This document shows positions 1-38,221 of a stretch of 38,221 nt of DNA, in pieces (position 1 is the stretch's first letter; each line of letters begins with the position of its first letter). The DNA comes from Actinomycetota bacterium. GTDB lineage: Bacteria; Actinomycetota; Thermoleophilia; Solirubrobacterales; Solirubrobacteraceae. The notes below the pieces were generated by a model. That model had not been told where the DNA came from. It did not search any database and was given only the letters and a program-made list of their open reading frames with translations. The position numbers and the translations under genes are program-made. The stretch lies in NCBI GenBank assembly GCA_016781085.1, contig JADDQZ010000059.1, positions 36,026-74,246 on the forward strand, in the 5' to 3' direction.

Positions 1-29
1 CCAAGGATTTCGAGCGGACCCAGGCATAA
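1..29 (+). CDS. C-terminal tail of an unidentified upstream gene (partial)
   Basis: The reading frame that enters the window at base 3 codes for KDFERTQA and ends in a TAA that shares one base with the ATG of lysA (TAATG). Such a stop/start overlap is typical of translationally coupled operon genes. In many actinobacteria argS lies directly upstream of lysA-hom, so an arginyl-tRNA synthetase tail is possible, but eight residues cannot identify it. The frame could also be open by chance. Confidence 0.4.
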
Positions 30-1300
30 TGCCCCCGCCCATGGCTTCCGCCACGCTTTCCGTCTACCCCGACGCATCCTCCATTGAGGACGGCCGCTTG
101 CTGGTGGGCGGATGTGATGCGGTCGCGCTCGCGCGCGAGTTCGGCACGCCGGCCTACGTCGTGGCCGAGGACTCGCTCCGTGCTCGCGCCCGCGAATACG
201 TCGCCGCGCTCGCCGAGCATCACGACGGCCCCGGCGAGATCCTCTTCGCGGCCAAGAGCTTCGCGTGTACTGCGGTCCTTCGCGTGTTCAGCGAGGAAGG
301 CCTCGGCTGCCTGGTTTCCACCGGTGGTGAGCTGCACCTTGCGCTCAAAGCCGGTTTTGATCCGGCACGTATCCAGATGCACGGCAACGCCAAATCCGTT
401 TCCGAGCTGCGAGCGGCCATCGAGGCCGGCGTGGGAACCATCGTCGTGGACTCCTTCGACGACATCGAGCGGTTGAACCAGATGGTGCCGGTCGGCCACC
501 GCCAGCGCGTGCTGGTGCGCGTGATGCCGGGCGTCAAGACCGATACCCACGCGAAGATCGCCACCGGTCACGACGACGTGAAGTTCGGCTTGAGCTTGAC
601 CGACTCTGCCGCGGCCTTCGAGCGCATCCGCGCTAGCGATCGCCTGCATGCCGGCGGAGTCCACGTCCATCTGGGCTCGCAACTCTTCGACACCGGATCG
701 TGGCGGGCAGGAGCCGAAGCGCTCGCCCCGCTGGGCGAGATGGAGGACTACGACCTCGGTGGAGGGCTCGGCGTCCCCTACACCCGCGAAGACCCGAGCG
801 TCAGCGTCGATGCGTACGTCGGCGCGAAGGCAGAAGCTCTGCGCCAGCTCGCCGGCCCGGGTAAGAAGATGCTGATCGAGCCTGGCCGCTCGCTTGTGGC
901 CAGTGCTGCCGTGACTCTCTACACCGTTGAAACCGTCAAGCGCGGGGAGTGGCGTAAGTGGGTCGCGGTCGACGGCGGGATGAGCGACAACCTGCGTCCG
1001 ATGCTCTACGGCGCTCGGTATGAGGCCGCTATCGCCGACCGCATGCAAGCCGGGGGAGAGCTGTGCACGGTCGTCGGCAAGCACTGCGAATCAGGCGACG
1101 AGTTGCTTCGCGACGTGCCGCTGGCCGACCCGCGCCCCGGCGACATCCTCGTCACGCCGGTAACCGGGGCTTACTGCTTCTCGCTGGCCAGCAACTACAA
1201 CGCCGTCCCGCGCCCTCCGGTGATCTTCTGCTCCGCCGGTCAGGCGCGTGTCGTCGTGCGGCGCGAGACCTACGACGACCTGACGGGACGCGATGTCTGA
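29..1300 (+). CDS. lysA: Diaminopimelate decarboxylase
   Basis: PLP-dependent fold-III decarboxylase that converts meso-diaminopimelate to L-lysine, the last step of lysine synthesis, in the cytoplasm. The Schiff-base lysine is in FAAKSF (Lys76). HVHLGSQ, the glycine-rich DLGGGLG that holds the PLP phosphate, EPGRSL, the active-site HCESGD (Cys353) and a C-terminal tyrosine in YCFSLASNYN all follow in family order. The length of 423 residues is normal. The ATG at 29 overlaps the stop of the preceding frame; an ATG at 41 is an alternative. The 3' end overlaps hom by 8 bases, so this is the first clearly identified gene of a lysine/threonine operon. The identification is secure; only the start is uncertain. 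Confidence 0.95.
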   Translation: MPPPMASATLSVYPDASSIEDGRLLVGGCDAVALAREFGTPAYVVAEDSLRARAREYVAALAEHHDGPGEILFAAKSFACTAVLRVFSEEGLGCLVSTGGELHLALKAGFDPARIQMHGNAKSVSELRAAIEAGVGTIVVDSFDDIERLNQMVPVGHRQRVLVRVMPGVKTDTHAKIATGHDDVKFGLSLTDSAAAFERIRASDRLHAGGVHVHLGSQLFDTGSWRAGAEALAPLGEMEDYDLGGGLGVPYTREDPSVSVDAYVGAKAEALRQLAGPGKKMLIEPGRSLVASAAVTLYTVETVKRGEWRKWVAVDGGMSDNLRPMLYGARYEAAIADRMQAGGELCTVVGKHCESGDELLRDVPLADPRPGDILVTPVTGAYCFSLASNYNAVPRPPVIFCSAGQARVVVRRETYDDLTGRDV

Positions 1301-2558
1301 CATCACTTTGGACGTACCGGAGTCGCGTGCCGGCCAGCCGCAACCGTTTCGCATCGGTCTTCTGGGTCGCGGAACGGTCGGCGGCGCCTTTGCCGAGCTG
1401 CTGGGCGAGCGAGCCGACACGGTTGCCGCGCTCACCGGGATGCGCCCGGAGATCTCCGGCGTCCTCACGCGCGAGGGCGGCGACTTCGATGAGGTGATCG
1501 AGAAGGCCGACCTCGTCGTCGAGCTGATGGGCGGGATCAATCCTGCACGCGAGTACGTGTTGAAGTCGATGCGGGCCGGCAAGCACGTCGTCAGCGCCAA
1601 CAAGCAGCTGCTTTCCCAGCACGGTGAGGAGTTGTGGGCGCAAGCGCGTGAGAGCGGGGTCCAGCTGCGCTTCGAGGGGGCGGTGGCGGGCGTCGTGCCG
1701 GTCGTCCGTGTGCTGCAAGAGACGCTGGCCGCCGCTTACATCGAGCGCATCCACGGCATCGTCAACGGCACGACGAACTTCATCCTCACGGAGATGCGAA
1801 AGTCCGGCGCGTCCTACGCCGAGGCGCTGAAGCAGGCGCAGCAGCTCGGCTTCGCCGAAGCCGACCCGACCGACGACGTCACGGGTAAGGATGCGGCCGC
1901 GAAGATGGCGATCCTCGCGCGGCTGGCCTTTTCGTCGCCGGTCAACCTCGACCAAGTGCGCTACGAGGGCATCGAGGACATCACGGCCGACGACATGGCC
2001 TACGCCGAAGAGCTGGGACTGGGCTTGAAGCTGATCGGCACCGCCGAGCGGGTCGACGGCGGATTGTCGGTTCGCGTTCATCCCGCCTTTCTCTACGGCG
2101 GTCATCCGCTGGCTTCCGTGGACGGCCCGTTCAACGCCGTGACGATCGAATCGCCGGCGATCACCGAGATCACGCTTTCGGGTCCGGGTGCGGGCGGCCC
2201 GCAGACCGCCAGCGCGGTGCTGGGCGACGTCATCTCGGCGATGATCCCCCCGGCCTCGACGCCCGAGACGATCGAGACTTTGCCGATCGTCGCCGACGTG
2301 GTGTCGGCCTTCTACTTGCACCTTGAAGTCGAGGACCGGCCCGGAGTGCTGGCCCAGATCGCCGACGTGCTCGGACAGCACGGCGCATCGGTTCGCTCGG
2401 TAGTGCAGCACGGCCTGGGCGAGAACGCCCGGCTGATCATGGTGCTCCACCCCATCGGCGAGCGAAGCTTCTACGCCGGCTTGGAGCGCATCGCGCAGCT
2501 TCCCTTCATGCGATCGCGGCCGCGGGCGATTCGAGTCATTGATGAGGAGTTCATGTGA
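1293..2558 (+). CDS. hom: Homoserine dehydrogenase with ACT domain
   Basis: Reduces aspartate semialdehyde to homoserine with NAD(P)H, the branch point toward threonine and methionine. The N-terminal Rossmann motif GRGTVG is at residues 25-30. It is followed by the ANKQLLS loop, [10 protein letters not shown], the substrate-domain signature [11 protein letters not shown] and the catalytic region [21 protein letters not shown]-terminal ACT domain begins near residue 340 ([17 protein letters not shown]); in this family it usually mediates threonine feedback inhibition. The length of 421 residues matches monofunctional actinobacterial and Bacillus enzymes, with no aspartokinase fusion. The start overlaps lysA by 8 bases and the stop overlaps thrC by 4, so co-translation is likely. 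Confidence 0.95.
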
Positions 2559-3565
2559 GTGGGTTGATCGAGCGCTACCGGGACCGGCTGCCCTTTGGGC
2601 CGGGAGACCCCGTGGTCTCGCTGGAAGAGGGCTCAACGCCGCTTGTCGCCGCTGAGCGGCTGTCTGAGCGCGTCGGGGCCGAAGTGTGGTTGAAGATCGA
2701 AGGAGCAAATCCGACCGGCTCCTTCAAAGACCGCGGGATGACCTGTGCCGTGTCGGCTGCGGTCCGCGAGGGCGCCGAAGCGGTGATCTGCGCTTCCACC
2801 GGCAACACGGCGGCGAGCGCTGCCGCCTACGCCGCCCGTGCCGGGCTGACCGGCGCGGTGATCGTGCCCGACGGCAAGATCGCCACCGGCAAGCTTGCGC
2901 AGGCGCTGATGCACGGAGCGCGCGTGGTGGCCCTGGCCGGCAACTTCGACCAAGCCCTCACGCTGGTCCGCGAGCTCACGCAGCGGCACCCCATCGCGCT
3001 GGTGAACTCCGTCAACGCCTTCCGGCTGGAAGGTCAGAAGACGGCCGCGTTCGAGATCGTCGAAGAGGTCGGAGAGATCGACGCCCTGTGCATTCCGGTT
3101 GGAAACGCCGGCAACATCACTGCTTACTGGAAGGGCTTCACCGAAGTCGGGGTCAAGCCCCGGATGCTCGGTTTGCAGGCCGTCGGGGCCGCGCCACTGG
3201 TCGACGGCGCGCCGGTCGCCAATCCCGAGACGGTGGCGAGCGCAATCCGCATCGGCAATCCCGCGCGCTGGGAGGAAGCGATCGACGCCATGCGCGCCTC
3301 GCACGGCAGTATTCGCGCGGTTTCCGACGACGAGATCCTCGATGCATACCGCTTTCTTGCTTCTCACGAGGGCGTGTTCTGCGAGCCGGCGTCCGCTTCA
3401 GGCGTGGCCGGACTGCTCAAGTACGGGGCCGACGGAGCCGAGCGCGTGGTTTGCGTGTTGACTGGCCACGGATTGAAGGACCCGCAGACGGCGCTGTCGC
3501 AGGCCGGCTCCGTGGTCCCGTGTCCTGCAGACATCGAGGCGGTCGAGCGGGCCGTCCTCGGGTGA
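2555..3565 (+). CDS. thrC: Threonine synthase
   Basis: PLP enzyme that converts O-phosphohomoserine to threonine and phosphate. It starts at a GTG that overlaps the hom stop (GTGA). Early residues [13 protein letters not shown] are followed by the PLP-lysine motif [11 protein letters not shown] (Lys58), then [17 protein letters not shown] and the glycine-rich [15 protein letters not shown] that binds the cofactor phosphate. EPASASG and the LTGHGLKDP element near the C-terminus are also typical. At 336 residues it is the short ThrC type common in Actinobacteria and Bacillus rather than the long enterobacterial type. It acts directly after ThrB, whose gene follows by 37 bases. Confidence 0.95.
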
Positions 3566-3602
3566 GCTTCCCGGAATCGCTCGTTCGGGCGGCGGCCGTG
3601 GG

Positions 3603-4469
3603 ATGACCGTGTTGCCGGGAGCAGTCCGCGTGCGGGTACCGGCGTCTTCGGCGAACTTAGGTCCGGGCTTCGACGTCCTGGCCGCCGCCCTTTCCCTGGA
3701 GTTCCAAGTCCTTGTCGAACCGGCCGGCAGCTTCGAGTTGCGCACGGACTTGAGGGTTCCGCGCGACCGGTCGAACCTGTTGGTCCGCGCCTTCGAGGTG
3801 ATCCGAAGCGCCGCGACGTACCGCTTCACGGTCTCGTCGACGATTCCGTTGTCCGGCGGGCTGGGATCGAGCGCCGCTGCCGTCGTCGCCGGATTGCTTG
3901 CCGCCGATGCGCTGACCGGAGGCGATGGGGACGTCTTCGACGCGGCGGTGGAAATGGAGGGTCACCCCGACAACGTGGCGGCGGCTCTGTATGGCGGATT
4001 CGTGATCTGTGGCGATGGACCGCCGGCGAAGATCCCGGCTCCTTCTGGGCTGGCGGCGTTGCTGGTCGTTCCGGAAGAACCCGTTCCCACCAGCCGCGCC
4101 CGTGCGGCGCTGCCCAAGGAGGTCCGGCTTCCCGACGCGGTGTTCAACATTTCCCGCGCCTGCCTGCTGACAGTTGGCGTTGCCTCCAGTGATCAGAAGC
4201 TGATCGCACGAGGACTTCAGGACCGGCTGCATCAGCCCTACCGTTCCCCGCTCTATCCGCGGTCTGCCGAAATGGTGGCGAACGCGCGTAGCTTCGGGGC
4301 ACTGGGGGCCACAATCTCCGGAGCAGGGCCGACGGTGCTGGTGTGGTGCGCTTCTGCGCACCTGGAGGAAGCAAGGGCACGCATCGAGCGAGAAACGGCG
4401 GGCTGGGCGTCGGTGCTCAGTGTCTCGTTCGCCGACGAGGGCGCTCAAGTGGAGCGTGGGCCGGTGTAA
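3603..4469 (+). CDS. thrB: Homoserine kinase (GHMP family)
   Basis: Phosphorylates homoserine with ATP to O-phosphohomoserine, the substrate of ThrC. The N-terminal VPASSANLGPGFDVLAAAL is the classic substrate-loop motif of ThrB. The GHMP ATP-binding motif PLSGGLGSS spans residues 82-90. EGHPDNVAAALYGG and the C-terminal GATISGAGPTVL are also conserved. The length of 288 residues is normal. It is the last gene of the lysA-hom-thrC-thrB run and the only one that does not overlap its upstream neighbour. A 14-codon GTG-initiated frame (3562-3606) begins over the thrC stop and ends over this ATG, so coupling through a mini-ORF is possible but unproven. Confidence 0.94.
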   Translation: MTVLPGAVRVRVPASSANLGPGFDVLAAALSLEFQVLVEPAGSFELRTDLRVPRDRSNLLVRAFEVIRSAATYRFTVSSTIPLSGGLGSSAAAVVAGLLAADALTGGDGDVFDAAVEMEGHPDNVAAALYGGFVICGDGPPAKIPAPSGLAALLVVPEEPVPTSRARAALPKEVRLPDAVFNISRACLLTVGVASSDQKLIARGLQDRLHQPYRSPLYPRSAEMVANARSFGALGATISGAGPTVLVWCASAHLEEARARIERETAGWASVLSVSFADEGAQVERGPV

Positions 4470-4470
4470 T

Positions 4471-4486
4471 CGGCCGGATGAGGCCG
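4471..4486. terminator. Weak hairpin between convergent thrB and small membrane protein gene
   Basis: CGGCC, a six-base loop, and GGCCG form a short GC-only stem directly after the thrB stop, between convergent genes. There is no U-tract. It may act as a U-less terminator, but a five-pair stem in GC-rich DNA is weak evidence. Confidence 0.25.
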
Positions 4487-4557
4487 CGTGTGTCCGTTTG
4501 ACTCCGGATAGCGGGGTCGGATGGACATACCCCCGGTCGGTGATCGCTTCGCCGGCA

Positions 4558-4824
4558 TCAGGCCGACTGCGGGGAGTCGTCCTGGATCCGCCCCCACCAG
4601 CGCCGTCCGAGCACCACTCCGACCGCCGCAGCGCCTCCTGAGGCCAGTGCGATCGCAGCGACGAACCACAAATCCGCTCCTACCAAACCGTTACAGCACC
4701 AGCCCTGCGTCGAACCGAAATAGGCAAGTGGCCATCCCGCTACGGGCAGCGCCACGAGGCCCCACCGGCGAAGGACCAGGCCGACGGTGAAGAAAGCCGC
4801 AGCGGCAAAGGCGATGGCAGCCAT
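4558..4824 (-). CDS. Small hypothetical membrane protein
   Basis: An 88-residue protein of unrecognised family. It is strongly hydrophobic, with an N-terminal segment (MAAIAFAAAAFFTVGLVL), a second around WGLVALPVAGWPLAYFG and a third (LWFVAAIALASGGAAAVGVVL), so two or three membrane helices are likely. A CC pair lies in the loop GWCCNGLVG between helices two and three. The tail is charged. It lies 82 bases downstream of the L,D-transpeptidase on the same strand and may be co-transcribed with the FHA and transpeptidase genes. There is no clear ribosome-binding site. Coding is supported by the regular helix/loop pattern rather than by homology. Confidence 0.6.
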   Translation of the reverse strand: MAAIAFAAAAFFTVGLVLRRWGLVALPVAGWPLAYFGSTQGWCCNGLVGADLWFVAAIALASGGAAAVGVVLGRRWWGRIQDDSPQSA

Positions 4825-4906
4825 GCGGGCTCAGGGTGGCAGAGCGGCAGACCGCTCGCAGCCCGAGGCCAGGTCCTCAAGGCGTCGGCGTGGATCGTTG
4901 CGGCCG

Positions 4907-5782
4907 TCAGGCCCGGATGAACACCGGCGAGCCCACCGGCACCAGCTTCATCAACTTGCGCATCGACGACGTATGAGCGCGCAGGCAGCCGAGCGAAGCA
5001 GCTTGGCCGATGCTCGAAGTCTGCGGCGTGGCATGGATGGCGAGGCGGTCGCCGCCCGGCCAGCCCGGGACGAGCTTGGTCTGGTGGCCGGTCAAGGCGA
5101 GGATGCAGCACCCGTACGGCGACGCGGGGCGGTTCGGGCTCAGCTTGTCGGTGACGGCAAAACGGCCCAGCGGGGTGGGATTCGCCGGGCGGCCTACGGC
5201 CACAGTGATGCTCCACCGCCGGCGGCCGGCGCGCTTGACGACCAGCCGCCGAGCGGAGCGGTCCACGTGCAGCGACCACCGCGTTGAGCCAAGCGCCACC
5301 GCGTCGGCACGCACCCAGCCGCGCCGACCGTTGTCAAGTTCCGCGACGAGCACTTTCAACCAATTCCCCCGTCGCCGCACGACCGAAAGCACGCGGGGCG
5401 ACCCGAACTCCGTACGCCGCGCCAGTCGCCGCACGACTCGTCCGCGTGGCTTGACTCGCAACTCGGTCTGATCGCGCAGCCGCGCAGTCATGAACACTCC
5501 GGCGGGAAGTCGCTTCGCGGCATCCGTCCAACGCTCTGCGGGCTCCGTTCCCGCGGAAGGCCAGAACGCCGGTTCAGCCGCCGCACGCGAAGTGCCTGGG
5601 TCCGTCCCGCAGCCGGCGACACCCAAGGCGGCCAATATCACCGCAATCCGGCAAGCCAGCGCCGCCGGAGCCGCGCGCTTACGGCTTTCCCGCGGCGGCC
5701 TGACGCTCGGCTGCGCCGGCGACGGCAGGTGCCGCGTCCTGAGGCTGCGCCGCAGTGGTCTAATGCCCAGCCGAATCGGCAA
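4907..5782 (-). CDS. L,D-transpeptidase (YkuD/ErfK family) lipoprotein
   Basis: Predicted cell-wall enzyme that forms 3-3 peptidoglycan cross-links or attaches molecules to the wall. From the proposed TTG start (291 residues), an arginine-rich N-terminus leads to a hydrophobic stretch ending in the lipobox LGVAGC (Cys58). A region near residues 95-155 resembles a bacterial SH3 domain and ends in GRRGWVRADAV. The C-terminal YkuD domain carries the catalytic signature with His250 in IHATP and Cys266 in SLGCLR. The start is uncertain: TTG 5782 overlaps the FHA gene by 23 bases, TTG 5809 is an alternative, and an ATG at 5917 would overlap it by about 150. The long basic leader before the lipobox is unusual. 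The catalytic domain call is secure. Confidence 0.85.
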   Translation of the reverse strand: MPIRLGIRPLRRSLRTRHLPSPAQPSVRPPRESRKRAAPAALACRIAVILAALGVAGCGTDPGTSRAAAEPAFWPSAGTEPAERWTDAAKRLPAGVFMTARLRDQTELRVKPRGRVVRRLARRTEFGSPRVLSVVRRRGNWLKVLVAELDNGRRGWVRADAVALGSTRWSLHVDRSARRLVVKRAGRRRWSITVAVGRPANPTPLGRFAVTDKLSPNRPASPYGCCILALTGHQTKLVPGWPGGDRLAIHATPQTSSIGQAASLGCLRAHTSSMRKLMKLVPVGSPVFIRA

Positions 5783-6251
5783 CGGCAGGGAGTGCTTCCT
5801 GAGGCCGCCCAACGAGGGCGTTGTCGAGGAACCAAAGGAAGTGCCGCCCGATTCCGATGCAATCCCCGTCGCGCAGAACAGCTGTTTGCACGCGTTCCTG
5901 GTTGACGTAGACGCCATTGAGGGAGCGGTCGTCGAGGATCTTGACGCCCGTTTCGTCGGTCGCGATGACGGCGTGCCGGCGCGACACGCTCGAGTCGTCG
6001 AAGCGGACCTGCGCGCCTACGGAGCGGCCGATCCGGCTGCGTCCGGAGCGCAGCGGCACGACGATGCGCCTGCCGGACTCCTCGAAGGCCAAGAACTTGC
6101 CGCGCGAGGACATATCCGCGCGCGAGTCTTCCACCCAAGCTGGGACGGGGGCGGCCGATTCGTCTGCCGAAAGCCCAAGGTCCTCAGTAGCGAGAGGAAC
6201 GGTCGCGAACACGCTCGTGGTGTCCGCCGGTGCGGAAGCTGGGAGTTCCAT
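5760..6251 (-). CDS. FHA domain protein
   Basis: A 163-residue protein that should bind phosphothreonine peptides. An acidic, alanine-rich N-terminus of about 50 residues, possibly itself a kinase substrate, precedes an FHA fold at roughly residues 52-142. Key residues are IGR (74-76), SRRH (90-93) and SLNGVYVN (110-117), the phosphopeptide-binding positions of the family. The ATG at 6251 is chosen because GAGGAGA lies 9 bases upstream; longer in-frame starts at 6305 and 6599 lack such a site and run toward or into the divergent gene. Its 3' end overlaps the L,D-transpeptidase, which suggests that serine/threonine phosphorylation is linked to cell-wall remodelling. The partner kinase is not in the window. 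Confidence 0.85.
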   Translation of the reverse strand: MELPASAPADTTSVFATVPLATEDLGLSADESAAPVPAWVEDSRADMSSRGKFLAFEESGRRIVVPLRSGRSRIGRSVGAQVRFDDSSVSRRHAVIATDETGVKILDDRSLNGVYVNQERVQTAVLRDGDCIGIGRHFLWFLDNALVGRPQEALPAVADSAGH

Positions 6252-6260
6252 TTCGACGCT

Positions 6261-6267
6261 TCTCCTC
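6261..6267 (-). promoter_or_regulatory. Ribosome-binding site fixing the FHA gene start
   Basis: On the minus strand GAGGAGA stands 9 bases before the ATG at 6251. It is among the best Shine-Dalgarno matches in the window and decides between three in-frame starts for the FHA gene. Confidence 0.7.
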
Positions 6268-6365
6268 GGGCGGGCGCCACCGTGGCGACTATGGGGACGG
6301 CTCATCGTATACCGCGCGAAGGCGATCGGGAAGGGTCTGCTGGCGCTGCGTCGAAGCACGCTGCC

Positions 6366-6635
6366 ATGCCCGTCCTTGCTCGACCCGTGACCGTTCTCGA
6401 GACAGCGCTGCTGCGTCGCAGTCTTGGCGCGTCTTCTGCCCAGCGCGAGCGCTGCGACCACTGCCATCGCACACCGTTGATCGGCGAGCGAATCCACTTC
6501 TACGGCGCACGCGACGCCGAGCAACTCGTCTGCGAGCTGTGTCGGCCGCGGCGCGACAGCGCTCCGATCCGGTCGGCTTTGATGCATTCTCCTGAGCACG
6601 AACGCGCGGTTCGCGTTCTGCGCGACGCCGCGTAA
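6366..6635 (+). CDS. Small zinc-ribbon-like hypothetical protein
   Basis: An 89-residue protein with two CxxC pairs (CDHCHRTPLIGERIHFY and LVCELCRPRR) about 27 residues apart, a spacing that suits a zinc ribbon or treble-clef knuckle. It ends in a basic helix, HERAVRVLRDAA. No further domain is recognised and the function is unknown; a nucleic-acid- or protein-binding role is only a guess. The ATG at 6366 begins the part that looks like protein. The same frame is open far upstream, but that stretch is antisense to the FHA and transpeptidase genes and is rejected. It is divergent from the FHA gene, with 114 bases between the starts. Confidence 0.65.
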   Translation: MPVLARPVTVLETALLRRSLGASSAQRERCDHCHRTPLIGERIHFYGARDAEQLVCELCRPRRDSAPIRSALMHSPEHERAVRVLRDAA

Positions 6636-6673
6636 CTGCCCTCGAGCCGGCTCGGCGGTAGGGTTTCTGGGTC

Positions 6674-7192
6674 GTGGAACCCGTCAGTGTTTCTGTAACC
6701 ATCGAGGCGCCCCGCGAGCGAATCTTCGAATACCTCGCGGACATCGCCAATCATCCCGAGTTCACGGACCATTTCCTTACGGAATGGCACTTGACCCGGA
6801 TCGAGTCCTACGGCGCCGGCGCGGGCGCGCGCTTTCGCTTGAAGGCACCGTTTCAGCGCTTCGACTGGGCGGACCTCTCGTTCGCCGCCGTCCAACCGCC
6901 TCATCGCCTGCTCGCCGTCGGCCGCGGCGGCAAGTTCAACCGCGACAAGCTCTGGTGGGAGTGGCGCCTCGATCCCGTTCATGACGGCACGAAGGTGTCG
7001 CTCACGGCTGACATGGATGTTCCCTTCGTCTCGGATCGCTTCATCCGCTCCTTCGGCTATCGCGGCTCGCTCAAGCGCAACCTCAGGAAGTCGCTCAAGC
7101 GGCTTGCCGGCATCATTGAGGAAGGCAAGGGCCGCGGCGAGCGCGCGACGATTGGCGGCTTGTCAGGCCCGGCCTGGTCTGGAGATCATTAG
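6674..7192 (+). CDS. SRPBCC (polyketide cyclase/START-like) protein
   Basis: A 172-residue protein with a helix-grip fold that would hold a hydrophobic ligand. It starts at GTG with VSVTIEAPRERIFEYLADI, the usual opening strand and helix of the SRPBCC superfamily. WEWRLDPVHDGTKVSLTADM follows in the later strands, and a long C-terminal helix (GSLKRNLRKSLKRLAGIIEE) closes the cavity. No catalytic residues can be assigned, so ligand and reaction are unknown. It lies 38 bases after the zinc-ribbon gene and 12 bases before the lipoprotein gene, so these three may share a transcript. A second SRPBCC gene occurs at 23710. Confidence 0.8.
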   Translation: MEPVSVSVTIEAPRERIFEYLADIANHPEFTDHFLTEWHLTRIESYGAGAGARFRLKAPFQRFDWADLSFAAVQPPHRLLAVGRGGKFNRDKLWWEWRLDPVHDGTKVSLTADMDVPFVSDRFIRSFGYRGSLKRNLRKSLKRLAGIIEEGKGRGERATIGGLSGPAWSGDH

Positions 7193-7204
7193 AATCCCTC
7201 CTCG

Positions 7205-7780
7205 ATGACCCCGCTTCTTCGCACCTTCCTGCTCGTCGCACTCATCGCCACTTCGCTCGTCACCGCCGGCTGCGCGGGATCGAACAGGATCGAAGTCCGT
7301 ACGGTGGGGGAGACCGAAGGCCTTTACATCGACATCGGCGAGCTCAAGTACCAGGTCCAGATCTCGCGCGAGCTCAATCCGGGAGATCGCGAAGACTCGG
7401 CTTATCTGGTCGGGCTGCCTGCCGGAGAGAAGCTGAAAAACAATGAGTCTTGGTTCGGGGTCTTCGTTAGGGCCCAGAACACGACGGAGGAGAAGACTCT
7501 GCCCATGGCTGAGGACTTCGAGATCGTCGATTCCGAAGGCCACCACTACGAGCCCGTCGATATCAATCTCGAGCTCAATCCGTGGGCCTACAAGCCAGGG
7601 GACCTGGAGCCCGGCGGATTGTTCCCGCCGCCGAACTCCGTGCAAGCGCAAGGTCCGATCAAGGGTGGCCTGCTGCTCTTCAAGATCCCGGTCGAGGCCT
7701 ACCAGAACCGGCCGTTCGAATTCGAGATCCACGGCCCCGGAGAGGCCAAGGACACCGGGATGGTCAGCCTCGACGTGTAG
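7205..7780 (+). CDS. Secreted lipoprotein, DUF4352-like
   Basis: A 191-residue protein with a clear lipoprotein signal: MTPLLRTFLLVALIATSLVTAGC, with the lipobox cysteine at residue 23. The mature part is beta-rich and includes NNESWFGVFVRAQNTTEEKTLPMAEDFEIVDSEG-type segments and a conserved-looking WAYKPGDLEPGG turn. This is like the immunoglobulin-like extracellular DUF4352 fold, which often appears in actinobacterial lipoproteins of unknown role. No enzyme motif is visible. It is probably anchored on the outer face of the cytoplasmic membrane. The family assignment rests on general resemblance and is less certain than the lipoprotein call. Confidence 0.8.
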   Translation: MTPLLRTFLLVALIATSLVTAGCAGSNRIEVRTVGETEGLYIDIGELKYQVQISRELNPGDREDSAYLVGLPAGEKLKNNESWFGVFVRAQNTTEEKTLPMAEDFEIVDSEGHHYEPVDINLELNPWAYKPGDLEPGGLFPPPNSVQAQGPIKGGLLLFKIPVEAYQNRPFEFEIHGPGEAKDTGMVSLDV

Positions 7781-7799
7781 ATAGCCGGGCCGCCCGGAC

Positions 7800-7990
7800 T
7801 CAACGACGCGGGGACGTTCCAGTCCCCACGTCGCCGGTGGAGCCTCTCCCTCCTCGGGACACGTAAACCCGATCCCGTCCAGCCGCTTTGGCGTTGTAGA
7901 GGGCGAGATCAGCCCTGCCGGCCCGTCCTTGCCCGGCACCAGGTCGGCGATGCCTCCAGAGAGGCGGGTCGGGCGAACTCGTCGACCGGC
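7800..7990 (-). pseudogene. Frameshifted C-terminal remnant of a GGDEF (diguanylate cyclase) gene
   Basis: On the minus strand one frame reads SGGIADLVPGKDGPAG (about 7965-7915). A second frame continues with RADLALYNAKAAGRDRVYV (about 7918-7862). Together they match the end of GGDEF domains, where a strand (SxGIA) is followed by a helix with ADxALYxAKxxGRdrV. A single-base shift near 7915 separates the two parts. Nothing upstream of about 7990 resembles the GGDEF core or its active-site loop. Only the last 50 or so codons therefore survive between the lipoprotein and the penicillin-binding protein. This 314-base interval holds no intact gene. Confidence 0.65.
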
Positions 7991-8094
7991 TGTCGGCAGT
8001 CATGAGGACCTTGTCGGCACATCAGCCTCCGGGCACGACGAGTCAGCAGAGCAGTGCCGTTACTGATGACAGAGGACACCGCGCGCTCCCTGGA

Positions 8095-9861
8095 CTAAGC
8101 GCCGTTACGCCGCGATGGCCCTGAGAGCGCGGCCTCCAGTAGGACGCGCGCTGCCGGCGCGGCGGTCTCGCCGCCCGTTCCGTGCGCGACCAGGAGAACC
8201 GCCACCGCGACGCGCGGCTTGCGCTGGGGTGCGAAGGCCACAAACCACGCATCCGTATCGGTCAAGTCGTTGACTTCGGGGCCGTCGAGTGTGTCCGGCG
8301 ACGGTTGCGAAACCGTTGTCCGCAGTTCCGCCGTGCCTGTCTTTCCCGCCACCCTGAGCCCGGGCAGCCCGGCCGCCTGCCCGGTTCCCGTCGTCACCAC
8401 GGCGCGCATGGCGGAGCTCACCACCCGCGCTGCGCGGGGAGAGATGACGCGCACCGGCCGCTGGCGATCTCCCTGCCGCGCCGTCGGCGAGCGGCGCACT
8501 CCGCGTGAAGCGATGGTGGCCGAGACGGCGGCCATGTCGAGTGTGGTGGCCAGCACGCGCCCCTGCCCGATAGCGGTGGATCCGACGTCGAGATCGCCGA
8601 GGATCTCTTGTGGTGAGGGAATCGTCGAGCGTGCCGCACCTGCCAGCGAAGGTGCGGAGTTGAAGCCGAAGCGCTCCGCCGCGGCGACGAGCCGCTCGGC
8701 GCCGAGCTTCGCTCCCAGCGGTGCGAACACCGAATTGCAGGAGTGCGCGAAGGAGTTCTGCAATGAGCCGCCGCAGTATTCGCCGTTGGCGTTCTGGAGC
8801 TTCACTCCGTCGAGGACCGCGTGCGTGGTGACCGGAAACCGACGTGAGGGCCCCACGACGCCATGCTCGAGCGCCGCGGCCAGAGTCACGATCTTGAACA
8901 CTGAGCCAGGCGGCTGAGACGCGCCCGAGGCGATTCCCGCCAGTCCGAGTATCTCGCCGTTACGCGGATCAAGCGCGACAGCTCCGCCGTAGCGACCCGC
9001 CAGCGCGTCGACCGCGCCACGCTGCACGGCGGGATCGATGCTCGAGCGAACAGGCGGGCCCGCCACGGCGGGGGCGCGGGCGATGACGCGATCGCCGGCC
9101 AAGAGCTGTCCGCCTGGGCGTCCGGCGAGCTCTGCGTCGAACTCGCGCTCGAGGCCGGAGATTCCGACGATTGCCGTCGAAGGCACGCCGCGGCGCGCCG
9201 AGTCGGCGCGCCGATCCGCGGGAATGGGACCGATCGAGCCAACCACGGTGGACGCCACCGAGCCGAGCGGCGAGCTGCGGTCGGGTCCGGACGCGAGCAC
9301 GGTGCCGTCGCGGGCGAGAATCGCCGCCCGTGGCGCAAGCCAGGTCTGCCTGCGAAGTCGCTCGCCCGCCCGCACTCCTGGAAAGACGAGGTGGGGCTTC
9401 CAGTCGACTGCCGCCGTGCCGTCGCGCTCGACGACTGGTAGGCGCAAGCGTCCGTCTACCGACCTGAACACCGCTGTTCGGACCTGCACGGGCACCACTG
9501 CAATGCCGGCTTCCGGCGTTGTGGGCTTTCCGGCCGACAATTTCTGCGAAGTCGTGGTGCTGGCTGCCGTCCGGTAGGCGGAAGCGAACTGCTTGAAGGA
9601 GGTCCGCCGCCGCGCTTCAGGCGTCACCAAGGCATACATGCCCGCGTAGTCACCGCGCGCCCACGCGTTGACGAAGCGCACCGCGACCTCTTCGGCGGAA
9701 TCTTCGCGCGCCGCTCCGACGCCGATGCCTACCAGGAGTGCACCAAGCGCGGTCACAGCGAGGGCGACGAGCCTGCGGCGGCCGGCCCGAGTCTGCTGAC
9801 GCCGCCGTTCGGTTGACGAGACCGCAACGGCGCGGGCTTTCACCACGCGGGAGCGCGTCAT
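8095..9861 (-). CDS. Penicillin-binding protein, class B-type transpeptidase
   Basis: A 588-residue membrane-anchored D,D-transpeptidase for peptidoglycan cross-linking. A basic cytoplasmic N-terminus is followed by one membrane helix (residues 31-50). Next comes an NTF2-like MecA_N-type domain (about 55-160: AVRFVNAWARGDYAGMYALV), a dimerisation-type linker, and the catalytic domain. The three penicillin-binding motifs are SVFK (Ser320, Lys323), SCN (374-376) and KTG (507-509). The ATG at 9861 is preferred because it starts 30 residues before the helix; longer in-frame starts run toward topB. It is divergent from topB with 236 bases between, which hold no recognised gene. It resembles actinobacterial PbpA- or MecA-like proteins; its beta-lactam affinity cannot be judged. 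Confidence 0.93.
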   Translation of the reverse strand: MTRSRVVKARAVAVSSTERRRQQTRAGRRRLVALAVTALGALLVGIGVGAAREDSAEEVAVRFVNAWARGDYAGMYALVTPEARRRTSFKQFASAYRTAASTTTSQKLSAGKPTTPEAGIAVVPVQVRTAVFRSVDGRLRLPVVERDGTAAVDWKPHLVFPGVRAGERLRRQTWLAPRAAILARDGTVLASGPDRSSPLGSVASTVVGSIGPIPADRRADSARRGVPSTAIVGISGLEREFDAELAGRPGGQLLAGDRVIARAPAVAGPPVRSSIDPAVQRGAVDALAGRYGGAVALDPRNGEILGLAGIASGASQPPGSVFKIVTLAAALEHGVVGPSRRFPVTTHAVLDGVKLQNANGEYCGGSLQNSFAHSCNSVFAPLGAKLGAERLVAAAERFGFNSAPSLAGAARSTIPSPQEILGDLDVGSTAIGQGRVLATTLDMAAVSATIASRGVRRSPTARQGDRQRPVRVISPRAARVVSSAMRAVVTTGTGQAAGLPGLRVAGKTGTAELRTTVSQPSPDTLDGPEVNDLTDTDAWFVAFAPQRKPRVAVAVLLVAHGTGGETAAPAARVLLEAALSGPSRRNGA

Positions 9862-10097
9862 GCTCGACCGCTCGTTCTCGAGCCGCCTGAACGCGATCCG
9901 CGGCTGGCGACGTGCATTCCCCGACCGTAGTGGCTGACCGTGGACGATGACGCAACTCCCATGGCAGCGCTCATCGCCGCCGCGCCCGCTCACGGGTCGG
10001 CGGCGCTCTGTGCCGATCATCAACAGCTTCATCGCGCGCCTGCGGGCAGACGGGCCGGCTGGGCGTCCAACCGCCACCCCGCTACGCTGCCACCGCC

Positions 10098-12359
10098 ATG
10101 GGCAAGACACTCGTCATCGCCGAGAAGCCATCCGTGGGACGCGATCTAGCTCGTGTCCTTCCGGGCACCTTCCTCAAGCACGAGGGTTACCTCGAGTCCG
10201 AGGACCACATCGTCACCTGGGCGGTAGGTCACCTCGTGCAGCTCGCCGAGCCCGAGACTTACGACGACAAGTTCAAGAAGTGGCGGATGGCCGATCTGCC
10301 GATCGTCCCGGAGGCCTTCCGGTTGGAAGTCCGCGACGAGCGCTCGCGCAAGCAGCTTTCCGTGATCCAGAAGCTGCTCAAGAGCGACCAAGTCGACCTC
10401 GTGGTCAACGCCTGCGATGCCGGGCGCGAGGGTGAGCTGATCTTCGCCTGGCTGTACGAGAAGTCCAAAGCCAAGAAGCCGGTCAAGCGGCTATGGCTGC
10501 AGTCCATGACTTCGGCCGCGATCAAGCGCGCCTTCGAGGATCTGCGTCCGGCGGAAGAGCTGGCCACGCTCGAGCAGGCAGCACGGTCACGTTCGGAAGC
10601 CGACTGGATCGTCGGCATGAACGCAACGCGTGCGGCCACCATCCGATTGCGGTCGTCTTTTGACGGGGCAGTCTCGCTAGGCCGCGTGCAGACGCCGACG
10701 CTGGCCATCCTCACCCGCCGCGAAGAAGAGATTCGCGCCTTCAAGCCGGAGCCCTACTGGCTCGTGGACGCGACCTTCGTGCCTCAAGGTGGCGCCGAAG
10801 GGCGCCGCTACAGCGGGCGCTACCACGCAGGCGCAAAGCCGCGGCTGGCTTCGGCCGAGGAAGCCGAGAAGATCGTTGCCGCCGTCCACGAGCGTGCCGG
10901 CGAGATCACCAAGCTCGAGCGCACCACCAAGAAGGAACGCGCGCCCCTTCTCTACGACTTGACTTCCCTGCAGCGCGAAGCGAACACCCGCTTCGGCTTC
11001 TCAGCGCGACGGACGCTGGCTGCCGCTCAGCGTCTCTACGAAGAGCACAAGGCGATCACCTACCCGCGCACGAATTCGCGCTTTCTGCCGACCGACATGG
11101 TCGCCGACATCAAGCCGACGGCGGAGATGATCGGGCGTCAAGCGCCGTACAAACGCGCCGCCGACTACGTCAGCGGCTTAGGCGTGCTGCCCCTCGGACG
11201 CGTTGTCAACGACGCCAAGGTCACCGACCACCACGCCATCATCCCAACTCGTTCCGAGCACGCCGTGGCGAAGATGAGCGACGACGACACGCGCGTCTTC
11301 GACCTGGTCGCCCGGCGCTTCCTTGCGGTCTTTCACCCGGAGGCGGTGTTCGAGAACACGCGGCTGGAAACGACCGTCGAAAGTCACGTCTTCCGTACCA
11401 GCGGCCGGGTATTGCTGGAGCCGGGATGGCGGGGCGTGTACGGCGAGGGCTTCCAGGAGCCACGCACGGCTTCCGAAGACGACGATGCGACCGAACAGCA
11501 GCTGCCGAAGCTGGAGTCGGGCGAACGCGTCGACACCGAAGCCGTCGAGTCCCAGCGCAAGGAGACCAAGCCGCCGCGGCGTTACTCCGACGCTTCGCTG
11601 CTCGGCGCGATGGAGACCGCCGGAAAGCTCGTCGACGACGATGAGCTGCGCGAGGCGATGAAGGACTCCGGCATCGGAACGCCCGCGACGCGCGCCGCGA
11701 TTATCGAGCGCTTGATCGACGTTGGCTACATCGAGCGCGACGGGCGGGCGCTCGTGTGCACCGAAAAGGGCTTGAACGTCGTACGGCTGCTTGCAGGGCA
11801 CCCGCTGACTTCACCGCACTTGACCGGCAGCTGGGAGCACCGGCTTTCCCAGATCGAGCACGGCGAGGACTCGCGGGAGCGCTTCATGCGAGACATCGCG
11901 TCGTTTGCGGACGAGACGGTCCGCGATCTCGACGAGAAGCTCAAGGACGTGCGTATTCCGCGCGCCAATCTTGGTCCCTGCCGCGTCTGCGGGCGCGACA
12001 TCATGGAAAACCGCAAGGGCTATTCGTGTTGGTCGCGCGAAGACCCTGGCTGCGGCTTCGTGATCTGGAAGGCGAAAGCCGGAAAGAACATGCCGATGGC
12101 GATCGCCAAGGAGTTGATCGCCAATGGCCGCACGGAAAAACCGGTGACAGGCTTCAAGGGCCGGTCGGGCAAATCCTTCCGCGCGCGCCTGGCGCTCGTT
12201 CAGAGTCCCGAAGGCAAATGGCGCGTCGAGTTCGACGAGGCGTGGGCGCGCGAAGGTGCCAAGCCGCCCGAAGCCGAGACCGAAGAAGCCGCCGCCACCA
12301 CTGAAGCCGAAACCCCGTCGGTCGGTATGGCGGCCGAAGCCGAAACCGCTGCGGCGTGA
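10098..12359 (+). CDS. topB: DNA topoisomerase III (type IA)
   Basis: Relaxes or decatenates DNA by passing strands through a transient single-strand break. It begins with the Toprim motif MGKTLVIAEKPSVG (Glu9 catalytic), followed by WAVGHLVQL and the second Toprim acidic motif DAGREGE (Asp107). The catalytic tyrosine is Tyr322 in ITYPRTNSR. MNATRAATIRL and SLGRVQTPTL are TopB signatures. Near residues 628-660 a four-cysteine element (CRVCGRD through GYSCWSREDPGCGF) may be a degenerate zinc finger. It is followed by a TopB-type C-terminal domain and an acidic alanine-glutamate tail. The length of 753 residues is normal. The N-terminal signature separates it from TopA. Confidence 0.92.
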   Translation: MGKTLVIAEKPSVGRDLARVLPGTFLKHEGYLESEDHIVTWAVGHLVQLAEPETYDDKFKKWRMADLPIVPEAFRLEVRDERSRKQLSVIQKLLKSDQVDLVVNACDAGREGELIFAWLYEKSKAKKPVKRLWLQSMTSAAIKRAFEDLRPAEELATLEQAARSRSEADWIVGMNATRAATIRLRSSFDGAVSLGRVQTPTLAILTRREEEIRAFKPEPYWLVDATFVPQGGAEGRRYSGRYHAGAKPRLASAEEAEKIVAAVHERAGEITKLERTTKKERAPLLYDLTSLQREANTRFGFSARRTLAAAQRLYEEHKAITYPRTNSRFLPTDMVADIKPTAEMIGRQAPYKRAADYVSGLGVLPLGRVVNDAKVTDHHAIIPTRSEHAVAKMSDDDTRVFDLVARRFLAVFHPEAVFENTRLETTVESHVFRTSGRVLLEPGWRGVYGEGFQEPRTASEDDDATEQQLPKLESGERVDTEAVESQRKETKPPRRYSDASLLGAMETAGKLVDDDELREAMKDSGIGTPATRAAIIERLIDVGYIERDGRALVCTEKGLNVVRLLAGHPLTSPHLTGSWEHRLSQIEHGEDSRERFMRDIASFADETVRDLDEKLKDVRIPRANLGPCRVCGRDIMENRKGYSCWSREDPGCGFVIWKAKAGKNMPMAIAKELIANGRTEKPVTGFKGRSGKSFRARLALVQSPEGKWRVEFDEAWAREGAKPPEAETEEAAATTEAETPSVGMAAEAETAAA

Positions 12360-12365
12360 ATGTGA

Positions 12366-12387
12366 GTCCCGGCCCGAAGGCCGGGAC
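12366..12387. terminator. Perfect 9-bp stem hairpin between convergent genes
   Basis: GTCCCGGCC, loop CGAA, and GGCCGGGAC form a perfect nine-pair stem closed by a stable tetraloop. It lies 6 bases after the topB stop and 5 bases before the stop of the convergent small gene. No T-run follows on either side, so it would be a U-less, bidirectional terminator of the kind common in GC-rich actinobacteria. Confidence 0.7.
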
Positions 12388-12392
12388 GCAGG

Positions 12393-12683
12393 TCAGCTCA
12401 AAGAGCGCTGAGCCGGACTTGGCTCGCGGTGGCGAGGTTCCGCGCCGGGCGCTCGGGTCAGGGACCGCCACAACCCCGCTGCGGATTCGAGGAGGATTCC
12501 GAGCAGTTCAGCGACAGGGTTGATCGGCTCACGCAGGTGAGCGGGAACGACCGGCAGTGCGCCGGGACCGGTTTCGTGCGACCAGGTGACGAAGAGCTCA
12601 CCGCTGCGCACGAAATGAGCGACTTGTCCCGCGAGGATCAAGTCAGCTTCGGTGTGGTGGACGGGAAGGTGGACGTGCGGCAT
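12393..12683 (-). CDS. Small hypothetical protein
   Basis: A 96-residue protein of unrecognised family. It begins MPHVHLPVHHTEADLIL, unusually rich in histidine (four in the first ten residues). It continues through a hydrophobic/aromatic stretch (GQVAHFVRSGELFVTWSH) to an amphipathic helix (VAELLGILLESAAGLWRSL) and a basic, proline-rich tail. The start is well supported: AGGAGAGG lies just before the ATG. A terminator-like hairpin follows the stop. A metal-binding role for the N-terminal histidines is possible but not shown. It is divergent from the AddB-like gene. Confidence 0.6.
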   Translation of the reverse strand: MPHVHLPVHHTEADLILAGQVAHFVRSGELFVTWSHETGPGALPVVPAHLREPINPVAELLGILLESAAGLWRSLTRAPGAEPRHREPSPAQRSLS

Positions 12684-12687
12684 GTGG

Positions 12688-12695
12688 CCTCTCCT
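12688..12695 (-). promoter_or_regulatory. Strong ribosome-binding site of the small hypothetical gene
   Basis: AGGAGAGG on the minus strand ends 4 bases before the ATG at 12683; its AGGAG core is 7 bases away. This near-consensus site is the main evidence that the small gene is translated. Confidence 0.65.
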
Positions 12696-12813
12696 GGCGG
12701 CGCGTGAGTAGCTGACTCAACGGCTTGCACGACACGCCCCTTTAGCGTCGACAGGCGCGGAAGTACGGATTGTGACTTAGGCCACTTGGCGGCGGGCCCC
12801 GGGAGGCCGTCAG

Positions 12814-15768
12814 GTGCACGCGCCAAGCTGTGGTTTCGTGCCTTTGACGCTCGTCACCGGTCCCGCAAACGCCGCCAAAGCCGGCGTGGTCGTCGATCGC
12901 ATCCGCGCATGGCTGCCACGCGAGCCGCTGCTCGTCGTGCCGACTCAAGCCGACGTGGGTCACTACCAGCGGGAATTGGCCGGCGCGGGCGTTGTATTCG
13001 GCGCACAGGTCGCGACGTTCAGCGGCTTGATCGGAGCTATTGCCCAAGCGGTCGGGGTGTCGGGACGAGTCCTGGGCCCGGTCGCGCAAGAGCGGGTACT
13101 CCGCGCCGCCATCTCGTCATCTGCGCTCGACCGGCTGGCGGCGTCGGCGGACACGACGGGCTTCACGCACGCCGCCCGCGACTTTCTCGCCGAGCTGCAA
13201 CGGGAACTGATTTCCCCTCAACGGCTGGGATCGGCTGTCGCACAGGCCGCGGCGCAAGACGCCGGCGGTCATTGGGACCAATTGCGCGAAGTGGCCGAGA
13301 TCTACGGTCGCTACCAGCAGCGCCTGCGGGCGCTGAGGGCCCATGACGCCGAGACCTACGCGTGGGAAGCGCTCGACGAGCTGCGCACGCAGCCGCGAAG
13401 CTGGAACAGCCGTCCAGTGCTCATGTACGGCTTCGACGATCTCACCCGCATGCAGCTTGACGCCGTCGAGACCTTGTCGGGGCGAACGCAAGCCGACGTT
13501 CTCTTGACGCTGCCTTACGAGGCGGGAAGGACTGCGTTCGGGGGCCGCGCCACCACCGTGCAGACTCTGGCCCCGCTCGCGGCCGAGCACATCGTGCTAG
13601 AGCCCACGCCGAGTCACTACGAGGAGTGCTCGCGCGCAGCTTTGCACCATCTCGAGCGCTCCTTGTTCGAGCCGACAACCGCGCTCGCGCCTTCAGGCGG
13701 AGCCGTGAAGCTGCTGGAAGCGGGCGGCGAGCGCGCGGAATCGGAGCTTGTCGCCAGCGAGATTCTGCGCCTGCTCTCTGAAGGAGTCCCAGCCGGCGAG
13801 ATCGCCGTCTTGGTGCGAGGCAGCTCTCGACAAGACGTGATGGCTTCCGTGCTGAACTCATACGAGATCGAGGTGTGCGGAATGTCCCGCGGCGCGCTCG
13901 GAGAATCCCGTCTGGGGGCGGGTTTGCTAGCGCTGGCGCGCGCGGTCAGCCCCGCGGGAAAGGCGCAAGACCTGCTCCGCTGGCTGCGGACCCCCGGACG
14001 CCTGTCTGATCCCGATCCTGTCGATCGCCTGGAGATGCTCATCGGTCGCCGGCGCATCTCGTCCGTGGACGAGGCTCGAAAGCACTGGCAAGGCCCGCCC
14101 GAGTTGCTGGAGCGCCTCGACGAGATGCAGGCGGCCGCCGGCAAGGGGTCGCTTGAGCTGCTCGACGTCCTTGCCGCCGAAGCCCATGACGTCTGGATGG
14201 CTCCACTGCATCGCTTGGCCGCCGTCCTCGATACCCGGCAGCTCGCGATGGCACAAGCGGCGACCGCAATCCGCGGCGCGATCGCGGAGCTTCGCCGGCT
14301 GGCTGTCGCCGATCCCGGTTTGCTGCCAACGCCGCAGGGCGCGCTGGATGCCGTCGCGGGCGTGCAGATATCAGTGAGCCGTGGTGACGCCGGTGTCTTG
14401 ATCGCCGATCCGCTCGAAATTCGCGCGCGCCGCTTTACGGCGGTCTTCGTCTGCGGGCTCGAGGACGGTAACTTCCCGAGCCGCAGCCAGGCGCACGCCT
14501 TCCTCAGCGACGCCGATCGCCGCGCCCTCGCCGCGGCCGGTGGCTTGGTCCTGCCGGATCGAGGTCCGTCGCTGGACCACGAGCGTTACCTGTTCTACGC
14601 CACCTGTTCGCGACCCCAGCGGTTTTTGGGCCTTTCGTGGTGCTCGTCCACCGAGGAAGGTGACCCCGTGCAGGCATCGGCCTTCTTGGACGCCGTCAGC
14701 ACTCACTTTGAGCCGGAGCTGTGGGAGAACCGCCGTCGCCGCTTGTTGGCCGACGTGACTTGGGGAAGCTCCGAAGCACCGACCGCACGCGAGCTGCGCC
14801 GAGCTCGCGCTGCCGCACGGCGAGAGCCCGCTCCGCCCGGATTGGGGGCCCCGGACATGCCGTCGGTCTTACAGCTCCTTGCCGCTCGCACGCAGGAATC
14901 AGCACGCGGCCTTGAGAACTTCGCCGCTTGTGGCGTGCGCTGGCTGGTGGAAAGCCTGTTGCGCCCGGCGCGGGTGCAACCAGATTCAGATGCCCTCAAG
15001 CGCGGGTCTATCGCTCATGCCGTGCTCGAGAAGACGTTGCGGCGCCTCAAACAACGAACCGGATCAGCGCTGCTTTCCCCCGAACGCATCGACGTGGCGG
15101 TCGCCGAACTACGGGAAGTCATCAGGGAACTGGCAGAAGCGGCTGAAACAGCGGTCGACAAGACTCTTGTGTGGGCCGTCCATGCCGATGCTGAGCGCTA
15201 CTTGCGCGGAGAAGCCGAAACAGGCGCAGGCTATGAGCCGACTTATCTCGAGTGGAGCTTCGGAAGCGAATCCGACGAGACAGCCCCGCTGAGGTTGGCC
15301 GACGGAACGGGCGTCACCGGGCGCGTTGACCGCATCGACGTGGCAGGCTCACATGCGATCGTGCGTGACTACAAGCACCGGACCGTACATCCGGCCGCGC
15401 GCTGGGTTCCCGATCGCCGCCTACAAGCCGGGTTGTACGCGCTCGCTGCGCGCGAGCGCTTGCAACTCAAGCCGGTCGCGGCGGTCTACCAGCCGCTTTC
15501 CGGACCGGACCTGCGTCCCCGAGGGATCTTGCGCGACGACCTCGACGGCACCTACGTCGGTGGGGACGTCTTGTCCGACGAGGACTTCGACGCGGCCTTG
15601 TCGGAAGTCGCCGCGATAGCGACCCAGGCCGCGCAGGACCTCAGGGCCGGCAGGATCCGCTCTTGCCCGCAGACCTGCTCGCCTCGCGGCTGCATGTATC
15701 CCACGATCTGCCGCGGTGCCGGCGACAGCGAACAAGACAATGACTCTGGCTCTGGCGGTGCCGCGTGA
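12814..15768 (+). CDS. AddB-like helicase-nuclease subunit with PD-(D/E)XK domain
   Basis: A 984-residue subunit of a double-strand-break resection enzyme that works with the next gene. The N-terminal VTGPANAAKAG occupies the Walker A position but lacks the GK[ST] core, so ATP hydrolysis here is doubtful, as in inactive-helicase subunits. A UvrD-like body includes IADPLEIRARRFTAVFVCGLEDGNFP and a CSRPQRFLGLSW segment. The C-terminal RecB-family nuclease has Asp839 (GRVDRID) and Asp852/Lys854 (RDYKH). Cys706 together with Cys951, Cys955, Cys960 and Cys966 suggests an AddB/Cas4-type iron-sulfur staple. The GTG at 12814 has GGGAGG 7 bases upstream; GTG 12838 is an alternative. It overlaps the next gene by 4 bases. 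Confidence 0.85.
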   Translation: MHAPSCGFVPLTLVTGPANAAKAGVVVDRIRAWLPREPLLVVPTQADVGHYQRELAGAGVVFGAQVATFSGLIGAIAQAVGVSGRVLGPVAQERVLRAAISSSALDRLAASADTTGFTHAARDFLAELQRELISPQRLGSAVAQAAAQDAGGHWDQLREVAEIYGRYQQRLRALRAHDAETYAWEALDELRTQPRSWNSRPVLMYGFDDLTRMQLDAVETLSGRTQADVLLTLPYEAGRTAFGGRATTVQTLAPLAAEHIVLEPTPSHYEECSRAALHHLERSLFEPTTALAPSGGAVKLLEAGGERAESELVASEILRLLSEGVPAGEIAVLVRGSSRQDVMASVLNSYEIEVCGMSRGALGESRLGAGLLALARAVSPAGKAQDLLRWLRTPGRLSDPDPVDRLEMLIGRRRISSVDEARKHWQGPPELLERLDEMQAAAGKGSLELLDVLAAEAHDVWMAPLHRLAAVLDTRQLAMAQAATAIRGAIAELRRLAVADPGLLPTPQGALDAVAGVQISVSRGDAGVLIADPLEIRARRFTAVFVCGLEDGNFPSRSQAHAFLSDADRRALAAAGGLVLPDRGPSLDHERYLFYATCSRPQRFLGLSWCSSTEEGDPVQASAFLDAVSTHFEPELWENRRRRLLADVTWGSSEAPTARELRRARAAARREPAPPGLGAPDMPSVLQLLAARTQESARGLENFAACGVRWLVESLLRPARVQPDSDALKRGSIAHAVLEKTLRRLKQRTGSALLSPERIDVAVAELREVIRELAEAAETAVDKTLVWAVHADAERYLRGEAETGAGYEPTYLEWSFGSESDETAPLRLADGTGVTGRVDRIDVAGSHAIVRDYKHRTVHPAARWVPDRRLQAGLYALAARERLQLKPVAAVYQPLSGPDLRPRGILRDDLDGTYVGGDVLSDEDFDAALSEVAAIATQAAQDLRAGRIRSCPQTCSPRGCMYPTICRGAGDSEQDNDSGSGGAA

Positions 15769-18700
15769 CTTCCTTGGCAGCCCCGCGATTGGCATTCACG
15801 GATGAACAACAGGCGGCTATCGACGCGCGCGGCGGCTCCGGGCTGCTGAGCGCCAGCGCCGGCTCGGGCAAGACGGCGGTGATGGTCGAGTCCTTCGTCC
15901 AAGCTGTCTTGGCCGACGGCGTTGCCGTCAGCGAAATTCTGGCGTTGACGTTCACCGAAAAGGCGGCGGGCGAATTGCGCGAACGCCTGCGCAAGCGCTT
16001 CAGCGATCTCGGCGAAGATGATCTCGCCCGCGAGACCGAAAGCGCCTGGGTAGGCACCATCCACGGCTTCTGCGCGCGGGTCCTGCGCGAAGAGCCGCTC
16101 GTGCTTGGCCTTGACCCTCGCTTCACCGTGCTCGACGAGCCCACCGCTGGACGCCTGGCGACTCGCGCCCTAGACCAAGCGCTCGAGCAGTGGATTGCTC
16201 GCCACGGGGAATCTGCACTCGACGTTGCGGCCGCTTACGGGCCGACGCTTTCTCCGCTGTTGATGGAGGTGTTCGCCGAGCTGCGCAGCCGTGGACAGAC
16301 TCGTCCGCGGCTGCCGCTGCCACCGTCCCCGCGAACGCCCAACCCGCAGTCATTGCTCGGCCCCCTGCAGACGGTCACCGAGGCGTTGCCGGTGGCAGCA
16401 GACGGAGCCATGATGCGCAAGGCGAGGGTGGCGCTGACGGCTTGCCGGCGGCGGTTGGAGGCGTGTACTGAGACGAGGTCGGTGCCGCGCCCCGGAGAGC
16501 TGCTCGCGGGCCGCCTGCCGACCGGCGGGGCGGCTCTGGCGACGGCCGATTGCGTCGCCTACCGCGACGCCTGGGCGCAGTACGTGCAGAGTTGCGCGGA
16601 CTTCCACGCCGCAGCGGCGCTGATCCTGCTCGACGACCTTCTGGACTGCTTCGGTCGGGCCTACGCCGAAGCCAAGGCGGCCCGGGCGGGCGTGGATTTC
16701 GCGGACTTGGAGTTGCTCGTGCGCGATCTTTTCGTCGCCGACGAGTCGGCCCGCCAGCGTTGGAGCGAGCGCTTTTCGCGGCTGATGATCGACGAGTTCC
16801 AAGACACAAACCGCGTGCAGCTCGACGTGTTAGAAGCGCTTGAACGCGGCAACTTGTCCGCCGTGGGCGACGAATTCCAGTCGATCTACGGCTTCCGGCA
16901 CGCCGATGTGACGATCTTCCGCGAGCGCCGTGCGGCGCTTGGCGACGGCGCCGTCATGCGGCTGACCGCGAACTTCCGGTCGCGGAAACCGGTGCTCGAT
17001 GTGGTCAACCATGCCTTCACGCCCATCTTCGGCGAGCATTTCGCGCCCCTGCGCCCGGGCGGGCAGGCGTGGAGCGAGTTCGCAGATGAGCCACTGGTCG
17101 AGCTGCTGGTGACTCATTGCCGAGGGTGGGACGAGCTCGCCTCCGGAGTTGGCTTGAGCGCCTTCCCCGACCCAGTGTTCCGCCGAGCGGAAGCGCGTGT
17201 CGTTGCGCGCCGTGTGCGTGCCGAGCTTGATGCTGGGCGACGGCCCGGAGAAGTCGTGCTGCTGCTGCGGTCGACTTCGTCACTGCGCCTGTTCGAGCAG
17301 GCGCTGGAAGAAGAAGGCGTTCCGACTTACGTGCTCGGAGGCCGCGGCTACTGGTCACAGGAACAGGTCCGCGATGCCCTTGCCTATCTCGGCGCCGTCG
17401 CCAATCCGCTCGATGAGCAAGCACTGTTCGGGGCGCTCGCGTCGCCTTTCTGCTCGGCTGGCACCGATGCGCTCGTTCTCCTGGCCGAGGCAGGACGCCA
17501 CAGCGGCAGGGGTGCCTGGGCGGCCCTGAAGCAGCTGGGAGCCGCTCAGGACGGCTTTGACGGGCTTGACCCGGCTGAGCAGGAGCGGCTGCGGCGGTTC
17601 GCCTCGATTCTGAGCGCGCATCGCGAGCTGGCGGAGGGGATTTCGGTGGAGCAGCTGCTCGACGAGGCGGTCACCGAACTCGGATACGACCTCGCTGTGT
17701 TGGCTCGTCAAGACGGTGACCGACGGCTCGCCAACGTACGCAAGTTGATGCGGATGGCCCGCGAATACGAGCGGGCCGAAGGCGCCGATTTGCGTGGCTT
17801 CATCGCTTTTGCCGAGGGCGAAGACCTACGCGAAGCGCGCGAGGGCGAGGCTCCGCTGGAGGCCGAGGACTTAGACGCCGTCCGGTTGATGACGATTCAC
17901 CGGGCCAAGGGGCTCGAGTTTCCTGTCGTCGTCATCGCTGATCTCGGCCGCCAGGGGAGCACCAGCAAGCCGGCCCTACTGGTCGGGCGAGACGGTCGCA
18001 TCGGGTTGAGGCTTGCCACCGTCGGCGCTGGCGACCGAACGGACTCGCTGCACTACCGCACGCTCGCGGACGAGCGCGCCGCGGCCGAAGATGACGAGGA
18101 GCGACGCCTGCTGTACGTCGCTCTGACGCGGGCGGAAGAAAAGCTCATCCTTTCCGGGGCTACCGACCTCGAGCGGCTGCCCACGGCGCGTCCCGGCGGT
18201 GCGCCGCTGGCTTGGTTGCTGCCAGCGTTGCTGCCGGCGCCGGCGGCGGCGGCGCTGGCTGACGCACAAGGACGGGCTGCCAACTGCACTGTGGTCGATT
18301 GCGGCGGGGCGCCTCTCAAAGTTGCGGTGACCACGCCTGATTCCTTCGCCACCGGGGTCGCCGTAAGTGCAGGAGCGCAGGCAGGTTCCAGTCACCCGAT
18401 GGCGAGTTCTTACGACGGCCGGTTGGCCGGGCGAACTCTTCGAGGAGTCGCCGGAAGTGGCGGGCATGGAGTCGAACGCCACAACTGCAACGGCAACGGC
18501 GACGGCGACGGCGACGGCGACGGCCACGGCAAGGCAGGCCGCGAGCCCGCGGGAACCTCGGTGTCACATGCGGGGCGTGCGGCCCGCGTGTCTTATTCCT
18601 CACTCAGCGCGTACGCGCGCTGCTCATATCGGTTCTACCTACAGCGCGTTCTAGGGCTGCCCGACGCACCGGTGCCAGTGATCAGTCCGGCGGGCACGCA

Positions 18701-19403
18701 GCTCGTCTTGTCGATGGATCCAGCTGTGTCGCCGCGGGTCCGCGGGCGCGTGGTTCACGCGCTGCTCGAGGGGATCGACTTCGCGCGGCCCAAGGTCCCG
18801 TCGCCTGAACAAGTGGCGGGGCTGCTCGCCGGCGAGGGCGTATCGCAGCCGTCGGCGGCCGACCTGCAAGACATCCGGGGTCTTGTGTCAGCCTTCGCGC
18901 GCTCGCCGCTGTGTTCGCGGCTTGCCCAAGCGCGGCGAGTGCGCCGTGAGGCGCCGTTCGCTTGCACGCCGTTTGAGGGCGGCGAGCCGCTCCTGACCGG
19001 ATTTCTCGACGTCTGGGCGCAAGAAGAAGACGCAGGCGTGCTGATCGTCGATTACAAGACCGATCGACTTGGCGATACCGGTCCGCGCGAAGCCGTCGAT
19101 CTCCACTACGGGTTGCAGCAGGCGGTTTACGCCCTTGCCGCGCTCAACGACGGCGCTCGCGAGGTTCGAGTCGCGTATTGCTTCTTGGAGCGATCCGAAC
19201 ACCCGGTTCTCACACGATTCCGGGCGTCGGACGTGCCCGCGCTCGCGCGACAGGTCACCGCGCGTGCGCAAGGCATCCTCAATCAACAGTGGCCCGTCGC
19301 ACAACAGCCGCACCGCGACCTCTGTGGCGACTGTCCCGGTCGCGTGAGCCTCTGCTCACATCCGGAGGCACTCACGCTGCGCGACCCGTCGATCCGCCGC
19401 TGA
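15765..19403 (+). CDS. AddA-like UvrD/REP helicase with C-terminal nuclease
   Basis: A 1212-residue ATP-driven DNA helicase/exonuclease of the RecBCD/AddAB/AdnAB type, for end resection in recombination repair. Walker A is ASAGSGKT (Lys36), TFTEKAAGELRERL is motif Ia, and DEFQD (Asp343-Glu344) is Walker B. VRLMTIHRAKGLEFPVVV and LLYVALTRAEEKL are motifs V and VI. The C-terminal PD-(D/E)XK nuclease has Asp1082 (GFLDVW) and Asp1096/Lys1098 (VDYKTDR). Cys953 with Cys1187, Cys1190 and Cys1197 could hold an iron-sulfur cluster, which classical AddA lacks. A low-complexity Asn/Asp-Gly linker (residues 909-922) separates helicase and nuclease. It starts at a GTG overlapping the AddB-like stop, so the two are translationally coupled. 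Confidence 0.9.
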   Translation: MTSLAAPRLAFTDEQQAAIDARGGSGLLSASAGSGKTAVMVESFVQAVLADGVAVSEILALTFTEKAAGELRERLRKRFSDLGEDDLARETESAWVGTIHGFCARVLREEPLVLGLDPRFTVLDEPTAGRLATRALDQALEQWIARHGESALDVAAAYGPTLSPLLMEVFAELRSRGQTRPRLPLPPSPRTPNPQSLLGPLQTVTEALPVAADGAMMRKARVALTACRRRLEACTETRSVPRPGELLAGRLPTGGAALATADCVAYRDAWAQYVQSCADFHAAAALILLDDLLDCFGRAYAEAKAARAGVDFADLELLVRDLFVADESARQRWSERFSRLMIDEFQDTNRVQLDVLEALERGNLSAVGDEFQSIYGFRHADVTIFRERRAALGDGAVMRLTANFRSRKPVLDVVNHAFTPIFGEHFAPLRPGGQAWSEFADEPLVELLVTHCRGWDELASGVGLSAFPDPVFRRAEARVVARRVRAELDAGRRPGEVVLLLRSTSSLRLFEQALEEEGVPTYVLGGRGYWSQEQVRDALAYLGAVANPLDEQALFGALASPFCSAGTDALVLLAEAGRHSGRGAWAALKQLGAAQDGFDGLDPAEQERLRRFASILSAHRELAEGISVEQLLDEAVTELGYDLAVLARQDGDRRLANVRKLMRMAREYERAEGADLRGFIAFAEGEDLREAREGEAPLEAEDLDAVRLMTIHRAKGLEFPVVVIADLGRQGSTSKPALLVGRDGRIGLRLATVGAGDRTDSLHYRTLADERAAAEDDEERRLLYVALTRAEEKLILSGATDLERLPTARPGGAPLAWLLPALLPAPAAAALADAQGRAANCTVVDCGGAPLKVAVTTPDSFATGVAVSAGAQAGSSHPMASSYDGRLAGRTLRGVAGSGGHGVERHNCNGNGDGDGDGDGHGKAGREPAGTSVSHAGRAARVSYSSLSAYARCSYRFYLQRVLGLPDAPVPVISPAGTQLVLSMDPAVSPRVRGRVVHALLEGIDFARPKVPSPEQVAGLLAGEGVSQPSAADLQDIRGLVSAFARSPLCSRLAQARRVRREAPFACTPFEGGEPLLTGFLDVWAQEEDAGVLIVDYKTDRLGDTGPREAVDLHYGLQQAVYALAALNDGAREVRVAYCFLERSEHPVLTRFRASDVPALARQVTARAQGILNQQWPVAQQPHRDLCGDCPGRVSLCSHPEALTLRDPSIRR
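18489..18530 (+). repeat. In-frame hexanucleotide repeat, seven (RAC/CAC GGC) units
   Basis: Two AACGGC units, four perfect GACGGC units and one CACGGC unit are arranged head to tail. They encode NG-NG-DG-DG-DG-DG-HG in the linker between helicase and nuclease of the AddA-like protein. Because the unit is six bases, gain or loss of copies keeps the reading frame and would only change linker length. Confidence 0.9.
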
Positions 19404-19456
19404 TCTCGTCAGCGGTTCAGGGCACGTCATGTCACGCGCGGTCGCGGCGGCCACTT

Positions 19457-20389
19457 CTACGCGCCGCCGCCGCGCCTGAGCGCTCGCCGGATTTCCACGC
19501 GGGAATCGGGTCCGCCGCGGCGGTCGTCGACGACCGCGTTCAGCTCGGCGCCGTAAAGCAAGGCTGCGTTCGTGAGCCACAGCCAGATCAACAGCATTAC
19601 GATTGCCGAAAAAGTCCCGTAGACCGCGGAATACGAGGCGACTCCGTCCGCGAAGGCGAAGAAAAGTGCCGAAGCCACCGCCCAGGCCAGCAAGCCCACC
19701 AACGCTCCGGGCGTGATCCAGCGGAACCGGCGCTCTGGGATGTGCGGCGCCGTCGAGAAGGTGATGGCATATACGAGCAGCGCGCAGCCCACGGCGCCCG
19801 GCCAGCGCAGTATTCGCCAGGCGTCGGCCGCGGTCTCGCCCAGGCCCATGAGACCGAACGCCAGCGAAGCGAGTCTTCCGCCTAAGAAGACGAGCAGAAA
19901 GGCCATCAGCACCAGCAGGAGCAGAACGGCGGAGATCGCCAGATCGTTGGCTTTGCGCCGCAGGACGCTGCGTCCTTCCTGGAGATTCAAGACAGCGTTG
20001 AGCGCCGTGCCGACCGCCCCGAACGCCGACGACGCGCCCAGCAGAGAGGCGACCACGCCGATCGCCAGCGCGCTCAGCGCGGATCGGTCGCTGGCCAGCG
20101 ACGCATCCAAAGCCGCTGTTACGGCGTTGACAGTCTCTCGCGGCGCGTGGACTTCGCGCAGATACGACGCGGCCTGGTCGATCAGGCGTTGCTCACCGAC
20201 TACGCCAAGGATTGCGACCAGCAGAAGCAGCGCTGGCAGCAGGGCCAGCAGGCTGTAGTAAGTCAGGGCCGCGGCGTGGTGATTCATCGCGTGGGCGTGA
20301 AAGCGCGCCCACGCCAATTTGAAGTCGCGCCCGAGGATGACCGGGCCCTTGGAGTCCGCATCGCGCTCAGCAGGCCGCGCTGAAGCCAT
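19457..20389 (-). CDS. YihY/BrkB family integral membrane protein
   Basis: A 310-residue inner-membrane protein with about six membrane helices. The family signature opens with LAWARFHAHAMNHHAAALTYYSLLALLPALLLLVAILG and is followed by a cytoplasmic helical region and LGASSAFGAVGTALNAVLN. Later helices include ISAVLLLLVLMAFLLVFLG, WITPGALVGLLAWAVASALFF and the conserved YSAVYGTFSAIVMLLIWLWLTN, with GAELNAV close to the end. Despite older names (ribonuclease BN), the family's role is unclear. The ATG at 20389 is preferred over the upstream in-frame start at 20563, which adds a basic, low-complexity leader. It is convergent with addA and divergent from the first sigma factor. Confidence 0.87.
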   Translation of the reverse strand: MASARPAERDADSKGPVILGRDFKLAWARFHAHAMNHHAAALTYYSLLALLPALLLLVAILGVVGEQRLIDQAASYLREVHAPRETVNAVTAALDASLASDRSALSALAIGVVASLLGASSAFGAVGTALNAVLNLQEGRSVLRRKANDLAISAVLLLLVLMAFLLVFLGGRLASLAFGLMGLGETAADAWRILRWPGAVGCALLVYAITFSTAPHIPERRFRWITPGALVGLLAWAVASALFFAFADGVASYSAVYGTFSAIVMLLIWLWLTNAALLYGAELNAVVDDRRGGPDSRVEIRRALRRGGGA

Positions 20390-20509
20390 CCCCGTGCTTG
20401 TGGGGTTTGCGTCTCTACCTGCGGTTGGCGCGCGCGTCCCTATGGAGACAGGCTTCCCGCGTATCTGAGGCACTACGCGCACCGGCGCTGAGAGGTACAC
20501 TTGACGGGC

Positions 20510-20527
20510 TCGGCCACGTCTGGCCGA
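20510..20527. promoter_or_regulatory. Perfect inverted repeat upstream of first sigma factor gene
   Basis: TCGGCCA, four bases, and TGGCCGA form a perfect seven-base inverted repeat 64 bases before the sigma gene. TTGACG just ahead of it (20501-20506) resembles a -35 hexamer, which would place the repeat between promoter elements as an operator. It could equally be a hairpin in the leader. No matching -10 is obvious. Confidence 0.3.
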
Positions 20528-20591
20528 CGCCGAAGCGCGCCCCCGCCTCCGGCGCCTCGACACGCGGAGCTCTCCGCGACATGGGACACGC

Positions 20592-21479
20592 TTGACTGAC
20601 GATCGCTACGAGCAGGGCGCCAAGGTGCCGACCGACTCCGAACCGGAGTTGTCGACGGCGTTGCCCTACGCTGCGCGCGAACCTAAGACCACTCGTCAGC
20701 GCAAGTCCACGCCGGACCCGGCCGCTCGTGCCGCTCGTGCCGACGAGGACCGCCGGCTGCTGATCCGCTACCACCGCGACGGTGATCCGGCAGCTCGCGA
20801 AGCGCTGGTCTCGCGCTTCCTTCCGCTCGCTCGCCAGCTAGCCCGCCGCTATCAACACGGCGGCGAGCCGCTCGACGACCTTGTTCAAGTCGCGTCGCTT
20901 GGCTTGCTCAAGGCAATCGATCGCTTCGAGCCAAGTCGTGAAACCGCGTTCTCTTCTTTCGCCGTTCCAACCATCCTCGGCGAGCTCAAGCGCCATTTCC
21001 GCGACCGTGGCTGGTCCGTGCGAGTTCCCCGCGACCTTCAGGAGCTGGCGGTCAAAGTGGATCGAGTGGGGGACGAGGTTGGCCGTGAGCTCGGCCGCGC
21101 GCCCACGGTCGACGAGCTGGCACAGCGGCTAGGAGTGACGGCCGAGCAGGTGCTGGAGGCTCGTGAGGCCGCCGGCGCCTACCGCGCGGTTTCCCTTGAC
21201 CGCCCGCGCGGCGACGACGAAGACGACGAGTCGGTCGCGCAGACTTTCGGCGCCGATGACCCCGGCTTCAACCTGGCAGAAGACGCGGCGACGGTCGAGA
21301 GGCTGATGACCGTGCTGAACGAGCGCGAGCGCCAGGTGCTCCAGTTGCGCTTCGCCGAGGACCTGACGCAATCGGAGATCGGCGCGCGCGTCGGTGTCTC
21401 GCAAATGCACGTCTCGCGGATCATTCGCCAAGCCGTGGCACGCCTGCGCGACGCGGCCGAGCAGGGGCCTCAGGTTTAG
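20592..21479 (+). CDS. SigB/SigF-family RNA polymerase sigma factor (copy 1)
   Basis: A 295-residue group 3 sigma-70 factor of the general-stress type. About 50 charged N-terminal residues precede region 2 (RRLLIRYHRDGDPAAREALVSRF; EPLDDLVQVASLGLLKAIDRFEP; FSSFAVPTILGELKRHFRDRGW). Region 3 includes VRVPRDLQELAVKVDRV and the PTVDELAQRLGV helix-turn-helix. Region 4 ends in LRFAEDLTQSEIGARVGVSQMHVSRIIRQAVARL, which reads the -35 element. Such factors are normally held by an RsbW-like anti-sigma and released by a STAS antagonist; both types lie at 22628-23414. A TTG is the first available start, with GGGA five bases upstream; GTG 20625 is an alternative. A close paralogue is at 26332. Confidence 0.92.
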   Translation: MTDDRYEQGAKVPTDSEPELSTALPYAAREPKTTRQRKSTPDPAARAARADEDRRLLIRYHRDGDPAAREALVSRFLPLARQLARRYQHGGEPLDDLVQVASLGLLKAIDRFEPSRETAFSSFAVPTILGELKRHFRDRGWSVRVPRDLQELAVKVDRVGDEVGRELGRAPTVDELAQRLGVTAEQVLEAREAAGAYRAVSLDRPRGDDEDDESVAQTFGADDPGFNLAEDAATVERLMTVLNERERQVLQLRFAEDLTQSEIGARVGVSQMHVSRIIRQAVARLRDAAEQGPQV

Positions 21480-21496
21480 AGCGTTCCCCCACGGGG

Positions 21497-21841
21497 ATGC
21501 CTAGGGCCATGCAGCACTGGGATCTACGAACGCTCGAAGTACAGCCACATCAGCCGCAGATTCTCCAATCTGACCGCGGCGATTCCCGATCGATCCTGAT
21601 CAACTTGCCGTCAGGCGAGGCGCTTCAGGAGCATCAGGTCCACGAACGGGCACACCTTGTCGTCATCGACGGGGAGGTAGAAGTCGACCGGTCCGGGGAA
21701 GTCATCTCCGCGAGTGCCGGCACGTTCGCGGTCTTCGACCCGCATGAGCCCCACGAGGTGCGCGCCAAAAGTGACGCGCGCCTCCTGCTCGTCCTTGCGC
21801 CGTGGCCCGGAAGTGGCCACCCAGGCGCGCGCGACGAGTGA
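21497..21841 (+). CDS. Cupin domain protein
   Basis: A 114-residue single-domain beta-barrel. SGEALQEHQVHERAHLVVIDGEVEV corresponds to cupin motif 1, with histidines and glutamate at metal-ligand-like positions. GTFAVFDPHEPHEVRAKSDARLLLVLAP corresponds to motif 2, again with histidines. Substrate and metal cannot be assigned; small cupins of this kind may be dioxygenases, sensors or sugar-binding proteins. It begins 17 bases after the sigma factor stop on the same strand, so it is probably co-transcribed. An ATG at 21509 is an alternative start; neither start has a clear ribosome-binding site. Confidence 0.82.
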   Translation: MPRAMQHWDLRTLEVQPHQPQILQSDRGDSRSILINLPSGEALQEHQVHERAHLVVIDGEVEVDRSGEVISASAGTFAVFDPHEPHEVRAKSDARLLLVLAPWPGSGHPGARDE

Positions 21842-21888
21842 TAGACACTGGCGCTTAGCGCTCACCACCGATACGGAAAGAGAGATTC

Positions 21889-22563
21889 ATGCCCTGGGAC
21901 GAACTGGTTCCGCGGAAGTTCGCTGCCTTCGAGACCGAGTTGGACGGCATCTCGAAGAAGACGATGGACGATCACTACAAGCTCTACGAGGGCTACGCGA
22001 AGAAGGCGAACGAATGCCGCAAGATCCTCGACGAGTTCGATTACGCGGAGATCGAGGGCAACGCGACGTACTCGCCGCTGAGGACGGTTTCGATCGAGTA
22101 CACGTTCGCGCTGCTCGGTTACAAGAACCACGATCTCTACTTCGGTCACCTCGGCGGAGACGGCGGCGAACCCAACGGCCGCTTTGCGGAACTGCTCGAA
22201 GATGAGTTCAAGCCCGGTGGCGTCGAGGGCTGGAAACACGCCGTCCGTAAGGGCGCGATGTCGGCCCGCGGTTGGGTCATGGTCGGATACGACCTCAACG
22301 ACGGCTCGCTGTTCAACTACGTCATGGACACCCAGAACCTGTGGGCCGTCTACAACATGGTGCCCGTCCTCGGCATCGACGTCTACGAGCACGCCTACGC
22401 CGTCGATTTCGGCGCCACGCCGGCGGGACGCAAGGACTACGTCGAGGCCTTCTTCCGCAACATCAACTGGGATCACGTCAACCGTCAGCTCGCACAGGCC
22501 GAGGGGGCGCGCAACGGTGCATCCCAGGTCGGCGCCCAAGAGCCGCCCGTCGCCGGCAGCTAG
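21889..22563 (+). CDS. Fe/Mn superoxide dismutase family protein
   Basis: A 224-residue protein of the iron/manganese superoxide dismutase family, which converts superoxide to hydrogen peroxide and oxygen. All four metal ligands can be placed: His29 (DDHYKLYEGY), His81 (YKNHDLYFGHL), and Asp164 and His168 in the C-terminal signature DVYEHAYAVDF. GGEPNGRFAELLEDEF and VEAFFRNINWDHVNRQL also match the family. The KHHxxY gateway segment is altered to KLYEGY and the usual QVWNH is replaced by LLGYKNH, so activity or substrate may differ. A purine-rich AAAGAGAG precedes the ATG. It lies 47 bases after the cupin, suggesting a sigma factor-cupin-dismutase transcript aimed at oxidative stress. Confidence 0.83.
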   Translation: MPWDELVPRKFAAFETELDGISKKTMDDHYKLYEGYAKKANECRKILDEFDYAEIEGNATYSPLRTVSIEYTFALLGYKNHDLYFGHLGGDGGEPNGRFAELLEDEFKPGGVEGWKHAVRKGAMSARGWVMVGYDLNDGSLFNYVMDTQNLWAVYNMVPVLGIDVYEHAYAVDFGATPAGRKDYVEAFFRNINWDHVNRQLAQAEGARNGASQVGAQEPPVAGS

Positions 22564-22589
22564 TCACGACCGCGTAGAGAGAGGCGAGT

Positions 22590-22615
22590 CCCGGGTGGCA
22601 CTCCTGCCGCCCGGG
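22590..22615. terminator. 11-bp stem hairpin between convergent dismutase and STAS genes
   Basis: CCCGGGTGGCA, loop CTCC, and TGCCGCCCGGG pair over eleven positions with a single G-T wobble. The hairpin begins 27 bases after the dismutase stop and ends 12 bases before the STAS stop. No T-run follows, so it is a U-less, probably bidirectional terminator. Confidence 0.7.
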
Positions 22616-22627
22616 CGGCCTTCCCAA

Positions 22628-22981
22628 TCAGGCGCTACGGAGCATGAGCGCATCCTCGACGGATGCGACGATGCGAAACACGCCGTCCAGGCCAGTTATG
22701 CGCAGGACCTTGAGAATCCGTTCCTGGTCGCAAGCGATGATCAACGAACCGCCCCGTCGGGTCTGTTTGCGGTGAGCGCCGATAAGGACCCCGAGACTCG
22801 ACGAGTCCAGGAAATTAGCCTCGCTGAAGTCGATCACCAGCGTGTCGTAACCGCTCCTGACCGCTTCGGCCACGTGCGCCTTGAACTCCGGGGCGGTGAA
22901 GAGATCGACTTCGCCGTGGACCGCTACGACGACCGTAGTCGCGTCCATACGCTCAAGCTCGATCGCGAAGGTGGTTGTCAT
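22628..22981 (-). CDS. STAS-domain anti-anti-sigma factor
   Basis: A 118-residue single STAS domain, the RsbV/SpoIIAA fold. VVAVHGEVDLFTAPEFKAHV is the opening strand-helix unit and TLVIDFSEANFLDSSSLGVLIGAH the core. In this family the serine following the conserved aspartate (here within Ser60-62) is phosphorylated by the anti-sigma kinase, and the unphosphorylated form frees the sigma factor. The ATG at 22981 gives a normal domain edge; an in-frame TTG at 23017 adds twelve residues and has no ribosome-binding site. The gene follows the ATPase-fold gene by 49 bases on the same strand, and the two should form a partner-switching pair for one or both nearby sigma factors. Confidence 0.88.
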   Translation of the reverse strand: MTTTFAIELERMDATTVVVAVHGEVDLFTAPEFKAHVAEAVRSGYDTLVIDFSEANFLDSSSLGVLIGAHRKQTRRGGSLIIACDQERILKVLRITGLDGVFRIVASVEDALMLRSA

Positions 22982-23030
22982 TGATGCCTGGTGGTTCCCG
23001 GACTGTCGCCGAAACAATCGGCACGTGACG

Positions 23031-23414
23031 TCACTGCGAGTACGTAAGCCGCAGGACGAGGTATTCCGAGCCGTCTTGCGGCACGATGGTGAGCTCGTCC
23101 GCGAGCTGCTCGATCACGTTGCCGACTCCGGGCACGGCAGCGCTGGCCACCAGGGCTTTGCAGCCACCGGGATCGAAGGGGCCGACGCGCAACGACAGCG
23201 ACCGGTCCCCCGGTTCCAGCACTACTACTACCGCTGAATCGCGCACGTGCCTCGGAGCCCGCTCGGAGATGACGTCGCTGACCAGGATGGCGTCATCCAG
23301 GCGATCGAGCGGGAGGTCGGCACGGGCCGCCATCATCCCTACAACGCGGCGCAGCACAGGGCCCACGAGGGGTCCAGCGACGATCGACACGGTGGTCGCC
23401 GAGGGATGCGTCAC
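23031..23414 (-). CDS. RsbW-like anti-sigma protein with degenerate GHKL ATPase fold
   Basis: A 127-residue protein whose position before the STAS gene, size and strand pattern fit the histidine-kinase-like ATPase fold of anti-sigma factors. LPLDRLDDAILVSDVISERA takes the place of the N-box helix, but the conserved asparagine that binds magnesium is not present. RVGPFDPGGCKAL stands where the DxGxG ATP-lid motif is expected. LADELTIVPQDGSEYLVLRLTY ends the protein like the last strands of RsbW. It may bind sigma factor without efficient kinase activity. It starts at GTG with GGAGG four bases upstream. The family assignment depends partly on context. Confidence 0.7.
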   Translation of the reverse strand: MTHPSATTVSIVAGPLVGPVLRRVVGMMAARADLPLDRLDDAILVSDVISERAPRHVRDSAVVVVLEPGDRSLSLRVGPFDPGGCKALVASAAVPGVGNVIEQLADELTIVPQDGSEYLVLRLTYSQ

Positions 23415-23418
23415 GCAG

Positions 23419-23423
23419 CCTCC
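23419..23423 (-). promoter_or_regulatory. Ribosome-binding site of the anti-sigma-like gene
   Basis: GGAGG on the minus strand lies only four bases before the GTG at 23414, a tight spacing. It fixes the start of the gene. It also lies inside a 24-codon upstream frame (23485-23411) that ends over the GTG as GTGA, so a passing ribosome could affect initiation. Confidence 0.55.
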
Positions 23424-23709
23424 AAGTTCGCAGTCGAGCGGATATACGGCCCAAAGGGCTCGGTCGGCATCTTCATGGTTTGCATCCCGTCATGAACACC
23501 TCGGAACCTTGGTCGACCCTGCCGGTCGCGCGTCGTGCCGGAAGTTGGAGCTTACCTGCCGGGAGACTCAAACGAATGAGTTGTCCTGCCCGCGCCGGTA
23601 CCCACTGGCTGCGGTGATGTAACCGCAGCAATCGCTCTGTGGCGCGGATGCCGGAACCACACTTGCCCGCGCAGATTGCCTCGTCAGTGGTACGGGCAGT
23701 AAAAGTCCA

Positions 23710-24144
23710 ATGGCTCGCACACAGATGCAATTCGACACGACGCCGGAGCGAATCTTCGAAGTGCTTTCCGATCCCCGCAGCTACGGCGACTGGGTGGTCG
23801 GATCGAAGGAGATCCGCTTCTGGGACCCGGACTTCCCTGCGCAGGGTTCGGCGTTTCATCACACGTTTCTCATCGGGCTGGTGCCGGTCAAGGACCACAC
23901 GACCGTGGTGGAAGTCGACGCGCCGCGGTATTTGCTTCTGCGCGCCAGAGCGCGGCCGACCGGTATCGCTCACGTCGCCTTGCGCCTTGAGCCGCGTAAC
24001 GGCAAGACGCAGGTGACGATCGAGGAATGGCCGGTCGACGGTGTCGCCGCCAAATTGCACAACCGGATTCAAGACAAGCTCATCGCGTTGCGCAACGTCG
24101 AATCCCTGCGGCGCCTCAAGCGACTTGCTGAGCAGCCGACATGA
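23710..24144 (+). CDS. SRPBCC family protein
   Basis: A 144-residue helix-grip protein. MQFDTTPERIFEVLSDPRSYGDWVVGSKEI is the family opening, with the typical aromatic/tryptophan position. It is followed by antiparallel strands (HTFLIGLVPVKDHTTVVEVDAPRYLLLRARARP) and a C-terminal helix (HNRIQDKLIALRNVESLRRLKRLAEQ). It probably binds a hydrophobic ligand; neither ligand nor activity is known. It is divergent from the anti-sigma-like gene, and its last 29 bases overlap the end of the convergent DUF1360 gene. The 295 bases upstream hold no recognised gene apart from the 24-codon frame on the other strand. Confidence 0.82.
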   Translation: MARTQMQFDTTPERIFEVLSDPRSYGDWVVGSKEIRFWDPDFPAQGSAFHHTFLIGLVPVKDHTTVVEVDAPRYLLLRARARPTGIAHVALRLEPRNGKTQVTIEEWPVDGVAAKLHNRIQDKLIALRNVESLRRLKRLAEQPT

Positions 24145-24658
24145 CGACCGCGGCGTCGGCGCCGGGCTCCTGGAGCACGTCGGCGCGAGTCCGGGCGATC
24201 TCGGCGGTCGCTTCGGTTTCGTTGGACTGTGAGCGCAGCCACGAAAAGGTGGTGTGCAGGAGGTCGTTGCAAGCCGAAACCGCCAGCACGCTCGTGACTG
24301 TGTTGGCTGCGGTCGGGGCGTACACCCGCAATGAGACAACCGCCAGCGCGCTCCAGCCGCCGGCGCAGCGCGTGCACGTCAACAGCTCGCCCACCGCGTA
24401 ACGCAAGCGTTTGCCTTTCGGGCGCTTACCGTCGGACGTCTCCTCGACGAATGGTTGCCTGACCCAGGTCTCGACTTTCTCTTGCACCAAGAGCTTCGAT
24501 AGCGCAAAAGTTGCGACGCCGAGAGGAATCAGCTCTGCTCGCTCGATCGGAGCCCGGCTACGTCCGCCAATGGCCGACAGGGCCAGGAGCGACGAATACG
24601 TGCCGGACAACAGGGCATAGTCGAGGGGCTTGGTCGGGGTCTCGGAGACAGGTTTCAT
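24116..24658 (-). CDS. DUF1360 membrane protein
   Basis: A 180-residue protein with hydrophobic segments near residues 13-27 (DYALLSGTYSSLLALSAIGG), 45-60 (LIPLGVATFALSKLLV) and 94-125. It carries the DUF1360 hallmark: KVETWVRQPFVEE, then a CTRCAGGW motif at the start of a helix (LLTCTRCAGGWSALAVVSL). The two cysteines are conserved in the family and may bind metal or form a redox pair, but the function is unknown. The ATG at 24658 has GAAGG eight bases upstream. The 3' end overlaps the convergent SRPBCC gene by 29 bases. Confidence 0.85.
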   Translation of the reverse strand: MKPVSETPTKPLDYALLSGTYSSLLALSAIGGRSRAPIERAELIPLGVATFALSKLLVQEKVETWVRQPFVEETSDGKRPKGKRLRYAVGELLTCTRCAGGWSALAVVSLRVYAPTAANTVTSVLAVSACNDLLHTTFSWLRSQSNETEATAEIARTRADVLQEPGADAAVVMSAAQQVA

Positions 24659-24669
24659 GACGAAGGCCT

Positions 24670-24846
24670 TCAGATCGGGCGAGGGTTGGGATCCGGGGGA
24701 AACGGCGCTGGCGCAGGCGTGGGCGCCGGAGGCACGGGGTCGGGTCCCGCTGGAAAGGGGTCAGGCGTCGGACCGGGGGAGGGTGGCGCAGGATCCGGTC
24801 CGGGCCCGGGCGCCGGGAAGGATGGTGAGTGGTCCGTCGTGATCAC
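24670..24846 (-). CDS. Short proline-rich hypothetical ORF
   Basis: A 58-codon frame from a GTG, ending 11 bases before the DUF1360 start. After VITTDHSPSF it becomes almost half proline in PxPxP runs (GPDPAPPSPGPTPDP, APTPAPAPFPPDPNP), like a flexible extracellular or wall-spanning stretch. An in-frame stop directly upstream excludes fusion with the membrane protein ahead of it. No ribosome-binding site is seen, and proline/glycine-rich frames arise easily in GC-rich DNA, so this is tentative. The opposite strand reads glycine-rich here and is judged less likely. Confidence 0.35.
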   Translation of the reverse strand: MITTDHSPSFPAPGPGPDPAPPSPGPTPDPFPAGPDPVPPAPTPAPAPFPPDPNPRPI

Positions 24847-24937
24847 AGCGCGGGGCTACCCATCGCTGTCGGCGGTCAACCGCGTCAAGCGCTACACCAG
24901 ACACGCCGGTGGCTGGCAAGCCCCGTTCGTATCGGAG

Positions 24938-25375
24938 TCAGACCGGGCGGTCGGCGAGGCGCTCGGATTCAGGCGGCCGGCGATCCGTGGGCATTGCGTC
25001 TTCGCTGTTGGGCACCAGGTCGGCGTTCGCAGGGGCCGGCGCGGACGTCTCGTGCGGCTGGGAGGGGTCCACGCCAGCGTCTCGCTCGGGCGGGACCGTA
25101 GCGCCGTAATGGGTGACCGGGTGTCCCGTGCCCCCGTGCACGGCCGCGTCCTGTTCGCCGATCGTCTCGCCGGAGTCGGTCTGCTGTCCGGCATGCTCGG
25201 CGGTGTCGCCCAGTGGGGTCGGGTCAGCGCCGATACCGGGGCCTCCGCCATGCGACTCGTCGGCGGCCACCGCGTCGTGGTGAGCGCGCGTCCTGCTCCT
25301 GGAGTTCAGGACGAATGCGGTCGCCAGGACCACGACGATCAGCAGTACGAGGAAAATCGGCACGGCGTATTCCAT
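24938..25375 (-). CDS. Single-pass membrane-anchored hypothetical protein
   Basis: A 145-residue protein with an N-terminal membrane helix (YAVPIFLVLLIVVVLATAFVL), a short basic stop-transfer (NSRSRTRAHH), and a long hydrophilic tail. The tail is rich in Gly, Pro, Asp, Glu and Thr and has no recognised domain (DESHGGGPGIGADP, ETIGEQDAAVHGGTG). The tail is probably disordered and, by the positive-inside rule, cytoplasmic. Function is unknown. The gene is read toward the proline-rich frame and DUF1360, and is divergent from the HAD phosphatase. The overlapping plus-strand frame has no sensible pattern. Confidence 0.6.
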   Translation of the reverse strand: MEYAVPIFLVLLIVVVLATAFVLNSRSRTRAHHDAVAADESHGGGPGIGADPTPLGDTAEHAGQQTDSGETIGEQDAAVHGGTGHPVTHYGATVPPERDAGVDPSQPHETSAPAPANADLVPNSEDAMPTDRRPPESERLADRPV

Positions 25376-25552
25376 GCGACTCGGCTACCCCCGGCCTTTT
25401 CGGCGCAAACGGCTAACACGCCGGCGGTTTGGCTTGCGCCTGCCTAGCGGTAGAGCGGAACAAACCGATGAAGGGAAATCACTGATGCAAGAACTCGTGC
25501 CGATGACGGCGCGGTACCGCACACCCACGGCTTGCGCCAGGCCTGGGACAAG

Positions 25553-26221
25553 ATGAGCGGATCGCAATCACCTCCTGTTGCCCTGCTGGACATCGACGGC
25601 ACGCTTGTCGACACCAACTATCAACATGCCTTGGCTTGGTACCGCGCGTTTCGCCGTCAGGACCTGACGATCCCGCTGTGGATCATCCACCGCCACATCG
25701 GCATGGGCGGGGACCAGCTGGTGCCGACTCTTGGCGGGGAGAAGTTCGCCGCCGAGAGGGGAGAAGCGGCGCGCGCAGCCGAGAAAGAGGAGTACGGGGC
25801 TTTGATCGAGCAAGTTCAGCCCTTGCCCGGCGCTCGGCGCCTCATCGAGCAGCTGAAGGAACGCGGTCACACCGTCATGCTGGCCTCCTCGGCCAAGGAA
25901 GAGGAAACCGAGCACTACGTCGACTTGCTCGGCGTGCGCGAGATCGTCGACGGCTGGACGATGTCGGCCGACGTTGAAGCCACCAAGCCGGAGCCCGACA
26001 TCATCGAAACGGCAATGGGCAAGGCCGGCGGAGGTCCTGCCGTGATGCTCGGCGACTCCACCTGGGACTTCATCGCCGCCGGGCGCGCAGGGGTGCCGGG
26101 CGTCGGCTTGTTGACCGGCGGATTCAGCCGCGAGGAACTGCTCGGAGCCGGGGCTGAAGTGGTGTTCGAGTCGCTCGAGGAGCTGTCTGAGTCCCTGCCC
26201 CAGACGCCGTTTTCGAAATAG
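25553..26221 (+). CDS. HAD-superfamily phosphatase (phosphoglycolate phosphatase-like)
   Basis: A 222-residue haloacid dehalogenase-like hydrolase. Motif I DIDGTLVDT carries the nucleophile Asp13 and acid/base Asp15. Motif II is VMLASSAKEEE, the motif III lysine is in ATKPEPDI, and motif IV is GDSTWDF. The alpha-helical cap between motifs I and II (YQHALAWYRAF through RRLIEQLKERG) is the C1 type seen in phosphoglycolate phosphatase and beta-phosphoglucomutase. The exact substrate cannot be inferred. The ATG at 25553 leaves the usual short lead before motif I; TTG 25532 is possible. The second sigma factor follows by 110 bases on the same strand. Confidence 0.87.
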   Translation: MSGSQSPPVALLDIDGTLVDTNYQHALAWYRAFRRQDLTIPLWIIHRHIGMGGDQLVPTLGGEKFAAERGEAARAAEKEEYGALIEQVQPLPGARRLIEQLKERGHTVMLASSAKEEETEHYVDLLGVREIVDGWTMSADVEATKPEPDIIETAMGKAGGGPAVMLGDSTWDFIAAGRAGVPGVGLLTGGFSREELLGAGAEVVFESLEELSESLPQTPFSK

Positions 26222-26331
26222 TCACGCGCGCGTCCGCGTAGCCATTAGTGTTGCGCGCAAATGTCCTTCCGACCCGGGCGCTAGACGTTCGGGTCGGGGG
26301 CCGCAACCCCGGCGCAAGTCGAAAGGCAACC

Positions 26332-27237
26332 GTGGAACTGGCGCAGGATCCGCTGCCTCCCACCCAGGGTGACGCCGATGCGGGACAGTCCACGCGCCGG
26401 TTCGCGCGCCGCGACGGGTCCGGGCACGCTCCTGCGGCGGCAGCAGCGGGGGTTTCACGACGGTTCGACGGTGGCTCCTACAGCGCTATTCCGGGCCGTG
26501 CGGATGAGGAGCGGCGACTACTGCTGCGCTACCACCGCCAGCATGACGAGGCGGCGCGCGACGAGCTCGTTCGGCGCATGATGCCTCTGGCTCGGCGCCT
26601 GGCGCGACGCTACCGGCGCGCCGAGGAACCGCTCGACGACCTCGTGCAAGTAGCCACGCTGGGGCTGCTCAAAGCGATCGACCGCTTCGATCCGGAGCGT
26701 CACACGGCGTTCTCCTCGTATGCCGTGCCAACCATGCTCGGGGAGCTCAAGCGCTACTTCCGCGACAGCGGCTGGGCGGTGCACGTTCCCCGGGGGATGC
26801 AGGAACGCGTGATGGCGGTCGACAACACCGTCAAAGACCTTTCGCGCAATCTAGGCCGTTCTCCTACGGTCTACGAGATCGCAGCCGCGTTGAACCTGCA
26901 ACCCGAGCAGGTGCTCGAAGCGATGCAAGCGGCTGGTGCCTATGACGCCGTGTCGCTGGAAGCGCATCGCTTCGGGGACGAAAACGACGGCGAAACGTAC
27001 GCCGACTTCATTGGCGTCGAAGACGAGCGCTTCGAGCTCGTCGAGTACGAGGCGACGATCGCGGCCGCGCTCGCAGCCCTGCCCAACCGTGATCGCGTGG
27101 TCTTGCGCCTGCGCTTTGCCGAAGACCTGACTCAGGCGGAGATTGCCGAGCGCGTCGGGGTGTCGCAGATGCACGTGTCGCGGCTGATCCGCCGCGCCCT
27201 CGAGCGGCTCCGCACGGTCGCCGAATACTCGGCCTGA
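26332..27237 (+). CDS. SigB/SigF-family RNA polymerase sigma factor (copy 2)
   Basis: A 301-residue group 3 sigma factor, clearly paralogous to the one at 20592. The shared region 2 core is EPLDDLVQVATLGLLKAIDRFDPE with FSSYAVPTMLGELKRYFRDSGW. Region 3 contains VHVPRGMQERVMAVDNTV and PTVYEIAAALNLQPEQVLEAM. Region 4 ends RLRFAEDLTQAEIAERVGVSQMHVSRLIRRAL, almost the same recognition helix as copy 1, so the -35 targets probably overlap. Divergence is greatest in the N-terminal 80 residues and in the linker before region 4. The GTG at 26332 is chosen because GAAAGG lies five bases upstream; the frame opens at 26248. The anti-sigma and STAS genes lie between the two copies. Confidence 0.91.
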   Translation: MELAQDPLPPTQGDADAGQSTRRFARRDGSGHAPAAAAAGVSRRFDGGSYSAIPGRADEERRLLLRYHRQHDEAARDELVRRMMPLARRLARRYRRAEEPLDDLVQVATLGLLKAIDRFDPERHTAFSSYAVPTMLGELKRYFRDSGWAVHVPRGMQERVMAVDNTVKDLSRNLGRSPTVYEIAAALNLQPEQVLEAMQAAGAYDAVSLEAHRFGDENDGETYADFIGVEDERFELVEYEATIAAALAALPNRDRVVLRLRFAEDLTQAEIAERVGVSQMHVSRLIRRALERLRTVAEYSA

Positions 27238-27249
27238 CGCTGCGGTCAG

Positions 27250-27272
27250 GAGGGCGCCTCTTGGTGCCCCTC
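27250..27272 (+). terminator. Nested hairpin after second sigma factor gene
   Basis: GAGGGCGCC, loop TCTT, and GGTGCCCCTC pair with one bulged C and one G-T wobble, followed by TTGTTA. The hairpin lies inside a longer inverted repeat, CGCTGCGG at 27238-27245 and CCGCAGCG at 27281-27288, which begins right after the sigma stop. It probably ends sigma transcription before the glycan operon. Confidence 0.55.
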
Positions 27273-27366
27273 TTGTTACCCCGCAGCGCGTACGACCGAT
27301 CAGGAGTCTATGTTCCCGCTGCGCTGTCTTCGGGCGGGCACTTCTTACTGGAAGCGGGTTTGCGTC

Positions 27367-27391
27367 GTTTGAGCCCCCACTGGAAGGGACA
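27367..27391 (+). promoter_or_regulatory. Possible SigB/SigF-type promoter of the heptose glycan operon
   Basis: GTTT at 27367-27370 and GGGACA at 27386-27391 are separated by 15 bases. This fits the general-stress sigma pattern (GTTT, 13-17 bases, GGGTAT or GGGAAT) with two mismatches in the -10. It lies 43 bases before the first gene of the operon and downstream of a SigB-type sigma gene. The motif is short, so a chance match is quite possible. Confidence 0.3.
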
Positions 27392-27434
27392 GAATGATCG
27401 GAATGCCTAGAAGCGCTTCCTACCCCGCTTGGCC

Positions 27435-29105
27435 GTGAAGGTCCTCGGGATAAACGCCGTCTTCCATGATCCGGCTGCCGCTTTGGTCGTCGATGGGCGC
27501 ACGGTCGCGGCTGCCGAAGAAGAGCGCTTCTCCCGGCGAAAGCACGGCAAGACGCCGGTTCCCTTCTCCACTTGGGAGCTGCCCGAGCAGGCGATCCAAT
27601 GGTGCCTGAGCGAGGCCGGAATCGGTCCCGAGGAACTCGACGCGGTCGCGTACTCCTACGACCCCTCGCTGGCGGTCCAGCCCGGAACGGACCTGACTTC
27701 CGACGAGTGGGAGGGCTTGAGGACGTTGTACGCACAGCGCGCTCCGCTGTTCCTGCGCACGCTGCTGCCGCAAGTCGATCCCGTCAAGTTCCGCTGGGTA
27801 CCGCACCACGTCGCTCACGCCGCCTCGGCGTACCTGGCTTCAGGGCATGACCCTTGCAGCGTGCTGGTCCTCGACGGGCGCGGCGAGCGTGCATCGCATC
27901 TGGCCGGCCGCGCCGTTGGCGGCCAACTGGAAGTGCTGGCCTCGCAGCAGCTGCCGCACTCGCTTGGCTTGCTTTACGAGGAACTGACCGCCCATCTCGG
28001 CTTTCGCCGCTCGTCAGACGAGTACAAGGTGATGGCGATGGCTTCCTACGGGCAGCCACGGTTTCTCGAAGCTTTCCGTACGCTGGTGCGCGCGGATGAC
28101 GACGGCGGCTTCTTCGTAGGAGACATCGACTTCAGCTCCTTTGCGCCCCCGCTGATGCCCGGTGGCGACTTCACGCCAGATCACGCCGACCTCGCGTCGA
28201 CAGTGCAGCGGCGCTTGGAAGAAGTGCTGCTCGACCTGCTCCGTTGGCTGCACGCGCGCACGGGTGACTCGCATCTGGTGATGGCGGGCGGCGTGGCTTT
28301 GAACTGTGTGGCCAATACCCGGTTGTGGGAAGAAGGCCCGTTCGACTCCATCTGGATCCAGCCGGCGGCCGGTGACTCGGGAACGGCGTACGGAGCGGCT
28401 CTGGCCGTTGCTCGTCAACTGGGGGACGAGGTCAAGCCGATGCCTACGGCCGCGCTCGGCCGCGGCTGGTCCGACGACGAGCTCGAGAAGTGGTTGCGAA
28501 CAGCGGCCGTCGCCTATGAGCACACCGATGATGTCGCCAGAGAAGTCGCGCAGACCCTGGCGGACAATGGTGTGGTGGCGTGGTTTCAGGGGCGCTCTGA
28601 ATTCGGTCCCCGCGCGCTCGGTCACCGCTCGCTGCTGGCTGATCCTCGGCATCCGCGGAACCTGGAGAAGCTCAACGACATCAAGGGCCGCGAGCAGTTC
28701 CGGCCGGTGGCGCCGATGGTCCGGGCGCAGCGCGCGGCGGACATCTTCTCCGGTCCGCTTCCGAGCCCGTACATGTTGTTCACTCATCGCGTACACGAAG
28801 ACTGGATCGATCGCATCCCCACGGTCGTGCACGTCGACAAGACGGCGCGGGTGCAGACAGTCGACGAACGCGACGAGCCGCTGGTCGCCGCCATGCTCGA
28901 GCACTTCGAAATGCTCACCGGTGTCCCGGTAGTCGTCAACACCAGCTTGAATACGGCTGGACGTCCGATGGTCGACGACCCGCGCGACGCACTGGAGTGC
29001 TTCGGGTCGGCGCCCGTGGATTTGCTGGCCATCGGTCCGTTCCTCGTGCGGCGCCCCAGCGCGCCTGAGCTTGCGGCGCTAGCCGGCACTGAGGCCCAGG
29101 CGTGA
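27435..29105 (+). CDS. NodU/CmcH-family carbamoyltransferase
   Basis: A 556-residue enzyme expected to transfer a carbamoyl group from carbamoyl phosphate, via carbamoyl-adenylate, to a sugar hydroxyl. The Kae1-like N-terminal domain opens MKVLGINAVFHDPAAALVVDG and contains HHVAHAASAYLASG and VLVLDGRGERAS. The family signatures MAGGVALNCVANTRLWEEG and EFGPRALGHRSLLADPRHP, with FRPVAPMV, follow in the C-terminal domain. The GTG at 27435 gives the classical family N-terminus; a TTG at 27429 adds two residues, and neither has a clear ribosome-binding site. It is the first of nine overlapping genes and its stop overlaps the next start (GTGA). Context suggests it carbamoylates the glycan built by the operon. 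Confidence 0.92.
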   Translation: MKVLGINAVFHDPAAALVVDGRTVAAAEEERFSRRKHGKTPVPFSTWELPEQAIQWCLSEAGIGPEELDAVAYSYDPSLAVQPGTDLTSDEWEGLRTLYAQRAPLFLRTLLPQVDPVKFRWVPHHVAHAASAYLASGHDPCSVLVLDGRGERASHLAGRAVGGQLEVLASQQLPHSLGLLYEELTAHLGFRRSSDEYKVMAMASYGQPRFLEAFRTLVRADDDGGFFVGDIDFSSFAPPLMPGGDFTPDHADLASTVQRRLEEVLLDLLRWLHARTGDSHLVMAGGVALNCVANTRLWEEGPFDSIWIQPAAGDSGTAYGAALAVARQLGDEVKPMPTAALGRGWSDDELEKWLRTAAVAYEHTDDVAREVAQTLADNGVVAWFQGRSEFGPRALGHRSLLADPRHPRNLEKLNDIKGREQFRPVAPMVRAQRAADIFSGPLPSPYMLFTHRVHEDWIDRIPTVVHVDKTARVQTVDERDEPLVAAMLEHFEMLTGVPVVVNTSLNTAGRPMVDDPRDALECFGSAPVDLLAIGPFLVRRPSAPELAALAGTEAQA

Positions 29106-30715
29106 CAACGGGAGCCGGCGCGTCGGCAGCGCGTTACGACGTCGTCATTCCCACCTCCGGCCGCTCGTCGTTGCGCGCATTGCTGGAAGCGCTCGAGGCG
29201 GGCAGCGGTCCGCGGCCCGGACGCGTGATCGTGGTCGACGATCGGCGCCGGCGCGACGACGAGCTTGCGCTCGGTCAGCCCGGAAGCTGGCTGGCCGATC
29301 GGCTCTCCGTATTGGCCGGGCCGGGCCGCGGACCGGCCGCCGCGCGCAACGCCGGCTGGCAGGCGGCGAGCGGCGACTGGGTCGCCTTCCTCGACGACGA
29401 CGTCGTCCCGGAGGCCCGCTGGGCGCTCAAGCTCGCGGAGGATCTCGCGGTCGACTCCTCCGTGGCAGCGAGCCAGGGTGAAGTCATCGTGCCGCTGCCC
29501 CCGGGGCGTCGCCCGACCGATTGGGAGCGCAACGTCGCCGGCCTCCAAACCGCTGTTTGGGCTACCGCCGACATGGCGTACCGACGCAGCGTGTTGTCTG
29601 CCGTCGGCGGCTTCGACGAGCGTTTCCCGCGGGCCTATCGGGAAGACGCCGACCTCGGTCTGCGCGTGGTTGCTGGAGGTTGGTCGATCGTCAAGGGCAC
29701 GCGCCGGGTCTCACATCCGGTTCGTCCTGCGCCCGTTCGCGTCTCGTTGTCCAAGCAAGCCGGCAACGCGGACGACGTCTTGATGAGTGCTCTGCATGGT
29801 CGCGACTGGAGGATGCGGGCGGGCGCTCCTCCCGGCCGGCGCGTCCGGCACCTTGCCGCCACGGCGGCGGCCGTCGGGGCTGTGGGCTTCAATGCCGCGC
29901 GGCGGCCGCGCTCGGCCGCTGTCGCCGGGCTCCTCTGGGGCGCGGCTACGGCTGAGTTGGCCTGGGCGCGGATCGCTCCAGGTCCGCGCGACCGCACCGA
30001 GATCGCAACCATGGCCTGGACCTCCGCCGCCATGCCGTTTGCGGCCACGGGTTGGTGGCTCGTAGGGTGGGCGCGCTTGCGAAGGAACCTGGCCGACACG
30101 GCGCGCGCTCCGCACGGTGAATTGCGCGCGGACTTAACGCCCGCGGCGCGTCGCGGGCCGGACGAGTGTCCGGCTGCCGGCAGGAACCTTCTCGATCCGC
30201 CTGAAGCGGTCTTCTTCGACCGCGACGGGACGCTTGTGGTCGACGTCCCGTACAACGGCGATCCCGACCAAGTCCAGCTTGTGCCCGGGGCCCGCGCCGC
30301 GCTGTTGAAGCTGCGCAACGCCGGCATCGCTACCGCGGTGGTCTCGAACCAAAGCGGGGTAGCGCGCGGCTTGATCAGCTCCGAGCAGGTTGATGCGGTC
30401 AACGCGCGTATAGAGGAGCTGCTCGGGCCGCTGGGACCATGGGCGTGGTGTCCGCACGGTCCCGAAGACGGCTGCGATTGCCGCAAGCCCCGCCCCGGAC
30501 TGGTCCTGCGCGCCGCGCACGAGCTCGGTGTGGATCCGCGCCGCGTCGCGGTAGTCGGCGACATCGGCGCCGACATGGAGGCCGCACGGGCAGCCGGCGC
30601 TCGCTCCGTACTGGTACCGACGCCGACCACGCGGGCCGAAGAAGTGCAAGCGGCGCCCGTCGTCGCCGCTGACCTCGAAGCAGCCGTTGATCTCTTGCTG
30701 GCGGGCCGGGCATGA
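29102..30715 (+). CDS. Fusion of family 2 glycosyltransferase and GmhB heptose bisphosphate phosphatase
   Basis: A 537-residue two-part protein. Residues 10-230 form a GT2 (GT-A) domain: YDVVIPTSGR, VIVVDDRR, GPAAARNAGWQAASGDWVAFLDDDVVPEAR with the metal-binding acidic cluster, and FPRAYREDADLGLRV. Residues 245-330 are hydrophobic, probably two or three membrane helices. Residues 365-537 match GmhB, the HAD phosphatase that removes the 7-phosphate of D-glycero-D-manno-heptose 1,7-bisphosphate. It has Asp373/Asp375 in FFDRDGT, SNQSGVARG, and the zinc site Cys450, His452, Cys458 and Cys460. GmhB is normally a separate protein; fusion to a transferase ties precursor synthesis to the membrane. 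Both junctions are 4-base overlaps. Confidence 0.9.
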   Translation: MTTGAGASAARYDVVIPTSGRSSLRALLEALEAGSGPRPGRVIVVDDRRRRDDELALGQPGSWLADRLSVLAGPGRGPAAARNAGWQAASGDWVAFLDDDVVPEARWALKLAEDLAVDSSVAASQGEVIVPLPPGRRPTDWERNVAGLQTAVWATADMAYRRSVLSAVGGFDERFPRAYREDADLGLRVVAGGWSIVKGTRRVSHPVRPAPVRVSLSKQAGNADDVLMSALHGRDWRMRAGAPPGRRVRHLAATAAAVGAVGFNAARRPRSAAVAGLLWGAATAELAWARIAPGPRDRTEIATMAWTSAAMPFAATGWWLVGWARLRRNLADTARAPHGELRADLTPAARRGPDECPAAGRNLLDPPEAVFFDRDGTLVVDVPYNGDPDQVQLVPGARAALLKLRNAGIATAVVSNQSGVARGLISSEQVDAVNARIEELLGPLGPWAWCPHGPEDGCDCRKPRPGLVLRAAHELGVDPRRVAVVGDIGADMEAARAAGARSVLVPTPTTRAEEVQAAPVVAADLEAAVDLLLAGRA

Positions 30716-31767
30716 CGCATGTCCTGGCAATCCGCTCCGACAACGACGGCGACGTTCTGCTGAGCGGGCCGGCGCTGCGAGCGTTACGGGCGACGTGCGA
30801 TCGGCTGACGTTGTTGTGTGGCCCGCGAGGCCGCCATGCCGCTGAACTGCTTCCATGCGTCGACGAGGTCGTCCAGTGGCGCGCGGACTGGATCGACGCC
30901 GCACCGGCCCCCGTCGATCGCCAACACGTCGAGGAGCTGGTCCGTTCGATCGCCGCTCGCGATGTCGACCGGGCGGTCATCTTCACTTCCTTTCATCAAA
31001 GTCCGCTGCCCATGGCGCTGCTGTTGCGCATGGCCGGCGTTCCGTGGATCGGCGCGATATCGATCGACTATCCCGGCACGCTGCTCGATCTACGCCACAA
31101 CGTCAGTGACGACGTACACGAGGTAGAGCGCGCCTTGGACCTCGCCGTAGCCGCCGGCGGGAAGCTGGCCGCTGAGGATGACGCGCGGCTACGCGTGCGA
31201 TCACAGCCGCCCGGGGACTTCGCCCCGCCCTTCGCGGATTCCTACGTGGTCGTGCATCCCGGGGCGTCCGTGCCGGCACGGGCCTGGCCCGCGGGCCGTC
31301 ATGCGGAGCTGGTGGACGAAATGGTCGCGAGTGGGCGCCGCGTAGTCATCACCGGGAGCCCGGGCGAGCGCGAGCTCACCGGCGTCGTCGCGGGTCCGCC
31401 CCGCCCTGGAGTCCTCGACCTCGGTGGTCAGACGACGTTCGCCGAGCTGGCCGGGATCATCCGCGCAGCGGAATGCATCGTGGTCGGCAATACTGGGCCG
31501 GCTCACCTCGCGGCAGCGGTCGGCACGCCGGTGGTCTCGCTTTTCGCGCCCACGGTCCCGGTTGTTCGCTGGCGACCATGGAGAGTGGCTCAAGAGCTGC
31601 TGTTCATGCGCGTACCGTGCGCCGGCTGCCGCGCGCGCGCTTGCCCTGTCGAAGGGCACCCATGCATGTCGGGCGTCTCGGCGGGCGAGGTCGCCGCCGC
31701 CGTCGAGCGGCTTGTCCCCTTCACGGTGAGCGCTGACGCGCGCACGCCGGTAGGTGCTTTGGCATGA
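30712..31767 (+). CDS. Glycosyltransferase family 9 (heptosyltransferase-like)
   Basis: A 351-residue GT-B transferase of the ADP-heptose:LPS heptosyltransferase family. The N-terminus HVLAIRSDNDGDVLLSGPALRALRA is the acceptor-domain opening. VVVHPGASVPARAWPAGRHAELV and VVITGSPGERELTGVVAG begin the nucleotide-sugar domain. CIVVGNTGPAHLAAAVGTPVVSLFAPT is the family signature, with an asparagine-threonine pair where LPS enzymes usually have D(S/T). Near the C-terminus CAGCRARACPVEGHPC holds four cysteines, a possible metal site also found in other GT9 members. With GmhA, HldE and GmhB encoded alongside, ADP-heptose is the likely donor. The acceptor is unknown. Confidence 0.88.
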   Translation: MTHVLAIRSDNDGDVLLSGPALRALRATCDRLTLLCGPRGRHAAELLPCVDEVVQWRADWIDAAPAPVDRQHVEELVRSIAARDVDRAVIFTSFHQSPLPMALLLRMAGVPWIGAISIDYPGTLLDLRHNVSDDVHEVERALDLAVAAGGKLAAEDDARLRVRSQPPGDFAPPFADSYVVVHPGASVPARAWPAGRHAELVDEMVASGRRVVITGSPGERELTGVVAGPPRPGVLDLGGQTTFAELAGIIRAAECIVVGNTGPAHLAAAVGTPVVSLFAPTVPVVRWRPWRVAQELLFMRVPCAGCRARACPVEGHPCMSGVSAGEVAAAVERLVPFTVSADARTPVGALA

Positions 31768-32696
31768 AAATCCTTCTCTGGCACGTGCACGGGAGCTGGA
31801 CCACGGCGTTTGTCCACGGCCGCCATGACTACACCGTGCCCGTGACGCCCGAGCGCGGGCGCGACGGGGTGGGAATTGCGCGCACCTACACCTGGCCGGA
31901 GAAAGTCGAGGAGCTATCTCCGCAAGCCCTCGGAGACGCCGACTTCGATCTCGTCGTCTTGCAGCGCCCGCATGAGCTGGACCTCGCCGAGCAGTGGCTC
32001 GGGCGCCGGCCGGGGCGAGACCTTCCCGCCGTCTACGTCGAACACAACGCGCCCCAGGGCGCCATCAACGAGATGCGTCACCCGATGAGCGACCGCGATG
32101 ACGTGGTCGTGGTCCATGTCACGCACTTCAACGATCTGTTTTGGGATTGCGGAACGACTCAGACGCGAGTGATCGAACATGGAATCGTCGATCCCGGCGC
32201 GCGTTACACGGGTGAGGTGAGCCGCGCCGCGGTCGTGGTCAACGAGGCACGCCGCCGTGGACGCGTGACGGGCACCGATCTTCTTCCGCGGTTGGCGACC
32301 AGCGCACCGCTCGACCTCTTCGGCATGGACGCCGCGTCGCTGGGCGGAATCGAAGACTTGCCACACGCCGAGCTTCATCGCGAGATGGCGCGCCGGCGGG
32401 TGTACCTGCATCCCATCCGCTGGACTTCGCTCGGACTGTCACTGCTGGAAGCGATGCATCTCGGCATGCCGGTGGTAGCGGTGGGGGCGACAGAAGTGCA
32501 CGAAGCGGTGCCGCCGTCGGCGGGCATAGTCTCGACGAACGTCGATGTGCTGTCAGACGGCCTGCGCCGGCTGATCGCCGATCCCGACGAAGCAGCGAGA
32601 TTGGGAGCCGGTGCGCGCGCGGCGGCGCTCGAGCGCTACGGGCTTGAGCGCTTTCTCGCGGACTGGGACGACGTGCTCGAGGAGGTTGCGCGATGA
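31764..32696 (+). CDS. GT4-like glycosyltransferase (GT-B fold)
   Basis: A 310-residue protein that looks like a short GT-B glycosyltransferase. The N-terminal half has ILLWHVHGSWTTAFVHG, DFDLVVLQRPHELDLAEQWLG and LPAVYVEHNAPQG, like the acceptor domain. The C-terminal half has HREMARRRVYLHPIRWTSLGLSLLEAMHLGMPVVAVGATEVHEAV, the GT4-type donor-binding segment. The usual EX7E motif is modified: the first glutamate is replaced in WTSLGLSLLEAM. RLIADPDEAARLGAGARAAALERYGLERF is a typical closing helix. Donor and acceptor are unknown. It overlaps both neighbours by four bases (ATGA), and GAGGAGG near its end probably serves the next gene. Confidence 0.82.
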   Translation: MKILLWHVHGSWTTAFVHGRHDYTVPVTPERGRDGVGIARTYTWPEKVEELSPQALGDADFDLVVLQRPHELDLAEQWLGRRPGRDLPAVYVEHNAPQGAINEMRHPMSDRDDVVVVHVTHFNDLFWDCGTTQTRVIEHGIVDPGARYTGEVSRAAVVVNEARRRGRVTGTDLLPRLATSAPLDLFGMDAASLGGIEDLPHAELHREMARRRVYLHPIRWTSLGLSLLEAMHLGMPVVAVGATEVHEAVPPSAGIVSTNVDVLSDGLRRLIADPDEAARLGAGARAAALERYGLERFLADWDDVLEEVAR

Positions 32697-33916
32697 AAGT
32701 GGCGATGGTCTCAGAACACGCCAGCCCATTGGCAGTGCTTGGTGGGGTAGATGCCGGAGGACAGAACGTCCACGTCGCAGCGCTGGCGACACAGCTCGCC
32801 GCGCGCGGATGCGAAGTGGTCGTACACACCCGCCGTGACGACACGGCGCTGCCGCGCCGGGTGGCGCTGTCCCGCGGCGTCCTCGTCGACCACGTTGATG
32901 CCGGCCCGCCCAGCGAAGTCCCCAAGGACGAGCTGCTGTCCTACATGGCGGACTTCGCCGAAGAACTGCGTGAGCAGTGGTCCGACGACCCGCCCGACAT
33001 CGTCCACAGCCACTTCTGGATGTCCGGCATGGCAGCTCTCGTCGCTGCGGCGGATTCGCACATCCCTGTCGTGCAGACCTTCCACGCGCTCGGATCGGTG
33101 AAGCGCCTTCATCAAGGCAGCCGCGACACCAGTCCCTCTGGCCGCCTGGCGATCGAGCGCGACATCGTGCGACAAGTGGACCGTATCGTGGCGACGTGCT
33201 CAGACGAAGTGTTCGAGCTGGCGCGTATGGGCGCGAACCGTGCGCGCGTGTCCGTCGTACCTTGCGGCGTCGACCGCGAGCGCTTCTCGCCAGACGGACC
33301 CGCAGACTCACGGCCGCCGGGCCTTCACCGCATCGTCGCGGCCTGCCGGTTGGTCGAGCGTAAGGGAATCGCGGACCTCGTCACTGCGCTCGCCCAGCTA
33401 CCGGGCACCGAGCTGCATGTCGCCGGCGGCCCAGACGCGGCACAACTGGAGTTCGATCCCGAAGCGGTGCGCCTGCGCCGGCTTGCCGCCGACCTCGGAG
33501 TCGTCGACCGGCTACATCTCAGGGGTCGTGTTTCACGCGACGAGATGCCCATGCTGCTGCGCTCGGCTGACGCCGTGGTGTGCGTTCCCTGGTACGAGCC
33601 CTTCGGGCTGGTCCCGCTGGAAGCCATGGCTTGCGGCGTTCCCGTCGTGGCCAGCGCCGTCGGCGGGCAGATCGACTCCGTACGCGACGGCGTCACGGGC
33701 ATTCACGTACCGCCACGCGACCCCGACGCGCTCGCCAGGGCGCTGCGCGAGCTGCTAGCGGATCCCGGACGTCGAGCGGCCCTTGGCCTGGCCGGGGCCC
33801 GGCGTGTACGACGCCTGTACGGCTTCGACCGGATAGCCGCGAGTACTCAAGCGGTCTACCGGGACGTCCTCAACACACGATCGAACACCCTCAACGACCG
33901 GGAGGCATTGGCATGA
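32693..33916 (+). CDS. GT4 family glycosyltransferase
   Basis: A 407-residue retaining GT-B glycosyltransferase. EHASPLAVLGGVDAGGQNVHVAALATQLAARGCEVVVHTRRDD is the acceptor-side opening, similar to MshA and sucrose-phosphate-synthase-like enzymes. DIVHSHFWMSGMAAL and PVVQTFHALGSVKRLH follow. The donor domain has VVPCGVDRERFSPDG, AACRLVERKGIADLVTAL and the EX7E motif in YEPFGLVPLEAMACGVPVVASAVGG. DPDALARALRELLADP ends it. The resemblance to MshA does not prove mycothiol synthesis, because the neighbours are heptose genes. The stop overlaps gmhA (ATGA); GGGAGG upstream of that ATG lies inside this gene. Confidence 0.9.
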   Translation: MKVAMVSEHASPLAVLGGVDAGGQNVHVAALATQLAARGCEVVVHTRRDDTALPRRVALSRGVLVDHVDAGPPSEVPKDELLSYMADFAEELREQWSDDPPDIVHSHFWMSGMAALVAAADSHIPVVQTFHALGSVKRLHQGSRDTSPSGRLAIERDIVRQVDRIVATCSDEVFELARMGANRARVSVVPCGVDRERFSPDGPADSRPPGLHRIVAACRLVERKGIADLVTALAQLPGTELHVAGGPDAAQLEFDPEAVRLRRLAADLGVVDRLHLRGRVSRDEMPMLLRSADAVVCVPWYEPFGLVPLEAMACGVPVVASAVGGQIDSVRDGVTGIHVPPRDPDALARALRELLADPGRRAALGLAGARRVRRLYGFDRIAASTQAVYRDVLNTRSNTLNDREALA

Positions 33917-34536
33917 GCGGACGCTTTGAGCCGGGACTCACGCCGGCCGACCAGCATCTCGCGGCGCTCGGTGCCGCGCTGTCGCGACTGCGCCGCGACA
34001 CGGACCGCATCACCGGCTGGGCCGGCGAGCTCGTCGACGTGCTGGTAGGGGGCGGGCGCTTGCTCAGCACGGGCAACGGCGGATCCGCGTCGCAAGCCCA
34101 ACACCTCACTTCGGAACTGGTCGGGCGCTTCCGCGACGACCGTCCGGCGTTCAGCGCGATTGCGCTTTGCGCCGAGACGTCCGCGCTCACGGCCATCGGC
34201 AACGATTATGGCGTCGAAGCGATCTTCGAGCGCCAAGTACAGGCTCACGGGCGGCCGGGCGACGTCCTCATCGCGATTTCGACGTCCGGGCGTTCACCGA
34301 ACGTGGTCGCGGCCGTCGATGCCGCCAACTCGCTGGGCATGACGACTTGGGCGCTCACTGGTCCGCCCGGTAATCCTCTGGCCGACGCTTGCGACGATGC
34401 CCTTTGCGTGCAATCGCCCCTCACGGCGACGATCCAGGAAATCCATCTCGTCGCGATTCACCTTCTGTGCACCGCCTTCGACGCGCAGCTTCAAGCCGAC
34501 GCCATCACGGCGGAGCTCGCGGGAGAGGTCTCTTGA
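33913..34536 (+). CDS. gmhA: Phosphoheptose isomerase (SIS domain)
   Basis: A 207-residue SIS-domain enzyme expected to convert sedoheptulose 7-phosphate to D-glycero-D-manno-heptose 7-phosphate, the first committed step of heptose synthesis. LLSTGNGGSASQAQHLTSELVGRF is the phosphate loop plus metal-binding His/Glu helix of GmhA. LIAISTSGRSPNVVAAVDAA is the second sugar-phosphate loop, and TIQEIHLVAIHLLCTAFD contains the Gln/His pair at the family active site. The length is close to E. coli GmhA (192). The ATG at 33913 overlaps the previous stop and has GGGAGG seven bases upstream; the same frame is open from 33580 but antisense-like there. HldE follows with a TTGA overlap. Confidence 0.91.
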   Translation: MSGRFEPGLTPADQHLAALGAALSRLRRDTDRITGWAGELVDVLVGGGRLLSTGNGGSASQAQHLTSELVGRFRDDRPAFSAIALCAETSALTAIGNDYGVEAIFERQVQAHGRPGDVLIAISTSGRSPNVVAAVDAANSLGMTTWALTGPPGNPLADACDDALCVQSPLTATIQEIHLVAIHLLCTAFDAQLQADAITAELAGEVS

Positions 34537-35972
34537 AACGCCTCGTGGTGATCGGCGACGCCCTGCTTGACCGCGATCTCGACGGGCGGGCCGAGCGCCT
34601 TGCGCCCGACGCTCCAGTTCCCGTGGTCGAAGATATCGTCGAGCGCGCACGGCCCGGCGGCGCCGGGTTGGCCGCGGCACTCGCAGCGGCCACGGGCGAA
34701 GTCAGCGTGACGCTCGTCTGCGCGCTGGGCGACGACCCTGCGGGCCGCTTACTCGGCGACCTGCTCACGCGGACCGGCGTGACGGTCTGCGACCTCGGGC
34801 TCGCCGGTCAGACTCCGGAGAAAGTCCGTGTCCGCGCCGCTGGGCGCGCTCTCATGCGGCTCGACTACGGCGCGGGGGATGGGGCACCCGGCCACTTCAA
34901 CGGTGAAGCGCGCGCGGCGGTCAGCGAGGCCGACGCCGTGCTGGTGTCCGATTATGGGCGCGGAGTAGCGGCCGAGCCGAGCGTCCGCGCTGCGCTTTCG
35001 GCCCTGCCGTCGGAGCTGCCGCTCGTTTGGGACCCGCATCCGCGCGGGCCGGCGCCCGTGCCCGGCGTGCTCGTGGCCACGCCGAACGCCGGCGAAGCCG
35101 CGCGCTTCGCCCAGCACGCTTCGCTTGCGGACGACGAACCGCGGACAGCGGCCGAGACGCCGCCCGACGACGGTGTCGCCGACATGGCCCAAGCAGAAGA
35201 CAACGGTCGCCTTCTCGCCCGCCACTGGGGGGCCGTAGACGTGTGCGTGACCCTCGGCGCGCGCGGGGCGCTGCTGATAGGCGGGGACGGCCCCGCTCTG
35301 GCCGTCCCAGCTCGTCGTGTGACTGGCGGCGACCCGTGCGGCGCCGGCGATTGCTTTGCCACCACGGTCGCGATCCGCCTGGCGGCGGGGGATCTGCCGT
35401 CGGAAGCCGTGCGGGCGGGAGTCACTCGCGCTGCGGATTTCGTTGCCGCAGGCGGGGCGGCTGGTGCAGGTCAGCGTGGCTTCCGCAGAGCGCAGACGAC
35501 CGCGCGGGTGCCGACGACCGACCCTTACGCGGTGGCCGCGGAGGTTCGCGCCTCCGGTGGCACGGTCGTAGCCACAGGGGGCTGCTTCGACATCTTGCAC
35601 GCCGGACACCTCGAGACGCTGGAAGCTGCCCGCGCGCTGGGAGATTGCTTGATCGTCTGCTTGAACTCGGATGCGTCGGTGTCCCGGCTCAAAGGGCCCG
35701 ACCGCCCCGTCGTCTCGCAGCAGGAACGCGCCCGTCTGCTCACTGCGTTGTCTTGCGTCGACGCGGTGGCGATCTTCGAGCAAGACGACCCTTGCGAGGT
35801 GTTGCGCAAATTGCGCCCGCACGTGTGGGTCAAAGGCGGCGACTACGCCGTATCCGAGTTGCCGGAAGCTACGGCGCTCGCCCAATGGGGAGGCCGCCCC
35901 GTCATCGTTCCCTATGTGGCCGGCCGCTCGACCACAGGGTTGATTGAGGAGGTGGTTGCCCGTGTCCGCTGA
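34533..35972 (+). CDS. hldE: Bifunctional heptose 7-phosphate kinase / heptose 1-phosphate adenylyltransferase
   Basis: A 479-residue two-domain enzyme, almost the same size as E. coli HldE (477). The PfkB-family kinase domain (1-325) would make heptose 1,7-bisphosphate. It has VVIGDALLDRDLDG, APDAPVPVVEDI, RPGGAGLAAAL, KVRVRAAGRALMRLDYG, VLVSDYGRGV, LVWDPHPRG and GGDPCGAGDCF with catalytic Asp273. The C-terminal nucleotidyltransferase domain (about 345-479) would make ADP-heptose from the 1-phosphate. It has ATGGCFDILHAGHLETLE with HxGH (His356, His359), CLNSDASVSRLKGPDRP and VWVKGGDYAVSELPE. GmhB works between these two reactions. It starts at a TTG overlapping the gmhA stop, with GAGAGG upstream. 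Confidence 0.92.
   Translation: MKRLVVIGDALLDRDLDGRAERLAPDAPVPVVEDIVERARPGGAGLAAALAAATGEVSVTLVCALGDDPAGRLLGDLLTRTGVTVCDLGLAGQTPEKVRVRAAGRALMRLDYGAGDGAPGHFNGEARAAVSEADAVLVSDYGRGVAAEPSVRAALSALPSELPLVWDPHPRGPAPVPGVLVATPNAGEAARFAQHASLADDEPRTAAETPPDDGVADMAQAEDNGRLLARHWGAVDVCVTLGARGALLIGGDGPALAVPARRVTGGDPCGAGDCFATTVAIRLAAGDLPSEAVRAGVTRAADFVAAGGAAGAGQRGFRRAQTTARVPTTDPYAVAAEVRASGGTVVATGGCFDILHAGHLETLEAARALGDCLIVCLNSDASVSRLKGPDRPVVSQQERARLLTALSCVDAVAIFEQDDPCEVLRKLRPHVWVKGGDYAVSELPEATALAQWGGRPVIVPYVAGRSTTGLIEEVVARVR
35946..35952 (+). promoter_or_regulatory. Ribosome-binding site fixing the SDR start inside hldE
   Basis: GAGGAGG lies within the last codons of hldE, nine bases before the GTG at 35962. 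It favours that start over in-frame TTG codons at 35944 and 35956, and gives an 11-base overlap with hldE. Confidence 0.7.
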
Positions 35973-36657
35973 CGGATCGCTGGGAACCGTGATCGTGACC
36001 GGAGGCTCTTCAGGGCTGGGCGCGGCCGTCGCGGCGGCTGTCGAGCAGGAGGGCGGAACGCCCGTGGTGCTCGACTTGACTGCCCCTGAGGGCGATTGGG
36101 CGTTCGAGCAGGTCGATCTCGCTAAGCCACGAGAAGCGGAAGCCGCGGTGCGACGCGTGGCGGAGGCCCAAGGCGGACTGAACGCCGTTGTCACCGCGGC
36201 GGGTACCGATGCCTGTGGCGACATCCTCGACGTCGATCCCGACGACTGGGACCGCGTGGTGATGGTCAACCTGCTCGGAACGGCGGCCGTTGTGCGTGCC
36301 GCTCTGCCACATCTGCACCGTTCGCAAGGACGGGTCGTCACCGTGGCCTCGACGCTCGGCTGGCGCGCGCTACCGGCGGCGACCGCCTATTGCGCGAGCA
36401 AGTTCGGCGTCGTCGGGTTCACTCGTGCGCTGGCGACTGAGGTGGGAGGCAAGGTCGGCGTCACGCTGCTGCTGCCGGGCGGTATGCAGACGCACTTCTT
36501 CGACGGGCGCCCCGATGACTTCAAGCCCGGGCCCGACCAGCACCTCAACCGGCCCGAAGACGTCGCTCGCAGCGTGGTCTTCGCGCTGAGTCAGCCGCCC
36601 GGATGTGAAGTGCGGGAACTGCTGGTCACGCCCTCCACGGAGCCTTCCTGGCCATGA
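35962..36657 (+). CDS. Classical short-chain dehydrogenase/reductase
   Basis: A 231-residue NAD(P)-dependent oxidoreductase with a Rossmann fold. VIVTGGSSGLGAAVAAAVEQEGG is the TGxxxGxG cofactor loop. VVTAAGTDA replaces the NNAG motif, VTVASTLGWRALPA carries the catalytic serine, and YCASKFGVVGFTRAL provides YxxxK. All catalytic elements of the classical family are present. It is too short, and has the wrong cofactor and substrate motifs, to be HldD, the extended SDR epimerase of ADP-heptose. Its position between hldE and a GT9 suggests that it oxidises or reduces a sugar or sugar nucleotide in this pathway; the substrate is unknown. The stop overlaps the next gene (ATGA). Confidence 0.88.
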   Translation: MSADGSLGTVIVTGGSSGLGAAVAAAVEQEGGTPVVLDLTAPEGDWAFEQVDLAKPREAEAAVRRVAEAQGGLNAVVTAAGTDACGDILDVDPDDWDRVVMVNLLGTAAVVRAALPHLHRSQGRVVTVASTLGWRALPAATAYCASKFGVVGFTRALATEVGGKVGVTLLLPGGMQTHFFDGRPDDFKPGPDQHLNRPEDVARSVVFALSQPPGCEVRELLVTPSTEPSWP

Positions 36658-37628
36658 GCGCAGAGCGGGAGGAGCGACCGCTCCTACTCGCCTACCGCTC
36701 CTTGGGGCTCGGAGACTTCTTGACCGCCGTGCCAGCGCTACGCGCGCTGGCACGGGCTTACCCGGAGCACCGGCGCGTGTTGTGCGCGCCGGCTGCGCTA
36801 GTTCCTCTGCTCGAGCTGTCGGCGAGCTTTGACGAATTGGCGGAGACTCGTGCGCTGGCCGTGCCTGAGTCTCGCTGCCATGGCGCGCAGGTCGCCGTGA
36901 ACCTGCACGGCCGTGGGCCCCAGAGCCACATGGCGCTGCTCGCCACCGCGCCGGTCCGCTTGATCGCCTTCGACAACGCCGCCGCCGGTCATCGCGGGCC
37001 ACGCTGGCGCGCCGACGAACACGAGGTCGCGCGTTGGTGTCGGTTGCTGGACGAAGCTGGGATTCCCGCCGAGCCAGGTGATCTTCGTCTCGAAGTGCCA
37101 CCGTGGGATCCCCCCCCGGGAGCGGCGGGGGCGATCGTCATCCATCCCGGTGCCAGCAGCGTCGCGCGGCGGTGGCCGGCCGAGCGGTTCGCGGCAGTGG
37201 CAAGAGCGCAGCGTGAAGCCGGCTCGGTCGTAGCGATCACCGGATCGTTTGCGGAGCGAGCGTTGGCCGAGCGCGTCGCCGAACTCGCCGGCTTGGAAGA
37301 GGCATCCGTGTGGGCGGGTAAGACGAGCCTTGCCGAGCTCACCGCCATCGCCGCCCATGCCAAGAGTGTCATCTGCGGAGACACGGGGATGGCCCATCTG
37401 GCCACCGCGTTCGGCACTCCGTCGGTCGTGATCTTCGGTCCGACGCCGCCCGACCTGTGGGGACCCCCTGGCGATCGACCTGAGCACATTGTGCTTTGGG
37501 CAGGGCGAACCGGCGATCCGCACGCCAACGATCCTGACCCAGGGCTGCTGCAAGTGACGGTCGAGGACGCTCTCCGGGCCTTGGATCGACTTGAGGCGAT
37601 TTCAGGTCCCCTTACCACTGCTTCCTAA
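36654..37628 (+). CDS. Glycosyltransferase family 9 (second heptosyltransferase-like)
   Basis: A 324-residue GT-B enzyme, the second GT9 of the operon and only distantly like the first. LLLAYRSLGLGDFLTAVPALRALARAYP is the acceptor-domain opening, and VAVNLHGRGPQSHMALLA follows. AIVIHPGASSVARRWPAERFAAVARAQ and VVAITGSFAERALAERVAELAG begin the donor domain. SVICGDTGMAHLATAFGTPSVVIFGPTPPDLWGPP is the family signature, with the conserved GDTG that the first GT9 has altered. It lacks the cysteine cluster. Activity with ADP-heptose is likely from context. It is the last gene of the operon; 140 bases without a recognised gene follow before the PRC-barrel gene. Confidence 0.89.
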   Translation: MSAEREERPLLLAYRSLGLGDFLTAVPALRALARAYPEHRRVLCAPAALVPLLELSASFDELAETRALAVPESRCHGAQVAVNLHGRGPQSHMALLATAPVRLIAFDNAAAGHRGPRWRADEHEVARWCRLLDEAGIPAEPGDLRLEVPPWDPPPGAAGAIVIHPGASSVARRWPAERFAAVARAQREAGSVVAITGSFAERALAERVAELAGLEEASVWAGKTSLAELTAIAAHAKSVICGDTGMAHLATAFGTPSVVIFGPTPPDLWGPPGDRPEHIVLWAGRTGDPHANDPDPGLLQVTVEDALRALDRLEAISGPLTTAS

Positions 37629-37768
37629 AACGCTGTTCGTGGCGAATTGGCACCCCGCCCCTATGCCGTTCCCGTTCTGACATCGCTCCGAGACGCGGGA
37701 GAGACCGGGGGTACTCACTCGCCGAGGCAGATCTGTTGCTAACGGACCACAAGAGGGGGTCACCACAT

Positions 37769-38221
37769 ATGGCGACGTCGCAAGAAATTCTCACATGGCG
37801 CGGTTCGAACTTGATGGACAGTAGCGGCGCCAAGATCGGCACGATCGAAGAGATCTACGAGGACACCGATACCGGCGAACCCGAATGGGCGCTTGTCAAC
37901 ACCGGCCTGTTCGGCACCAAGAGCACGTTCGTTCCGCTGCGCGAGGCCAGCTCCCAAGGTGACGGCGTCTCCGTTCCTTACGACAAATCTCAAGTCAAGG
38001 ACGCGCCGCGGATCGACCAAGAAGGGGAGCTTTCGCGTGACGAAGAAGCTGCCCTCTACCAGCACTACGGCTTGAACTACGGTACGAGCCACTCGGATTC
38101 GGGCTTGCCCCAGGGCGACGCTGGCTTCACAGGCTCGTCCACCGGCACGTCGACGGGCGCGGATTTCGACCGCTCGTCCACCGGCACGTCGACGGGCGCG
38201 GATTTCGACCGCTCGTCCACC
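37769..38221 (+). CDS. PRC-barrel domain protein with C-terminal repeats (truncated by window end)
   Basis: The first 151 codons of a protein that continues beyond the window. The PRC-barrel covers about residues 5-85: WRGSNLMDSSGAKIGTIEEIY, EPEWALVNTGLFGTKSTFVPL and SVPYDKSQVKDAPRI. The family motif DQEGELSRDEEAALYQHYGLNY follows. Such proteins are common and abundant in actinobacteria and are often stress-linked, but their role is unclear. A low-complexity Gly/Ser/Thr tail begins near residue 110 and becomes exact repeats. GAGGGGG lies about ten bases before the ATG. A GGGTAC at 37709 recalls a SigB -10 but has no matching -35. It is separate from the glycan operon. Confidence 0.85.
   Translation, partial: MATSQEILTWRGSNLMDSSGAKIGTIEEIYEDTDTGEPEWALVNTGLFGTKSTFVPLREASSQGDGVSVPYDKSQVKDAPRIDQEGELSRDEEAALYQHYGLNYGTSHSDSGLPQGDAGFTGSSTGTSTGADFDRSSTGTSTGADFDRSST
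38135..38221 (+). repeat. Perfect 39-base tandem repeat in the PRC-barrel gene
   Basis: Two identical 39-base units (38135-38173 and 38174-38212) and the first nine bases of a third are visible; the array runs off the window. Each unit encodes SSTGTSTGADFDR in frame. Full DNA identity, including third codon positions, indicates recent duplication, so copy number may vary between strains. Confidence 0.93.

What the first reader, a model, noticed from the sequence alone, without database searches (positions are those of the whole stretch)
20592..27237. Two paralogous stress sigma factors bracket a partner-switching pair and oxidative-stress genes
Within 6.7 kb there are two SigB/SigF-family factors with nearly the same DNA-recognition helix, one STAS antagonist, one ATPase-fold anti-sigma-like protein, a cupin and an Fe/Mn superoxide dismutase homologue. 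One anti-sigma pair may serve both factors, or one factor may be free of control. A duplicated factor around its own regulators could create layered stress control.
Basis: partly seen in the sequence, partly recalled or inferred. Interest (0 to 1): 0.52.

Follow-up and report, generated by a model that had tools for sequence, protein, structure and literature searches.

The report
Stress-sigma switch missing its kinase
A soil actinobacterium keeps two old stress sigma factors around a switch made of a sigma-blocking protein that has lost its ATP site and the small protein that should release the block, while the kinase gene that relatives keep beside them is missing here.

Summary
The ATPase-fold protein ("P5", 23031-23414, minus strand) matches no Pfam or NCBIfam family, but its predicted fold is that of RsbW/SpoIIAB/UsfX. 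Its N-box Glu and Asn and its G1 DxGxG are absent in all 46 homologues aligned. By profile and tree it groups with UsfX-like anti-SigF proteins, the kind reported as kinase-negative in mycobacteria. In relatives, a kinase-competent RsbW gene sits directly 5' of P5, often fused to it: 109 of 114 P5 places. The window is the one place with sequence on both sides and no such gene. The matching SigF-type promoter box and the stop/start junction remain. I read the locus as an autoregulated partner switch with a dedicated anti-sigma and antagonist whose in-cis kinase was lost; a kinase acting in trans, or control by protein levels, must replace it. The sigma pair is old: it is shared with Solirubrobacter and is not a recent local duplication. 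Which sigma P5 binds is untested. New variant of a known kind.

The parts
20592..21479 (+). sig1, SigB/SigF-type sigma factor (longest ORF; true start may lie downstream)
   Evidence: TIGR02980 274 bits; clade with Solirubrobacter sig1 99/98
21497..21841 (+). small cupin, 17 bases after sig1; also next to sig1 in L026, L028, L029, L062
   Evidence: PF07883
21889..22563 (+). Fe/Mn superoxide dismutase homologue; not conserved at this place in relatives
   Evidence: PF02777; no match
22628..23017 (-). STAS anti-anti-sigma with DS phospho-acceptor motif (DSSSL from residue 71 of the longest ORF)
   Evidence: TIGR00377 over cut-off
23031..23414 (-). P5: UsfX-like anti-sigma factor of RsbW fold without ATP-site motifs
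23411..23476 (-). 21-codon leader ORF whose stop overlaps the P5 start codon; its last codons resemble the end of the missing kinase gene (inferred relic)
   Evidence: GAGGCTGCGTGACG here, GACGCTGCGTGACG in L029, L030 and L032
23599..23624 (-). SigB/SigF-type promoter box GGTT-N17-GGGTA, 185 nt 5' of P5
23710..24144 (+). SRPBCC protein, divergent; in L027 the kinase gene lies between it and P5
   Evidence: PF10604
24116..24658 (-). DUF1360 protein; SigF-like box at 24857-24881(-)
   Evidence: PF07098
24938..25375 (-). small uncharacterised protein with a SigF-like box (GTTT-N16-GGGTA, 25386-25410) right before its start, also in L030 and L062
25532..26221 (+). HAD-type hydrolase, next to a sigma gene in many relatives
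   Evidence: PF00702
26248..27237 (+). sig2, SigB/SigF-type sigma factor
   Evidence: TIGR02980 271 bits; clade with Solirubrobacter sig2 100/98

Best explanation
The locus is a SigB/SigF-type partner switch in which anti-sigma binding and kinase work are split between proteins. P5 is a dedicated, kinase-dead anti-sigma factor of the UsfX/RsbW1 type. The STAS protein is its antagonist: unphosphorylated, it binds P5 and frees the sigma factor. In relatives a third protein, a kinase-competent RsbW encoded directly before P5 or fused to it, would phosphorylate STAS and close the switch. This lineage has lost that gene but kept its promoter and the P5 start junction, so P5-STAS is still transcribed from a SigF-type promoter (feedback). 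The STAS must now be phosphorylated in trans, for example by the RsbW at C82:79273-79758, or the switch works by P5/STAS ratio alone. Shown by computation: genes, fold, loss of ATP motifs, kinase neighbour in relatives and its absence here, conserved promoter box, age of the sigma pair. Inferred: binding partners, phosphorylation, feedback, trans kinase.
For: Fold: AF2 model of P5, pLDDT 87; Foldseek's 19 best PDB matches are all UsfX, RsbW or SpoIIAB chains, best 8ih8 UsfX-RsfB at 1.7e-7; VIA Z 14.9 to RsbW 6m36, rmsd 2.0 over 103. Kin: P5 profile against four UsfX-like proteins, E 3.4e-11, against canonical kinases 7e-4; joint clade 99/97; one of those four, L167, matches M. tuberculosis RsbW at 5e-10, and L163, L165, L167, L170 are each followed by a SigF-type sigma frame. 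Motifs: E and N invariant in 22 of 22 canonical proteins, absent in 46 of 46 P5 at the aligned positions 48 and 52; DxGxG 0 of 46. R23 and D41, matching RsbW Arg23 and Asp42 that contact RsbV (PMC7340262, passages), kept in 43 and 45 of 46. Kinase neighbour: 107 of 114 places, 109 after re-checking; none in the window. Promoter box before the kinase gene in 7 of 7 distinct Solirubrobacter-group loci and at the matching place here. Precedent: M. smegmatis RsbW1 anti-SigF, RsbW2 kinase (PMC7693655: abstract, outline, passages, Discussion). P5 is still constrained: codon-position differences 0.23/0.16/0.51 against L062.
Against: No binding data. The P5 profile finds no UsfX chain in the PDB by sequence. 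Four of five AF2 models were poor (pLDDT 71 to 51). The tree tool warned that long branches meet, and the four UsfX-like rows were found with the P5 profile itself, so they are not an independent sample. Profile similarity to canonical kinases is weak (probability 26%). The leader shows no DNA similarity to the missing kinase gene beyond the junction. GGTT-N15-18-GGGTA occurs twice in the window against 1.0 in shuffles, so the box counts only by its conserved place; outside the Solirubrobacter group only 4 of 28 loci have such a box before the kinase gene. The genome is a draft, 89% complete, and no reads were seen.
Confidence: 0.66

Rival explanations
1. P5 is an RsbW3-like decoy: it does not bind sigma but forms heterodimers with another RsbW and weakens it, so its SigF-type promoter gives positive feedback.
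For: M. smegmatis RsbW3 binds RsbW1 and not SigF, raises SigF activity and has a SigF promoter (PMC7693655). P5 is encoded beside, or fused to, an RsbW-like kinase in relatives and has a SigF-type box upstream.
Against: In M. smegmatis the anti-sigma itself (RsbW1) is also kinase-negative. The distant P5 homologues L163, L165, L167, L170 are followed by a SigF-type sigma frame, as expected of anti-sigma factors. In this window the adjacent RsbW partner is gone, yet P5 is still constrained.
Confidence: 0.17
2. One reading: one ordinary kinase/anti-sigma RsbW with its STAS antagonist controls both sigma factors.
For: Gene content and fold; no other RsbW-type gene in the window; sigma genes of both types lie near P5 loci elsewhere.
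Against: P5 lacks every ATP-site motif tested and matches no HATPase family. Relatives keep a separate kinase.
Confidence: 0.07
3. The kinase gene is present in the organism but missing from this draft through misassembly.
For: Draft genome, 82 contigs, 89% complete; single genome of its genus among the 146 searched.
Against: The place is inside a 96-kb contig. SRPBCC, promoter box and P5 are in the same order as in L027, and the leader between box and P5 resembles no known neighbour gene.
Confidence: 0.08

Closest known systems
Mycobacterial SigF partner switch: RsbW1/UsfX, RsbW2, RsfB (PMC7693655)
   Same: Anti-sigma of RsbW fold without kinase activity, separate RsbW-type kinase, STAS antagonist with a phospho-acceptor Ser, SigF-type sigma, GTTT-N17-GGGTAA-like promoter.
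   Different: In Solirubrobacteraceae kinase, anti-sigma and STAS genes are mostly adjacent, and kinase and anti-sigma share one open frame in 49 of 114 places. P5 has also lost the N-box Glu that UsfX-like proteins keep. In the window the kinase is gone.
Bacillus RsbW/RsbV/SigB and SpoIIAB/SpoIIAA/SigF
   Same: Fold of P5, STAS antagonist with the DS motif, sigma family TIGR02980.
   Different: There one protein is both anti-sigma and kinase; P5 lacks the kinase motifs.
M. tuberculosis Rv1364c (RsbU-RsbW domains, 3ke6)
   Same: A natural fusion of switch components; the RsbW domain is a structural match to P5 (Z 13.3).
   Different: Fuses phosphatase and RsbW domains; relatives of P5 fuse kinase-type and UsfX-like domains.

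Membership tests
SigB/SigF/SigG sigma subfamily (TIGR02980) | score over the curated cut-off | tested here: met
   sig1 274, sig2 271 bits, cut-off 234.35; neither passes the SigB or sporulation SigF/SigG equivalog cut-offs
Anti-sigma factor antagonist (TIGR00377) | score over the curated cut-off | tested here: met
   75.7 bits, cut-off 53.45
Anti-sigma factor antagonist (TIGR00377) | phospho-acceptor Ser after Asp | tested here: met
   DSSSL from residue 71 of the longest ORF; FxDS[STA] in 56 of 60 extracted STAS rows, the four others include truncated extractions
RsbW/SpoIIAB kinase anti-sigma | GHKL fold of the RsbW type | tested here: met
RsbW/SpoIIAB kinase anti-sigma | N-box Glu and Asn | tested here: not met
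   0 of 46 P5 rows at aligned positions 48 and 52; 22 of 22 canonical rows
RsbW/SpoIIAB kinase anti-sigma | G1 box DxGxG | tested here: not met
   0 of 46
RsbW/SpoIIAB kinase anti-sigma | Pfam HATPase_c_2 match | tested here: not met
   no match for P5 nor for seven further P5 family members scanned
UsfX/RsbW1-like kinase-negative anti-SigF | profile and tree kinship | tested here: met
   hhalign 3.4e-11; clade 99/97 with long-branch warning
UsfX/RsbW1-like kinase-negative anti-SigF | gene directly before its sigma gene | tested here: not met
   in the window the nearest sigma genes are about 1.6 and 2.8 kb away and on the other strand
UsfX/RsbW1-like kinase-negative anti-SigF | binds and inhibits SigF-type sigma | not testable with these tools
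   needs a binding or reporter assay

The most novel reading that the evidence does not exclude
In Solirubrobacterales the stress-sigma brake is a built-in asymmetric pair, one live kinase domain and one dead anti-sigma domain, made as neighbouring or fused domains in place of the symmetric RsbW homodimer. The window lineage then discarded the live half, leaving a kinase-free switch for two sigma factors that is set by the P5/STAS ratio.
Probability: 0.22. Interest if true: 0.6.

Novelty: new variant of a known kind. Interest (0 to 1): 0.42.

Why it matters
It names a widespread anti-sigma family that Pfam does not recognise: P5-type proteins occur in 94 of 146 genomes of the family and 145 of 232 of the order. 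It shows the split of kinase and anti-sigma roles, known from M. smegmatis, in genes that are adjacent or fused. A natural loss of the kinase half makes it possible to test what the kinase adds to partner switching, and whether one dedicated anti-sigma can hold two sigma factors.

Tried and rejected
Recent local duplication of sigma: rejected by the tree. A relocated copy of the missing kinase in the same genome: the best match, C82:79273-79758, is only 41-45% identical, whereas it is 72-75% identical to Solirubrobacter-genus proteins at another place, so it is a different gene. HATPase remnant in the P5 leader: no DNA similarity above shuffles. Sequence search of P5 or its profile against the PDB: nothing useful. 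P5 in plasmids: no match. SigF-like box before sig1 or sig2: none with the pattern used, so autoregulation of the sigma genes themselves is not supported. Relaxed evolution of P5 after kinase loss: not seen by codon position, though P5, STAS and sig2 are about 10 points more diverged from L062 in the window than in L027 while HAD and the carbamoyltransferase are not. Papers: searches listed nothing on fused kinase/UsfX-like anti-sigma proteins or on Solirubrobacterales switches. Only listings were seen, except PMC7693655 (abstract, outline, passages, Discussion) and PMC7340262 (passages). In PMC7693655 the kinase-negative finding rests on partly purified RsbW1.

Full report
What is there. The window is G000:C82:36026-74246 of a draft genome of 2.29 Mb, 89% complete. 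Named relatives are Solirubrobacter. The genome holds a third SigB-type factor (C25:59186-59965, 53%); the other sigma matches are 38% identical or less.

The sigma pair. sig1 and sig2 are 62% identical over 244 aa. In a tree of 33 sigma rows, sig1 groups with Solirubrobacter sig1 (99/98), sig2 with Solirubrobacter sig2 (100/98), and the sig2 group joins sigma rows of other genera that lie near kinase-P5 fusions (99/93). The pair therefore predates the split from Solirubrobacter. The bracket sig1-cupin ... STAS-P5 ... HAD-sig2 is found in L028, L029 and L062, and in L026 without a HAD match. Other genera mostly show one sigma near addA/yihY and HAD, several kb from STAS-P5. The SOD has no match in the loci examined.

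The ATPase-fold protein. P5 has no Pfam or NCBIfam match, and seven further family members scanned have no Pfam match either. Its AF2 model (pLDDT 87 for the best of five; the others 71 to 51) matches UsfX, RsbW and SpoIIAB. Forty-six homologues were aligned. In 22 kinase-type relatives (21 beside P5, one the separate L083 RsbW) the N-box E and N and the DxGxG are invariant; in P5 the aligned positions 48 and 52 hold no E and no N in 46 of 46, and DxGxG is absent in 46 of 46 (the alignment of these positions follows the ungapped stretch; the gapped alignment would instead set the invariant D47 against the Glu). R23 (43 of 46) and D41 (45 of 46) match RsbW Arg23 and Asp42, which contact RsbV (PMC7340262 passages; counts). 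So the antagonist-facing surface looks kept and the ATP site lost.

Kin. With the P5 profile, distant matches outside the class include proteins followed by a SigF-type sigma frame (L163, L165, L167, L170); L167 matches M. tuberculosis RsbW at 5e-10. Profile against profile: 3.4e-11 for these four, 7e-4 for the canonical kinases. A tree puts P5 with them at 99/97, with a long-branch warning. These rows were found with the P5 profile, so this shows kinship, not an unbiased count. In M. smegmatis, RsbW1 is the anti-sigma without kinase activity and RsbW2 the kinase (PMC7693655).

The missing kinase. P5 is found in 94 of 146 genomes of the family and its profile in 145 of 232 of the order. Of 114 P5 places, 107 have a canonical RsbW-type match directly 5' on the same strand; 49 share one open frame with it. 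Of the seven others, two have the kinase on closer look, two were not confirmed as P5, one has a kinase gene convergent on the other strand, one begins at a contig edge (no DNA upstream), and one is the window. In Solirubrobacter the kinase stop codon overlaps the P5 start codon. The window has no RsbW match anywhere. A search for a relocated copy found only a different, separately conserved RsbW at C82:79273-79758, about 16 kb beyond sig2, beside its own STAS and an RpoD-like sigma.

Promoter and scar. A box GGTT-N17-GGGTA lies 26-71 nt before the kinase gene in the seven distinct Solirubrobacter-group loci (L026, L027, L028, L029, L030, L032, L062), and at 23599-23624 in the window, 185 nt before P5 and 86 bases from the SRPBCC start. 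Over all 37 other loci scanned (L063 and L064 repeat L026 and L028), 13 have a box before the kinase gene. The relaxed pattern occurs 57 times in 682,731 bases, about 0.004 per 100 bases and strand. In the window itself GGTT-N15-18-GGGTA is not enriched (2 against 1.0). The junction GACGCTGCGTGACG of L029, L030 and L032 is GAGGCTGCGTGACG here, ending a 21-codon ORF that overlaps the P5 start; I infer a scar of the deletion, but the rest of the leader shows no similarity. Similar boxes stand before the small protein (25386-25410, also in L030 and L062) and DUF1360.

How it would work. P5 holds a sigma factor; STAS frees it. With the neighbouring kinase gone, the STAS (DS motif kept) is either phosphorylated in trans (the genome has 12 HATPase_c_2 matches, 8 over the cut-off, 9 STAS and 14 SpoIIE matches) or works by amount. 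Which sigma is held is unknown.

Limits. No binding or kinase data, one draft genome of its genus, no reads.

Noticed in passing
L083:8010-10204 (G000:C82:78010-80204): An RpoD-like sigma gene (regions 1.1 to 4) faces a STAS-RsbW pair with intact kinase motifs, about 16 kb from sig2; the RsbW is 72-75% identical to proteins in seven genomes of the Solirubrobacter genus group.
   Followed up: partly
25386-25410 (-): GTTT-N16-GGGTA box ends 11 nt before the annotated start of the small protein 24938-25375, and 12 nt before it in L030 and L062; the mRNA may be nearly leaderless or the start codon lies further in.
   Followed up: no
L171 (G008:C1:3642001-3649000): A second P5-type gene convergent with a canonical HATPase gene, unlike the usual tandem order.
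   Followed up: no
L091, L092, L093, L095, L096, L098, L099, L101: Two-domain proteins of about 272-298 aa with an N-terminal kinase-type HATPase and a P5-like C-terminal half; in the four scanned whole (L091, L093, L095, L098) Pfam sees only the first half.
   Followed up: partly
12814-19403: AddB-like nuclease/helicase followed by an AddA-like gene; the AddA-like gene and a YihY/BrkB-type gene recur near the sigma gene in many relatives.
   Followed up: partly
29102-30715: A glycosyltransferase family 2 domain and a HAD phosphatase domain in one open frame, within a row of glycosyltransferase genes.
   Followed up: no

What the first reader, a model, noticed from the sequence alone, without database searches (positions are those of the whole stretch)
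27435..37628. Nine-gene heptose-glycan operon with carbamoylation in a Gram-positive-type genome
GmhA, HldE and a GmhB domain together make a full ADP-D-glycero-beta-D-manno-heptose pathway. They are interleaved with five glycosyltransferase domains (GT2, two GT4-like, two GT9), a carbamoyltransferase and an SDR, and every gene overlaps the next. Heptose nucleotides are best known as lipopolysaccharide precursors, yet the surroundings (L,D-transpeptidase, SigB-type sigma factors, actinobacterial threonine operon) suggest no LPS. The product could be a carbamoylated heptose-containing wall glycan, glycolipid or secreted saccharide. ADP-heptose is also a known immune-active metabolite (ALPK1 ligand).
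Basis: partly seen in the sequence, partly recalled or inferred. Interest (0 to 1): 0.78.

Follow-up and report, generated by a model that had tools for sequence, protein, structure and literature searches.

The report
Stress-linked heptose wall-glycan operon (cwg type)
This is a nine-gene set for making a carbamoylated, heptose-containing sugar chain in a Gram-positive-type bacterium; it is the counterpart of the "cell wall glycan" (cwg) operon already known from Streptomyces, so it is a widespread but chemically uncharacterised system rather than a new one.

Summary
In detail: nine overlapping + strand genes at 27435-37628 encode a carbamoyltransferase, a GT2-GmhB fusion, GT9, two GT4, GmhA, HldE, a short SDR and a second GT9. 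The host is a Solirubrobacteraceae MAG (Actinomycetota). LpxC was absent from 61 family genomes and Omp85 from 14 operon-bearing genomes, so this is not LPS. It is not unprecedented. At least 33 of 80 named loci across Actinomycetota keep the same gene order. The published sigma-E promoter of the Streptomyces coelicolor cwg operon (SCO6179-6190, vancomycin-induced "cell wall glycan") matches exactly in one Streptomyces-type chromosome, directly upstream of a 12-gene operon with the same core in the same order, GmhB unfused. Best reading: a cwg-type operon that makes nucleotide-activated D-glycero-manno-heptose and assembles a carbamoylated heptose glycan for the envelope under stress control. 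Possibly new details: the GT2-GmhB fusion, an SDR, sigma-B-type promoter motifs (GTTT-N15-GGGTA) and a conserved GAAGCGCTTC palindrome upstream, synteny with a sigma-B/STAS module, and the NTP-promiscuity arginine (STTR5) in HldE. Glycan structure, acceptor and export route are unknown. Novelty: new member of a known kind. Interest is moderate.

The parts
27435..29105 (+). O-carbamoyltransferase (NodU/CmcH/TobZ family); cwgB-equivalent by position
   Evidence: Pfam Carbam_trans_C 3e-65 and _N 2e-52; PDB novobiocin carbamoyltransferase, TobZ and GdmN at E about 1e-85 to 1e-92, HHxxHAAS motif shared with TobZ
29102..30715 (+). GT2 glycosyltransferase fused to a GmhB-type heptose 1,7-bisphosphate phosphatase (GT2 about aa 13-330, GmhB about aa 366-535); two genes in Streptomyces cwg (C, D by position)
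   Evidence: PDB GmhB 4pnh/3l8h/2gmw with CPHGPxDGCxCRKP zinc motif; split in Streptomyces
30712..31767 (+). GT9 heptosyltransferase-family enzyme; cwgE-equivalent
   Evidence: Pfam PF01075 3e-26; heptosyltransferase III 77 bits, below cut-off
31764..32696 (+). GT4-like glycosyltransferase; cwgF-equivalent
   Evidence: Pfam Glycos_transf_1 8e-10; 62.5% identical to the Streptomyces counterpart
32693..33916 (+). GT4 glycosyltransferase, MshA-like; cwgG-equivalent
   Evidence: Pfam; MshA model 252 bits, below cut-off 462
33913..34536 (+). GmhA sedoheptulose-7-phosphate isomerase; cwgH-equivalent
   Evidence: PDB GmhA E about 1e-42 with SELxxRF and IQExHLxxIHxLC motifs; NCBIfam
34533..35972 (+). 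HldE bifunctional heptose-7-phosphate kinase / heptose-1-phosphate nucleotidyltransferase with STTR5 arginine (YVAGRSTT); cwgI-equivalent
   Evidence: HldE model 243 bits; rfaE domain II 181.3 vs cut-off 181.5; PDB 5x9q and HldA 4e84; STTR5 in 61 of 77 homologues
35962..36657 (+). Short-chain dehydrogenase/reductase (optional member; not found in the Kocuria, Dietzia and Streptomyces versions)
   Evidence: Pfam adh_short 1e-36; presence/absence
36654..37628 (+). GT9 heptosyltransferase-family enzyme; cwgJ-equivalent
   Evidence: Pfam PF01075 2e-29; 48% to the Streptomyces counterpart
27367..27391 (+). Sigma-B-type promoter-like motif GTTT-N15-GGGACA (weak match)
   Evidence: sequence; GTTT-N15-GGGTA in 9 of 92 homologous upstream regions, none at N14 or N16
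27410..27419 (.). Palindrome GAAGCGCTTC, putative operator 15 bp before the CarbT start
   Evidence: 10 exact and 18 one-mismatch copies in 102 upstream regions vs 0 and 4 in reversed control; only apparently intergenic AGAAGCGCTTC among 8 in the genome
26248..27237 (+). Sigma-B/F-type sigma factor directly upstream (context, likely regulator)
   Evidence: Sigma70 r2, r3, r4; same neighbour and order in L113 and L114
25532..26221 (+). HAD phosphatase upstream; conserved neighbour in several Thermoleophilia loci (context)
   Evidence: Pfam; beside the operon in L032, L037, L113, L114

Best explanation
This is the Solirubrobacteraceae form of the actinobacterial cwg operon (S. coelicolor SCO6179-6190). 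[quoted passage not shown] Two GT9, two GT4 and one GT2 enzyme then build a short heptose-containing glycan in the cytoplasm; the carbamoyltransferase O-carbamoylates it, and the optional SDR modifies a sugar or precursor. The product is probably moved to the cell envelope by general machinery encoded elsewhere, and the operon is switched on by envelope or general stress, through sigma-B-type sigma factors here and sigma-E in Streptomyces. Shown by sequence: genes, order, homology to cwg, absence of LPS markers. Inferred: enzyme activities, glycan composition, envelope location, regulation in this organism.
For: Families and active-site motifs. The published 29-bp sigma-E promoter of cwg (PMC6767563) has an exact match in G713 and 1-2 mismatches in six other Streptomyces-type genomes. 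Directly downstream in G713 are 12 genes: dehydratase, CarbT, GT2, GmhB, GT9, GT4a, GT4b, GmhA, HldE, GT9, GT2, GT2. These agree with the published cwg labels: 12 genes, cwgE heptosyl transferase, cwgG glycosyltransferase, cwgH phosphoheptose isomerase, cwgI bifunctional synthase, with a divergent deacetylase upstream as at SCO6178. Same order in at least 33 of 80 loci; 44 of 397 phylum genomes. No LpxC or Omp85. Sigma-B-type promoter motif and sigma-B/STAS synteny. cwg is vancomycin- and sigma-E-induced; cwgA is up with salt.
Against: No enzyme was assayed and no glycan structure was found in the literature read; 'cell wall glycan' is itself a prediction. The operon holds no flippase, polymerase, priming transferase or ligase, and no clear transmembrane segment, so envelope delivery is inferred. 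GmhA, HldE kinase and GT9 scores lie below curated equivalog cut-offs. The window promoter matches the sigma-B consensus only partly. G713 is unnamed; its identification with the S. coelicolor operon rests on the exact promoter and the gene content.
Confidence: 0.72

Rival explanations
1. The operon makes a soluble intracellular or secreted carbamoylated heptose oligosaccharide or small glycoside (a stress protectant or cofactor-like molecule), not an envelope-bound glycan.
For: No transmembrane segments and no export, polymerase or ligase genes; GT4b is closest to MshA of mycothiol synthesis and the GT2 part scores with MftF; salt-linked expression of cwgA and of an annotated heptosyltransferase gene in Frankia.
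Against: Streptomyces cwg is part of the cell-envelope stress regulon; general wall-attachment (LCP) proteins are encoded in all 14 genomes tested, so export genes need not be in the operon.
Confidence: 0.2
2. A specialised-metabolite sugar cluster, as in septacidin-type antibiotics, decorating an aglycone.
For: Streptomyces uses heptose nucleotides for septacidin; the carbamoyltransferase is closest to antibiotic tailoring enzymes.
Against: No aglycone or scaffold gene in or beside the operon; conserved order across many actinobacterial families with a tree that largely follows taxonomy.
Confidence: 0.05
3. An LPS or LPS-like core in an organism with an outer membrane.
For: GmhA-HldE-GmhB-GT9 is the LPS inner-core gene set; a related core lies on Burkholderiaceae replicons.
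Against: LpxC 0 of 61 family genomes, with positive controls; Omp85 0 of 14; no HldD above cut-off in 14.
Confidence: 0.01
4. Protein O-heptosylation, as by Aah/TibC heptosyltransferases.
For: GT9a has a weak match to TIGR04414 (25 bits, cut-off 200).
Against: Five different GT domains plus a carbamoyltransferase imply an oligosaccharide; no autotransporter or adhesin partner in the operon.
Confidence: 0.02

Closest known systems
cwg (cell wall glycan) operon, Streptomyces coelicolor SCO6179-6190
   Same: CarbT, GT2, GmhB, GT9, GT4a, GT4b, GmhA, HldE, GT9 in the same order (48-67% identity), downstream of the published sigma-E promoter
   Different: The window lacks the NAD-dependent dehydratase (first gene) and the two terminal GT2 genes, has GT2 and GmhB fused, adds an SDR, and has sigma-B-type rather than sigma-E promoter features
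LPS inner-core heptose pathway (GmhA, HldE, GmhB, WaaC/WaaF)
   Same: Same activated-heptose enzymes and GT9 transferases
   Different: No lipid A or outer membrane genes; extra GT4, GT2 and carbamoyltransferase; no HldD above cut-off
Septacidin and related heptose pathways of actinomycetes
   Same: Activated heptose made in a Gram-positive
   Different: No scaffold genes; conserved multi-GT operon
Burkholderiaceae carbamoyltransferase-GT9-GT2-GT4 clusters on large replicons (L171-L173)
   Same: GmhB-type HAD, GT9, CarbT (48-49%), GT2, GT9, GT4 in collinear order plus UDP-glucuronate decarboxylase
   Different: No GmhA or HldE annotated in the cluster; Gram-negative hosts

Membership tests
cwg operon (S. 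coelicolor type) | Shared genes in the same order: CarbT-GT2-GmhB-GT9-GT4-GT4-GmhA-HldE-GT9 | tested here: met
   tblastn onto the operon behind the cwg promoter, 48-67% identity, collinear
cwg operon (S. coelicolor type) | NAD-dependent dehydratase first and two GT2 genes last (12 genes) | tested here: not met
   Absent from the window operon; these genes vary across Actinomycetota, so I treat them as accessory to the type, not defining; the window is a cwg-type homologue, not the 12-gene form
cwg operon (S. coelicolor type) | Sigma-E promoter | tested here: not met
   Sigma-E-like pattern not enriched over shuffles in upstream regions (15 vs 11 expected) and the window is not among its matches; a regulatory difference, not a gene-content one
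cwg operon (S. coelicolor type) | Induction by vancomycin; product is a cell wall glycan | not testable with these tools
   Glycan is predicted only, also in Streptomyces
[quoted passage not shown]
   activity not assayed
[quoted passage not shown]
   YVAGRSTT in window HldE; 61 of 77 homologues; rule from PMC11461863
LPS core biosynthesis | Lipid A synthesis (LpxC) and Omp85 in the genome | tested here: not met
   0 of 61 and 0 of 14 genomes; the own MAG is 89% complete
LPS core biosynthesis | HldD ADP-heptose 6-epimerase | tested here: not met
   No match over cut-off in 14 genomes
NodU/CmcH/TobZ O-carbamoyltransferases | Both Carbam_trans domains and HHxxH motif | tested here: met

The most novel reading that the evidence does not exclude
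A phylum-wide, general-stress-controlled class of carbamoylated heptose glycan exists in Gram-positive Actinomycetota, with its own conserved operator (GAAGCGCTTC) and an HldE that also makes CDP- or UDP-heptose; in the deep-branching Thermoleophilia it is driven by a sigma-B-type module beside the operon. The glycan would be a chemically undescribed envelope component.
Probability: 0.3. Interest if true: 0.65.

Novelty: new member of a known kind. Interest (0 to 1): 0.42.

Why it matters
Heptose nucleotides are usually taught as LPS precursors. This operon and its many relatives show that a complete activated-heptose gene set, coupled to a carbamoyltransferase and five glycosyltransferase domains, is a conserved, stress-linked trait of many Gram-positive-type Actinomycetota. 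The link to Streptomyces cwg makes the unknown glycan testable in a tractable laboratory strain, and the STTR5 arginine bears on which nucleotide-heptoses Gram-positive bacteria can make.

Tried and rejected
LPS/outer membrane: rejected. Canonical HldD: none over cut-off. Bleomycin sugar-gene resemblance: a remembered lead; the literature search found nothing usable. Burkholderia low-oxygen (lxa) locus as the Burkholderia counterpart: the papers did not mention these genes. LacI regulator beside the operon to explain the palindrome: only three loci have one, kilobases away. A genome-wide regulon for the palindrome: the seven other AGAAGCGCTTC sites in the MAG appear to lie inside genes. Sigma-E-like sites in upstream regions: not above shuffles. 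Structure prediction was not used, because sequence matches were clear.

Full report
The observation. Nine + strand genes run from 27435 to 37628. In order they are a carbamoyltransferase (CarbT), a GT2-GmhB fusion, GT9a, GT4a, an MshA-like GT4b, GmhA, HldE, a short SDR and GT9b. All eight junctions overlap. Active-site motifs are intact: GmhA aligns with solved GmhA structures through SELxxRF and IQExHL; the HldE C-terminal half aligns with PDB 5x9q and its kinase half with HldA 4e84; the GmhB domain keeps the CPHGPxDGCxCRKP zinc motif; CarbT aligns along its length with TobZ, GdmN and the novobiocin enzyme. Only one HldE homologue was found in the genome.

The host. The window lies on contig C82 of a 2.29-Mb, 89%-complete MAG. 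Its family is Solirubrobacteraceae (Thermoleophilia, Actinomycetota): contigs of same-family genomes match named Solirubrobacteraceae records by length (234,444 and 648,150 bp, and for G080), and the CarbT tree places the window with Solirubrobacter pratensis. LpxC is absent in 61 family genomes and Omp85 in 14 operon-bearing genomes, while both ring in Gram-negative controls. No HldD epimerase passes its cut-off. So there is no sign of LPS, and the heptose is predicted to stay D-glycero unless the SDR acts on it (inference).

Distribution. Within the family the fusion gene is found at high identity in at least 16 of 100 sampled relatives. A scan of named genomes kept 80 loci; 33 show exactly the nine-gene order, and others differ mainly by contig ends or by loss or movement of the SDR or GT4 genes. 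They include Cellulomonas, Georgenia, Knoellia, Nocardia, Kribbella, Dietzia, Kocuria and Modestobacter. In a phylum sample, 44 of 397 genomes and 31 of 246 genera match. The CarbT tree largely follows taxonomy, which suggests old vertical inheritance with losses and some transfer.

The known counterpart. Tran et al. 2019 (PMC6767563) list the sigma-E promoter of the 12-gene S. [quoted passage not shown] I searched that 29-bp promoter in 394 Streptomyces-type genomes. One exact match (G713, 8.6 Mb) and six near matches were found. In G713 and G371 the operon directly downstream is the window's operon; in G713 it reads dehydratase, CarbT, GT2, GmhB, GT9, GT4a, GT4b, GmhA, HldE, GT9, GT2, GT2, which is 12 genes, with a divergent polysaccharide deacetylase upstream. 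This agrees with the published labels: cwgE heptosyl transferase, cwgG glycosyltransferase, cwgH phosphoheptose isomerase, cwgI bifunctional synthase/transferase, SCO6178 deacetylase. That the published "dehydratase" cwgD is GmhB is my inference from position. Genus g78 is taken as Streptomyces because named Streptomyces plasmid copies group with it in the tree and because it carries the cwg promoter.

Regulation. In Streptomyces the operon answers to sigma-E, and cwgA rises with salt. In the window a sigma-B/F-type sigma factor ends about 200 bp before CarbT. The block STAS - DUF1360 - HAD - sigma - operon is syntenic in G012 and G060 (L113, L114). Upstream regions of the operon hold GTTT-N15-GGGTA in 9 of 92 non-redundant cases with none at N14 or N16; the window has the weaker GTTT-N15-GGGACA at 27367-27391. 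A palindrome GAAGCGCTTC, at 27410-27419 in the window, occurs exactly in 10 and with one mismatch in 18 of 102 upstream regions, against 0 and 4 in a reversed control; some of these loci are close relatives, so the counts are not fully independent. In the MAG it is the only one of eight AGAAGCGCTTC sites that is not inside an apparent gene. Its AANCGNTT core resembles LacI-family operators (background knowledge), but no regulator was identified.

Chemistry. Tang et al. 2024, as summarised in PMC11461863, tie an arginine at position 5 of (F/L)XXGXSTT to making CDP- and UDP-heptose. The window HldE reads YVAGRSTT, and 61 of 77 homologues share the arginine. No protein of the operon has a clear transmembrane segment. 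Export, polymerisation and attachment are therefore either not needed or are supplied from elsewhere; LCP wall-attachment proteins are present in all 14 genomes tested. Accessory genes in other lineages (an NAD-dependent dehydratase of the UDP-glucuronate decarboxylase type, extra GT2, aldehyde dehydrogenase, a possible pyruvyl transferase) suggest a variable glycan on a common core (family names for these partly by eye).

Verdict. The system is the cwg operon type known since Hong et al. 2002 (cited in the papers), so novelty is "new member of a known kind". Regulatory motifs, the fusion and the STTR5 prediction are useful additions. The product remains unknown in the literature I could read.

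Noticed in passing
window 27410-27419 and upstream regions of homologous operons: Conserved palindrome GAAGCGCTTC before the first gene in many actinobacterial families, sometimes in two copies (L060, L164); regulator unknown.
   Followed up: partly
L171, L172, L173: Burkholderiaceae large replicons carry a collinear GmhB-type HAD-GT9-CarbT-GT2-GT9-GT4 core with UDP-glucuronate decarboxylase, near stress genes (BON, CsbD, hemerythrin, Mn catalase), without GmhA or HldE in the cluster.
   Followed up: partly
L046 (Sphaerisporangium cinnabarinum ATCC 31213, QAPD01000002.1): Its CarbT is nearly identical to Cellulosimicrobium funkei (branch 0.0098), so the assembly is probably mislabelled.
   Followed up: no
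L047 (Acidobacteriota MAG REEB343) and L042 (Dormibacteraeota MAG S106_Bin_1): Operon copies inside the actinobacterial clade: likely binning contamination or recent transfer.
   Followed up: no
L019 (G001:C26:41014-44592): A same-family genome in which this operon was not found has another heptose set: GmhA-like, separate HldE halves and GmhB.
   Followed up: no
window 20592-26221: Stress-type neighbourhood: a second sigma-B-type factor, cupin, Fe/Mn superoxide dismutase, STAS protein, DUF1360 and HAD phosphatase; partly syntenic with L113 and L114.
   Followed up: partly
window 37736-38221: PRC-barrel protein with a tandem STGTSTGADFDRS repeat running off the window end; PRC-barrel and CsbD genes also lie near the Streptomyces plasmid copy (L169).
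   Followed up: no
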